NCBI GenBank assembly: GCA_027021785.1
Contig: JALUTR010000154.1
Location: 1 to 47,847, forward strand
Length of the DNA: 47,847 nt
From: Fidelibacterota bacterium
Lineage (GTDB): Bacteria > Fidelibacterota > Marinisomatia > Marinisomatales > JAADGP01
Reading direction: 5' to 3'
The translations under genes and the position numbers were made by a program. The notes beneath the pieces are model-generated. The model worked only from the letters and a program-made list of their open reading frames with translations. It was not told where the DNA came from and made no database searches. Below are positions 1-47,847 of the stretch, piece by piece. Numbering within the stretch: the stretch's first letter is position 1; every line of letters begins with the position of its first letter.

Positions 1-89
1 GAGGGGTCTAAATTAAAACAAAACCACCGTAAAGTAGTTTATCGATATCACGATATCACAGTAATGCCTCAGCGACGGGGGCGCATTTA

Positions 90-290
90 ATGTGCCAAGT
101 TGAGCGAAGCGAAATCCCGACGATAGTCGGGAAGCGAGTCCGCCAAGCGGACCGGCGCATGCCGGGAAACCAATCCACCGGGCGGTCTGCGGGATCATCA
201 ATGGCGGAAATGCCTGGGAAACCATACCGAAAATCAGGTTTTCGATCAATCATTCAAACATTGATCCTGCAAGGTCTCCCGACCTTGCAG
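90..290. repeat. Cluster of short palindromes upstream of the first gene
   Basis: Several perfect hairpins follow each other here. CCCGAC-gata-GTCGGG lies at 116-131, GTCCGC-caa-GCGGAC at 138-152, and CTGCAAGGTC-tccc-GACCTTGCAG (10-bp stem, 4-nt loop) at 267-290. The segment around 168-195 resembles the palindrome-bearing stretch at 6233-6256 (both begin with an 'accaatcc' box followed by a ccgg-centred palindrome). I read this as dispersed palindromic intergenic repeats. No convincing gene lies between 1 and 685; the short open frames there run through these hairpins. Confidence 0.6.
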
Positions 291-357
291 TGGTAATGAA
301 ATTGATTTATTCAATCCGCAGAATCAGGAGATCCTGCGTGATCATCTTTGGTGTCAG

Positions 358-536
358 GCTTCCAAATTTGTGTCACGTCCTTCTTGCAAAAGTCCTTTGT
401 TCATGGTCAGGAGACCATGAACGATCAGGTTAGGTGTAAGAATATCCGATCCTGCAAGGTCTCCCGACCTTGCAGCGGGATGAGTTGAGATTATACATAG
501 GATCAGGAGATCCTGCGGGGTCTCCCGACCTCGCAG
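358..536. repeat. Dispersed hairpin repeat, copy A, with two more CTGC-type hairpins
   Basis: A perfect hairpin GTTCATGGTC-agga-GACCATGAAC occupies 399-422. It is followed by two copies of the CTGCAAGGTC-tccc-GACCTTGCAG type hairpin at 452-475 (perfect) and 513-536 (one G-T wobble). The block 358-458 is paralogous to 10695-10791, which has the same order: 'gcttccaaa', a pyrimidine-rich spacer, the ATGGTC hairpin, then 'cgatcctgcaag'. The loops TCCC and AGGA are constant within each hairpin type, suggesting one repeat family rather than independent terminators. Confidence 0.65.
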
Positions 537-685
537 CGGAAGGAGCCGTGTTTTTCCGCAGAATCGTCCTCCGCCAACCCGGCATGGTTATTTGCCGGGA
601 GGGCAACGAAGATTCCGCGGCCATGCTGACTTCATAAAAATCAACGATAAACAAACCGTCGGTTTCTTTCCGACCGGAGTGGAAT

Positions 686-1105
686 TTATTCACCAATGAT
701 TTTGATCAACACACGCTTACGGCGATGCCCGTCGAATTCACCGTAGAAAATCTGCTCCCAGGGACCGAAATGGAGTTTCCCGTTGGTAATCGCCACAACC
801 ACTTCGCGTCCCATGATCTGTCGTTTATGGTGGGCGTCACCATTATCTTCCCCCGTTCGGTTGTGGGCATAGCGACTCAGCGGTTCATGGGGAGCCAGTT
901 CCTCCAGCCATTGTTTGTAATCCCGGTGAAGTCCCGGTTCATCATCGTTGATAAAAACCGACGCCGTAATATGCATCGCGTTGATCAGACACAGGCCTTC
1001 GCGGATTCCACTTGCCCTTACGGCATCCTCAACTTCCTGAGTGATGTTGACAAAATCCATCCGGGCCGGAACCTGCATCCACAATTCTTTCGTGTATGAT
1101 TTCAT
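686..1105 (-). CDS. YjbQ family protein (UPF0047)
   Basis: This 139-residue protein matches the YjbQ/UPF0047 family, whose E. coli member has weak thiamine-phosphate synthase activity; the true cellular role is unsettled. Family hallmarks visible are [21 protein letters not shown]-like text in the first half (residues about 43-62), the [14 protein letters not shown] segment in the middle, and the closing [18 protein letters not shown] block. Its length is normal for the family. I chose the ATG at 1103-1105 because a GAGGTG ribosome binding site lies 5 nt upstream; an in-frame start six codons earlier lacks this. It sits 27 bp behind a tiny membrane protein gene on the same strand, probably co-transcribed. 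Confidence 0.88.
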
Positions 1106-1132
1106 AAGAACACCTCTTGACAAATCAGCAAC

Positions 1133-1285
1133 CTAATAGACGATGACATAGTAAATCACATAAACCCAGGACAACAGTCCGTGAAAAATCGCCCATAGCA
1201 CCGATTTATGGAGCGAAAAGGAAATCGTTATCGCCAAAACAGTACCAAAAGTAACTCCATTTTTAATAATCTCAACTCTGGTCAT
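1133..1285 (-). CDS. 50-residue membrane protein of unknown function
   Basis: A 50-residue open frame begins at the ATG at 1283-1285, preceded by a perfect AGGAGG ribosome binding site (complement at 1292-1297) with a 6-nt spacer. That context favours a real gene. The product is mostly hydrophobic after a short polar start (MTRVEIIKNG), with one or two helices ending in a Tyr/Val-rich tail. The longer reading to 1339 has no ribosome binding site and adds a polar, Arg/Lys-rich segment, so I reject it. It lies 27 bp upstream of the YjbQ-family gene. I do not recognise the family; it resembles small membrane proteins of unknown role seen in FCB bacteria. Confidence 0.65.
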   Translation of the reverse strand: MTRVEIIKNGVTFGTVLAITISFSLHKSVLWAIFHGLLSWVYVIYYVIVY

Positions 1286-1360
1286 AATAAACCTCCTGAT
1301 ATTTGTTGTCCTTTTTTTATCATTACAACCGAATCGCACACCTTGCCTGCTGCCACGTGA

Positions 1361-1390
1361 TTCCCGAAGGGAAACCTGACCCCGGGGTCA
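1361..1390. other. Two small palindromes in the divergent intergenic region
   Basis: TTCCC-gaa-GGGAA lies at 1361-1373 and a perfect 14-bp palindrome TGACCCCGGGGTCA at 1377-1390, followed by a run of A. They sit between the divergent minus-strand small gene and the plus-strand dehydratase. They could be a protein binding site or part of the same dispersed palindrome family; a terminator is unlikely in this divergent setting. Confidence 0.35.
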
Positions 1391-1481
1391 AAAAGTTAAT
1401 CATTTCACGACCGGAATTCCTTAATGAATTTGAAAAAGCATTATTATATTAGTTTGCAATCCCATTGTACTCATCGCACTT

Positions 1482-2471
1482 ATGGAACAACTCCCGACAA
1501 CGAACGAGATCGAACTCGCCGCCCGGCGAATTAAACCTTTTGTTCATCGAACTCCCGTGTTGATAAACCAAGGCATAAACCGGATAGTGGGGACAAAGTT
1601 GTACTTTAAATGTGAAAATTTCCAGAAAACCGGGTCTTTTAAATTTCGCGGGGCCTGTAACGCCGTTCTTTCCCTCCCTGACAAGGTTGTAAAGGATGGT
1701 GTCGCCACCCATTCTTCCGGCAACCACGCGGCGGCTTTATCCCTGGCCGCGCGAATGCGCCACGTCCCGGCCTACATCGTAATGCCACACAATGCACCGG
1801 CGGTGAAAATCCGGGCCGTATTGGAATACGGGGGGAGAATCACTTTTTGTGAACCGACTTTGAAGGCCCGCGAACAAACCCTCGAAATGGTCCTTCACGA
1901 TACCGGGGCAAAGCTGATTCACCCTTACAACGACCCGGTGGTAATTGCCGGACAAGGAACCGCGGCCCGGGAATTCCTGGCGGAAATACCGGATCCGGAT
2001 ATTCTTATTACTCCCGTGGGTGGTGGTGGTTTGCTCAGCGGAACCGCCCTTGCCGCCGCGGAATCGCATCCCTCAATACGCATAATCGGCGCCGAGCCGC
2101 AACAAGCCGACGACGCATGTAAATCTTTTCATTCCGGGAAACTGACTCCGGTAACTAATCCGGACACGATCGCCGACGGGTTGCGAACATCCCTTGGCAA
2201 TCTGACTTTTTCGATTATACAAAAACGGGTGCACGACATTGTCACGGTCAGTGAAACAGGAATTGTACAGGCTATGCGGTTGGTCTGGGAGCGTATGAAA
2301 ATCATCATTGAACCGTCCGCCGCCGTGCCGGTAGCCGCCCTGATGGAAAGGAAGTTCCCGGTTGAAAATAAACGCATTGGGATTATTCTGTCGGGGGGAA
2401 ATGTCGATTTGGATCACTTACCCTGGGTTCAGAAGGAATTGAAATCAAATAAGGATAAAAATGAAAACTGA
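1482..2471 (+). CDS. PLP-dependent threonine/serine dehydratase-like enzyme
   Basis: This 329-residue fold-type II PLP enzyme probably deaminates threonine or serine to 2-oxobutyrate or pyruvate, or acts as a serine racemase-type enzyme. Visible motifs are KTGSFKFRGA with the Schiff-base lysine at K54, the SSGNHA substrate loop near residue 80, the phosphate-binding GGGGLLSG near residue 180, and ILSGGNVD near the C-terminus. It lacks the C-terminal ACT-type regulatory domain of biosynthetic IlvA, so it resembles the short TdcB/serine racemase type. The downstream helix-hairpin-helix gene overlaps its 3' end by 11 nt. Exact substrate cannot be told from sequence. Confidence 0.88.
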   Translation: MEQLPTTNEIELAARRIKPFVHRTPVLINQGINRIVGTKLYFKCENFQKTGSFKFRGACNAVLSLPDKVVKDGVATHSSGNHAAALSLAARMRHVPAYIVMPHNAPAVKIRAVLEYGGRITFCEPTLKAREQTLEMVLHDTGAKLIHPYNDPVVIAGQGTAAREFLAEIPDPDILITPVGGGGLLSGTALAAAESHPSIRIIGAEPQQADDACKSFHSGKLTPVTNPDTIADGLRTSLGNLTFSIIQKRVHDIVTVSETGIVQAMRLVWERMKIIIEPSAAVPVAALMERKFPVENKRIGIILSGGNVDLDHLPWVQKELKSNKDKNEN

Positions 2472-2766
2472 ACTTTCAAACGGTGTGGATTCGTCAGAAT
2501 CAAAAACAGCAATACTCGAGCAACTCCGGACGATACCCGGCGTGGGACCTTCCATCGCCAATGATCTTTGGCAGTTGGGAATCCATTCCGTGGATGACCT
2601 TAAGAATCGGGATCCTGAATTACTGTACCATACCCTCTGCGAGATCCGACAACAGCCGTTAGACCGCTGTTTACTCTACGTTTTTCGTTGTGCCGTTTAC
2701 TTTGCTTCCAATGAAGCCCATGATCCGGAATTGCTAAAGTGGTGGAATTGGAAAGAAACCGATTGA
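2461..2766 (+). CDS. Helix-hairpin-helix protein, Cdd1 (pathogenicity locus) family
   Basis: This 101-residue protein carries one helix-hairpin-helix motif (LRTIPGVGPSIANDLWQLGI, residues about 21-40) followed by a conserved LLYHTLCEIRQQPLDRC segment and a C-terminal WWNWK. This layout matches the small Cdd1/pathogenicity-locus family, whose members are thought to bind DNA non-specifically but lack an assigned function. The start codon overlaps the end of the dehydratase gene by 11 nt, so the two are translated from one message. The pairing with an amino acid enzyme gives no obvious functional hint. Confidence 0.8.
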   Translation: MKTELSNGVDSSESKTAILEQLRTIPGVGPSIANDLWQLGIHSVDDLKNRDPELLYHTLCEIRQQPLDRCLLYVFRCAVYFASNEAHDPELLKWWNWKETD

Positions 2767-3041
2767 TTATCCCACATTCTGCAATAACAACGAATATATC
2801 AAATTAAACGAAAATTAGATCAAGTATCAGATCATAATATTGAAGCAACCTTTTCTTCTTCGAAATATCGATTTTAATCATTGAGTCGTAGCCGACCTGT
2901 CCATCGTAATAACATGTAGATGGAACCTGTCCATTGTAACTGCGGGTAGATGGAAAAGACATTATAGTGAAAATTGGTGAGTTCATCACCTACAAGGGGC
3001 AGGTGTGCAACTCATGTTTAATGAATAACCCCGGTTCGTTT
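2767..3041. other. AT-rich intergenic region between convergent genes
   Basis: No credible gene is seen between the Cdd1-family stop and the convergent M20 stop at 3042. The region holds a tandem repeat (2895-2954, listed separately). I see no strong GC-rich stem followed by a T-run that would serve as a terminator. Confidence 0.5.
2895..2954. repeat. Two-copy 30-bp tandem repeat
   Basis: Two head-to-tail 30-bp units, 2895-2924 and 2925-2954, both begin ACCTGTCCAT and end TAGATGGA. By hand alignment 24 of 30 positions agree, with differences confined to the middle of the unit. Each unit also has short complementary ends (TCCAT near the start, ATGGA at the end), so each can fold into a small hairpin. 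Confidence 0.7.
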
Positions 3042-4217
3042 TTACGAGGCTATCAGCAAATCATCGATTAACTGGACAAATACGCTCGCTCCCACAAGCA
3101 AGGCGCGTTCGTTAATGTCAAAATAGGAACAGTGGTGGGGGACACTCATCGGCTCCCGGCCGACCGGGGCTGAACCGATAAAAAAGAAGCATCCGGGGAC
3201 TTCTTTTAGGTAGTAAGCAAAATCTTCTCCGCCCATTGATAAATACGGTTCGCTGGCGCCGTTTCCCACAATTCTGCGGGCTGCGGCAAGCACCTTCCGA
3301 TAAGCCTGTTCATTGTTAATCGTGGGCGGATACCCATCTTCATAATCCATTTCTATCCGGGCATTGTAGGCCTGACCGATACCGGCCATTATTTCCCGTA
3401 ACCGGCGTTTTATCATTTGACGGTTTTGTTCGGTGTAAGCGCGTGTGGTCCCCTTCAAAACCACTTTATCGGCAATGATATTGAAGTTATCTCCGCCGGC
3501 GATTTTACCCACGGTCACCACCGTACTTTCTATCGGATTGGTATTACGGCTCACGATGGTTTGAAGCGCTGTTACCAGATGCGCGGAGACTACCACGGCA
3601 TCGACGGTTCCCTGGGGAGCCGCGCCGTGTCCCCCCCGCCCGTTGACCTGAATTTCAAAAATATCCGCCGACGCCAAAATCGGACCGGACTTAACTCCGA
3701 TCTGCCCGAAGGGCTGGAAATTCCACAAATGCAAACCGTAAATCTCATCCACCCCGTCCAGGCATCCGTCTTCAATCATGTATCGGGCGCCGCCATCCCC
3801 CTCCTCGGCCGGTTGGAACAGAAAGCGCACCGTCCCCTTTATCCGCTCCCGGCGCTCCGCCAGGACCTTCGCCGCACCTAACAACATAGCCGTGTGGCCA
3901 TCGTGTCCGCAGGCGTGCATAATACCTTCATGCACCGATTTGTATTCGACATCGTTGGTTTCCTGGATCGGAAGGGCGTCCATATCGGCCCGCAGAGCGA
4001 TGGTCGGGCCGGGCTTGCCCCCTTTCAATGTCCCCACAACACCGGTTTTACCTACCCCCGTCCGAACTTCAATCCCGCAGGAGACAAGAAATTGGGCTAC
4101 CAGGTTGGCTGTCCGACCAACATCAAAACCCAACTCGGGGTGTTTGTGAATATCCCGCCGAATGGCAATGATTTCCCTTTCAAGCGCTTCAATTTCAGGA
4201 CGAATATTAATAGTCAT
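3042..4217 (-). CDS. M20 family amidohydrolase (N-acyl amino acid / hippurate hydrolase type)
   Basis: A 391-residue M20D peptidase-family amidohydrolase, expected to be cytoplasmic and to release amino acids from N-acyl amino acids. Two-metal site features are visible: HACGHDGH at residues 101-108 (C103, H105), the PAEEG motif with E138/E139, the dimerisation-domain GGHGAAPQGTVDAV, and MGGEDFAYYL near the C-terminus. The length is normal for the IAA-amino-acid hydrolase/hippurate hydrolase group. It is the last gene of the minus-strand unit rlmN - purine nucleoside phosphorylase - amidohydrolase, with a 29-bp gap to the preceding gene. The natural acyl substrate is not predictable. Confidence 0.9.
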   Translation of the reverse strand: MTINIRPEIEALEREIIAIRRDIHKHPELGFDVGRTANLVAQFLVSCGIEVRTGVGKTGVVGTLKGGKPGPTIALRADMDALPIQETNDVEYKSVHEGIMHACGHDGHTAMLLGAAKVLAERRERIKGTVRFLFQPAEEGDGGARYMIEDGCLDGVDEIYGLHLWNFQPFGQIGVKSGPILASADIFEIQVNGRGGHGAAPQGTVDAVVVSAHLVTALQTIVSRNTNPIESTVVTVGKIAGGDNFNIIADKVVLKGTTRAYTEQNRQMIKRRLREIMAGIGQAYNARIEMDYEDGYPPTINNEQAYRKVLAAARRIVGNGASEPYLSMGGEDFAYYLKEVPGCFFFIGSAPVGREPMSVPHHCSYFDINERALLVGASVFVQLIDDLLIAS

Positions 4218-4246
4218 GATTATCCCCTTTTGCTCAGTAATACAAT

Positions 4247-5092
4247 TCAGGAATCTCGCTTTAAAAGATCCCGTTTCCCGGTTTGACTATCCTCACCGGC
4301 ATTTATCAAAACAACAATTTCGGTCAACAAACGAATAAAGGACGATTTCACCCGGTTGGCCGTTTCCAACACCTCTTCATGGGTCAGTGGTTTATCGCTA
4401 ATCCCAGCGGCATAATTGGTAAGGGTCGATATCGCCAGTGTGGGGATACCGCATTCCGCCGCCGACAGGATCTCAGGGACGGTGCTCATCCCTACCGCAT
4501 CGCCTCCCAATTCCCGAAAGAAACTGATTTCCGCCGGTGTCTCATAAGCCGGTCCAAAGACCCAACAGTAAATACCTTCCCCCAACGGAACCGCTGCCCG
4601 CCCGGCGGCTGTCTTTGCCAGTTTTAACAGGCCCGGGTTATGATAAGGATGACCTGTAAAGCGCCTGGGAAGTTCGACCCCGTGACGAAAGGTACAGTCC
4701 ATGTGTCCTTTAATAAGCATCAGGTTCCCCGGCGGCGTTTCCGGCTTCATTGATCCGGCGGCGTTGGTGATGATCAGATTACTTACTCCCAATTCGCGGA
4801 ATAACCGAATGGGGAGCGTAACCGTGTGGTAGTCGTATCCTTCGTAAAAATGAAACCGGCCTTTCGCCACGATTAACGGATTGCCCCGTAAATTACCGGC
4901 TACCAGTTCACCGGAATGCCCGGCCACGGTGGAACGGGGATAATCAGGAATGTCGCCATAGGGAAGCACAACCGGATCGGCCAACTGATCGGCAAAACTT
5001 CCCAACCCCGACCCCAGGATGACCGCCGTTCCGCCCCTGAAACCGGTCCGGTAGGTAATAAATTTCGCCATTGCGGATACGTCCGGTTTCAT
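4247..5092 (-). CDS. Purine nucleoside phosphorylase
   Basis: This 281-residue protein is a trimeric-type (PNP/MTAP superfamily) purine nucleoside phosphorylase, cleaving inosine or guanosine with phosphate in purine salvage. Visible motifs are the phosphate loop ILGSGLGSFAD, GHSGELVAGNL, RFHFYEGYD, ITNAAGSM, FGPAYETPAEI (base-binding Glu) and MSTVPEI. The STLTNYAAG segment keeps the Asn typical of 6-oxopurine-specific enzymes. I place the start at 5090-5092, because this ATG overlaps the rlmN stop as ATGA, implying translational coupling; a longer in-frame extension would run into rlmN. Confidence 0.92.
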   Translation of the reverse strand: MKPDVSAMAKFITYRTGFRGGTAVILGSGLGSFADQLADPVVLPYGDIPDYPRSTVAGHSGELVAGNLRGNPLIVAKGRFHFYEGYDYHTVTLPIRLFRELGVSNLIITNAAGSMKPETPPGNLMLIKGHMDCTFRHGVELPRRFTGHPYHNPGLLKLAKTAAGRAAVPLGEGIYCWVFGPAYETPAEISFFRELGGDAVGMSTVPEILSAAECGIPTLAISTLTNYAAGISDKPLTHEEVLETANRVKSSFIRLLTEIVVLINAGEDSQTGKRDLLKRDS

Positions 5093-6144
5093 GGGGTATC
5101 CTCGTTCAGCGGTACCGCCAATTGGCCACAACCGGCGTCGATGTCGACACCCCGGCTCCAGCGCACGGTCACGGTAAAAGGCGCATCGTACAACGTCCGT
5201 ACAAACCGTTCAATGCGATCATCGGACGGTCGTTTGAATCCGTTGCCGATTTCGTTGTACGGAATCACGTTGACTTTGCACGGCAGGTTGCCGATTAACC
5301 GGATCAACCGTCGGGCATCGTTGCCGGAATCGTTGATCCCCTCCAAAAGCACATATTCGAACGTGGGATGATTGCGGGTTTTCTGATAGTAATACCGGGC
5401 CGCCGATAACAATTCCGGCAAGGGGTGGCTTTTCGCGACAGGCATGATTTGCCGGCGCTTTTCCTGTGCGGGGCTGTTGAGACTGATAGCCAGTTTAAAG
5501 CGCCGTCGTTCGTCGGCGAACTTTTGGATTTTGGGAATGATTCCCACGGTAGACACGGTGATTTTACGCGCCCCCAGGCTGATGCCATCGGGATGATTCA
5601 AAATTTCGGCCGCCTGCATAACGTTACGGTAATTCAAAAATGGCTCCCCCATGCCCATGAATACGACATTGGTAATTCTTCCCTCCGATTCGGCCTGCAG
5701 CAACAGGAACTGATCCAGGATTTCCCCGGCGGTCAGGTTCCTCCGAAACCCCATTCTTCCCGTCGCACAGAACGCGCAATTTGCCGCGCATCCCACCTGG
5801 GTGGACAAACATACCGTGATCCGGGTCTTTTCCTTTATCCGGACGGATTCAATCATTTCTCCCGTTGACAGTTGAAATAAATACTTTCGGGTCAAATCCG
5901 CATCCGATCCGGAATGGCTGATCTTCGTCAGGGTATGAATTACCGCTTCCGATTCCAGTCGTCGGCGAAGGGTTTTCGGAAGATTCCTCATATCGCCGAA
6001 AGAATGCACTTTTCGGGCGTAGATCCAATTAAAGATCTGCCGCGCGCGAAAACGCGGCTCTCCGATTTCCGCCAAGGCTCTTTCCAAAGCGGGAATATCC
6101 ATCCCCACCAGACTTACTTCCGTCTCTTTTTGTATCACAGACAT
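5089..6144 (-). CDS. rlmN: 23S rRNA/tRNA (adenine-C2) methyltransferase RlmN
   Basis: This 351-residue radical SAM enzyme should methylate C2 of A2503 in 23S rRNA and A37 in some tRNAs. The 4Fe-4S motif CxxxCxxC is present as C119-AAN-C123-AF-C126. The conserved C-terminal cysteine of the methyl-transfer mechanism lies in DIDAGCGQLA, and FMGMGEPFLNY (SAM-binding GEP) is present. The N-terminal fold with FRARQIFNW is typical. I chose the ATG at 6142-6144 over a TTG 32 codons upstream because the extension is not family-like. It heads a minus-strand operon with purine nucleoside phosphorylase and the M20 hydrolase. Confidence 0.95.
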   Translation of the reverse strand: MSVIQKETEVSLVGMDIPALERALAEIGEPRFRARQIFNWIYARKVHSFGDMRNLPKTLRRRLESEAVIHTLTKISHSGSDADLTRKYLFQLSTGEMIESVRIKEKTRITVCLSTQVGCAANCAFCATGRMGFRRNLTAGEILDQFLLLQAESEGRITNVVFMGMGEPFLNYRNVMQAAEILNHPDGISLGARKITVSTVGIIPKIQKFADERRRFKLAISLNSPAQEKRRQIMPVAKSHPLPELLSAARYYYQKTRNHPTFEYVLLEGINDSGNDARRLIRLIGNLPCKVNVIPYNEIGNGFKRPSDDRIERFVRTLYDAPFTVTVRWSRGVDIDAGCGQLAVPLNEDTP

Positions 6145-6240
6145 GAGATGTAATTTCTCACAACTTTTGTGCTTCGGCAAGACAATGATCAACTGAAATT
6201 TCAACAATGCCTTAATGACAGGGCGTATTTGAAGAACCAA

Positions 6241-6277
6241 TCCGCCGGCGGACGGGTTTCTCCACCCATAACTGGAG
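6241..6277. repeat. Palindromic intergenic element between rlmN and the MoxR gene
   Basis: A perfect 12-bp palindrome TCCGCCGGCGGA (6241-6252) is followed by CTCC-acccataact-GGAG (6260-6277). The words 'accaatcc' before it and 'cacccataact' inside it recur near 168-180 and 10813-10825 respectively. This suggests a member of the dispersed palindrome family of this genome placed in the divergent promoter region. Confidence 0.4.
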
Positions 6278-6375
6278 GATCACAATTTCACCCGACATTC
6301 CAATTGTTTCCCCTCAGGTTGCCCCGTAAGTTTTGTCCCTTTATTTAATGGTGACAATTGCAACAGGATTAATCT

Positions 6376-7365
6376 ATGAATGAACCGCAAGATATAAAGC
6401 TACTGAAAGAATTAACCGCGGCCCGGGAACGATTTCTGCAGGAAATCGGTCATGTTATTATCGGGCAATCGAACGTCCTCGACCATATTCTCATTGCCCT
6501 TTTCTGCAAGGGACACACCCTCCTGGTTGGTGTCCCGGGACTGGCCAAGACTCTGATGATTAAGTCCATGGCCGAGCTATTGGATCTGAAATTCAGTCGG
6601 ATTCAATTCACGCCCGACCTGATGCCTAGCGACATCACCGGTACGGAAGTGATCGAAGAAGATCACTCCACCGGTAAACGCGAATTCCGGTTTTTTAAGG
6701 GTCCTGTCTTCGGCAATATCATCCTGGCCGATGAAATCAACCGGACGCCACCCAAAACCCAGGCTGCTTTATTGGAAGCCATGCAGGAACACAAGGTCAC
6801 GGCCGCCGGCAATACCTATACGCTCGAAGAACCGTTTTTTGTTCTGGCCACCCAGAATCCCATTGAGCAGGAAGGCACTTACCCTCTGCCGGAAGCCCAA
6901 CTGGATCGATTCATGTTCAACCTTAAAATTGATTATCCCACCCGGGAGGAAGAGGTTGCAATCGTGCAATCGACAACGGGGAAAATGAGCGCCGCGTTGA
7001 AAAAAGTTATCAGCCGGAAAGAATTACTGGACTTCCAGGACCTGGTACGGCGGGTCCCGGTGGCCGCGAACGTGGTTGAATTCACCGTTGATTTCGTAAC
7101 CTCCACCCGCCCAAACTCCGACAAAGCCCCCGATTTCATCAAGGAGTGGATCGACTGGGGCGCCGGTCCCCGGGCTTCGCAATACCTGATCCTCGGCGCT
7201 AAAGCCAGGGCCATTCTTGACGGACGACCCACACCGGACATCAACGATGTGAAAGCCCTGGTATTGCCGGTAATGCGGCACCGGGTGCTGCCGAATTTCA
7301 ACGCCGAGGCCGAAGGCGTCAGCGTTGACGATATTCTGCTCAAATTGCTGGATAATCGAAGTTAA
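6376..7365 (+). CDS. MoxR-family AAA+ ATPase
   Basis: This 329-residue MoxR ATPase probably acts as a chaperone-like factor, commonly partnered with a VWA-domain protein. The Walker A motif is GVPGLAKT (residues 52-59), Walker B is ILADEINRTPPKTQAALLEA, and the sensor-1 stretch is VLATQNPIEQEGTYPLPEAQ. The C-terminal lid with VRRVPVAANV is typical. It precedes a DUF58 gene by 71 bp, the classic MoxR-DUF58 pair, although the BatA/BatB genes that often follow are absent here. Confidence 0.94.
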   Translation: MNEPQDIKLLKELTAARERFLQEIGHVIIGQSNVLDHILIALFCKGHTLLVGVPGLAKTLMIKSMAELLDLKFSRIQFTPDLMPSDITGTEVIEEDHSTGKREFRFFKGPVFGNIILADEINRTPPKTQAALLEAMQEHKVTAAGNTYTLEEPFFVLATQNPIEQEGTYPLPEAQLDRFMFNLKIDYPTREEEVAIVQSTTGKMSAALKKVISRKELLDFQDLVRRVPVAANVVEFTVDFVTSTRPNSDKAPDFIKEWIDWGAGPRASQYLILGAKARAILDGRPTPDINDVKALVLPVMRHRVLPNFNAEAEGVSVDDILLKLLDNRS

Positions 7366-7436
7366 ACACGAAAATTATTGCCGACATAAAAAAAATGCTC
7401 GCCGATCACTCCGACCGTTAATCCATAACATCCAAC

Positions 7437-8336
7437 ATGCCAAAAGTAGATAAGCGCAAATACCTTAAACCGGAAATGGTGGCCCGGTTGAACAACATGT
7501 CATTGCGGGCCCGCATGGTGGTTGAGGGGTACATCATCGGGCATCATAAAAGTCCCTACCACGGCTTCAGTGTTGAATTCGCCGAGCACCGGGCCTACGG
7601 TCCCGGTGATGAAGTGCGACATATCGACTGGAAATTGTACGGCAAAACCGACCGCTATTACGTGAAACGTTACGAAGAGGAAACCAATCTTCGTTCATAC
7701 CTGATTCTGGACACCAGCAAATCCATGACCTACGCCAGCGGTTCCATATCCAAACTGGACTATGCCAGTTATTTGACCGCCGCTCTCTCCTACCTGATGC
7801 TGAGTCAGCAGGACGGGATAGGCCTGGTTCTTTTTGACGAAAAAATTCAACAATTTATTCCTCCCCGCTCGACTCCCGGCCATCTGAATACGGTTTTATC
7901 CCAACTGGACCACATCAATCCCGGAAGCGATACAAAGTTGGGTCCCGTACTGCATGAAATGGCCGAACGAATTAAAAAACGCGGACTGGTAGTCCTGATA
8001 TCCGATCTTTTCGATGATCCGAACGCGGTCTTAGGGGGGCTAAAACATTTCCGGCATAATAAACAGGAAGTGATCATTTTCCATATTTTAGACCGGCAGG
8101 AATTGGAATTCGAATTCAATACCCGTACCCGGTTTAAAGATATTGAGACCGGTGAGCTTATCACTACCGAGCCCTGGCAAATACGATCATCCTACCGCTC
8201 CCTGGTGGAACAATTTCAGGCCAGTTATCGCAAACGATGCCGGAAACGGCAGATGGATTATATTCCCTTATTTACCGACCAGGACCTTGACCTGGCACTA
8301 AACGAATATCTGCGAAAACGGCAAAAATTAGGATAA
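7437..8336 (+). CDS. DUF58 domain protein with VWA-like fold
   Basis: This 299-residue protein has the DUF58 signature AYGPGDEVRHIDWKLYGKTD (residues 53-72) followed by a VWA-type domain. The MIDAS motif DxSxS is present as D92-T-S94-K-S96. It has no signal peptide or membrane helix, so it is cytoplasmic. DUF58 proteins are encoded beside MoxR ATPases and are presumed to be their client or adaptor; function in this group is still unclear. It ends at a bidirectional terminator shared with the convergent TPR lipoprotein gene. Confidence 0.92.
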   Translation: MPKVDKRKYLKPEMVARLNNMSLRARMVVEGYIIGHHKSPYHGFSVEFAEHRAYGPGDEVRHIDWKLYGKTDRYYVKRYEEETNLRSYLILDTSKSMTYASGSISKLDYASYLTAALSYLMLSQQDGIGLVLFDEKIQQFIPPRSTPGHLNTVLSQLDHINPGSDTKLGPVLHEMAERIKKRGLVVLISDLFDDPNAVLGGLKHFRHNKQEVIIFHILDRQELEFEFNTRTRFKDIETGELITTEPWQIRSSYRSLVEQFQASYRKRCRKRQMDYIPLFTDQDLDLALNEYLRKRQKLG

Positions 8337-8377
8337 AAAAAGCCCCATTCCATTATTTGTGAATGAGGCTTTAAAAA
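8335..8377. terminator. Bidirectional rho-independent terminator
   Basis: An inverted repeat AAAGCCCCATTC / GAATGAGGCTTT (8339-8350 and 8361-8372, one mismatch, 10-nt loop) is flanked by an A-run on the left and TTT AAAAA on the right. It lies between the convergent DUF58 and TPR genes and can work in both directions. Confidence 0.75.
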
Positions 8378-8394
8378 GCGTTATTGATTCTAAT

Positions 8395-9471
8395 CTATTT
8401 TCCGACCTTTTTGGACTTTTCAAAATAGCGTTGCGCTTCGTCTGTTTTCCCCTGACGAAGCAGGACCCTTGCCATGGCCCGGTAATATTCCGGATTGTCC
8501 GGATCAATATAGATTAATTCCTTATAGAATTTCTCCGCCCGGCGCCATTTTTCCACGCTTTCAAATGTTTGCGCAATGCCCAATAATGCTTCCGTGTCAT
8601 CCGGATTTAATTCATAGGCCATCATGAAATTATCTTCGGCGTTGGCATATTCTCCGATTTTCATATAAAGCACACCCAGATTAAAATAAAGATCACCTCT
8701 TTTTTTGAGGTCGTCTTCTTCCCCAATACCGATATTATAAACTTCTATGGCCTTTTCCATCTGATCCAGGTCATAGTAATTCTGCGCGAGATACCGTATT
8801 GCATCCGTATTGCCCGGATCAATTTCGACCACCTTCTGAAAATACTTTTGAGCTTCTTCCAATTTGCCCATTCTGGTCAGAATTTGTCCGGCGGTCATAT
8901 TGATAGTTTGATTATCAGGATTCAATTCAACCGCTTTTTTAATCACCTGGAGCGCGGTATCCCTTTCCCCCAATTCGAAATAACTTGTTGCCAGTATGGT
9001 ATACGTTTGATCTTTCCCTGGATTGACTAATCTGGCGGTCTCAAACGAATCAACCGCCTTTTTTAAATTCTCAATCCGTTTCTCACCGGTAGCTTCTCTG
9101 TAGGCATTATAGTAACGCACACCCTCATTATACAAATCCGTCCAATATTGTAAACGGGCCAGCTCGACATATTTCCTTACCGTAGTCCCCTGCAATATTT
9201 TTTGATCCGGGTGTTCCATTGCCCGATCCAACATTTCCGCTACCTTTTGCCAATTTTTCTGCCGGGCATATATTTCCCGGGCCAAAAGGAAGGGAACCTC
9301 AGGATTGTCCGGTTCAACATCCAGAGCCTTGATTAAAAAGTTTTCCGCGTTTTTCCAATCCTTCTGTTGTATATAAAGTTTAGCTGAAGTTAATTCTTCA
9401 CTGGCACAGCCCGATAAAAAAAACCCTGCCAACACAATAGCTAACAAAGGCCACCTAAAAGCTTTCATCAT
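8395..9471 (-). CDS. Tetratricopeptide-repeat lipoprotein
   Basis: This 358-residue protein begins with a lipoprotein signal peptide; the lipobox LSGC places the acylated cysteine at C22, followed by ASEE, so outer membrane or periplasmic anchoring is plausible. The rest is a solenoid of about nine tetratricopeptide repeats, recognisable by repeated Y-x-x-x-A and P-D/G-N-x-E/D turns such as DPGNTDAIRYLAQNYYDL and NPDDTEALLGIAQTFESV. TPR lipoproteins act as protein-protein scaffolds; no partner is indicated here. The gene is alone on its strand, convergent with DUF58. Confidence 0.88.
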   Translation of the reverse strand: MMKAFRWPLLAIVLAGFFLSGCASEELTSAKLYIQQKDWKNAENFLIKALDVEPDNPEVPFLLAREIYARQKNWQKVAEMLDRAMEHPDQKILQGTTVRKYVELARLQYWTDLYNEGVRYYNAYREATGEKRIENLKKAVDSFETARLVNPGKDQTYTILATSYFELGERDTALQVIKKAVELNPDNQTINMTAGQILTRMGKLEEAQKYFQKVVEIDPGNTDAIRYLAQNYYDLDQMEKAIEVYNIGIGEEDDLKKRGDLYFNLGVLYMKIGEYANAEDNFMMAYELNPDDTEALLGIAQTFESVEKWRRAEKFYKELIYIDPDNPEYYRAMARVLLRQGKTDEAQRYFEKSKKVGK

Positions 9472-9676
9472 GGGGTTCCTCGTTTTTAATTTTTTCCAAT
9501 ATGACCATTAATACAGCTCAGTTTCGCGGGATCAATCCGCTATTATCGCCGCGCACTTTCCAGATCGTTTTCGGTTGCGCGTACCGATACAAAAACTGTC
9601 GCCTCCTCCGCATTAATTTGATAGCCATAATATCCAATTTATCAACCCGATAAATTAGAAGGAGTCTGTTTGCCTA

Positions 9677-10570
9677 TCAAGCATTAACAGTAGAACGTAG
9701 GAAGGCTTTACGCTCTTCGATCTCTTCGTCCGTGACTCGCAATAAACGTTCCACGCCGAACCCTTCCACGCAGACCGAGGCCAGGGCGGAGCCGGCAACC
9801 AAAGCTTCCGAAAAAGAACCGTTTCGCGCTAATTCAGCGATAAAACCGCCGCCAAACGTATCTCCCGCACCGGTTGGATCAACAACTTCCTTAACTGGAT
9901 AAACCCCTACCGATAATGATCCCTTATTACCAAACAGTATCGCTCCCCGGCTACCGCGTTTGATTACAACTGTTTCGGGACCCAGCTCCCGCAGGTTGTT
10001 TGCGGCGTCTATTTCGGAAACTGTTCCCGTCAGTAACTGTGCTTCCTCTTCGTTTATCAAAAGTACATCCGCCTTTTTTAACACCGCTGACAATTCCTTA
10101 CGGGTCGTCTCAATCCAGAGATTCATGGTGTCGATGACCACCTTTTGTTGCCGGTCGTTTTGTCCTATTACCGATAACTGGAGACCCGGATGAATGTTGG
10201 CCAGGAAAACCCACGGGACTATACGATTTTGTTCCGATAATTGGGGGTCGAAATCAGCAAACACACCCAGATCGGTAAACAGGGTATCCCGCTCGTCCAT
10301 GTTCCCTTTATAGCGACCGCCCCAGCGAAATGTTTTGCCTTCCACAACTTTCAAATCCGTCAAATCGGCGGCAAAACGACGATAAATAGCGTGTCCTTCG
10401 GGGGGAAAATCGTTCCCTACAACACCGACGACATGTACCGGGGCAGTCCTGCCGGCGGCAATGGTGGCGTATGTGGTTGAACCTCCCAGAAGGTTTTCCC
10501 GCGAACCCTTGGGTGTTTCGATAGTATCGAGAGCGATGGAGCCCACAATCAGGATTGATTGATCACACAT
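9677..10570 (-). CDS. PfkB family carbohydrate/nucleoside kinase
   Basis: This 297-residue ribokinase-fold sugar or nucleoside kinase uses ATP to phosphorylate a small substrate in the cytoplasm. The N-terminal PfkB region shows LLGGSTTYATIAAGR, and the C-terminal signature DPTGAGDTFGGGF carries the catalytic Asp in GAGD. INEEEAQLLTG and VIKRGSRGA are also typical. I choose the ATG at 10568-10570 (MCDQSILIVGSIALD), which fits the fold's first beta strand. An extension to 10726 would run into the dispersed repeat at 10695-10791. Substrate is unknown; it is not adjacent to a sugar pathway. Confidence 0.88.
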   Translation of the reverse strand: MCDQSILIVGSIALDTIETPKGSRENLLGGSTTYATIAAGRTAPVHVVGVVGNDFPPEGHAIYRRFAADLTDLKVVEGKTFRWGGRYKGNMDERDTLFTDLGVFADFDPQLSEQNRIVPWVFLANIHPGLQLSVIGQNDRQQKVVIDTMNLWIETTRKELSAVLKKADVLLINEEEAQLLTGTVSEIDAANNLRELGPETVVIKRGSRGAILFGNKGSLSVGVYPVKEVVDPTGAGDTFGGGFIAELARNGSFSEALVAGSALASVCVEGFGVERLLRVTDEEIEERKAFLRSTVNA

Positions 10571-11178
10571 AAGGACCGGCAGTTTAACCGGAATCCGGTT
10601 TCTTTTCAAGGGAAAATAATTGGTCTCAAGTAATACGAGCTTTGGGAGCATATTTGATGTGTAAAGAACCAATAACTCCCGGCGCTGAATGTCCGCTTCC
10701 AAACTTTTGTCCTGTTCTTCCTGCAAATGTCCTTTGGTTCATGGTCAGAAGACCATGAACGATCAGATCGGAGTGTAGTCCGATCCTGCAAGCAGCCTGC
10801 GTATTGGTTCTTCACCCATAACTAAGGCAATACGGTTTCAAACGTAAAACCCATATAATTTTGATCGCAATAAACGATATATCCGAGATTAATCCATACC
10901 CCCCTTCAGGACTGTACCGGATACACTTATGACTACGGCACTTTGTATCCGGAATACCCCAGAATGGGAATCATAAACAGATCAGTCGGTGTCCAAGCCC
11001 TGTAGGGCACAGCAAGGAGGACTCCAACTTTTAATTTTCACTACATGTGTAAACAGCGAGGGTAGAACGGGAATTAAAATAGGCTCCTTAACTTAGTAGT
11101 GTTTATCCTTAATTTACGGGCGTCGGACTCCTCTTAATTTCTTGCTCCAAAGAAATCTTGGCGGTATATTTTATTCTT
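10571..11178. other. 600-bp divergent intergenic region with repeats
   Basis: No credible gene is found between the PfkB and metallophosphoesterase starts. The region holds the second copy of the dispersed hairpin repeat (10695-10791) and a perfect palindrome GCCCT-gt-AGGGC at 10997-11008. Promoters for both flanking genes must lie here, but I see no clear consensus element. Confidence 0.5.
10695..10791. repeat. Dispersed hairpin repeat, copy B
   Basis: This block repeats the architecture of 358-458. It has 'gcttccaaa', then a pyrimidine-rich spacer, a perfect hairpin GTTCATGGTC-agaa-GACCATGAAC at 10737-10760, and 'cgatcctgcaag' at 10781-10791. After that the CTGCAAGGTC hairpin seen in copy A is replaced by unrelated sequence, so copy B looks truncated. 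It abuts the 5' side of the PfkB gene. Confidence 0.65.
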
Positions 11179-11952
11179 ATGAGCGTTAAAACATTCGCTA
11201 TCATCACTGATGTTCATTCTAATGCCGAATCATTAACGAAAGCTCTTTCGATTATTGACGAACGCGAGAATGTCGATCAGGTAATCTGTCTGGGTGACTG
11301 CTTTGCATTAGGTCCCGAACCGGAGAAAACATTGGAATTATTGTTATCTTTGGACGGTTGTATCTTCATTCGCGGCAATCATGATCGTTATCTCATTGAA
11401 AGTCTATGGACCCAGGAACGGCCGTCATTGGAGGGGATGGATCCCGACGATCCTATTTGCCAGGATATTGTGGCCAACGGGTCGTGGACCGCTGATAAGG
11501 TCGGAGAAGAAGGACTGGAATTCATCAGGAAAATGCATATTGCTCACCGTGAACAGGTAAATGGCATGCTGGTTGAGTTTACCCACGCCTGGTACCAACG
11601 CGACGATCAACCGCCTTCAATGACCGAGGCTTTGCACTGGCGCGATCATGTGCAAGCCACCCATCCCAATGTAAAGCAATTTATTTTTATCCACGGTCAT
11701 GTCCATTTACCCCGCTACGAAGAACAGGAAAACCTGAGGGTTCTGTGCCAGGGAGCTACCGGTTTACCATTTGATAAAAACCGTCGCGGTGCTGTCGCTT
11801 TCTTAACAGTAGGCGGTAAATTCGAATGGGACGTTGTGCGCTTTGAATATAACTATTCCGTAAGCATTCAAAAATTGGAGGAGCGCAAACCTCCTTTTTA
11901 TCGCAATCTGCAATCCACGCTTCGCTACGCTCAAATCCGAAACGACGTTTAG
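11179..11952 (+). CDS. Metallophosphoesterase
   Basis: This 257-residue calcineurin-like phosphoesterase has the four metal-binding blocks of the family: TDVHSN (DxH) near residue 12, LGDCFALGPEP (GDxxxxG), IRGNHDRY (GNHD), and a C-terminal GHVHLPRY (GHxH). It resembles the YfcE/YmdB-like phosphodiesterases that hydrolyse phosphodiester substrates. The ATG at 11179 gives the usual beta strand directly before the DxH motif; an upstream TTG adds only seven residues. It ends 44 bp before the cysteine desulfurase gene and may head that operon. Confidence 0.88.
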   Translation: MSVKTFAIITDVHSNAESLTKALSIIDERENVDQVICLGDCFALGPEPEKTLELLLSLDGCIFIRGNHDRYLIESLWTQERPSLEGMDPDDPICQDIVANGSWTADKVGEEGLEFIRKMHIAHREQVNGMLVEFTHAWYQRDDQPPSMTEALHWRDHVQATHPNVKQFIFIHGHVHLPRYEEQENLRVLCQGATGLPFDKNRRGAVAFLTVGGKFEWDVVRFEYNYSVSIQKLEERKPPFYRNLQSTLRYAQIRNDV

Positions 11953-11996
11953 CGTTTCAACCCCCGTATTTCGTAACTTTCCCCGTCAAATAACCA

Positions 11997-13127
11997 ATGA
12001 AAATGTTGTATTTTGATCATAGCGCCACCACTCCCATTCGAAAGGAAGTGTTGGTTCGTATGCAGGAAGTGGAGAGCAAACACTTCGGCAACCCCTCAAG
12101 TATCCACCGGTTCGGTCAAAAATCGCGAAGTCTTATCGAAGCGGCGCGACGTCGGATGGCAACCGCCATTGGCTGTCAACCGCACGAAATCATCTTTACC
12201 GGGGGCGGAACGGAAGCAAACAACCTGGTCCTGTGGAACCTGATTCACCGGAAACAATCACACGTGATCACTTCCGCGATCGAACACCCTGCCGTACTGA
12301 AAGTGCTTAAACGTTTGAAAGAATTCGGTCTGTCGGCCACCCTGATTCCGGTGGATAAAAAAGGACGGGTTGATCCAACTGCAATCGCCCGGGAAATCCG
12401 TCCCGATACGGTCCTTATCACTATCATGACGGCCAACAACGAAGTGGGAACGGTTCAACCCATTGCCGAAATCGCCCGAATTGCCCATGAAAAGAATATC
12501 CTTTTTCACAGCGACGCCGTCCAAACTTTGGGAAAAATTGAAATAAATGTTCAGGAATTGGGTACCGATTTGATGAGTTTTTCCGCTCACAAATTTTACG
12601 GTCCGAAAGGAGTCGGGGCCTTGTACATAAGAAAAGGGGTCCATCTGCAACCTCTGATTATCGGCGGCGGACAGGAACGTCGCCTGCGCGCCGGTACCGA
12701 AAACGTAGCCGGGATTGTCGGCCTGGGACTCGCCGCGGAACTCGCCGCGCAACAGGTCCGGGAGACCCGTGCGCATCTGGATTCTCTGGCCTTTAAATTC
12801 AGACAGGATTTTTCCCGCGTCTACCCCAGGGCAATTTATAACGGAGACCCGGATCACCAATTACCGGGCCTGGTAAGTGTAACCATCCCCGATGTAACCA
12901 GTGACATCCTGCTGATTAATCTGGATCTTCGGGGAATCGCCGTCTCCAGCGGCTCCGCTTGTTCTTCCGGTACCGTCGAACCATCTTCCGTTTTAAAAGC
13001 CATGGGCGTTTCCAACGATCTGAACACCCGTACTCTTCGCATCAGCTTTGGCAAGGACAACACACACGAAGAAGTTGCGACCCTGGTGGAAGCGTTGGAC
13101 ACCATCATAAAACGTTACCGGGAGTAA
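11997..13127 (+). CDS. Cysteine desulfurase (NifS/IscS family)
   Basis: This 376-residue PLP enzyme mobilises sulfur from cysteine as a persulfide. The PLP lysine is K199 in FSAHKFYGPKG, the cofactor-stacking His region is HSDAVQTLGK, and the catalytic cysteine is C322 in SSGSACSSG, a long-loop (group I) arrangement. It lies 6 bp upstream of mnmA, which uses persulfide sulfur to thiolate tRNA U34, so this enzyme probably feeds MnmA directly. No iscU or other Fe-S scaffold is adjacent. Its role in general Fe-S assembly cannot be judged from this window. Confidence 0.93.
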   Translation: MKMLYFDHSATTPIRKEVLVRMQEVESKHFGNPSSIHRFGQKSRSLIEAARRRMATAIGCQPHEIIFTGGGTEANNLVLWNLIHRKQSHVITSAIEHPAVLKVLKRLKEFGLSATLIPVDKKGRVDPTAIAREIRPDTVLITIMTANNEVGTVQPIAEIARIAHEKNILFHSDAVQTLGKIEINVQELGTDLMSFSAHKFYGPKGVGALYIRKGVHLQPLIIGGGQERRLRAGTENVAGIVGLGLAAELAAQQVRETRAHLDSLAFKFRQDFSRVYPRAIYNGDPDHQLPGLVSVTIPDVTSDILLINLDLRGIAVSSGSACSSGTVEPSSVLKAMGVSNDLNTRTLRISFGKDNTHEEVATLVEALDTIIKRYRE

Positions 13128-13133
13128 GCTCTC

Positions 13134-14258
13134 ATGGCACACAGCGTCGTGGTCGGAATGAGCGGCGGCGTGGACAGCGCCGTTGCCGCCTTGTTGCTTA
13201 AGGAACAGGGGTATCAGGTAGAGTGTCTTTTTATGAAAAACTGGGAGGCGGACGATACCGATGATTACTGTACGGCCGAAGAAGATTATCGGGATGCCAT
13301 CCAGGTTTGCGATATCCTGGACCTGCCGCTTCATACCGTGAACTTTTCCCGTGAGTACTGGGAACGGGTATTCACTTATTTCCTGGAGGAATACCGTGAA
13401 GGCCGCACCCCTAATCCCGATATCCTTTGTAACAGGGAGATCAAGTTTAAAGTTTTCCTGGAGTATGCCCTTGAATTGGGAATGGAATCCATAGCAACGG
13501 GACATTACGCCCGCATTCTTCGAAAACGAGGAACATTTCGACTCCATAAGGGGTTAGATGCCGCAAAGGACCAAAGTTATTTTTTATACACCTTGGGACA
13601 AAATGAATTGCAAAAAAGTTTATTCCCGATTGGAGAAATGACTAAAGAGAATGTCCGGGAAACGGCCCGTAAAATGGGTTTTCCCAATGCTGAAAAGAAG
13701 GACAGCACCGGCATCTGTTTCATTGGAGAGAGAAACTTCAGAGCCTTCTTGAAACAGTATCTCCCGGCCAAACCGGGAGAGATTGTTACCGTGGATGGCC
13801 GGATCGTCGGTCAACACGAGGGATTGATGTATTACACCCTTGGGCAGCGAAAAGGTTTGGGCATTGGAGGCGGCCATGGAGATAAGGAGGCCGCCTGGTA
13901 TGTCGCGGACAAGGATTTGCGTCAAAACCGCCTGATTATTGCTCAGGGGCACGATCATCCCGCCCTCTTCAGTACCCGACTCACGGCAACGCAACTGCAC
14001 TGGACAACCGGAGAAAGACCAAATGATTCCGTATCCCTGCAAGCCAAGATCCGATATCGACAGGCCGACCAGGAGTGCCGGATTGAATTTTTATCCGACC
14101 AAACGGCGATGGTAACGTTTACCGAACCCCAGTTCGCCATCACTCCCGGCCAATCGGTCGTATTCTACGACCGGGACGAATGTTTGGGAGGCGGTATTAT
14201 CGACCGGGTGGTACGGGACAATGCAACTCCTGAATCTGAAACCAAAGGAAAATCCTGA
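13134..14258 (+). CDS. mnmA: tRNA-specific 2-thiouridylase MnmA
   Basis: This 374-residue enzyme makes 2-thiouridine at position 34 of Glu, Gln and Lys tRNAs. The PP-loop [15 protein letters not shown] (residues 8-22) binds ATP. The two catalytic cysteines are C99 in [12 protein letters not shown] and C195 in [13 protein letters not shown], and the [11 protein letters not shown] block is intact. Length is normal. It follows the cysteine desulfurase by 6 bp, a functional pairing of sulfur donor and thiolase. Its stop is separated by one base from the start of the next gene. Confidence 0.96.
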
Positions 14259-14259
14259 A

Positions 14260-15024
14260 ATGACAATTGCTTCTTTCAAAGACCGCCGACCCCTGGTTGT
14301 AGCAATCCTCGCCGCCGGGAAAGGCAAACGGATGAAATCGGATTTGCCGAAAGTCCTCCATCCGGTGGGCGGAAAACCGATGTTGCTGCACGTGATCGCA
14401 TTGGCGAAGGAACTTCATCCCGACCGAATCATTGTCATTATCGGACACGGAAAGGAAAAAGTTATCGAAGCGCTGGAAAATACCGGCGTCGAATACGTTT
14501 TCCAGGAGAAACAACTTGGTACCGGTCACGCTGTGATGCAACTGGAAACAAAGCTCAAAGATTTTGACGGGGATCTGTTGATTCTCTCCGGGGACGTTCC
14601 CCTGCTCCGGTTGGAAACTCTACGGCAACTGCTGCAAACGCACGGCAAAAAAGGAGCCGGCGCCACTCTTTTAACGGCCCTTTTCCCTGATCCAACCGGT
14701 TACGGACGTATCCTCAGGACACCCTCCGACACACTGGACCGAATTATCGAGCACAAAGACTGCTCCCCGGATCAACTGTCGATCCGGGAAATCAATGCCG
14801 GTATTTATATTTTTGACACACAAACCTTGTTTAAGGCGTTAAAAAAGATTGATAATAATAATCAGCAAGGCGAATATTACTTGCCGGATGCGCTTAGCTA
14901 TTTTCCCGATTCGGGGAAAACCGTGGCATTGCAGGTAATGGTTGATCCACAGGAAATTGCGGGGGTAAATACACAGGAGCAACTTTTAGAAATTAATCGT
15001 ATTTTTGAGTCGCGCAATGAATGA
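14260..15024 (+). CDS. GlmU-like N-terminal uridylyltransferase (monofunctional)
   Basis: This 254-residue nucleotidyltransferase matches the N-terminal pyrophosphorylase half of GlmU, which makes UDP-GlcNAc from GlcNAc-1-phosphate and UTP. Visible motifs are LAAGKGKRMKSDLPKVLHP, QLGTGHAVMQ, LSGDVPLL, REINAGIYIFD and GEYYLPDAL. The C-terminal left-handed beta-helix acetyltransferase domain of full-length GlmU (about 450 residues) is absent, and the gene ends cleanly in a coupled overlap with the next gene, so it is not an obvious truncation. I chose the ATG at 14260, one base after the mnmA stop. A separate acetyltransferase would be needed for GlcN-1-P acetylation. Confidence 0.88.
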   Translation: MTIASFKDRRPLVVAILAAGKGKRMKSDLPKVLHPVGGKPMLLHVIALAKELHPDRIIVIIGHGKEKVIEALENTGVEYVFQEKQLGTGHAVMQLETKLKDFDGDLLILSGDVPLLRLETLRQLLQTHGKKGAGATLLTALFPDPTGYGRILRTPSDTLDRIIEHKDCSPDQLSIREINAGIYIFDTQTLFKALKKIDNNNQQGEYYLPDALSYFPDSGKTVALQVMVDPQEIAGVNTQEQLLEINRIFESRNE

Positions 15025-15478
15025 CTTAATTAGAAAAATCACCTTTCTTGTCAGCCTGACGGTTTTAATCTGGGGACAATTCAAGACGGATGTTCCCCAG
15101 GTAAACATGCCTTCGGGCCTCACCGGTCAGTCGGGGCAATATTCAGGTTCCTGGCTCGACCCCAGTCGCTTTAACATGCAACACGGGTTTTCGGTATCCA
15201 TGCTCCGTTTGGGACAGCAAACCCTGAGCGTAGGAAGTTACACCAATCAAATGACATTTATGCTCAGGAACAACCTCCGTTTGCAAACCAATTTTACGCT
15301 AATGCAACCGGCAATGCGCTCCCTGGGACCGCAATCATCCGCGATAAACGGACAGGTTTATTACGGGGCAAGTCTCGATTATCGACCGCTGAAAAACACA
15401 TTGATACACTTAAGTTTTAACAATTATCCTTATTATGCCCGTCAGGCCTACTCACCTTTTCAGCTTGGTATCAGGTAA
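15017..15478 (+). CDS. Small exported protein, outer-membrane-like
   Basis: This 153-residue protein starts with a signal peptide-like segment (MNDLIRKITFLVSLTVLIWG). The mature part alternates polar and hydrophobic residues with many Gln, Tyr and Phe residues (for example LRNNLRLQTNFTLMQP and VYYGASLDYRP), suggesting a small beta-rich or barrel-like surface protein. Its start overlaps the end of the GlmU-like gene by 8 nt, and it lies 4 bp before the LytR_C gene, so it belongs to the operon. I do not recognise a named family. Confidence 0.65.
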   Translation: MNDLIRKITFLVSLTVLIWGQFKTDVPQVNMPSGLTGQSGQYSGSWLDPSRFNMQHGFSVSMLRLGQQTLSVGSYTNQMTFMLRNNLRLQTNFTLMQPAMRSLGPQSSAINGQVYYGASLDYRPLKNTLIHLSFNNYPYYARQAYSPFQLGIR

Positions 15479-15482
15479 ATAA

Positions 15483-16061
15483 GTGGCAAAATCCCAGCGT
15501 CGAAAATCTTCCCTTTTCGGCCCCTCCAATAAACGCGCGAAAGGACGAAAGCGATGGAGCCTGCAAAATTCAATCGTTAATTCCGCCATCGCGATTTTGT
15601 CATTACTGCTGATTGCCTTCATTTTTTCTTTTTCCCGTCAGTATACTCAAAAGGGGGTCCCCATTAAAACAACCTTCCCCAGTCTCCCGGATCAAACCCG
15701 GCTTGCCGTGGAAATATATGAGCAAAACCCCGTGCTGGACATTGAGGTCGAAGTTCTGAACGGCTGTGGTGAAGCGGGCCTGGCCGGAAAAGTATCTGAG
15801 TTTCTACGGAACAACCGAATCGATGTCGTTCGTTCGGAAAATGCAGATCATTTCGGGTACGACCGAACACTTTTAATCCAGCGCAATGAAAAATTTGAAA
15901 ACCTGAAAACGGTATCAGCGACCCTGGGATTTGATTTAAACGATAAAAGCCGGGTGCTGGTACAACCGGATGCAAATTCCGATGTGGACCTGACATTAAT
16001 TATTGGAAAGGATTATAAAACAATCAGGCCGCTTACAGATTTCTTAAACCATAAATTTTAA
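15483..16061 (+). CDS. Membrane-anchored LytR C-terminal (LytR_C) domain protein
   Basis: This 192-residue protein starts at a GTG. A basic cytoplasmic N-terminus (SQRRKSSLFG, residues 4-13) leads to one transmembrane helix near residues 30-50 (NSIVNSAIAILSLLLIAFIF). The periplasmic part contains a LytR_C domain, with the signature DIEVEVLNGCGEAGLAGKVS near residue 80 and a closing VDLTLIIGKDY. The catalytic LCP domain of LytR-CpsA-Psr proteins is missing. In FCB bacteria stand-alone LytR_C genes often precede rsfS, as here (2-bp gap). A cell envelope binding role is inferred, not shown. Confidence 0.83.
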   Translation: MAKSQRRKSSLFGPSNKRAKGRKRWSLQNSIVNSAIAILSLLLIAFIFSFSRQYTQKGVPIKTTFPSLPDQTRLAVEIYEQNPVLDIEVEVLNGCGEAGLAGKVSEFLRNNRIDVVRSENADHFGYDRTLLIQRNEKFENLKTVSATLGFDLNDKSRVLVQPDANSDVDLTLIIGKDYKTIRPLTDFLNHKF

Positions 16062-16063
16062 TT

Positions 16064-16459
16064 TTGTCCCCAACTTCTTCGAATCAACTGCCACAATCCC
16101 ACGACCTACCCGAGTTAATAGGCCGGTTAGCCTTATCTAAAAAAGCTGAAAATGTTTTAACGATAGATGTACGTGGTCTGACCAGCATTACCGATTATTT
16201 CGTTATCTGTTCGGCGGACACTGAAGTTCAGGTAAAAGCTATTGCCGACGCCATCCGTAAGGGAACACCTCACAAACCCTGGCGTCTTGAAGGTCTCGAA
16301 CACTTGCATTGGGTACTCCTGGATTACATTGACGTGGTGGTTCATATTTTCAAAACCAGCGAGCGTAACTACTACCAACTGGAACGGCTGTGGTCCGACG
16401 CCCCTATCCGCGAGATTGTCGATGAGTCTGAAACCGTATCTGATTCAAGCTTTAACTGA
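16064..16459 (+). CDS. rsfS: Ribosomal silencing factor RsfS
   Basis: This 131-residue protein is the RsfS/Iojap family factor that binds ribosomal protein L14 and blocks subunit joining in starvation. Conserved blocks are VLTIDVRGLTSITDYFVICS (residues 36-55), the central EGLEHLHWVLLDYIDVVVHIF and the closing RNYYQLERLWSDAP. Translation probably starts at the TTG at 16064, 2 bp after the LytR_C gene. Its 3' end overlaps the argS start by 38 nt. Confidence 0.95.
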   Translation: MSPTSSNQLPQSHDLPELIGRLALSKKAENVLTIDVRGLTSITDYFVICSADTEVQVKAIADAIRKGTPHKPWRLEGLEHLHWVLLDYIDVVVHIFKTSERNYYQLERLWSDAPIREIVDESETVSDSSFN

Positions 16460-18050
16460 AGCAACCAAAGCGCTTGATCTGCCGGCCGTCGCCGTCAGGA
16501 TCGCACCTTCGAAAAATCCTAAATTCGGTGACCTGTCCACAAACCTGGCCTTAATTGTCGCAAAACCGGCCGGGAAAAATCCGTACGACACCGCTCTGGC
16601 CATCAAGGGCCGATTATCGTTGGACGCGGATAAAATCGCCGAAGTTACCGTCACGCCGCCCGGTTTTATCAACTTCAAATTAAGTGAACATTATTATTAT
16701 GGTCTCCTGGCTACAATATTGAACGAAGGCCGGGGGTTTGGCCGGGGAACTTCCGGGAAGGGAAAAAGCGCGAACGTGGAATTTGTCAGCGCCAATCCGA
16801 CCGGACCGTTGACCGTCGGGCACGGCCGGCAAGCCGTTCTCGGTGACACCGTAGCCAATATCCTGGAATGGCACGGATTTGACGTCACCCGGGAATATTA
16901 CTACAATGACGCCGGGCGGCAGATGCGATTGCTGGCCGAATCGGTGGCGGCACGTTACTACCAGGAATTAGGGCGGGATGTTCCGCTCCCCGAAGATGGG
17001 TACCAGGGTGAATATATTGTTGAGATCGCGCGACAGATCATTAACCGGCTCGGAGACAATCTGTCTCCCGGAGATCCAAGCTTCCGGCGCGAGGCGGAAA
17101 AACATATCTTTAACAATATTAAAGCTACTTTGACCCGTATGGGAATTGAACACGACCGTTTCACCAATGAAAAGTCGTTTTACGAATCGGGCGCCATTAC
17201 CGAATTCATCAATGACCTCCGGGCAAAAGGATTTATCTACGAAGCGGAAGGGGCGGTATGGTTCAAGACCACCGCATTAGGGAAAACCCAGGACCGGGTA
17301 TTGATCAAAAGCACCGGCGAGCCTACCTACCGCCTGCCGGACATGGTCTATCACCGTAATAAACTGGAGCGTGGTTACGAACTGATCATCGATATTTTCG
17401 GCGCCGATCACCAGGACACTTATCCCGACGTCCTGATCGCGCTGGAAGCGCTGGGGTATGACATCAGCCCTATCCGGGTATTGATCCACCAGTTTGTCAC
17501 CCTCGTCCGCAGCGGCGAAAAGGTAAAAATGTCCACCCGCAAGGCAACCTTCATTACCCTGGAAGAACTAATCGACGAATTGGGACCGGACGTGGTTCGC
17601 TTTTTCTTTATCATGCGGGGAATGAACAGCCATTTGAATTTCGATCTTGACCTGGCCGCCGATCAATCCGAGAAAAACCCGGTCTTTTATCTCCAGTATG
17701 CCCACGCCCGCATTGTCAACATTATCCGCCACGGCGAAAACCTTGGATATGAATTCACCAAAGACTATGATCCGACCTTGTTAAAGCACCCCAGTGAACT
17801 TGCGTTGTTGAAAAAACTGGATCAGTTCCCCGACATAATGAGCACGGCCCTGGAAATACTGGAGCCCCAGATCGTGGCCAATTATTTGTTGTCGCTGGCA
17901 ACTCATTTTCACAAATTCTACACCGAATGTCGCGTCATCACCGAAAACCACCCGTTGTCCCAGGCGCGTCTGGCCCTTATTTCCGCCGTCCGAATTGTTC
18001 TGAACAGCGGACTGAAACTACTTGGAGTAAACGCCCCGGAACGAATGTAA
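16422..18050 (+). CDS. argS: Arginyl-tRNA synthetase
   Basis: This 542-residue class I synthetase charges tRNA-Arg. The N-terminal Add1 domain, NPKFGDLSTNLAL (residues about 28-40), is present. The HIGH-equivalent motif is ANPTGPLTVGHGR, and the KMSKS-equivalent is VKMSTRK, both normal for ArgRS. The C-terminal DALR anticodon domain ends ALISAVRIVLNSGLKLLGV. I chose the ATG at 16422 because it starts the ArgRS-like sequence (MSLKPYLIQ); upstream codons in the same frame only shadow rsfS. It closes the operon that begins with the cysteine desulfurase. Confidence 0.96.
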   Translation: MSLKPYLIQALTEATKALDLPAVAVRIAPSKNPKFGDLSTNLALIVAKPAGKNPYDTALAIKGRLSLDADKIAEVTVTPPGFINFKLSEHYYYGLLATILNEGRGFGRGTSGKGKSANVEFVSANPTGPLTVGHGRQAVLGDTVANILEWHGFDVTREYYYNDAGRQMRLLAESVAARYYQELGRDVPLPEDGYQGEYIVEIARQIINRLGDNLSPGDPSFRREAEKHIFNNIKATLTRMGIEHDRFTNEKSFYESGAITEFINDLRAKGFIYEAEGAVWFKTTALGKTQDRVLIKSTGEPTYRLPDMVYHRNKLERGYELIIDIFGADHQDTYPDVLIALEALGYDISPIRVLIHQFVTLVRSGEKVKMSTRKATFITLEELIDELGPDVVRFFFIMRGMNSHLNFDLDLAADQSEKNPVFYLQYAHARIVNIIRHGENLGYEFTKDYDPTLLKHPSELALLKKLDQFPDIMSTALEILEPQIVANYLLSLATHFHKFYTECRVITENHPLSQARLALISAVRIVLNSGLKLLGVNAPERM

Positions 18051-18309
18051 CCCATGCCTTGTTTTGTTCAGATCGAATTGAAATTTTTCCCGCCCTGTCT
18101 ATCTGCCCCGATAAATCCCTTGGGCATTACTCCGCTCTTTATCGTAATGACGGAACGGTTTCCGCCGGAAACGCGGATAAAAATTACCAGGAAAGGAGTT
18201 GTGTCTTTTGAATCCTATGCCCAACCTTCCTGCAGTACCTGACGGTAAATAACAGCGGGAACTTTTCCAATCGATGGGACTATATGAAGGCAACTAAATT
18301 TCTGTTTCA

Positions 18310-18723
18310 ATGGAAATGATCTTACGAAATATCAAATCATTCGCCGGACTGCTGTTTGCGATGACCATAATAAGTCAGGGTTTCTCGCAAACACCGGTGG
18401 TATGTTTCGAATCGGATGGGCATATCGCGACAGAAATCAGTTGCGCGCAAGATCCTTGCAATATCCGGCTGTCGAAGCAAAATAACCACACCGAAAGTTG
18501 CCATAATTGTCTGGACATGCCCTTTTGGTTACTGGCCCCCGATTTTAATACTGTTTCCCCCCCAAACCACCAGCTCCCATCCCCTACATTAACCAAGGCA
18601 ATGCCGACAACCGACCCGTTCAAGCCAAAACAGGTTTTTATAGCATCAGATCAAAGCAAGATAATAGTCTCTGTTCATAAGCAACGTTTGCTTGCGCTCC
18701 AATCGACTGTTCTTATCCTGTAA
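18310..18723 (+). CDS. Secreted Cys-rich protein at the head of the metal efflux cluster
   Basis: This 137-residue protein has a signal peptide (LLFAMTIISQGFSQ, cleavage near residue 27). The mature N-terminal half holds six cysteines and several histidines in the pattern C-x(4)-DGH, SCAQDPC, HTESCHNC, then LDMPF. The C-terminal half is low complexity (Pro/Thr/Lys) with no cysteine. Short proteins with a CxExDGH plus Cys/His pattern are found next to heavy-metal RND pumps, so a periplasmic metal-binding role is likely, but I cannot name the family with certainty. It lies 93 bp upstream of the outer membrane channel gene. The start could also be the ATG at 18316. Confidence 0.7.
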   Translation: MEMILRNIKSFAGLLFAMTIISQGFSQTPVVCFESDGHIATEISCAQDPCNIRLSKQNNHTESCHNCLDMPFWLLAPDFNTVSPPNHQLPSPTLTKAMPTTDPFKPKQVFIASDQSKIIVSVHKQRLLALQSTVLIL

Positions 18724-18759
18724 TCCCTCTCTACTGATTTTTATTCAATTCACTTAAGG

Positions 18760-18780
18760 TCCTTTCCTCATCGGAAAGGA
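18760..18780 (+). promoter_or_regulatory. Hairpin upstream of the czcC-type gene
   Basis: A perfect 8-bp stem TCCTTTCC-tcatc-GGAAAGGA spans 18760-18780. No T-run follows, so a classic terminator is unlikely. It could act as an mRNA processing or attenuation element between the Cys-rich protein gene and the pump genes. A separate GGAAAGG ribosome binding site for the pump gene lies further on at 18805-18811. Confidence 0.4.
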
Positions 18781-18816
18781 GACTAATGTACGTTTCACCT
18801 ACTTGGAAAGGTCAAC

Positions 18817-20052
18817 ATGCAATCAAGAACCAAATTGTTTTCTCTACTGGTAATGTTAACAGGTGTTCTGTTCGGACAAAACCTTACGCGGGAATTAACC
18901 GCTTCCGAACTGGAATCTCTGGTGATCAAACAAAACCCGGAACTCAAAGCGCTGGCCAATAAGATCAAGGCTACGGAAGGCGCGCTTTTGCAATCCAGGC
19001 TTCGCTTAAACCCGGAGCTGGAATTGGAAAACGGAACCGGGGGTGATCCGGAGGCGCTTTTCCGTCTGAATCAAACATTTCTGACCGGCGGGAAACGTAA
19101 GAAACGAAGCAAAATCGCGGAATTGGAACTGGAAAAAACCAAAATGGATTATTCGCTCCTGAAAGCGCAATTAATCAAAGGAGCAAGGGCCGCATTTATC
19201 GACGTTCTTCTCTATCAGGAAATGGTCGCTCTTTATAAGGAAAAAGTATCCGTAGCCAAGGATTTTCTAACAGCCATTCAACTCCGTGTCGAAGCCGGAA
19301 GATTGTCACCGGCGGAAGAATCACGGGCCCGCGTGGCCCTGGCCTCCAGCAAAATCGCTTTAAACCAGGCAAACCGTACGCTCAGGAATCATTGGAAACA
19401 ACTGGCTTCTTTTTGGGGCAGCACAACTACCGATTATGCCATCGCCGTCGGCGAATTAAAATCCGTCGAGGCGCCGCCAACCTATCAAATATTATCACAA
19501 TCGATCGCGGAATCACCCCTGCTGAAACAAGCGGATATCGAAGTGCGAATCCAACAAGCGACAGTTAATTTGGAACTCGCTAACCGGATCCCCGATCTGA
19601 CCTTAGGGGCCGGAATCCGTCGTACGGATGTCCCGGACAACACCTACGAAGCCAGCCTGTCCATCCCCATTCCCATATTTAACCGCAACCAGGGCACGGT
19701 TGAGAAAGCGCGGGCTTTAACCGGCCAGGCGCTTCAGGAAAAAGCGGCCCGGGAAATTCAAATACAGACTTTACTCTCTTCAATTTATACCGATTTGCAG
19801 GTGGCCTATGACGAAACGCAGGCGCTGCAAACGACCATTCTTCCGGAAGCGGAAAATGCGTATCTGATCATCCGTGACGGTTATTTACAGGGCAAATTTG
19901 ATTACCTGGATGTCATCGACGCTCAGAATACCTTATTCGAGGCCAAGGAAAACTGGTTGGAGGCATCATCGGATTATTACAAGGCCTACGCCGAACTTGA
20001 ATGGCTGCTGGGTCAAACCCTTAACTCAATTTCAGGACTATCCAAGGAGTAG
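18817..20052 (+). CDS. TolC-family outer membrane channel of an HME-RND pump (CzcC type)
   Basis: This 411-residue protein belongs to the outer membrane efflux protein family. A signal peptide (FSLLVMLTGVLFGQ) is followed by two long TolC-type repeats rich in coiled-coil heptads and Ala/Glu/Gln. LNPELELENGTGGDPEALFR and the SIPIPIFNRNQGTVEKA block are the usual CzcC/TolC landmarks. It should form the outer membrane exit duct for the adaptor and RND pump encoded next (4 bp and beyond). A GGAAAGG ribosome binding site precedes the ATG. Confidence 0.92.
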   Translation: MQSRTKLFSLLVMLTGVLFGQNLTRELTASELESLVIKQNPELKALANKIKATEGALLQSRLRLNPELELENGTGGDPEALFRLNQTFLTGGKRKKRSKIAELELEKTKMDYSLLKAQLIKGARAAFIDVLLYQEMVALYKEKVSVAKDFLTAIQLRVEAGRLSPAEESRARVALASSKIALNQANRTLRNHWKQLASFWGSTTTDYAIAVGELKSVEAPPTYQILSQSIAESPLLKQADIEVRIQQATVNLELANRIPDLTLGAGIRRTDVPDNTYEASLSIPIPIFNRNQGTVEKARALTGQALQEKAAREIQIQTLLSSIYTDLQVAYDETQALQTTILPEAENAYLIIRDGYLQGKFDYLDVIDAQNTLFEAKENWLEASSDYYKAYAELEWLLGQTLNSISGLSKE

Positions 20053-20056
20053 ATTG

Positions 20057-21031
20057 ATGAATCAAAAAAACATATTGTTAATTGTGGTCTTCACAGGCCT
20101 TGTCGCCTTCGGTTTGACAAAGGCCTGGGACTATTTCCGTAACGACGCCCCTTCCGTTAATACTTCGGACATGGCTAAAGAACACCAGGAAGACGAAGAA
20201 CACAATCCCACCTCCGGGGTGCGCCTTACTGACGAGGAGTTGGAAGAGTTTAATATCCAGGTGGGTACCGCCGGGCCGGGTAACCTCCAGTTGCATCGGG
20301 ATTTACCGGGGGAAATCGCCATCGACCCGGATCGTCTGGCTCATATTGTGCCCCGCTTCCCGGGTTTGGTGAAGGAAGTGCGGAAAAAATTGGGCGATAC
20401 CGTTGAACAGGGCGAGGTCCTGGCGATTGTGGAAAGCAATGAAAGCCTGGTGCCGTATGAAGTCCGATCCCTGATTAAGGGAAAAGTGATCGAAACGCAC
20501 CTAACCGAAGGGGAAGTAATCAGCGATGACGACCATGCGTTCGTTATCGCCGATCTTAGTGAAGTCTGGGCCAACTTAAGCGTGTACCAAAAGGATCTTC
20601 CCTTCGTGCGGTTGGGACAAACGGTGGAAATCGATCCCGGCCCCCAATTCCCGAAAACGACCGGAACAATTTCCTATATCAGTCCTACCCTGGACGAACA
20701 TACCCGCACCGCCACGGCGCGGGTGATTTTACCCAATCCTACCGGTGATCTGCGTCCGGGACTTTTTATCACCGGCCGGGTTGTGATCGAAGAAGATAAT
20801 GTTCCCGTACTGGTTCCCAAAACAGCGTTACAGACTATCGACGAACAAACCGTCGTTTTCATCCGGACGGAAGACGGATTCAAACCTCAGTCGGTACACG
20901 TGGGAAAAACCAACGATGCCAACGTGGAAATTCTGGCCGGTTTGCTTCCCGGGCAGAAATACGTCACTAAAGGCGGCTTCACCATTAAAGCCCAACTTGC
21001 CAAGGGGTCTTTTGGCGGAGACGAACATTGA
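20057..21031 (+). CDS. Periplasmic adaptor (membrane fusion protein) of an HME-RND pump (CzcB type)
   Basis: This 324-residue protein has an N-terminal membrane anchor (NILLIVVFTGLVAFGLT), then a short acidic and His-containing linker (KEHQEDEEHN). After that come the barrel-sandwich halves, around PRFPGLVKEVRKKLGDTVEQ and the VPYEVRSLIKGKVIETHLTE lipoyl-like region, and the beta-barrel with NPTGDLRPGLFITGRVV. It links the inner membrane RND pump to the channel. I place the start at the ATG at 20057, with an AAGGAG ribosome binding site at 20044-20049; upstream in-frame codons overlap the channel gene. Confidence 0.92.
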   Translation: MNQKNILLIVVFTGLVAFGLTKAWDYFRNDAPSVNTSDMAKEHQEDEEHNPTSGVRLTDEELEEFNIQVGTAGPGNLQLHRDLPGEIAIDPDRLAHIVPRFPGLVKEVRKKLGDTVEQGEVLAIVESNESLVPYEVRSLIKGKVIETHLTEGEVISDDDHAFVIADLSEVWANLSVYQKDLPFVRLGQTVEIDPGPQFPKTTGTISYISPTLDEHTRTATARVILPNPTGDLRPGLFITGRVVIEEDNVPVLVPKTALQTIDEQTVVFIRTEDGFKPQSVHVGKTNDANVEILAGLLPGQKYVTKGGFTIKAQLAKGSFGGDEH

Positions 21032-21071
21032 TTCTCACTAACCGCGATATTTAAGAGTAAGAAATACAATC

Positions 21072-24000
21072 ATGGAAAAATTGATTCAATTCGTTTTAAA
21101 AAGCCGGTTGCTTATGGTTGCCCTGGGGGTTCTGGTAATCGCCACCGGATACTACAGCTATACCAAGCTGCCGATCGATGCTTTCCCGGACGTTTCACCG
21201 TCACTGGTACAGGTATTTACCATAACGGAAGGTCTGGCTCCGGAAGAAGTGGAAAAATACGTAACCTATCCCGTGGAAGTGGCCATGAACGGCCTGCCCA
21301 ACCTGAAAAAAATCCGTTCCGTGTCCAACTTCGGACTATCGGTCGTTAATGTTTATTTTGAGGATGGAACCGATATTTATTTCGCGCGACAATTGGTAAA
21401 TGAACGAATTCAGGAAGCGCGGGATCAAATACCGGAGGGATTCGGTGAACCGGAAATGGGACCCATCTCAACAGGAATGGGATTGATCCTGTTCTACTAC
21501 CTTGATGACGAAACCGGACAGTACACCCTGGAGGAACTGCGCACAATCCAGGACTGGTTGGTGAAATTCCATCTTCAAACTGTTCCCGGCGTCACCGAGG
21601 TCCTTGGCATCGGAGGATACGAAAAACAATATCACGTCGTTCTGGACCCGTACGCGCTCCTGCGATATGATGTAACTGTCCAGGATGTCATCGAAACGAT
21701 CGAAGCCAACAACCTGAACGTCGGCGCCCAGTTCATTGAGAAAGACGCCGAGGAATTCATCGTTCGTTCAGTGGGATTGGCTTCACACATTGAGGACCTT
21801 GAAAATATTGTCATCAAATCGGACGACGGGACACCGATTTACCTGAAACAAATAGCGGAAGTCAAAATCGGGGGCGCCATTCGTCGGGGAATCGAGACCC
21901 GGAATGGAATCGGTGAAATCATTGCCGGGATGATCGTGAAACTGTACGGGACCAATTCATCGACCGTAATCGGACAGGTTGAAGAAAAAATGAAGGAAAT
22001 CAACAATATCCTCCCGGAGGGGATAAAATTGGTTCCTTATTACGAACAGAAGACCCTTGTGGAAGCATGTGTAAAAACGGTAACGGATGCTCTCCTGGAA
22101 GGGATTGTCCTGGTTATCATTATCCTGGTTGTGTTCCTGGGCGCTTTCAGGCCCAGTGTGGTTGTAGCCACGGCCATACCCTTTTCCGTATTATTTGCCA
22201 TTACCGGGATGAAATTTTTTGGCATATCGGCCAACCTGATGTCTTTCGGCGGACTGGCAATCGCGATCGGCATGATGGTTGACGGAAGTGTGGTAATCGT
22301 GGAAAATGTGGACCGCATGTTGCGCTCCGCCGATCGTTCCGAACCGCGTATTCATATTGTTGCCCGTGCTTGCAGCGAAGTAGTCCGACCGGTCATGTTT
22401 GCCATCGCCATCATCATAATCGTATTTCTGCCGCTCTTTACTTTACAGGGGGTGGAAGGGAAAACATTCCGGCCCCTGGCATATACCATCGCCTTAGCCA
22501 TGTTCGGTTCGCTCGTGTTTACCCTGCTTCTGGCGCCTGTGCTGTCGTCTTTTCTGATGCGCAAGCCAAAACAAAACACTTCCGGGACGGAGCATGAAGA
22601 TATCTGGATTTTGCGAACCCTCTTAAAACTATATCGTCCGGTGGTTACTTTCTTTGTTAAACGCCGTCAAAACGCCGTCATATTGGCGACCGCTCTGATA
22701 TTACTCGGGGCGGCGATATTCCCCCGGCTGGGATCGGAGTTTACGCCAACACTGGAAGAGGGGACGATGGTTGTTCGACTGACCATGGCTCCATCCATTT
22801 CTTTGAATGAAAGCAAACGCATTACTTTGACCGTCGAGCGGCGTTTAATGAAAATACCGGAAATTACGGGTGTGGTTACGCGGATCGGGCGCGGGGAAGT
22901 AGGGGCCCATACCGATCCGGTGAACAGCGCCGAAACGTATATTCTCTTAAAGCCAAAAGAGGAATGGCGTTCCGCTAAAAGCCAAAGTGAACTTGAGGCA
23001 ATTATCAGGGAAGAATTGGGAGAAATCCCGGGAGTATTGATGAATTTCACCCAACCGATTGCCATGACTGTCGATGAACTTCTGGAGGGCATTCGCGCCG
23101 AATTGGCAATTAAATTGTTCGGGGACGAACTGGACGTCTTAAAGAACAAAGCGGATGAAATCGCCGCCGTAATTAAACAAATTTCCGGAGCCGAGGACGT
23201 GCAGGTGGACCAGGTTTCCGGTACGCCACAGCTCCTTATTAAAATAGACCGGCATGCCATCGCCCGCTACGGTATTAACGTATCCGACGTACAGGAAGTA
23301 ATCCGGGCGGCCGTCGGTGGACAAACCGCGGGACAGATCTTTGAAGGCATCCGTCGTTTTGATATCCTGGTTCGGTTTGCGCCCGAATACCGGGCGACCA
23401 AAGACGCCATTAGTCAAATTCTGATCCAGGCTCCTACCGGAACCAAAGTTCCGTTGTCCCAGTTGGCGCAAATTGAAGAAATCGTCGGCCCGCGTCAAAT
23501 TACGCGCGAAAACAACCAACGCTTCATTACCATACAGTGCAACGTGTCCGGAAGGGATATCGGTTCTTTCGTGAAAGAAGGCCAGGCCGCAATCAAGGAG
23601 AAAGTCGACCTGCCGCCAGGTTATTTAGTCACCTGGGGCGGTCAATTCCGATTACAACAGGAGGCAAATAAACGACTTGCCGTGGTGATACCGATCACCT
23701 TGCTGGTAATTTTCATTCTCCTCTTTTCCAGCTTTAACTCATTGAAAAACACGCTTCTGATCCTGTTGAATATTCCCCTGGCGCTGGTGGGAGGAATCGT
23801 AGCCCTCTGGATAGGCGGCTTAAATCTCTCCGTTCCTTCTTCCGTCGGTTTCATCGCCCTTTTCGGAATCGCTCTTCTCAACGGGATTGTTCTTGTGACG
23901 TATTTGAATCAGCTCCTGCGGGAAGGATTGCCGATGGACGAAGCCTCCATTACCGGCGCTTGCCTCCGTTTAAGACCGGTATTAATGACCGCGCTGGCAG

Positions 24001-24170
24001 CGGCCCTGGGGATGATTCCGCTTCTTTTCTCCCAGGGGGTCGGAAGCGAAGTCCAACGTCCGTTGGCCACGGTAGTCGTGGGAGGATTGGTCACCTCCAC
24101 CATGCTTACTTTATTGGTGGTACCGGCGCTCTATAAATGGTTTGCCGTTGACCCGGAAATTGAAGCATAG
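21072..24170 (+). CDS. Heavy-metal efflux RND transporter (CzcA/CusA family)
   Basis: This 1032-residue inner membrane protein is a proton-driven HME-RND pump exporting metal cations from periplasm or cytoplasm. The N-terminal LPIDAFPDVSPSLVQV and the TYPVE box are HME signatures. Twelve membrane helices and two large periplasmic loops fit its length. The helix-4 charged relay is LAIAIGMMVDGSVVIVEN, with D404 and E411. The GxAIAIGxMVD text is closer to CusA-like monovalent pumps, but the following G-S resembles divalent pumps, so substrate is unresolved. It follows the adaptor by 40 bp and precedes the PII-like gene by 22 bp. Confidence 0.93.
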   Translation: MEKLIQFVLKSRLLMVALGVLVIATGYYSYTKLPIDAFPDVSPSLVQVFTITEGLAPEEVEKYVTYPVEVAMNGLPNLKKIRSVSNFGLSVVNVYFEDGTDIYFARQLVNERIQEARDQIPEGFGEPEMGPISTGMGLILFYYLDDETGQYTLEELRTIQDWLVKFHLQTVPGVTEVLGIGGYEKQYHVVLDPYALLRYDVTVQDVIETIEANNLNVGAQFIEKDAEEFIVRSVGLASHIEDLENIVIKSDDGTPIYLKQIAEVKIGGAIRRGIETRNGIGEIIAGMIVKLYGTNSSTVIGQVEEKMKEINNILPEGIKLVPYYEQKTLVEACVKTVTDALLEGIVLVIIILVVFLGAFRPSVVVATAIPFSVLFAITGMKFFGISANLMSFGGLAIAIGMMVDGSVVIVENVDRMLRSADRSEPRIHIVARACSEVVRPVMFAIAIIIIVFLPLFTLQGVEGKTFRPLAYTIALAMFGSLVFTLLLAPVLSSFLMRKPKQNTSGTEHEDIWILRTLLKLYRPVVTFFVKRRQNAVILATALILLGAAIFPRLGSEFTPTLEEGTMVVRLTMAPSISLNESKRITLTVERRLMKIPEITGVVTRIGRGEVGAHTDPVNSAETYILLKPKEEWRSAKSQSELEAIIREELGEIPGVLMNFTQPIAMTVDELLEGIRAELAIKLFGDELDVLKNKADEIAAVIKQISGAEDVQVDQVSGTPQLLIKIDRHAIARYGINVSDVQEVIRAAVGGQTAGQIFEGIRRFDILVRFAPEYRATKDAISQILIQAPTGTKVPLSQLAQIEEIVGPRQITRENNQRFITIQCNVSGRDIGSFVKEGQAAIKEKVDLPPGYLVTWGGQFRLQQEANKRLAVVIPITLLVIFILLFSSFNSLKNTLLILLNIPLALVGGIVALWIGGLNLSVPSSVGFIALFGIALLNGIVLVTYLNQLLREGLPMDEASITGACLRLRPVLMTALAAALGMIPLLFSQGVGSEVQRPLATVVVGGLVTSTMLTLLVVPALYKWFAVDPEIEA

Positions 24171-24192
24171 ACCTGAATAGGAGACACAACAA

Positions 24193-24534
24193 ATGAAACG
24201 CATCCAAGCATATATCAAACCTCATAAACTGTCCGAAGTGACACTGGCGCTCCACAAGATTGAGGGGTTGCCCGGAATGAGCGTCATTGACGCCCGCGGA
24301 TTCGGTCGCGGCCATAAACACCGTGCCCATCACCAAATAACGGAAGACGTTGTGGATTTCATACCCCACACCAAACTGGAATTGTTCTGTAATGATGCTT
24401 TGGTGGAAACAATCGTAGCCACGATCCAGGAGCATGCTCATACCGGACTCAAAGGCGACGGGAAAATTTATATTTCCCGGGTGGATGATGCCATTCGTAT
24501 CAGTACGGGAGAACGGGGAGAGGAAGCCGTTTAG
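24193..24534 (+). CDS. PII-like signal protein with His-rich T-loop
   Basis: This 113-residue protein is a clear PII/GlnB-fold member. It keeps KRIQAYIKPHKLSEV at the start, the B-loop TGLKGDGKIYIS and the closing ISTGERGEEAV that bind ATP/ADP. The T-loop (residues 36-61) is altered: the 2-oxoglutarate-binding Gln is Gly40 and the uridylylated Tyr of enteric PII is replaced by His. Four histidines lie close together (H41, H43, H46, H47). PII variants encoded beside heavy-metal efflux pumps are known (the PII-NG group). I infer a nucleotide-dependent or metal-binding regulator of the adjacent RND pump, not nitrogen control. Confidence 0.88.
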   Translation: MKRIQAYIKPHKLSEVTLALHKIEGLPGMSVIDARGFGRGHKHRAHHQITEDVVDFIPHTKLELFCNDALVETIVATIQEHAHTGLKGDGKIYISRVDDAIRISTGERGEEAV

Positions 24535-24876
24535 GCCCATTTGATTTTCGTAGACCGGCCGGGATGGAGGTCCGTTCACATCGAAAAAGAAAAATCCGAC
24601 CGCAACCGCGTTAATATTATTTTTCGATGTTAAATTCCGTCCCGGCATTTCCCGGTCACAATGAAACGGCAAGGAGGCAACGATCTTTTGAATGCCTTTC
24701 AATATCACTATGAAACAGCGGGGAAAACGATTTCCCCTTTAGGGATCATGATTATATCGACATTGGCATTTAATAAACAGGAAATAAAAGAATATGCCGG
24801 GGATCGATAAAACCGGGACTCAAAATGAGAACGACTACCCGGGAAGGTTTCAACCCGAAAGGACAGGTATGATCCG
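24535..24876. other. Intergenic region with two stem-loops between pump operon and ATPase operon
   Basis: No gene is seen here. An 11-bp perfect inverted repeat ACATCGAAAAA (24578-24588) / TTTTTCGATGT (24620-24630) encloses 31 nt. A second hairpin GGGGAAA-acga-TTTCCCC lies at 24720-24737 and is followed by TTT. Together they probably end the pump transcript; the ATPase gene would then need its own promoter in the last 130 bp, where I see no clear consensus. Confidence 0.5.
24720..24740 (+). terminator. Putative terminator after the PII-like gene
   Basis: A perfect 7-bp stem GGGGAAA-acga-TTTCCCC followed by a short TTT lies about 190 bp after the PII stop. The T-run is short, so strength is uncertain. 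Confidence 0.45.
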
Positions 24877-27234
24877 ATGAAATCCGAAAAAATCCTGCAC
24901 TTGGAAATTCCACTTTTGCTTCCCGATCTGGAGAATGATCAGGATCAATGTATTGAGCGACTGCTTGAACGGTTGGAAAACCGGCAAGGACTTGAAAAAG
25001 TGCATATCCATCGTGAAAACAGTAATGCGTTTCTCTGTCTCCATTATGATCCCCAGCTTATATCCTTAAACCAGGTCGAACGCTGGGCTGAAATCGAAGG
25101 AGCGGCCGTCACGGAACGATACCACCACGAAACCATGCGGATCACCAACATGGATTGCGGCGATTGTGCCGCCAGCATCGAACATATTCTTGCCCGGCAA
25201 AAGGGTGTTTTGGTCGTTTCCGTCAACTATGCCGCTGAAAGTATGCGGGTGGAGTTCGACAAAACGCTCATTACCAAAGAAGCAATCATAGAACTTGTCC
25301 GTTCCCTGGGATTCGAAGTGATGACGGAGGAACCCCGGAGTTGGATCCGGCAGAACTGGGAACTGGTGCTTGCCCTGCTTTCGGGTTTTTTCCTGCTCGT
25401 CGGTTTTATCGGTGAGAGGTTCCTCGGGCTCCCTCCGTGGTCCGCTATTTCCCTCTATGTACTGGCCTATCTTACCGGCGGCTTTGATGCCACCCTGCAC
25501 GGGGTTAAAGCAGCGCGGCATTTACGTTTCGACATCGACTTTCTCATGGTCGTAGCCGCTATCGGGGCGGCCGTTTTGGGCGAGTGGGCTGAAGGCGCGC
25601 TGCTCCTCTTCCTTTTCAGCATCGGTCATTCCATGGAACATTACGCTATGGGCCGGGCACGAAACGCCATCCGGGCGCTGGGAAAAATCACACCCAAGAC
25701 GGCCAAGGTCAGGCGCGATGGACAGGTAATCGAGGTCCCGGTAAAGGAATTAATCCGCGGAGACCTTGTTATCGTGCGCCCGGGAGAACGAATTCCGATC
25801 GACGGTGAGGTGATCGAGGGACAATCGATGGTGGATCAGAGTCCCATCACCGGTGAAAGCATCCCGGTGGAAAAGGGAGTGGACGACCCGGTCTTTGCCG
25901 GGACCGTAAATGGCGACGGGGCCTTGGAGATTAAAGTTACCAAACTGGCCGGCGATACCACACTGGCCCGCGTGATCCAGATGGTTGAGGAGGCGCAAAC
26001 ACAGAAATCACGCACGCAACAACTTACCGACCGGTTCGAACGGATTTTTGTGCCGGTGGTCCTGATCAGTGTAATATTGGTTATTATCATCCCACCTTTA
26101 ACCGGTCTGCTGGATTTCGGTGACGCCTTTCTCCGCGCCATGACGATGTTGGTCGCCGCGTCTCCCTGCGCCCTGGCGATCGCGACCCCGGCGACGATCC
26201 TCGCCGGAATAGCCCAATCCGCCCGCAAGGGCGTTCTGGTCAAAGGCGGAATCCACCTGGAAAACCTGGGGCGCCTGGATGCCATTGCGTTTGACAAAAC
26301 AGGAACAATCACTTCCGGCAAACCGGAAGTGACGGATATCGTTCCCCTGAACGGAACGGACGAAACCGAGTTAATCCGCATCGCCGCCGCCATGGAAAGT
26401 CTTTCGGGTCATCCCCTGGCCAAGGCCGTGATTTCGTTGGCCCGCGAACGCGACATAACCCTGCCGGAAATCGAAAACCTGCAATCCGTCACCGGAAGAG
26501 GTATTGTTGGATTGTTAAACGGGGAAAAAGTAAGCGTCGGTAATCTTAAACTGTTCGAAGAAGAGGAATCCTTTGCCGTATCCGAGCAAGTGAAGCGCCA
26601 GGTAACCGACCTGGAAGCCGCCGGCAAAACCACCATGCTGGTAATGATGAACGGGAAATTTCTCGGAATTCTGGGACTGGCTGATCGACCACGCCCGGAA
26701 ACCAAAGCGACCCTATCGAAGCTCCGGAAACTGGGGATTAATAAAACAATCATGATTACCGGCGATAATGAGCGCGTGGCGGCGGCCATTGCTCAAGAAG
26801 TGGCGCTTAGCGAATACTACGCCAATTTGCTGCCCGATGATAAAGTTACCGCTATTCGCGAACTGATCGGAAAATACGGCGCGGTTGCCATGGTGGGGGA
26901 TGGAGTCAATGACGCGCCGGCGATGGCTACCTCGACGGTCGGGATTGCCATGGGCAGCGCCGGCACCGATGTGGCGCTCGAAACGGCCGACGTGGCGCTT
27001 ATGGCGGACGATTTGTCCAAGCTGCCGTTTGCCGTGGCTCTCAGTCGGCAGGCCCGCCGGATCATTCGGCAAAATCTGGTCGTTTCACTGGGCGTTATCG
27101 CCATCCTGCTACCCTCAGCTTTACTGGGTTTGGCGGGAATCGGAGTGGCAATCGTTTTTCACGAAGGAAGCACACTAATTGTCGTGGCCAATGCTCTTCG
27201 TTTGTTACGGTTCGACACCGGGAACAGGCAATGA
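24877..27234 (+). CDS. P1B-type metal-transporting ATPase with N-terminal HMA domain
   Basis: This 785-residue heavy-metal ATPase pumps cations across the inner membrane. The first 80 residues look like a degenerate metal-binding fold without CxxC. A second HMA domain follows with C94-GD-C97 in [10 protein letters not shown]. The transmembrane metal site is SPC (S429-P430-C431), the phosphorylated Asp is D473 in [13 protein letters not shown] is present, and helix 8 carries HEGST (H762). SPC plus HEGST is the P1B-4 signature (cobalt, iron or zinc export), yet P1B-4 pumps usually lack an HMA domain. It starts an operon with the parvulin lipoprotein 12 bp downstream. Confidence 0.93.
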
Positions 27235-27246
27235 CAGCCGTGAATC

Positions 27247-29202
27247 ATGGACTCCGTAATCAGGGATCATAGTTTAACTAAGCGTCCAACGAAGAAGCCG
27301 GTAATCCCGGCCCCGTTCGCATCTCCATATCTTATAATATTCCTGCTGTTGTCCGGACTTCTTTTCGTCGGTTGTGGCAGTAAGCAGAAAACACCTCCCA
27401 ACTCCAACATCGTAGCCACCTATGACGACAGTGAAATTACTATCGAAGACCTGGAACGCTACTTTGAAGAACGCACCAAAGGGTTAAAAATACCGGTCGG
27501 TGATTCATTGGTCTCCCTCTCGGATCAACTTCCCAAAGATAAGGAAACTTATCGCGGTCTTATCCGGGAAATGGTTCTGGACGAAATGGTTAAACGGAAG
27601 ATCAAAGAAAAACAATTGGACAATCGCGGCAATATTCGTCATGCCCTGGAACATATGGAGGATGAACTCACCCTGCAACAATTGCACGCGGAGATGCATG
27701 AACAGAATCGAATCCCCGTAGGTGAAAATGAAATTCGACAATATTACGATGAAAACCGCAGCCGTTTCGGTGATGAACCGCTGTACAAAGTGCGGGACGA
27801 GATCAAAAACATCCTCGTTTCTCAAAAGGAGGACGAATATGTAACCGGTTATATCAACGAACTAATGGATGCCGCTACTATTACCAGGAATTACGACCTC
27901 CTGCGTGTGCCGGAACCAACCGAACAGGAACTGCTGGCAGCCTACGAACAAAACAAGGAAAATTACCTCGAACCGGAGAAATGGGTGATCGATTTTATCG
28001 AAGTCGCCGATTCCGGCGCCACGGCCCGGACTTCCGCCCAGAAAGCCTGGAACCGTCTCGGTTCCGGTGCAAGTTTCGAATCGGTGGCTGCAACTTTCGG
28101 CCGGGATAAAACCTTCATCAGCACAGATTATATTGTCGGAACGCGCGGGGAAACGTTTGATCGGGCTGTAACCTCCCTAAACCCCGGAGAATTCAGCAAA
28201 CCCATTGAGGAAAACGGTAAATATTTTATTGTGCGACTGAATAAGAAACTCCCGGCGTCTTACGTCCCCTTCGATGACGCGCGGAGTTTGATTCGACGCC
28301 TCTTAATGGATGAACGCGAAAAACAACTTTACGAAGAAAACAAAAACAAAACCCTGTTCACCATGCATGGTCGCCGCTATACATTGGGTGATTTTTACCA
28401 GGAATTCATGGAACTACCATACGCCGATCGGGAAAGACTGCGTACCTACGAAGAGCGGGTTAAATTCGTGGACCGTATGATTGACCGCTTGTTGCTCCTG
28501 GAAGATTCTTACGACCGGATGCTTAACGCCCGGAAAAAGGAAGAAATCGAACACGTACGAGAGGATGTTTTAAAGCAGGTTTTGCACCGCGAGGAAGTGG
28601 ATCAGATGTTGAATGTGAACGAGGAAGATGCAAGGCAGGTGTACGAGGAAAACAAGGAATTGTTCAAAACCCCGGCCCGCGTGAAAATCAGTATTATTGT
28701 TGTGCGCGGTGGCGAAGATGACAACAGCAACCGGAAAGCCAAGGAAAAAATAGACGAGGTTTATGATAAACTCCGCCCCGGTTTCTTTCGAAAAAAGATG
28801 TCTTTTGAAGAGGCGGCCCGACAGTATTCCGAAGATCCGGCCACAGCGCAAAACGGCGGTGAAGTGGACGCCTGGATCAGCGAAACCAATAACCCTTTGT
28901 ACGAACTTTTCAATCACTCATTTCATGAAAATTTCATTGCCTTGAAACCGGGGGAAATCACCGAGCCTTTTACTATCGGTAACGAATATATCATTGTAAA
29001 AGTTCGTGAGCGGCAGGAACCGCAACAACAGTCTTTTGAAGCGATTAAGGAGCATCTTATGGAAGACCTCCGCTTACAAAAACATGAAGAATTGACGGTT
29101 AAAATGTATACCGAAATGATCGACCGGGCCAATCTTGTGATTTACGATCCGGTCCTGGAAAGCATGATCAATAAACAGGAAAAGGGAGATAATATGCAAT
29201 GA
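27247..29202 (+). CDS. Lipoprotein with two parvulin-type peptidyl-prolyl isomerase domains
   Basis: This 651-residue protein has an unusually long N-region, then a lipobox (LLFVGC) with acylated Cys43. It resembles SurA/PrsA-type periplasmic folding factors: an N-terminal helical SurA-like chaperone domain, then two parvulin-like domains. The first (about residues 240-340) includes SLNPGEFSKPIEENGKYFIV; the second (about 470-600) includes RQYSEDPATAQNGGEVDAWI and ALKPGEITEPF. It would fold envelope proteins, anchored to a membrane. It follows the ATPase by 12 bp and its stop overlaps the CDF::HflK start as ATGA, so the chaperone is tied to this metal/HflKC operon. Confidence 0.88.
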   Translation: MDSVIRDHSLTKRPTKKPVIPAPFASPYLIIFLLLSGLLFVGCGSKQKTPPNSNIVATYDDSEITIEDLERYFEERTKGLKIPVGDSLVSLSDQLPKDKETYRGLIREMVLDEMVKRKIKEKQLDNRGNIRHALEHMEDELTLQQLHAEMHEQNRIPVGENEIRQYYDENRSRFGDEPLYKVRDEIKNILVSQKEDEYVTGYINELMDAATITRNYDLLRVPEPTEQELLAAYEQNKENYLEPEKWVIDFIEVADSGATARTSAQKAWNRLGSGASFESVAATFGRDKTFISTDYIVGTRGETFDRAVTSLNPGEFSKPIEENGKYFIVRLNKKLPASYVPFDDARSLIRRLLMDEREKQLYEENKNKTLFTMHGRRYTLGDFYQEFMELPYADRERLRTYEERVKFVDRMIDRLLLLEDSYDRMLNARKKEEIEHVREDVLKQVLHREEVDQMLNVNEEDARQVYEENKELFKTPARVKISIIVVRGGEDDNSNRKAKEKIDEVYDKLRPGFFRKKMSFEEAARQYSEDPATAQNGGEVDAWISETNNPLYELFNHSFHENFIALKPGEITEPFTIGNEYIIVKVRERQEPQQQSFEAIKEHLMEDLRLQKHEELTVKMYTEMIDRANLVIYDPVLESMINKQEKGDNMQ

Positions 29203-30758
29203 ACCGTAAAGAAAAAGCTGTTCTGGTGGCCATGACGGCCAACTTATTGCTGATTGGTTTGAAATTCTTCCTGGCTTCACTTTCCGGTAGTGTAGCCTTA
29301 AAGGCTTCGGCATGGCATTCATTTTCGGACCTTATTCCTTCCCTGGTGGTCCTGGCAGGGCTGATCCTGGCCCGAAAGGAGAATACCGAAGCGACGCTGG
29401 GCATCAGCCGCATCGAAAACATTATCGCCATTATCGTATCCGGTTTTATTTTTTTTGTCGGCGTTGAAATCATCAGGGATGCCCTTTCCCGCAACGTCAT
29501 AGAGTTAAGTAATGTCCCCCTGGTGGCTGTGGTCTCGTTGTTATCAATTGCCATTACCTACTTCATGGCACGTTACCAGATTTTTGTGGGACGCGAAACC
29601 AACTCCCCGGGACTCATTGCCAACGGTACCCACGCCCGCGTCGACATGTACAGTTCGATTGTGGTAGTGGTGGCATTGGCGGGATACATCATGGGTTTCA
29701 CTTCGTTGGACCGGATTGCCGCGGTCATTATTGTTTTATTGATTTTGGGCAACGGCCTGGAAGTGCTTACCAGCGCTATTAAGGCTCTGCGGAAGGGAGG
29801 GTTCCTCGATTTCACTTTCTTTCACAAGGAAACGATCCTTCCCCGGCATGTACGCCGCCTGCTGCCCCGCATTTCGATAGCCGGTGTTTTTCTGGTGATC
29901 ATCATTTATTTCGGATCCGGAATATATTCCGTGGCCTGGAACGAAGAGGGAATTGTAAAACGTTTCGGGAAACCGGTTCGCCAGGTATCGGCCGGACTTC
30001 ACTATCGATTGCCCTGGCCTTTTGAAGCGGTGGATTATGTTCAGGTTTCGGATGTCCGTAAAGAGAAAATACCTTCCTCCCTCATGCTCACTGGCGACGA
30101 GAACCTCATTGAAATCGAAGCGGCAGTCCACTACCGTGTCGAGGATGCCTTTGCCTTTAGGTATAACCTGTCCGACTCCCGGGCCTTGATTCGAAACGTG
30201 GTGGAATCAACCCTGCGTCAACAGATTAATAAAAATAAAATTGATTTCGTCCTCACCAAAGGGAAAGAGTTAATACAGCAACAGGCCCAGCGCGCTTCTC
30301 AGGCGATATTAAACGAGCAGGAAACCGGGGTTCGGATTCTAAATGTTCAATTAATCCGTGCCGTCCCGCCCCAAAACGTAATGGAAGCCTTCCGCGACGT
30401 GGCCAGCGCCCGTGAGGACAAAAACACTTACATAAATGAAGCCCTGGCATACAAATCCGAAATAGTTCCCAAAACCCGTGGTGAGGCTCAAAAAATGATC
30501 GAGGAAGCTCTTTCCTACCGGGACAAAAAAATCCGGACTGCCTCCGGCGATGCCCGGCGCTTTCTCTCCAAACTAAGCGCCTATGAAAAGAGCCGTGATA
30601 TCACCGAAAAACGTCTATACCTTGAGACCATGGAAAAAGTATTGACCAATGTTGATAAAATTGTCCTTGACGAAAACATAGACGTCGATAATACGGAATT
30701 GTGGTTTTGGGGAAACGGTCTCAACGAATCACTGATTAAGGAGGTAAAGAAACCATGA
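29199..30758 (+). CDS. Fusion of a CDF metal transporter membrane domain with an HflK-like band-7 domain
   Basis: Residues 1-197 of this 519-residue protein are a cation diffusion facilitator membrane domain with six helices. The metal-site pairs are intact: H40-xxx-D44 in helix 2 (AWHSFSD) and H145-xxx-D149 in helix 5 (GTHARVD). The usual cytoplasmic CDF C-terminal domain is missing. After a basic linker of about 25 residues, a seventh helix (about 225-243) leads into a band-7/SPFH domain of HflK type, with GIVKRFGKPV, GLHYRLPWPFEAVD and AFRDVASAREDK. The topology works: CDF ends in the cytoplasm, and the extra helix puts band 7 in the periplasm as in HflK. ATGA overlaps join it to both neighbours. 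Confidence 0.9.
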   Translation: MNRKEKAVLVAMTANLLLIGLKFFLASLSGSVALKASAWHSFSDLIPSLVVLAGLILARKENTEATLGISRIENIIAIIVSGFIFFVGVEIIRDALSRNVIELSNVPLVAVVSLLSIAITYFMARYQIFVGRETNSPGLIANGTHARVDMYSSIVVVVALAGYIMGFTSLDRIAAVIIVLLILGNGLEVLTSAIKALRKGGFLDFTFFHKETILPRHVRRLLPRISIAGVFLVIIIYFGSGIYSVAWNEEGIVKRFGKPVRQVSAGLHYRLPWPFEAVDYVQVSDVRKEKIPSSLMLTGDENLIEIEAAVHYRVEDAFAFRYNLSDSRALIRNVVESTLRQQINKNKIDFVLTKGKELIQQQAQRASQAILNEQETGVRILNVQLIRAVPPQNVMEAFRDVASAREDKNTYINEALAYKSEIVPKTRGEAQKMIEEALSYRDKKIRTASGDARRFLSKLSAYEKSRDITEKRLYLETMEKVLTNVDKIVLDENIDVDNTELWFWGNGLNESLIKEVKKP

Positions 30759-31636
30759 AAACTCGAGTGACAATTCTTTCCGTCGTGGCTGTTTTTATTG
30801 CCGTTATTCTTTATTCCATGCTGTTTACCGTTGATCAAACCGAGTACGTGGTGGTTACTCAGTTTGGTCGTCCGGTCCGGGCAGTTTTCAAACCGGGATT
30901 GAACTGGAAATTGCCGGCGCCGATTCAACACGTCCAACGCTACGATAACCGTCTGAAGGTCTATACACCGCGGATAGCGGAGTTTCTCACCAAGGATAAA
31001 AAAAATATCATGGTGGAAAGTTTTGTTACCTGGCGGATTCAGGATCCGATCGTTTATATGAAAACACTGAAAACCTTTACCAACGCTCAGGAGCGACTGA
31101 ATGATGTCGTATTTTCCGAATTGGGTGTCTATCTTGGACGTTACGACCTTGATAACCTGGTAAACGTGGTTGAGGACAGTCTGGAATTACCGAAGATGAT
31201 GACCCAGGTACAGAGAATCGCAGACGATAAATTGAAGGATTACGGCATCCGGTTAACCGATGTTCGGGTTAAGGTCCTCAATTTTCCCGAGAAAAATAAA
31301 CAGAGTGTTTTCCAGCGCATGCGGGCTGAACGCGAAAAAATGGCCCGGCTGTATCGCTCCGAAGGAACCGAGGAATCTTCCAAGATTCGCGCTTTGGCGG
31401 AGAAAGAAAAAACCATGCTTCTATCCGAAGCTTACGAAAAAGCGGAAATCATTAAAGGTGAAGGCGACGCCCAGGCCATTAAAATCTATGCCGACGCCTT
31501 TCAAAAAGACCCCCAATTTTATGATTTTATTCGCTCGCTGCAGGCCTATGAAAAGCTCATCGATGAAAAAACAACGTTGGTTCTGCCGGCGGATGCGGAA
31601 TTGCTGAAGTATTTGCGAAACGCAAAACGGAAATAG
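30755..31636 (+). CDS. hflC: HflC-like SPFH/band-7 protein
   Basis: This 293-residue protein has one N-terminal membrane helix (VTILSVVAVFIAVILYSMLF) and a periplasmic band-7 domain. Landmarks are EYVVVTQFGRPVRAVFKPGL, LNWKLPAPIQHVQRYDNR, RIQDPIVYMKT and the coiled-coil RSEGTEESSKIRALAEKE, all HflC-typical. HflK and HflC form a large cage that surrounds and restrains the FtsH protease in E. coli. No ftsH gene lies in this window. It overlaps the CDF::HflK stop as ATGA and precedes a second hflK by 13 bp. Confidence 0.92.
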   Translation: MKTRVTILSVVAVFIAVILYSMLFTVDQTEYVVVTQFGRPVRAVFKPGLNWKLPAPIQHVQRYDNRLKVYTPRIAEFLTKDKKNIMVESFVTWRIQDPIVYMKTLKTFTNAQERLNDVVFSELGVYLGRYDLDNLVNVVEDSLELPKMMTQVQRIADDKLKDYGIRLTDVRVKVLNFPEKNKQSVFQRMRAEREKMARLYRSEGTEESSKIRALAEKEKTMLLSEAYEKAEIIKGEGDAQAIKIYADAFQKDPQFYDFIRSLQAYEKLIDEKTTLVLPADAELLKYLRNAKRK

Positions 31637-31649
31637 CGGGAGACACGAA

Positions 31650-32783
31650 ATGGAAGGCAGCCAAACAAAACAACCAACCGGAAGAAAACGGTTTTGGAAC
31701 AAAACCGGCCTGGAAAAAATCCGGCAGAAACTTAAGTCCCTGTTACAACTTTCGGTCAGGGGTCTCCGAACGGCATACTCGAAGATCCAAATCTTTCTCA
31801 ACCATTTGCGGGGCGTTGTAGGAATTAAGGATGATCTTCATAAGGCCTTCGGACACTTACGTTGGCGCCGCGTAATGGCGCTTATCACGCTGGTTTTGCT
31901 ACTTCTCTATTTTTCGTCCGGGTTTTATATGGTTAATCCGGGGGAAGAGGCGGTTGAACGGTTATTCGGCCGTGTTGTGACCGAAGGAATTACCGAAGGG
32001 TTGCATTATCGTCTTCCCCGGCCTTTTCAGCAGGTGGACAAGGTTAATGTATCGGAGATACATCGTGAAGGTATCGGGTTGCTTTTACCGGAGCACACCG
32101 GGGTACACTCTTCTCCGAAGAAAATTCAGATTTTAACCGGGGATGAAAATATAATCGACGTACAACTGGTAATCCAGTACCGCATCAGCGACCCGGCCAA
32201 ATATTTATTCAACATCGACTATCGGCCATACCAGATAATTAATGAAGTTACCCGTTACGCCGTAACCCGGATAGGCAGCAATATGTTGGTTGACGAGATG
32301 CTCACTATTGCCAAGGAAGAAATACAGCGCCGGGTACAAGCCGAAACTCAGATGTTATTGGATTCGTACCGGAGCGGACTTTCCATCGTGAATGTAAATA
32401 TCAAGAAAATGTACCCACCCGATGAGGTCGCCGACGCCTTCCGTGATGTAGCCAGCGCCCGTGAGGACAAATCGCGCGCAATCAATAATGCCCAGGGGTA
32501 CCGAAACAGTCTGCTTCCGCCTGCCAAAGGTGAGGCCGCGCGGTTAATTCGCCAGGCTGAAGGGTACAAAGCCGAAGTCATCAACCGAGCCCGGGGTGAA
32601 ACCGACCGGTTCCTGCAAATGCTGGCGGAATATCAAAAGACCGGTGGCAACACATCCTCGGATGTCACCCGTGAACGGCTGTACCTGGAAACGATGGAAA
32701 AAATCTTCCCTAAATTGAAGAAATATATCCTGAATTCGGAGAATAAAGGCAAAGTCAACTTACGCTTTTTTAACAAACGATAA
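31650..32783 (+). CDS. hflK: HflK-like SPFH/band-7 protein (free-standing)
   Basis: This 377-residue protein has a basic cytoplasmic N-extension of about 75 residues, one membrane helix (VMALITLVLLLLYFSSGFY), and a periplasmic band-7 domain of HflK type: GEEAVERLFGRVV, GLHYRLPRPFQQVDKV, ILTGDENIIDVQLVIQYRI and DAFRDVASAREDK. Its band-7 part resembles that of the CDF fusion upstream, so the operon has two HflK-type proteins around one HflC. The N-extension is coiled-coil or amphipathic in look, with no CDF helices. It is the last gene of the ATPase-led operon. Confidence 0.9.
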   Translation: MEGSQTKQPTGRKRFWNKTGLEKIRQKLKSLLQLSVRGLRTAYSKIQIFLNHLRGVVGIKDDLHKAFGHLRWRRVMALITLVLLLLYFSSGFYMVNPGEEAVERLFGRVVTEGITEGLHYRLPRPFQQVDKVNVSEIHREGIGLLLPEHTGVHSSPKKIQILTGDENIIDVQLVIQYRISDPAKYLFNIDYRPYQIINEVTRYAVTRIGSNMLVDEMLTIAKEEIQRRVQAETQMLLDSYRSGLSIVNVNIKKMYPPDEVADAFRDVASAREDKSRAINNAQGYRNSLLPPAKGEAARLIRQAEGYKAEVINRARGETDRFLQMLAEYQKTGGNTSSDVTRERLYLETMEKIFPKLKKYILNSENKGKVNLRFFNKR

Positions 32784-33350
32784 GATCCGGCCCTACAGTT
32801 TTGCCGTCCGCCGTATTTTTATGGAAAATACCGAATCCGATTCTTTGAAGAAAAAAGAACTATAGAACTTTTTCAGACCATTCCCGGGGGAGTCGCAAAT
32901 GACTCGTTCATGCGCACGGAACCTGCTGAATCGCCGAAACTGATTTTTAACGATCCCGTGTAAAGTAAAACAATCGTTTCTCCGGAGGTTGTTACCAACG
33001 TCAGGAACTTTTGATAATCAATAATATAAGAAAATCCTCACTAATCTTCAGCATGGGGTCCCATTGCGGCGGAATCGCAACAACAAAATGAGAATTTTTA
33101 CGGAATTATTATTTTTAATTTTCCCCGTTTAATGGTACTCAAAAGTCCGCTATATCTACCTTACCGATAGAGTTCTTTATTTTTTCTATCCTGACATTTA
33201 ATCCTTATTTGTCTCTCCCTCCCCATGTTGTGTAAATGGAAGGCATGACCCGGGTGGATTTTTAAATTCCCGGAATGAACATGATGGGAAGGAACAATTT
33301 TCCAGCCGGATGAAATCCGAACCACAAATAATTTGCGTGGAAAAATCCAG
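32784..33350. other. Gene-free stretch before the ArsR regulator
   Basis: I see no credible gene, strong hairpin or repeat in this 567-bp stretch. Small open frames on either strand have no ribosome binding site or family-like sequence. The operon upstream presumably ends here, without a clear intrinsic terminator. Confidence 0.5.
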
Positions 33351-33398
33351 TTGGGAATTTTGTTAAAAATACATATATTACATGTGAACATGTGTTCA
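33351..33398 (+). promoter_or_regulatory. Promoter and ArsR/SmtB-type operator for the CadC-like regulator
   Basis: A sigma70-like promoter TTGGGA (33351-33356) - 17 nt - TATATT (33374-33379) is followed by the inverted repeat TGAACA-TG-TGTTCA (33385-33398). This 6-2-6 arrangement is the core of the 12-2-12 operators bound by SmtB, CadC and relatives. Its position just after the -10 box, about 28 bp before the start codon, suits autorepression relieved by metal. Confidence 0.75.
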
Positions 33399-33425
33399 AT
33401 CGTTTGTTAATGGGGAGAATTATTA

Positions 33426-33785
33426 ATGCCTGAAACCGGTATGTGTGCCTGCGAAACTGTCTATGTCGACAAGGAAAAAGTGCAGGCAGTTCAAGATAAC
33501 ATATCCCCCGACGAAACCTTACATGTGCTTGCGAATACGTTCAAACTCCTGGGAGAGCCAACCCGTCTGAAAATCCTGCTGGCCCTTTCAATAGAAGAAT
33601 TATGCGTCTGCGACATCGCGTCACTTTTGGGCATTACCCGGTCCGCCATCTCACACCAGTTACGACTGCTGAAAAATTCACGCCTGGTCAAATTTCGCCG
33701 GGCCGGCAAGATGGTGTACTATTCACTTGATGATCAACATGTGAAACACCTCCTGCGAGACGGACTGGAGCATTTACGTGATTGA
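33426..33785 (+). CDS. CadC-like ArsR/SmtB metal-sensing repressor
   Basis: This 119-residue winged-helix repressor has the ArsR signature LLGEPTRLKILLAL and the ISHQLRLLKNSRLV recognition helix. Metal ligands match Staphylococcus CadC closely. An N-terminal pair (C7, C9) and the ELCVCD motif (C60, C62) form the alpha-3N thiolate site for Cd/Pb. The alpha-5 site D103, H105, H116, D119 corresponds to the zinc site of SmtB/CadC, with the last Glu replaced by Asp. It should derepress in Cd, Pb or Zn excess. A matching operator lies upstream, and the Lol-like transport cluster follows about 190 bp later, a likely target. Confidence 0.92.
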   Translation: MPETGMCACETVYVDKEKVQAVQDNISPDETLHVLANTFKLLGEPTRLKILLALSIEELCVCDIASLLGITRSAISHQLRLLKNSRLVKFRRAGKMVYYSLDDQHVKHLLRDGLEHLRD

Positions 33786-33971
33786 TTCCGCATCAGGCAT
33801 TACCCGGCCGTTCCCCCCGGACAGGTTCGGCAACCCTTATGCCGCAAGCGGCACAATGAAGGATAAGATTTGGTGGAAATATTTTCAGATGAAATAGTAC
33901 GACGACCATCCCCGGTTGTCGAAAAAACAGTTACGACATTACCAACCGTGAAGTTTAACCGGAGTACTGAA

Positions 33972-34724
33972 ATGAAAAAAAGTTACCTGTTTCTATCCTG
34001 GTTAATGGTATTTCTGATAATCGCCCCCGCCTGGTCCCAGTCTCCAAAGGAGATCGTCCGCAAAGCCAACGATTTGCTACGCGGCGAAAGCAGCGTTTCC
34101 GAGGGTACTCTGACGGTTGTCAAACCCACCTGGACGCGTCAAATTTCGACCAAAATGTGGATGCTGGAGCCGGACTATGCCCTGATCCTGGTTACCGCGC
34201 CGGCCAAGGAAAAGGGCACGGTGACCCTGAAGCGCAAAAACGAACTCTGGAACTGGATCCCGGCCGTTCGGCGGGTAATCAAGATTCCACCTTCAATGAT
34301 GCTGCAACCCTGGATGGGGTCCGACTTCAGCAACGACGACCTGGTGCGGCAGTCTTCGATTGTGGATGATTACGAACATAAACTGACGGGGGAAGAGGAA
34401 ATCGGGGGCTACAGTTGTTACAAAATCGAGTTGACACCCAAACCCGAAGCGGGGGTGGTGTGGGGAAAAATCATTATGTGGGTATCCAAACAGGGTTATT
34501 TTGAATTAAAAACCGATTTTTATGATGAAGACGGCACCTTGATCAAAACCCTGATCGGCAGCGAAATAAAAACGATGGGCGGCCGCACACTCCCCACCCA
34601 CTGGGAAATGATTGCCGTAAACAAACCGGGGCACAAAACCGTGTTGGATTACCGCTCGATCAAGTTCAACGTGCCGCTTGAGCCTTCTTTTTTCTCATTG
34701 CAAAACATGAAACGCGTACGGTAG
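33972..34724 (+). CDS. LolA-like outer membrane lipoprotein-sorting family protein
   Basis: This 251-residue protein starts with a signal peptide (MKKSYLFLSWLMVFLIIAPAW). The mature part shows the single-domain LolA/LolB-like half-barrel pattern annotated as outer membrane lipoprotein-sorting protein. Landmarks are LTVVKPTWTRQISTKMWM, the MGSDFSNDDLV segment typical of this subgroup, and KQGYFELKTDFYDEDG. I chose the ATG at 33972; upstream codons lack a signal peptide layout. It sits 15 bp before two FtsX-type permeases, so it may be the periplasmic carrier of a LolCDE-like transporter. It follows the CadC-like repressor, suggesting metal-dependent control. Confidence 0.85.
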   Translation: MKKSYLFLSWLMVFLIIAPAWSQSPKEIVRKANDLLRGESSVSEGTLTVVKPTWTRQISTKMWMLEPDYALILVTAPAKEKGTVTLKRKNELWNWIPAVRRVIKIPPSMMLQPWMGSDFSNDDLVRQSSIVDDYEHKLTGEEEIGGYSCYKIELTPKPEAGVVWGKIIMWVSKQGYFELKTDFYDEDGTLIKTLIGSEIKTMGGRTLPTHWEMIAVNKPGHKTVLDYRSIKFNVPLEPSFFSLQNMKRVR

Positions 34725-34739
34725 AGAGGAAACGGGACC

Positions 34740-35954
34740 ATGTATCTGACTTTAAGCTGGCGCAATCTGTGGCGTAACAAAAAGCGGACGCTGATTGCCG
34801 CCGCTTCCGTGTTTCTGGCCGTATTGGTGGCCGTGGTCATGCGTTCAATGCAAATCGGATCTTACGCTTACATGATCAGTTCGTCGGTAAAATTTTACAC
34901 CGGCTACATGCAGGTACAGGGAAACGGCTACTGGGAAAACCGGTCACTGAACAACAGCATTACGCTGAGCGAAAAACAGCGGGCGGAGATCGCTCAAATT
35001 CCCCACGTCACTTCGGTCGTGCCCCGGTTGGAGGCGTTTTCGCTGGTCTCCTTCGGGAGGGTGACCAAAGTCGCGCAGGTAACCGGTGTTGATCCGGCGA
35101 CGGAAAACAACATGACCGAATTGAAGAAAAGACTGGTACAGGGACGTTACCTGACGGAAAGTCCCGGGGGTGTTCTGATCGCCCAGGGGTTGGCCGATTT
35201 GCTGCACGTCAGCGTAGGTGACAGTGTCGTGCTCTACGGACAGGGCTATCACGGCGTCATCGCCGCGGCGATGCTGCCGGTGGCCGGCATTGTCAAGTTT
35301 CCGATTGCGCGGATGAACAACACGATGGTTTTCCTGACGCTGACCAACGCCCAGGATATCTATTCAACGGATGGTCGAATTACCTCGCTGGCCGTCATGC
35401 TGGACGATGTCCGGAACCAAACCGATGTTTTTAACGCTTTACGTTCCCTGGTGTGCGACCGCTATACCCTCATGACCTGGGAAGAAATGATGCCTGATCT
35501 GGTCCAGGGGATTGCCCTGGATAACGCCAGCGGATTAATCATGCTGATCATTCTTTACCTCGTCATCGCTTTCGGTGTTTTCGGAACCGTTATGATGATG
35601 ACCACGGAGCGCGCCAAGGAGTTCGGCGTTTTAATTTCGGTGGGAATGAAAAGAAAACGCCTCATCTGGGTCACCACCCTGGAAACTATCTTCCTGGCTT
35701 TTTTGGGGGCGGTCTCCGGCGCCGTGGTCAGCCTGGCGGTAATCACCTATTTCCATTATCACCCGATTCCCATTACCGGCAGCGCGGCATCGATGTTTGA
35801 GTTGCTGGGTGTGCGACCGATTTTCTATTTCAGCACCGATCCGGGTCTGCTCATTAACCAGGCCCTCGTCGTTTTGTTAATCACGTTGGCAACGGCTTTG
35901 TATCCCCTTTTCTTTATTAAAAGGCTACAACCGGTGCAGGCCATGCACGGTTAA
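34740..35954 (+). CDS. FtsX/LolCE-like ABC transporter permease (first copy)
   Basis: This 404-residue inner membrane protein has the MacB-PCD/FtsX architecture: an N-terminal helix after LTLSWRNLWRNKKRT, a large periplasmic domain (about residues 45-265), and three C-terminal helices. MMMTTERAKEFGVLISVGMK is the FtsX coupling-helix signature. It resembles LolC/LolE and other permeases of the type VII ABC group, which mechanically extract lipoproteins or drive periplasmic work without pumping through the membrane. It pairs with the next permease (15-bp gap) and the LolD-like ATPase. Function in this cluster is inferred. Confidence 0.9.
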   Translation: MYLTLSWRNLWRNKKRTLIAAASVFLAVLVAVVMRSMQIGSYAYMISSSVKFYTGYMQVQGNGYWENRSLNNSITLSEKQRAEIAQIPHVTSVVPRLEAFSLVSFGRVTKVAQVTGVDPATENNMTELKKRLVQGRYLTESPGGVLIAQGLADLLHVSVGDSVVLYGQGYHGVIAAAMLPVAGIVKFPIARMNNTMVFLTLTNAQDIYSTDGRITSLAVMLDDVRNQTDVFNALRSLVCDRYTLMTWEEMMPDLVQGIALDNASGLIMLIILYLVIAFGVFGTVMMMTTERAKEFGVLISVGMKRKRLIWVTTLETIFLAFLGAVSGAVVSLAVITYFHYHPIPITGSAASMFELLGVRPIFYFSTDPGLLINQALVVLLITLATALYPLFFIKRLQPVQAMHG

Positions 35955-35969
35955 TCAAGGAATAATCAG

Positions 35970-37187
35970 ATGATACTATCACTCGCCTGGAAAAATATCT
36001 GGAGAAATAAGAAACGCAGTCTCATCATCATTGTTGCCACGGCTCTGGGGTTGTGGGGGAGCCTCTTGTCCGGCGCAATCTGGATGGGTTGGGGAGAGTC
36101 GATGGTCGACACGGCCATCAGCCGTGACTTAGCGCATATCCAGATTCACAAGCCCGGGTACGCGCAGAATAAGGAAATCATAAATTACATTCCCGACGGA
36201 TTTCAAATTCTGAAAGAGACACAGAACCTGCCGGGCATCGCGGCCGTTTCCGGGCGCACACTGGTTGAAGGCATGGCCGCTTCCCCCACCTCGACCTTCG
36301 GTGTCAAGATCGTTGGTATTGTTCCCGCACAGGCCAAAACCGTAACGGACATTTATAAGCGTCTCATCGAAGGCGAATATTTCCCTGACGGCGGAGGGCG
36401 GAACCCGGTTGTTATCGGCCGCAAACTGGCCGACCGGCTGGGTTTGAAGCTGCACTCCAAAATCGTTCTGAGTTTTCAGGACCTGGATGGTTCGCTTAAT
36501 TATGCGGCCGGTAAAATTGTGGGAATTTACAAGACGGAATCCTCGCTGTTTGACCAATCGAATGTTTTTATGCGGCAGGCCGATCTGTTCCGTCTTTTGA
36601 ACACGAAGCCGCTCATCCACGAAATCGCCATCCGGGCCGAGTCCGCACGGATCATGCCCCAGGTGTATGCCGCGGTGAAAGCAAATTATCCGCAACTGGC
36701 CGTACACTCCTGGAAAGAACTGGCGCCGGAAGTCGCCTATACTTCCGCCGCAATGGAGGCTTTCACCTATATATTTATCGGCATCATCCTGTTCGCGCTG
36801 CTGTTCGGGATCACGAACACCATGTTGATGGCGGTAATCGAACGCTTCCGTGAGCTGGGAGTGCTGATCGCCGTGGGGATGAAAAAGGGACGGGTTTTTA
36901 CCATGATCCTGCTGGAGACGATTCTGCTGTCCATCACCGGTGGGGTGGCGGGAATCGTAATCGGCGCTATTTCCATTGTCTATCTTGCTCACGCGGGAAT
37001 CGATCTTACCGCACTTGCTTCCGGCATGGAAACTTTTGGCGCGAGCACTGTGCTCCGTCCCTTTCTGCCGCTGGATATGTATATCGCCCTGCCGATCATG
37101 ATCGTAATAACCGCCTCCCTTTCGGCCGTGTTACCGGCCTGGAAAGTCATTCACATTCAACCGTCCGAGGCAATCAGGACGTATTAG
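35970..37187 (+). CDS. FtsX/LolCE-like ABC transporter permease (second copy)
   Basis: This 405-residue protein has the same layout as its neighbour. It starts ILSLAWKNIWRNKKRS with helix 1, has a periplasmic domain of about 220 residues, and then three helices containing VIERFRELGVLIAVGMKKG. The C-terminal PAWKVIHIQPSEAIRTY is typical of LolC/E and MacB-like permeases. The two permeases probably form a heterodimer, as LolC and LolE do. The 129 bp after it, before the ATPase gene, contain no gene. Confidence 0.9.
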   Translation: MILSLAWKNIWRNKKRSLIIIVATALGLWGSLLSGAIWMGWGESMVDTAISRDLAHIQIHKPGYAQNKEIINYIPDGFQILKETQNLPGIAAVSGRTLVEGMAASPTSTFGVKIVGIVPAQAKTVTDIYKRLIEGEYFPDGGGRNPVVIGRKLADRLGLKLHSKIVLSFQDLDGSLNYAAGKIVGIYKTESSLFDQSNVFMRQADLFRLLNTKPLIHEIAIRAESARIMPQVYAAVKANYPQLAVHSWKELAPEVAYTSAAMEAFTYIFIGIILFALLFGITNTMLMAVIERFRELGVLIAVGMKKGRVFTMILLETILLSITGGVAGIVIGAISIVYLAHAGIDLTALASGMETFGASTVLRPFLPLDMYIALPIMIVITASLSAVLPAWKVIHIQPSEAIRTY

Positions 37188-37316
37188 GAAAATGTCGATG
37201 TATTACGCAAAGGCAAATTCACTGTTTGTGGGGAAGTTAAATGAATCAGCCTCGATTCCGACAAACCGGATGCGCGGAAAACACAAATATTGTTCTACAA
37301 TTCGGAGAATACCAAA

Positions 37317-38024
37317 ATGTCATTGATTGAACTTCACGATCTCTGCAAAACCTACAACACGGCCGCCGTTCCGGTACGGGCCGTCAGGAATGTAAGTCTG
37401 CAAATTGAAAAACAGGAATTCACCGCCATCGTCGGTCCTTCCGGTTCCGGTAAGACGACCCTCCTGAACCTCATCGGCGGGCTGGATAAACCGACCGGCG
37501 GCAGCATATTTGTCGAAGGGAAAGATATCGCGACCCTGAAGGCCAATGATCTGATTGATTTCCGGTTGCACCATATCGGTTTTGTCTTCCAGGCCTACAA
37601 TTTAATTCCGGTTTTTACGGCCAAAGAGAACGTGGAATTCATTATGTTGTTGCAGGGTGTTTCCAAGGCAAAAAGAGAACAACGGGCGCTGGAATTACTG
37701 GAATCGGTCGGATTGGGTGATAGGGTGAACAGCTTTCCGACGCAATTATCCGGCGGTCAACAGCAACGGGTGGCGGTGGCGCGCGCGCTGGCGTCGCGCC
37801 CATCCTTCGTACTGGCCGATGAGCCAACCGCCAACCTGGATTCCCATACGGCTGGAGCCCTGCTGGACATGATGGCGCAACTAAACCGGGAATTCGAAAT
37901 GACGTTTATTTTTTCCACGCACGATCCGCGCGTCATCAAACGCGCCCACCGCGTGGTCACCCTGGAAGACGGCGCCGTTAAGTCCGATATCAGGCAAAAT
38001 GAAGCCGCGGAAGGAACGGAATGA
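37317..38024 (+). CDS. LolD-like ABC transporter ATP-binding protein
   Basis: This 235-residue ATPase has Walker A GPSGSGKTTLL, the signature LSGGQQQRVAVARAL and Walker B FVLADEPTANLD, with the H-loop FSTHDPRV. It matches the LolD/MacB-type subfamily that energises FtsX-type permeases. I chose the ATG at 37317, after a GGAGA ribosome binding site; an earlier ATG adds nine unrelated residues. It is separated from the permeases by 129 bp and overlaps the next gene's start as ATGA. Confidence 0.93.
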   Translation: MSLIELHDLCKTYNTAAVPVRAVRNVSLQIEKQEFTAIVGPSGSGKTTLLNLIGGLDKPTGGSIFVEGKDIATLKANDLIDFRLHHIGFVFQAYNLIPVFTAKENVEFIMLLQGVSKAKREQRALELLESVGLGDRVNSFPTQLSGGQQQRVAVARALASRPSFVLADEPTANLDSHTAGALLDMMAQLNREFEMTFIFSTHDPRVIKRAHRVVTLEDGAVKSDIRQNEAAEGTE

Positions 38025-38500
38025 GATCTTTCAGCTTCTGGAGTATGTGGCTCCTGATTGTTAGTATCTACATAGCAGTATTTGGCCTGGTACTCGCTTT
38101 TTTTAACCAATCGCAGCTAATGGATTTTATCTTTAATCGTCAAATCAACCCTGTCTTTTGGCCCGGCGCCGGAATTCCGGAAAAGGCAGCGCTTTTCCAG
38201 GCCTGGATTTACGGAGTCCTGGGCGCAACAGTACTGGGCTGGGGAATCCTTATGGCGTTCCTTGTTTATTATCCTTTCAAAGCGCGTGAAAAATGGGCCT
38301 GGAACAGCCTGGCCGTAAGTATCACGGTTTGGTTTATTGCCGACACAACCATATCCTCTTTTTACAGCGCGACATTCAACGTTGTATTCAATACTATTTT
38401 GTTACTGTTGGTAGTCGTACCGCTCCTGTTCACACGCAAATATTTTTATCATACACCTAAAACACTACCCGATAGTCAGGAGGGGAATAAACCGGCTTGA
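38021..38500 (+). CDS. Four-helix membrane protein of unknown function
   Basis: This 159-residue protein has four predicted membrane helices (about residues 5-28, 60-85, 95-115, 118-140) separated by short loops, and a polar C-terminus. Its start overlaps the LolD-like stop as ATGA, so translation is coupled and it may be a subunit or accessory of the transporter. I do not recognise a family, and there are no obvious metal ligands. Confidence 0.75.
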   Translation: MRSFSFWSMWLLIVSIYIAVFGLVLAFFNQSQLMDFIFNRQINPVFWPGAGIPEKAALFQAWIYGVLGATVLGWGILMAFLVYYPFKAREKWAWNSLAVSITVWFIADTTISSFYSATFNVVFNTILLLLVVVPLLFTRKYFYHTPKTLPDSQEGNKPA

Positions 38501-38977
38501 CGCAACACCGCAGGGAATCAGACGAACGACTCAATTTTTATTTATGAAAGCGTTAATTGTTATAAGCCCGGTTTGTAGACAGGCCAAAATTGATAAAGCC
38601 TTAAACGTGGATACAGACACAGAATTTAAAGCGTGAAACGTAAGAATATTCCGCCTAAGGCGCATAGACATATGAACTCACACTTAACAAAACCACGGAA
38701 TACTTCATCAGCGATTTACACATTGAAAATGTCTTTGGGGCCAATAGAATCGGGATGTCGCCCTAAAGAGTGGAAATTTAAATACGGGTTTACCCATAGG
38801 GCTCCTTTCAACCCCTTCAGGGTCGGGGGATATGTTCGTTTTTACCAATCGGTTTCACCGGTGGTTACTCATATTTGTCCCTTTCAGGGATGTTTGCGAT
38901 CAGAAATAAAATTTTATGGCCTTACTGGAATCTATAAACGGAAAACACAATGAGTATTCGGTAAGAACTATTTTCTA
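38501..38977. other. Gene-free stretch with a repeat-like block
   Basis: A 106-residue open frame at 38633-38953 looks spurious: it has no ribosome binding site and consists of Pro/Arg/Cys-rich text from a repeat. The block about 38781-38910 contains CCCCTTCAGGGTCGGGGG, CGGTTTCACCGGTGG and CCCTTTCAGGGA, self-complementary words that recall dispersed intergenic repeats of FCB genomes. Confidence 0.45.
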
Positions 38978-40177
38978 ATGAAATCCCTACGTTACATAGC
39001 CTATTCCATATTGCTGCTTCTCATCCTGCTTCACCCGGCCGCGGCACAGCTTTCTTCTTTCGATGTAAACGGATACGCGAAATATCTTATCAGTTCTGCA
39101 AAATATCCTTTTACGGATGAACAATTAACCGACCAGTTATTGCACGCCCGGATCAATACCCGCTGGTATCCTTCACCGGCGCTTACGGCGGCATTGGAGA
39201 TCCGGTTCCGGGGGTTTTACGGCGAATCGGTTGAGAAAATACCGGATTTTACGAAACGGATTAAGAGTCGGCACGAATACACGCAGTTGGACAACTTCCT
39301 CTGGGATACCAAAAAATCGGTGGGTTATGCCCAGATCGATCGTTTGTGGGTGGATTACAATCGGGGGAACCTGGAAGCCACGGTAGGCCGTCAACGTATC
39401 GCCTGGGGCACGGCCTTTGTCTGGAACGTGATTGACCTGTTCAACCCACAGTCAATCCTGGATTTCGATTACGAAGAGAGACCCGGCGCGGACGCGGTGC
39501 GGATTCAATATTATACCGGCGCGGTTTCCAAGGTCGAGTTTTCCGTCAGACCCGGTAAGAATGGAAATACAACCGCCGCCGGTTTGTTGTCCGTCAATGC
39601 CCGGGGGTACGACTTTTACGGAATTGCCGGAGTGCGGAAACAACGCTGGGTTGTGGGCGGCGCCTGGGCCGGAGACGTACACCAAGCCGGGTTTCGGGGA
39701 GAATTTCTCGTCAGCGCCGCACCTGCTAAAAACGCCCCGGAAATCATTCCCGATTTATCCCGGTACGGAACTTCCTTCTTCGAATACGACAAACCAACGG
39801 TCAGTGTCGTAATCTCGGCGGATTATACCTTCGCCAATTCATTTTACATTCAGACGGAAGTGCTGTACAACAGCATCGGCAAAACCGAAAATGCGGGCGT
39901 ATTTTACACGGAAGCCTTACAGGCGGACTTGCTCTCCCCTTCCCGCTGGTCGCTTTTCCAGGAATTGGCCTACAACCTGACGCCCTTAATCAGGATCGAT
40001 CTGTTCGGAATATTTAATCCCGATGACAAATCCTCCGTCATCGCGCCTTACCTGACCTGGTCGGTCAAAACCGACCTAGACCTGGCGCTGATCGGGTTTT
40101 TATCCTCCGGCAAACAATACACGGAATACGGAGATTACGGGAATTCGGGCTTTTTGCGAATGACGTATTCGTTCTGA
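38978..40177 (+). CDS. Outer membrane beta-barrel protein linked to the Lol-like cluster
   Basis: This 399-residue protein has a signal peptide (YSILLLLILLHPAAAQ) and a mature part made of alternating beta strands with aromatic girdle residues. It ends in LRMTYSF, a C-terminal Phe typical of BAM-assembled barrels. GRQRIAWGTAFVWNVIDLFN near the first third resembles barrels of the DUF1302/alginate-export-like type found beside LolA-like and FtsX permease genes. I infer it is the outer membrane partner of the LolA/LolCDE-like system. Cargo is unknown. Confidence 0.8.
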   Translation: MKSLRYIAYSILLLLILLHPAAAQLSSFDVNGYAKYLISSAKYPFTDEQLTDQLLHARINTRWYPSPALTAALEIRFRGFYGESVEKIPDFTKRIKSRHEYTQLDNFLWDTKKSVGYAQIDRLWVDYNRGNLEATVGRQRIAWGTAFVWNVIDLFNPQSILDFDYEERPGADAVRIQYYTGAVSKVEFSVRPGKNGNTTAAGLLSVNARGYDFYGIAGVRKQRWVVGGAWAGDVHQAGFRGEFLVSAAPAKNAPEIIPDLSRYGTSFFEYDKPTVSVVISADYTFANSFYIQTEVLYNSIGKTENAGVFYTEALQADLLSPSRWSLFQELAYNLTPLIRIDLFGIFNPDDKSSVIAPYLTWSVKTDLDLALIGFLSSGKQYTEYGDYGNSGFLRMTYSF

Positions 40178-40492
40178 AAAGATTTATTCGGGGAATATGT
40201 TTGAATGCGACAAAAAAATTCTAATTGCCATCGAACATTGATCAATCCCGCTGTACTTCGTTACGGGGTTGTTCGTTGTTCCTTGTTGGATATTCGGGGA
40301 ACCGATGCGTAATGGAGTGGCCGAGTAATCTTTCAATTTGGGGGAAGATGTTTGTACGACATGTTTATTACCCTTTCTGAAGGGATACACTGATTGATTT
40401 TGACTGGTTTTAATAGAAGATTATTCCGCGGATCGCATGGGGATCGGTCCCCGGTTTGATCTTTGGATAACAAACAAGGTGAAAGAAAGAAA
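40178..40492. other. Intergenic region before the second ATPase
   Basis: I see no gene, operator matching TGAACA-N2-TGTTCA, or strong hairpin in these 315 bp. An AAGGTGA ribosome binding site at 40477-40483 serves the ATPase gene. Confidence 0.5.
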
Positions 40493-42388
40493 ATGAAAAA
40501 TCACGAACAGGAAGAAATTTTCGAGGGGAAATGGTACGCCCACCCGCCCATGCGAAACGCCTTAATCGCCGGTTTGCTGACCGGGACAGCCCTGGGGATC
40601 GGGTATTTGGGGTACATTTCCTCCGCAACGGAGATCGCGATCTATATCGTGGCCATTATTCTCGGAGGTTACCACTGGACCCGGGAAGGAATCGAGGAAC
40701 TGATCGAAGAGCGGGAAATCGGGATCGAAATGCTGATGATCGCCGCCACTGTCGGTTCGGCCATATTGGGCATGTGGGATGAAGCGGCTTTCCTGGTAGT
40801 CCTGTACGGGGCTGCCGAGGGACTGGAGGAATACACCTATGCCAAGACCCGGCATTCCATTCGTGAATTGCTTGACCTGGCCCCGAAGGAAGCGCGGGTT
40901 TTAAGGGACGGCCGGGAAACAATCATACCGGCGGAAGAAATCCAGGTAGGCGACATTTTCGTCGTCCGGCCGGGGGAATCGCTTCCCACCGATGGTGTGA
41001 TTGTAAAAGGTAAATCCAGCATTGATGAAGCGCCGGTCACCGGCGAATCAATTCCGGTGGAGAAAAAAGAGGGGATGAAGGTATTTGCCGCGACGATGAA
41101 CCAGGAGGGCGCCCTGGAGATTGAAGCCACGGCAACTTTTGAGAACAACACCTTGTCGAAAATGATTCACATGGTGGAAGAGGCACAGGAGCAAAAAGGG
41201 AAAGCCCAGTTGTTTATCGAGCGTTTCGGACGGAAATATTCACCCGCGGTTTTGCTGAGCGCGTTGCTTATGATCGTTATCCCGGCGCTGCTGGGTATTT
41301 CCGTATCGTTCTGGGCTACCCGGGCAGTGGTATTTCTGGTCGCTGCCGCTCCCTGTGCGTTGGTCATGTCCACACCGGTGGCAATCACCACCGGCATCGG
41401 CCGGGCCGGACGAACGGGAGTGCTCATCAAAGGAGGCATCCATCTTGAAAACCTGGGGAAAATCAAGGTGGTGGCTTTCGACAAGACCGGCACCCTGACC
41501 AGGGGGCAACCGGTGGTGACCGATATTATCGCCCTGGAGGGCGCGGAAACCGACGTTCTGCGACTGGCTCACGGCGTGGAACGCTTCTCCGAACACCCGC
41601 TGGCCAGGGCCATTGTCCGCAAAGCCCGGGAGGCCGGGATTGAGAGTCCGGAAGCGACCGACTTCAGCGCTCTCACCGGTTCCGGCGCCAGGGCAACGAT
41701 CGGGGGAAAGACGATCTATGTGGGGAAACAAAGCCTGTTTCAGGAATTCGGGCAGGATGTTCAATCCATAAGCCGGATCGGGGAACTGCGGCGCGGAGGC
41801 AAAACTATTATCATTGTGGGTACCAGGGAGTCCATTTCCGGAATACTGGCCATCCGCGATGAAATCCGGCCCCAAGCCCGGACGGTAATCGAACAACTCC
41901 ACAACATGGGCATAAAGGTCGCCATGCTCACCGGTGACAACGAAACCACCGCCAGGGCCATCGCCGACGAACTTAACCTGGACGAAGTGCGGGCCGATCT
42001 GAAACCCGGGGACAAGATCAACGCCGTGGTGGAACTGGAACAAAAATACGGCGCCGTGGCCATGGTGGGTGACGGCATTAACGACGCGCCGGCCCTGGCG
42101 CGCGCCACCGTGGGAATCGCCATGGGAACGGCCGGCACCGATGCCGCGATCGAGGCCGCCGACACGGCCCTGATGGCCGATGATCTTACCAAGGTCCCCT
42201 TTGCCCTCAAACTCGGCCAACGGGCAAAAACAATCAGTCTCCAGAATGTGATTTTTTCATTGCTGATACTGGCGGTTCTGATTCCGACGGCGCTCATGGG
42301 AATGATGACCGTCGCCATGGCCGTCTTCTTTCATGAGTCCTCCGAACTGTTAGCCGTGGCCAACGGTCTGCGGGTTGGCCGGGGATGA
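40493..42388 (+). CDS. P1B-type metal-transporting ATPase without HMA domain
   Basis: This 631-residue heavy-metal ATPase lacks an N-terminal metal-binding domain. The membrane metal site is APC (A286-P287-C288) in AAAPCALVMSTPVAIT, the phosphorylated Asp is D330 in DKTGTLTRG, GDGINDAPALA is intact, and helix 8 has HESSE (H614). APC plus HESSE differs from the SPC/HEGST of the other ATPase in this window, so the two pumps likely prefer different ions. The start is the ATG at 40493, with a good ribosome binding site; a TTG ten codons upstream is rejected. Confidence 0.93.
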   Translation: MKNHEQEEIFEGKWYAHPPMRNALIAGLLTGTALGIGYLGYISSATEIAIYIVAIILGGYHWTREGIEELIEEREIGIEMLMIAATVGSAILGMWDEAAFLVVLYGAAEGLEEYTYAKTRHSIRELLDLAPKEARVLRDGRETIIPAEEIQVGDIFVVRPGESLPTDGVIVKGKSSIDEAPVTGESIPVEKKEGMKVFAATMNQEGALEIEATATFENNTLSKMIHMVEEAQEQKGKAQLFIERFGRKYSPAVLLSALLMIVIPALLGISVSFWATRAVVFLVAAAPCALVMSTPVAITTGIGRAGRTGVLIKGGIHLENLGKIKVVAFDKTGTLTRGQPVVTDIIALEGAETDVLRLAHGVERFSEHPLARAIVRKAREAGIESPEATDFSALTGSGARATIGGKTIYVGKQSLFQEFGQDVQSISRIGELRRGGKTIIIVGTRESISGILAIRDEIRPQARTVIEQLHNMGIKVAMLTGDNETTARAIADELNLDEVRADLKPGDKINAVVELEQKYGAVAMVGDGINDAPALARATVGIAMGTAGTDAAIEAADTALMADDLTKVPFALKLGQRAKTISLQNVIFSLLILAVLIPTALMGMMTVAMAVFFHESSELLAVANGLRVGRG

Positions 42389-42461
42389 GATGCAATGCAC
42401 CGTCGCGGATTTCCGACTTGTCATTAACCAAAAACATTCAGGATAGATGAAAGGAGGGATC

Positions 42462-43091
42462 GTGTTTTACGAAACTGTTTTTGTGGTTGTTTTATTTCTG
42501 ATTTATTTAACGCTCTGGGAACTGAAACGAAGGCGCCAGAAAAAAGTCACCGGCGTCGATCCGGAAGTTTTTGACCGGTCATCCGATCCGTTGCAACAAT
42601 ACATGGCAAAATTCAGCAAATTCATGACCGGTTACATCGTATTGCTGATCATTTTCCACGCCGCCGGAGTCCGGTTTTATTCCCTGTTCACGCGTTTCCC
42701 ATTGCTCGACAATTTCCAGACCGACCTTTTCGGCTTGGTCGTTGGTTTGACCGGGTTGGTTCTTTGTGCCGTCGCCCAAAGAACGATGGGAAACGCCTGG
42801 CGGGTCGGGATCGACGAAGAAACAAAAACCGCCCTGATTACGACCGGAATATTCAGGTACGTTCGGAATCCGACTTATGCGGGACTGATGCTTTTGACAC
42901 TGGGCGTGTGGTTGATCTGGCCCACGTGGACCATGGCTTTATTCGCAATTATGTTTTACTTATTCCTTGAAATACAGGTGCGGTGTGAAGAACGGTTTTT
43001 GCTGAAAATTCACGGGGATAAATACCGGGCTTATTGTTCCCGGACAGGACGGTATTTTATTCGGCGGGGCAATAGGAATCGGAACCGCTGA
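42462..43091 (+). CDS. Isoprenylcysteine carboxyl methyltransferase (ICMT/PEMT) family membrane protein
   Basis: This 209-residue integral membrane protein has four to five helices and the ICMT/PEMT SAM-binding region: GIFRYVRNPTYAGLML (RxPxYxG), then EIQVRCEERFLLKIHG and YRAYCSRTGRYF. Bacterial members methylate lipids or unknown small substrates; many sit near metal ATPases. I place the start at the GTG 42462, because AAGGAGGG lies directly before it; an ATG at 42447 in the same frame is possible but overlaps that ribosome binding site. It follows the second ATPase by 73 bp. Confidence 0.85.
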   Translation: MFYETVFVVVLFLIYLTLWELKRRRQKKVTGVDPEVFDRSSDPLQQYMAKFSKFMTGYIVLLIIFHAAGVRFYSLFTRFPLLDNFQTDLFGLVVGLTGLVLCAVAQRTMGNAWRVGIDEETKTALITTGIFRYVRNPTYAGLMLLTLGVWLIWPTWTMALFAIMFYLFLEIQVRCEERFLLKIHGDKYRAYCSRTGRYFIRRGNRNRNR

Positions 43092-43620
43092 AAAATGGCA
43101 TAGAACATTTTCATCGAAGGATATTTTCAGTTTATTCGAATACGATAGTAATCTTTATAAAATTAGTTGATAATAAAAAAAGTGTCTACTGCGAATCTTA
43201 TCGCCTTGGAAAAATCAGGGATAAAGAATGGAATTTCGCCGTAGGAAAACCCTGATTTGATCGGGGCCGGAGGTAAAATACCGCTCCCCCTCCGAATAAT
43301 CGGAACTTCTTTGGTATCCCGCAACTGTGGGAAAAAGTACGAATCAAGTCAATTTCAATAGTAAGACAGTTTTTGAATAAGCATCGCCCGTCGAAGTGAG
43401 AAATGTTAGTTATGTTTTAACCCGGATAATGCCCCGCAGTTGCGGGGAAATAATAAAGATTGGTATCAAAAAATTGCCTTAATGTTTGTCCTGCCTTTTA
43501 ATCTTTCCTCGTTTAGTTCCCCACTCCGCATTAAGCGGGAAATTTTTGTTACTGCATAATCCGGGTTTAACACGAACAAAGGAATCGTATGAACGAAAAC
43601 CATTTGTAACCATCGGTTTA
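43092..43620. other. Structured intergenic region upstream of the TetR gene
   Basis: No gene is seen. A 9-bp inverted repeat AAATCAGGG (43212-43220) / CCCTGATTT (43250-43258) and a strong hairpin CCCCGCA-gt-TGCGGGG (43432-43447) are present, with a further GC-rich foldable stretch at about 43260-43305. It might encode a structured RNA or hold terminators; nothing matches an RNA class I know. Confidence 0.45.
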
Positions 43621-43638
43621 TTGTTGTTAAATTATTAA

Positions 43639-43656
43639 TGAATGTATATTCATTCA
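43639..43656. promoter_or_regulatory. Palindromic operator upstream of the TetR gene
   Basis: TGAATGTATATTCATTCA is an 18-bp near-palindrome (arms TGAATG / CATTCA). It overlaps a likely -10 box TATATT (43645-43650) and lies 14 bp before the TetR start codon. It matches the element at 44268-44285 at 16 of 18 positions, as expected for a TetR autoregulatory operator. Confidence 0.8.
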
Positions 43657-43670
43657 CGGACTGAAAAACA

Positions 43671-44249
43671 ATGAGAAGCACGGATACAAACAAAATCGAG
43701 CGCGTGAAGGAGGAGGCGCTTAAGCTGATTGTCAGCAAGGGTTATCATGGCGCATCCATCGCCGAAATCGCGAAAGCGGCTAATGTATCAGACGGATACC
43801 TGTACCGGCATTATGTCAACAAGGCCGATTTGGTCAAAGACATCTACCGTAGCAAACTCAAGGACTTTCATGACTTTATCTACGAACTGCTTGACGCGGA
43901 CCTCCCTTTCGGAGAATTGCTTAAGCGCCTGATCGCGCACTTGTTTGTCATTGCCAAACGTGAACCGGAAACCGTACAATTTATTTTTATGATGATTCAC
44001 GATCATGACTTTGATTATCCCCGATCGAGATTGTTGGCTTTACGGGATATTTGCACAAAATTGTTGGAACGTGGTAAACGGGATAATACAATCGGCGAAA
44101 AGCTCACCGCCGAAGACGTGTTAATTGTTGTTTTTTCGCTCCCCCTCAAATTGATCGATGCCCGGCGAAAAGGCGTCTTTACCACACGGGAAGCTACCTC
44201 CACCGACCTTGACAATATTACCGGTATTTGCCTGAACGCTTTGCGTTAA
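43671..44249 (+). CDS. TetR/AcrR family transcriptional regulator
   Basis: This 192-residue regulator has an N-terminal TetR helix-turn-helix: LIVSKGYHGASIAEIAKAAN (about residues 23-42), then GYLYRHYVNKADLV. The C-terminal ligand domain is all-helical with no recognised effector signature. Matching 18-bp palindromes flank the gene at 43639-43656 and 44268-44285, suggesting it represses itself and the downstream isochorismatase-family gene. Confidence 0.92.
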   Translation: MRSTDTNKIERVKEEALKLIVSKGYHGASIAEIAKAANVSDGYLYRHYVNKADLVKDIYRSKLKDFHDFIYELLDADLPFGELLKRLIAHLFVIAKREPETVQFIFMMIHDHDFDYPRSRLLALRDICTKLLERGKRDNTIGEKLTAEDVLIVVFSLPLKLIDARRKGVFTTREATSTDLDNITGICLNALR

Positions 44250-44267
44250 ATATTTTTCACCAAAAGA

Positions 44268-44285
44268 TGAATGAATATTCATTTA
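44268..44285. promoter_or_regulatory. Second TetR-type operator, upstream of the hydrolase gene
   Basis: TGAATGAATATTCATTTA differs at only two of 18 positions from the element before the TetR gene, and contains the perfect 12-bp palindrome ATGAATATTCAT (44271-44282). It lies about 95 bp before the isochorismatase-family start codon, so the same regulator probably controls that gene. Confidence 0.78.
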
Positions 44286-44380
44286 ATAAAGAGCACAAGA
44301 ACAGGGGAACAAACTTCCACGAAAATTGACGAGTTCCCGTCGTTTGAAAAAACCAACCGATAGGTAAGAACAGGCCTGAT

Positions 44381-45001
44381 ATGAACATGAAACATGAAAA
44401 ATCCGCTGTCGTACTGATTGAGTTTCAAAATCAGTGGACGGAAAAGGGATTGTATCACTGGATAATAAAAGGGGCGCTGAAGTCCCGAAACGTAATGGAA
44501 AACACTTACGAATTCGTACAAAAGGCCAGGGCGGCAGGTATTCCTGTTATTCACGCCCCCCTGGTTATCGACCCGGATAACAAAAGGGGCTGGCTGGCTC
44601 ATTTGACGTTCGGGAAAGTGTTTACCAAGGGTTCACGAAAAGCCGGAATCACGCCCGGACTTTTTGAAAAAGGAGACATCTGTGTAACCGGTCGTTATGC
44701 TTTCGATGCCTTCATCGGAAGCAATCTGGAGTCCCTTCTGAAGGAACATGGCATCACGACTTTACTGATCTGTGGTTTTACCACCGATCAATGCGTTGCC
44801 AAGACCATGAAAACCGCGCTTGACAAGGGGTTCAATGCTTATATGGTCTCCGACTGCACCGCCACAATGAATGGACTTTTCCAGAAAATAACCGAAGCAA
44901 AATTTCAACCGAACGTGATCGATCATCAAACGGCTCTGGACAGAATGATCGACAATGATAAAAACGTATTAAAACCTGAATTCGCGGCTCCCGCAACTTA
45001 A
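44381..45001 (+). CDS. Isochorismatase-family cysteine hydrolase
   Basis: This 206-residue protein has the isochorismatase/nicotinamidase fold. The nucleophile C138 lies in GFTTDQCVAKTMKTALDKG, and YMVSDCTATMN follows. The N-terminal acidic catalytic residue is Glu14 (VLIEFQNQW), as in a known subgroup with LIEYQN. The usual catalytic Lys position aligns with Arg105 in CVTGRYAFDAF, a departure from the Asp/Glu-Lys-Cys triad. Substrate is unknown. It is probably controlled by the upstream TetR protein. Confidence 0.85.
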   Translation: MNMKHEKSAVVLIEFQNQWTEKGLYHWIIKGALKSRNVMENTYEFVQKARAAGIPVIHAPLVIDPDNKRGWLAHLTFGKVFTKGSRKAGITPGLFEKGDICVTGRYAFDAFIGSNLESLLKEHGITTLLICGFTTDQCVAKTMKTALDKGFNAYMVSDCTATMNGLFQKITEAKFQPNVIDHQTALDRMIDNDKNVLKPEFAAPAT

Positions 45002-45154
45002 TTTACGCCCCTTAGTCCGGATCATTCCCGCAAATACCCCCGATGATTTCATCGGTAAACGTAACAATCGTTGATTTGATCATCATGATTGTTCCCGGTA
45101 ACCGGGGAGATTGATAAACATCCCCCAGGGGTTACACCCGCCGGGAAAGGGGAC
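45002..45154. other. Convergent intergenic region rich in hairpins
   Basis: Three inverted repeats are packed between the convergent hydrolase and kinase genes: CCGATG-attt-CATCGG (45040-45055), AACAATC / GATTGTT (45063-45069 and 45087-45093), and CCCGG-taa-CCGGG (45094-45106). None has a clear T-run, but together they may end transcription in both directions. Confidence 0.45.
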
Positions 45155-47356
45155 CTATGTTTTCGGAAGTTTCAGATAAAAGATGTTGCCTTTGGGCTTA
45201 TTAGCCTCAACCCAGACTTCCCCTTCATGAGCCTTGGCGATTCTTTTCACGATAGCCAATCCCAATCCGCGGCCGCCCCCGGAATTTTTTTTAAGTTGGG
45301 TTTTCCGAACAAAAATACGATCGTAATCCTTTTTGGGAATCGACTTCCCGAAGTCCTTCACTGCGATGGTAACGGAATCATCATCCGAATGCGCTTCAAT
45401 AACGATGCGTTTGCCTTCCGAAGCGTACTTGACGGCATTGCCGATATAATTCTTGAACACTTCTTCAATAATCGGGTTGGCTTTAATCGGCAACATTTCC
45501 GAAACGAGATTTTCCAGACGCATTCCCTTATCTTTTAAGGCCGGTTTAAACTGACCGACCACTTTTTTAATTACCTGCGCCAGATCAATTTCCTTTATGC
45601 GAATTTCTTCGCCCATGGTAACCCTGGTAAGCAAAGAGGTACTCTCCACTACATCCAATAAACTGTCGCTGCTGTTTTTAATTATTCCCACTATTTCATC
45701 ATCCGGGGACTTATCTAATAGTAATTCCGCCATCCCACTGATTACACCAGCGGGGTTTTTCAAATCGTGGGTAATCACATCCAGCAGGAGTTCCTTCATG
45801 TTGTTTGCTTCCAGCAATTGTTCCGAAAGCTCCCGGTATTTTTTTTCGGAACGCTTCAACGCCTTTTCGGCATGTTTACGATCGGTAATATCACGCGCTA
45901 TCTGAATTGCCTGGTAGATTTCGCCTTTTTCATTTCTGATGGGTGAGGTGGTCACTTCCATATACCGTATTTCACCATCTTCTTCGATAAGTCGATGTTC
46001 AACTGATGAAACCTTGCCGGTACTTAAAACTCCCATTATTGAACAATGGTCGGCCTGGCAGGGTTCGTTTTGATTATGGTTAAGAACATAACAGAATTGA
46101 CCAATCACATCTCTTTCTTTTCTTCCTGCCCGCTTCAGGTATGCCTTATTGGCGGCGATTAATCTGAATGACGGAATATCAATAACGAATACGGAATCAT
46201 TTAAATTATTAAAGATTGTTCCGACGAATTCCTGTGAATAGTGAAGTTTTTCTTCCGTCTGTTTTCGTTCGGTAATATCCCGGCCAATCAACTGGAACAG
46301 GGCCTGTCCCCGTATTTCCAGTGCCCGTCCGCTTACCTCAACCGGAAAGGATGAACCGTCTTTCCGCACCCAGATCGTTTCGTAAAGAAAATATCCCTTC
46401 TCTTCAATTTGTTTTATCCATTCGTTATTCGTTTCCTCAAAGGCTTCCGGAGCGATGATGTCGCTGCCACGGAGTTTCCTGATTTCCTCCTTCGAATAAC
46501 CGAGCATCCGCAGGGCGACCTCGTTGGCATCCAGAATTTCTCCCCAGGGCGGAACGATCGTAAGGAAAGCATCACCCGCCAGCTCGAACAGGGTCCGATA
46601 TTTCTCTTCGGATTCCTTCAGGGCGCCGGTCATCTCCCGCACCCGCCCGGTAAGTTTTCTTTTCTCCAAAATATCGAAAACATCCAGTGATCTGACGACA
46701 AAATAAGTGATCAACAAGGCCGTCAGCATCCTGAAAACCTCAACGGGCAAACCGACCGTATCGGTGAACCGGGTATAGTTCAGGAGGGAGGCCGGGAAAA
46801 AATCCGCTGCCGAAACGACGATTGTGAAAAGACCCGACAGTCCGAAGAAAAGACCGGCAAATAACAGGTTCCCTGAAATGGAGGGGTTATCAACGATTTT
46901 TTCTCTTTGACAGACCAGGACATAAGCGACAAGGAAAGCGCTTAAAAGACCAAGCGTATATCTTGACCATATTTCCGCCAATTGCATGCCGTTTTCGTAG
47001 GAGAAGGCCTCAAGGTAAAATAAAAACCACAGAATAAACAGGGTTGTCGGGAGCAGGTGTATCTTCGCGGGCAGGTTCTTTTCCAGGCTGAAAAGCTCCA
47101 ATCCGAACTGCAGCAATACCGTAAAAGATAAAGAGACCATCAAGGTATCAATAGCCATGATAGTGGACGCGGTATACCCGATAATCCGGAACATCTCAAA
47201 CCACTCATGGGCGGCATGGGCGAAACCGAAGATAACCAGCCACGTGAAAACCCCCGCAAGTCGGTTGCCCGCCAAGGGTCTGATCTTAACCCATACGGCA
47301 AGTCCCATAGTAAAATAAGCCAGGCCGTACATTAAGTATACGAAGGTAAGATTCAT
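45155..47356 (-). CDS. Membrane PAS-domain sensor histidine kinase
   Basis: This 733-residue kinase starts with about seven membrane helices (residues 1-235), then two PAS domains. PAS1 begins ESEEKYRTLFELAGDAF and ends IGRDITERKQ; PAS2 carries a Cys/His-containing CYVLNHNQNEPCQADHC stretch and ends ARDITDRK. The HisKA helix holds the phosphorylated H530 in DVITHDLKNPAG. The HATPase has an N-box (KNYIGNAVKYA), a G1-like box (DFGKSIPKK) and a G2 box (GGGRGLGLAIVKRI). No response regulator is adjacent in the window. The signal is unknown. Confidence 0.92.
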   Translation of the reverse strand: MNLTFVYLMYGLAYFTMGLAVWVKIRPLAGNRLAGVFTWLVIFGFAHAAHEWFEMFRIIGYTASTIMAIDTLMVSLSFTVLLQFGLELFSLEKNLPAKIHLLPTTLFILWFLFYLEAFSYENGMQLAEIWSRYTLGLLSAFLVAYVLVCQREKIVDNPSISGNLLFAGLFFGLSGLFTIVVSAADFFPASLLNYTRFTDTVGLPVEVFRMLTALLITYFVVRSLDVFDILEKRKLTGRVREMTGALKESEEKYRTLFELAGDAFLTIVPPWGEILDANEVALRMLGYSKEEIRKLRGSDIIAPEAFEETNNEWIKQIEEKGYFLYETIWVRKDGSSFPVEVSGRALEIRGQALFQLIGRDITERKQTEEKLHYSQEFVGTIFNNLNDSVFVIDIPSFRLIAANKAYLKRAGRKERDVIGQFCYVLNHNQNEPCQADHCSIMGVLSTGKVSSVEHRLIEEDGEIRYMEVTTSPIRNEKGEIYQAIQIARDITDRKHAEKALKRSEKKYRELSEQLLEANNMKELLLDVITHDLKNPAGVISGMAELLLDKSPDDEIVGIIKNSSDSLLDVVESTSLLTRVTMGEEIRIKEIDLAQVIKKVVGQFKPALKDKGMRLENLVSEMLPIKANPIIEEVFKNYIGNAVKYASEGKRIVIEAHSDDDSVTIAVKDFGKSIPKKDYDRIFVRKTQLKKNSGGGRGLGLAIVKRIAKAHEGEVWVEANKPKGNIFYLKLPKT

Positions 47357-47806
47357 TTACCGCTTCTTCAATTTCAATGCCATACTTAGTTTATCGAAAA
47401 ATATTTCTAACTGCAATATTTCTATTGAAGACCGTTATTTATTATTGTTTATTCCGATACGGACCATTGCGTCCCTTCGTTCGGGATATTCATTAAGGCT
47501 GAAGTGTAACTCGAGGCCACCCTGTGCGCGGCAATGAAATGTAATGGGTAAAACGCATATTGGTAGGGATACAATTTAAATCAGTCTCCGGGGTTGGATT
47601 TCCGGTCTTTTTAGGTTGGTGGTGTGTGCCTTAGTGCAACAAATATCCTGTCGATAACCTTAATATTACCGGCAAATAATACTTGGCCGCCGGCGTCAAC
47701 TACGCCTGAATTGTTGTCGGGTGGGCGACAGTTGAGTCCATAAGTTTCTGTACTTTTAAAAGAAGGGTCATAGTTTTCTTCTAAATTTGTAATGCAAAAA
47801 CAGAAT
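47357..47806. other. Intergenic region at the right end
   Basis: No gene or strong repeat is seen in this 450-bp divergent region. It should hold promoters for the kinase (minus) and the gene starting at 47821 (plus); no clear consensus stands out. A weak hairpin TGTCG-ggtggg-CGACA lies at 47715-47730. Confidence 0.45.
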
Positions 47807-47820
47807 AAAGGAGAAAGACC

Positions 47821-47847
47821 ATGACCCGTAATAAAAGTACAAAGAAA
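47821..47847 (+). CDS. Start of a gene cut by the window edge
   Basis: An ATG at 47821 is preceded by a strong AAAGGAG ribosome binding site (47807-47813, 7-nt spacer) and opens a frame reading MTRNKSTKK up to the window end. Only nine codons are visible, basic and polar, so no function can be given. Confidence 0.55.

Follow-up and report, generated by a model that had tools for sequence, protein, structure and literature searches.

Can a metal transporter be built into a subunit of an SPFH scaffold? This question is raised by one gene in the window, by which we mean the whole 47,847-nucleotide stretch of Fidelibacterota DNA analysed here. The gene (29199..30758, + strand) encodes a CDF-HflK fusion protein of 519 aa in a single uninterrupted frame. 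A first-pass annotation, made from the sequence, had read it as a cation exporter inside an HflKC-type cage, possibly coupled to FtsH control. It must therefore be asked whether the fusion is genuine, which genes accompany it and what it might do.

Domain architecture and topology of the fusion

The CDF transmembrane domain occupies residues 1-197 (29199..29789, +) and carries the metal site H40/D44/H145/D149. It was recognised by Pfam Cation_efflux PF01545 (residues 9-197; 114.3 bits, E 8e-33, against a cut-off of 26.6) and by NCBIfam TIGR01297 CDF (residues 5-197; 128.2 bits against a curated cut-off of 82.4). Both halves of the HD-HD site, H40/D44 in TM2 and H145/D149 in TM5, are intact. 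The usual CDF cytoplasmic C-terminal domain is absent. In its stead comes a rapidly evolving basic linker (residues 198-224, 29790..29870, +), which is followed by a seventh transmembrane helix (residues 225-243, 29871..29927, +; hydropathy and AlphaFold2) and by an HflK-type SPFH domain with C-terminal helices (residues 242-493, 29922..30677, +). TIGR01933 HflK matched the whole of this last region (residues 242-493; 241.9 bits against a curated cut-off of 159.4) and Band_7 PF01145 matched residues 248-415 (80.5 bits, E 2e-22), so that both Pfam domains were recovered in one frame. The six CDF-type helices with their two metal pairs, and the linker, added helix and full SPFH domain in place of the CDF cytoplasmic domain, had been described in the first-pass annotation and are borne out by these searches, by hydropathy and by the residues themselves.

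A cytoplasmic C-terminal domain is not strictly defining for the CDF family, in which CTD-less members are recognised (PMC6465983). By its six-helix domain and tetrahedral metal site the fusion is a CDF protein, and by its profile match and its HflC neighbour it is an HflK protein. Binding or modulation of FtsH, metal/proton antiport and a functional dimer are putative traits that it would share with the two families.

In the hydropathy profile, six helices are followed by a seventh with its centre at residue 234; the loop preceding helix 7 has a net charge of +6. The same secondary structure was obtained in an AlphaFold2 model, for which an alignment of 10 rows was used: a helix at residues 214-239 leads into the SPFH strands. 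Confidence in the model is moderate (mean pLDDT 62, pTM 0.35), with values of about 80-93 in the SPFH domain, about 60 in the CDF domain and <50 in the linker. Foldseek searches with the model retrieved HflK (7vhq, E 6e-18, 36% identity; SPFH domain) and the CDF protein YiiP (8f6k, 203 columns, rmsd 4.2, E 2e-6). The positive loop and helix 7 suggest that the SPFH domain is placed in the periplasm, as in HflK: the six CDF helices would leave the chain in the cytoplasm, and helix 7 would cross out again to let the SPFH domain face the periplasm. The earlier argument that the added helix gives a consistent topology thus holds.

Recurrence, gene neighbourhood and descent

The fusion was found at 12 distinct loci, including that of the window, in five phyla (four phylum samples and an alphaproteobacterial plasmid). 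Full-length fusions are present in a Marinimicrobia-labelled genome of the window genome's order (G088; its contig is also locus L037 and is counted once in the module counts below), in a Deferribacteres-labelled MAG (L036) and in a Poribacteria-labelled MAG (L040), and a Deltaproteobacteria-labelled MAG (L038) carries the fusion with frame breaks on a contig with a coverage of 1.4. Two fusions each occur in genome G679 (L083, L084) and in genome G727 (L117 and L087, the latter cut by a contig end), and one each in G602 (L085) and G526 (L086). The cultured Aquibium oceanicum B7 bears a further one (L042, gene BSQ44_RS25395; 42% identity over 98% of the protein) on a finished 166-kb conjugative plasmid, where it is annotated merely as "HflK". 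The distribution is rare and patchy, with the fusion in 2 of the 245 genomes searched from the phylum of the window, in 3/395, 2/82 and 2/85 genomes of three other phylum samples and, at 80% coverage, in 1 of 72,556 plasmids. The other CDF matches in the phylum searches were mostly ordinary CDFs without an SPFH domain.

In the window, which comes from a fragmented draft (446 contigs, 99% complete), the fusion lies in metal-resistance surroundings on the + strand. Upstream are an RND metal-efflux type inner-membrane pump (21072..24170), assigned by eye from its sequence, without a profile search, as CusA/CzcA-like; a PII-type protein (24193..24534; PF00543); a P1B metal ATPase of 785 aa with an N-terminal HMA domain and an SPC motif (24877..27234); and a parvulin-type PPIase of 651 aa (27247..29202; Rotamase_2) with a lipoprotein-type signal (lipobox-like LLFVGC). 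The stop of the PPIase gene overlaps the start of the fusion gene (ATGA), and the stop of the fusion gene overlaps the start of a gene for an HflC of 293 aa (30755..31636; TIGR01932, 221.9 bits). There follow an unfused HflK of 377 aa, here called HflK2 (31650..32783; TIGR01933, 228.9 bits, and tree), with a cytoplasmic N-terminal extension of about 70 aa, and a CadC-like ArsR/SmtB repressor (33426..33785) with an N-terminal CxC, ELCVCD and DxH...H..E.

This gene set is conserved. HflC lies directly after the fusion in all 11 loci that are readable downstream (its frame is broken in two in L117), and HflK2 comes after HflC in all nine with sequence extending that far. The PPIase precedes the fusion in eight loci (window, G088, L036, L038, L083, L084, L087 and L117), comes after HflK2 in L042 and L085, is found some 10 kb upstream in the genome of L040 and is not adjacent in L086; in L117 it has a Cys/His-rich insert. 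The P1B ATPase is encoded ahead of the fusion in the window, G088 and L036 and behind it in L042, and the CadC-like ArsR gene accompanies the module in the window and two other loci (L037, L087). A Nitratireductor rhodophyticola plasmid has Aquibium-like surroundings and keeps the PPIase and the ATPase, with the SPFH triad absent, which points to gain or loss of the triad as a block.

In a sister species of the window's genus (G001), the syntenic contig breaks off within a CDF gene, and the 46 C-terminal residues of the encoded CDF share 87% identity with the corresponding stretch in the window. The reading frame of this CDF terminates (ALRSMP*) at the point of fusion, and the ArsR gene known from the window lies about 0.8 kb away. 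At this locus the fragment has no HflK, HflC or HflK2 behind it, and no homologous PPIase was found in the genome. Since all other relatives have the fusion, the simplest reading is that its SPFH part was secondarily lost in this species, and as the 5' part of the CDF is unassembled, a decaying remnant is possible. Around the best-scoring HflK-only matches in G003 and G016 (46-48% identical), a separate CDF was sought as a pre-fusion state, and none was found. The first-pass annotation had named a lack of related fusions, together with two separate genes in close relatives, as the pattern that would speak against a true fusion; related fusions were found, and the sister species has a CDF fragment without SPFH genes.

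Phylogenetic analysis indicated common descent. In a tree with 21 ordinary CDFs, all 12 CDF halves grouped together as a clade (support 96/90). Ten HflK halves were tested, and nine of these formed a clade (100/99); that of L086 is a long branch, and a single origin of all was not rejected (AU p 0.41). In a tree for which the canonical HflK proteins were drawn mostly from the order of the window genome, the fusion HflK halves are sister to the module HflK2 proteins (92/89, not starred), a grouping that suggests an HflK duplication inside the module before or around the fusion event. Between the window and its nearest relatives, with dS saturated, identity is 85% in the CDF half (dN about 0.09), 67% in the SPFH region (dN about 0.22) and just 38% in the linker. 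Both halves are thus under purifying selection, and the lowest dN and highest identity mark the transport domain as the most constrained part. That two separate genes were joined by a chimeric assembly or a frame error, as the fragmented state of the draft might suggest, is rejected as next to impossible, because independent assemblies and the finished plasmid of a cultured strain show the same junction, and because selection acts on both halves.

Proposed role of the module and its metal

We propose that a dedicated SPFH assembly, induced by metal, has the fusion as its transporter subunit and exports a Zn(II)-like divalent ion, a reading to which we give an even chance. The CDF half would move Zn(II) or a similar ion (Cd, Co) from the cytosol to the periplasm. 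In this proposal a CDF exporter would have lost its cytoplasmic domain and gained a seventh helix and a periplasmic HflK scaffold. Its HflK domain would form an HflKC-like ring or cage together with the HflC and HflK2 of the module, which we infer from gene linkage alone, and this SPFH assembly would supply dimer or oligomer contacts and arrange the transporter. The exporter might then be gathered into a single patch of membrane, next to the P1B ATPase and the PPIase, a predicted lipoprotein that would lie in the periplasm, on the same side as the SPFH domain. The earlier idea of an exporter in an HflKC-type cage gains support from the module's dedicated HflC and the HflK2 after it. The coupling to FtsH control that came with it found no direct support: no FtsH gene lies within any module examined, the window genome has one FtsH, on another contig than the module, and it keeps a separate canonical hflK-hflC pair (contig C145).

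As to the metal, the HD-HD site, a Zn-selective signature among CDFs (PMC6465983), is present in 10 of the 12 fusions, including that of the window, where the fusion is the sole CDF-family protein of the genome. The ATPases of the window, G088 and L036 carry an SPC motif, that of Aquibium a CPC motif and a His-rich stretch. The ArsR proteins of the window, L037 and L087 share N-terminal cysteines, ELCVCD and a C-terminal DxH...H..E, a pattern which we take to be the CadC-like site pair for Cd/Pb and Zn. From these sites and motifs, Zn/Cd is our best guess. The two exceptions, L085 (HGHH) and L117 (MNHH), come from two different phyla and form a clade (100/99), and they share a remodelled site (HCRIH and HCRLH in TM5, with TM2 residues H-G and M-N). 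The Cys, His and Met residues retained at these sites hint at a softer metal, for instance Cu(I). As the architecture is the same without the HD-HD site, Zn transport would not be required in every lineage. A broader version of the proposal is a mobile metal-homeostasis machine, in which a CDF is covalently part of an SPFH cage (CDF-HflK, HflC and HflK2) with a periplasmic PPIase and a P1B ATPase, and natural variants have been retuned from HD-HD to Cys/His/Met sites; we rate it somewhat short of an even chance.

Several observations count against the preferred export reading. The loss of the site in L085 and L117 is one, and confidence in the structure model is low across the CDF half and the linker. 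The CDF fragment of the sister species and the Nitratireductor plasmid, with PPIase and ATPase and no triad, show that parts of the module are separable.

The same altered sites lend themselves to a reading in which the CDF half binds metal in the membrane and serves mainly to switch the SPFH cage in response to it, changing the access that FtsH has to substrates, and not to export metal in bulk. In E. coli the SPFH domains of HflK contact FtsH inside the chamber that HflK/C forms around it (PMC12048511), and the PPIase of the module points to protein quality control. This reading is nonetheless unlikely, at perhaps one in five in our judgement, given that every module examined is without FtsH, that the single FtsH of the window genome is of the housekeeping kind and that the canonical hflKC pair is also present. 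The strong conservation of the HD-HD site and of the whole CDF half in the main clade, and the co-occurrence of the metal ATPase and the RND pump, fit export better.

A little less probable still is that the SPFH part merely co-localises or stabilises a self-sufficient CTD-less CDF, with no mechanistic effect on transport. Stand-alone CTD-less CDF proteins exist (PMC6465983), the CDF of the sister species stops right behind helix 6, and the linker is variable in sequence; against this, the block of fusion, HflC and HflK2 is kept over very long distances.

We regard as improbable that the module has no resistance role and, under zinc shortage, moves metal into the envelope or retains it. This reading draws on Pseudomonas aeruginosa PA2434-PA2439, which comprises the reported importer HmtA, three SPFH (HflK/HflC family) proteins and further genes, lies near a weak Zur site and is induced by zinc depletion (PMC4542158, PMC11761036); that a similar gene set responds to depletion and not to excess also counts against the export reading. 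The CadC-like ArsR gene that stands with the module in three loci, however, suits induction by metal excess.

Comparison with known systems

In the open-licence PMC literature we found no report of a CDF-HflK or CDF-SPFH fusion and no description of the module of fusion, HflC and HflK2, though the architecture may already stand in an automatic listing. The fusion and its module look like a previously undescribed metal-handling machine, patchily distributed, once on a conjugative plasmid and concealed by the label "HflK". If the broader proposal is true, no SPFH cage with an integral transporter would have been described before it, as far as we have searched. What SPFH cages contain, and for what reason, is an open question, and structures of HflK/C-FtsH leave other clients unclear. 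With the transporter covalently part of an HflK subunit, at least one client would be fixed by genetics and its stoichiometry set, and the microdomain idea becomes directly testable in metal-tolerance assays.

Among known systems, PA2434-PA2439 resembles the module in having three HflK/HflC-type SPFH genes beside a P1B ATPase, and its PAO1 gene order resembles that of the Aquibium module, the comparison being one of gene content and order. It differs in its induction by zinc depletion, and a CDF domain is not mentioned in the descriptions cited here, although PA2439 might conceivably be such a fusion. A PA14 operon of three SPFH genes, PaFlo5-7, for which horizontal acquisition is reported (PMC13086221), probably corresponds to this cluster; the two were matched by gene content and not by sequence.

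HflK of the E. coli FtsH-HflK-HflC complex is matched over the whole domain (TIGR01933; 36% identity to 7vhq), with HflC adjacent in both. The fusion departs from it in its N-terminal CDF domain, in the second HflK of the operon and in having neither hfq/hflX nor an FtsH gene in association. With the CDF exporters, YiiP/FieF (DD-HD) and the ZnT type (HD-HD), it shares the six helices, the HxxxD pairs of TM2 and TM5 and the Foldseek match to YiiP. Unlike these, it has no cytoplasmic C-terminal domain and runs on into helix 7 and a predicted periplasmic SPFH domain. The CTD-less CDFs of marine and soil bacteria likewise have a transport domain without the cytoplasmic domain, but the known ones stand alone, whereas the fusion has a scaffold domain at that position. 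It thus offers a natural case in which the regulatory cytoplasmic domain of a CDF appears to have been exchanged for an oligomerising scaffold.

Fusions with a remodelled metal site

The fusion at L117 (3761-6217; G727:C793) is 818 aa long and consists of an extra N-terminal part, the CDF and the HflK domain, in that order. The N-terminal part places ~290 additional residues with several hydrophobic helices ahead of the CDF, and this extension had no match in Pfam. The metal site of the CDF is MNHH in this protein and HGHH in the L085 fusion (3500-5038), where TM5 reads HCRIH. The two loci, from different phyla, share this remodelling of the CDF site, which suggests a changed metal rather than decay. 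At L117, the adjoining PPIase carries a Cys/His-rich insert, and a thiol-type membrane protein of 445 aa is encoded upstream.

Loci without the full module

In the sister species G001, a CDF fragment (L047:8455-8592; G001:C44) ends directly after helix 6. It adjoins the same ArsR gene as in the window, and HflK, HflC and HflK2 are absent beside it. A Nitratireductor plasmid (L091:11743-16152) lacks the SPFH triad (fusion, HflC and HflK2) but has the PPIase and the P1B ATPase that neighbour the fusion in Aquibium oceanicum; its PPIase frame appears to be joined to the start of a histidine kinase gene.

Downstream genes in the window

Downstream of the ArsR gene, positions 33870-38024 encode a LolA-like protein, two FtsX-type permeases and one further gene, probably an envelope export set. 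Their order is kept in G001 and, up to the limit of its contig, in the fusion-bearing relative G088. A second P1B-type ATPase downstream of the module (40463-42388) has neither an N-terminal HMA domain nor a CPC or SPC motif.

Ordinary CDFs and the HmtA cluster

The ordinary CDFs closest to the fusion (L063-L074, L081 and L082) are about 390-430 aa long, with an additional region C-terminal of the CDF cytoplasmic domain. Judged by eye, this region resembles NifX/dinitrogenase-cofactor proteins. The HmtA cluster of P. aeruginosa, PA2434-PA2439, includes three SPFH genes (PMC4542158, PMC11761036) and may be a distant relative of the fusion module.
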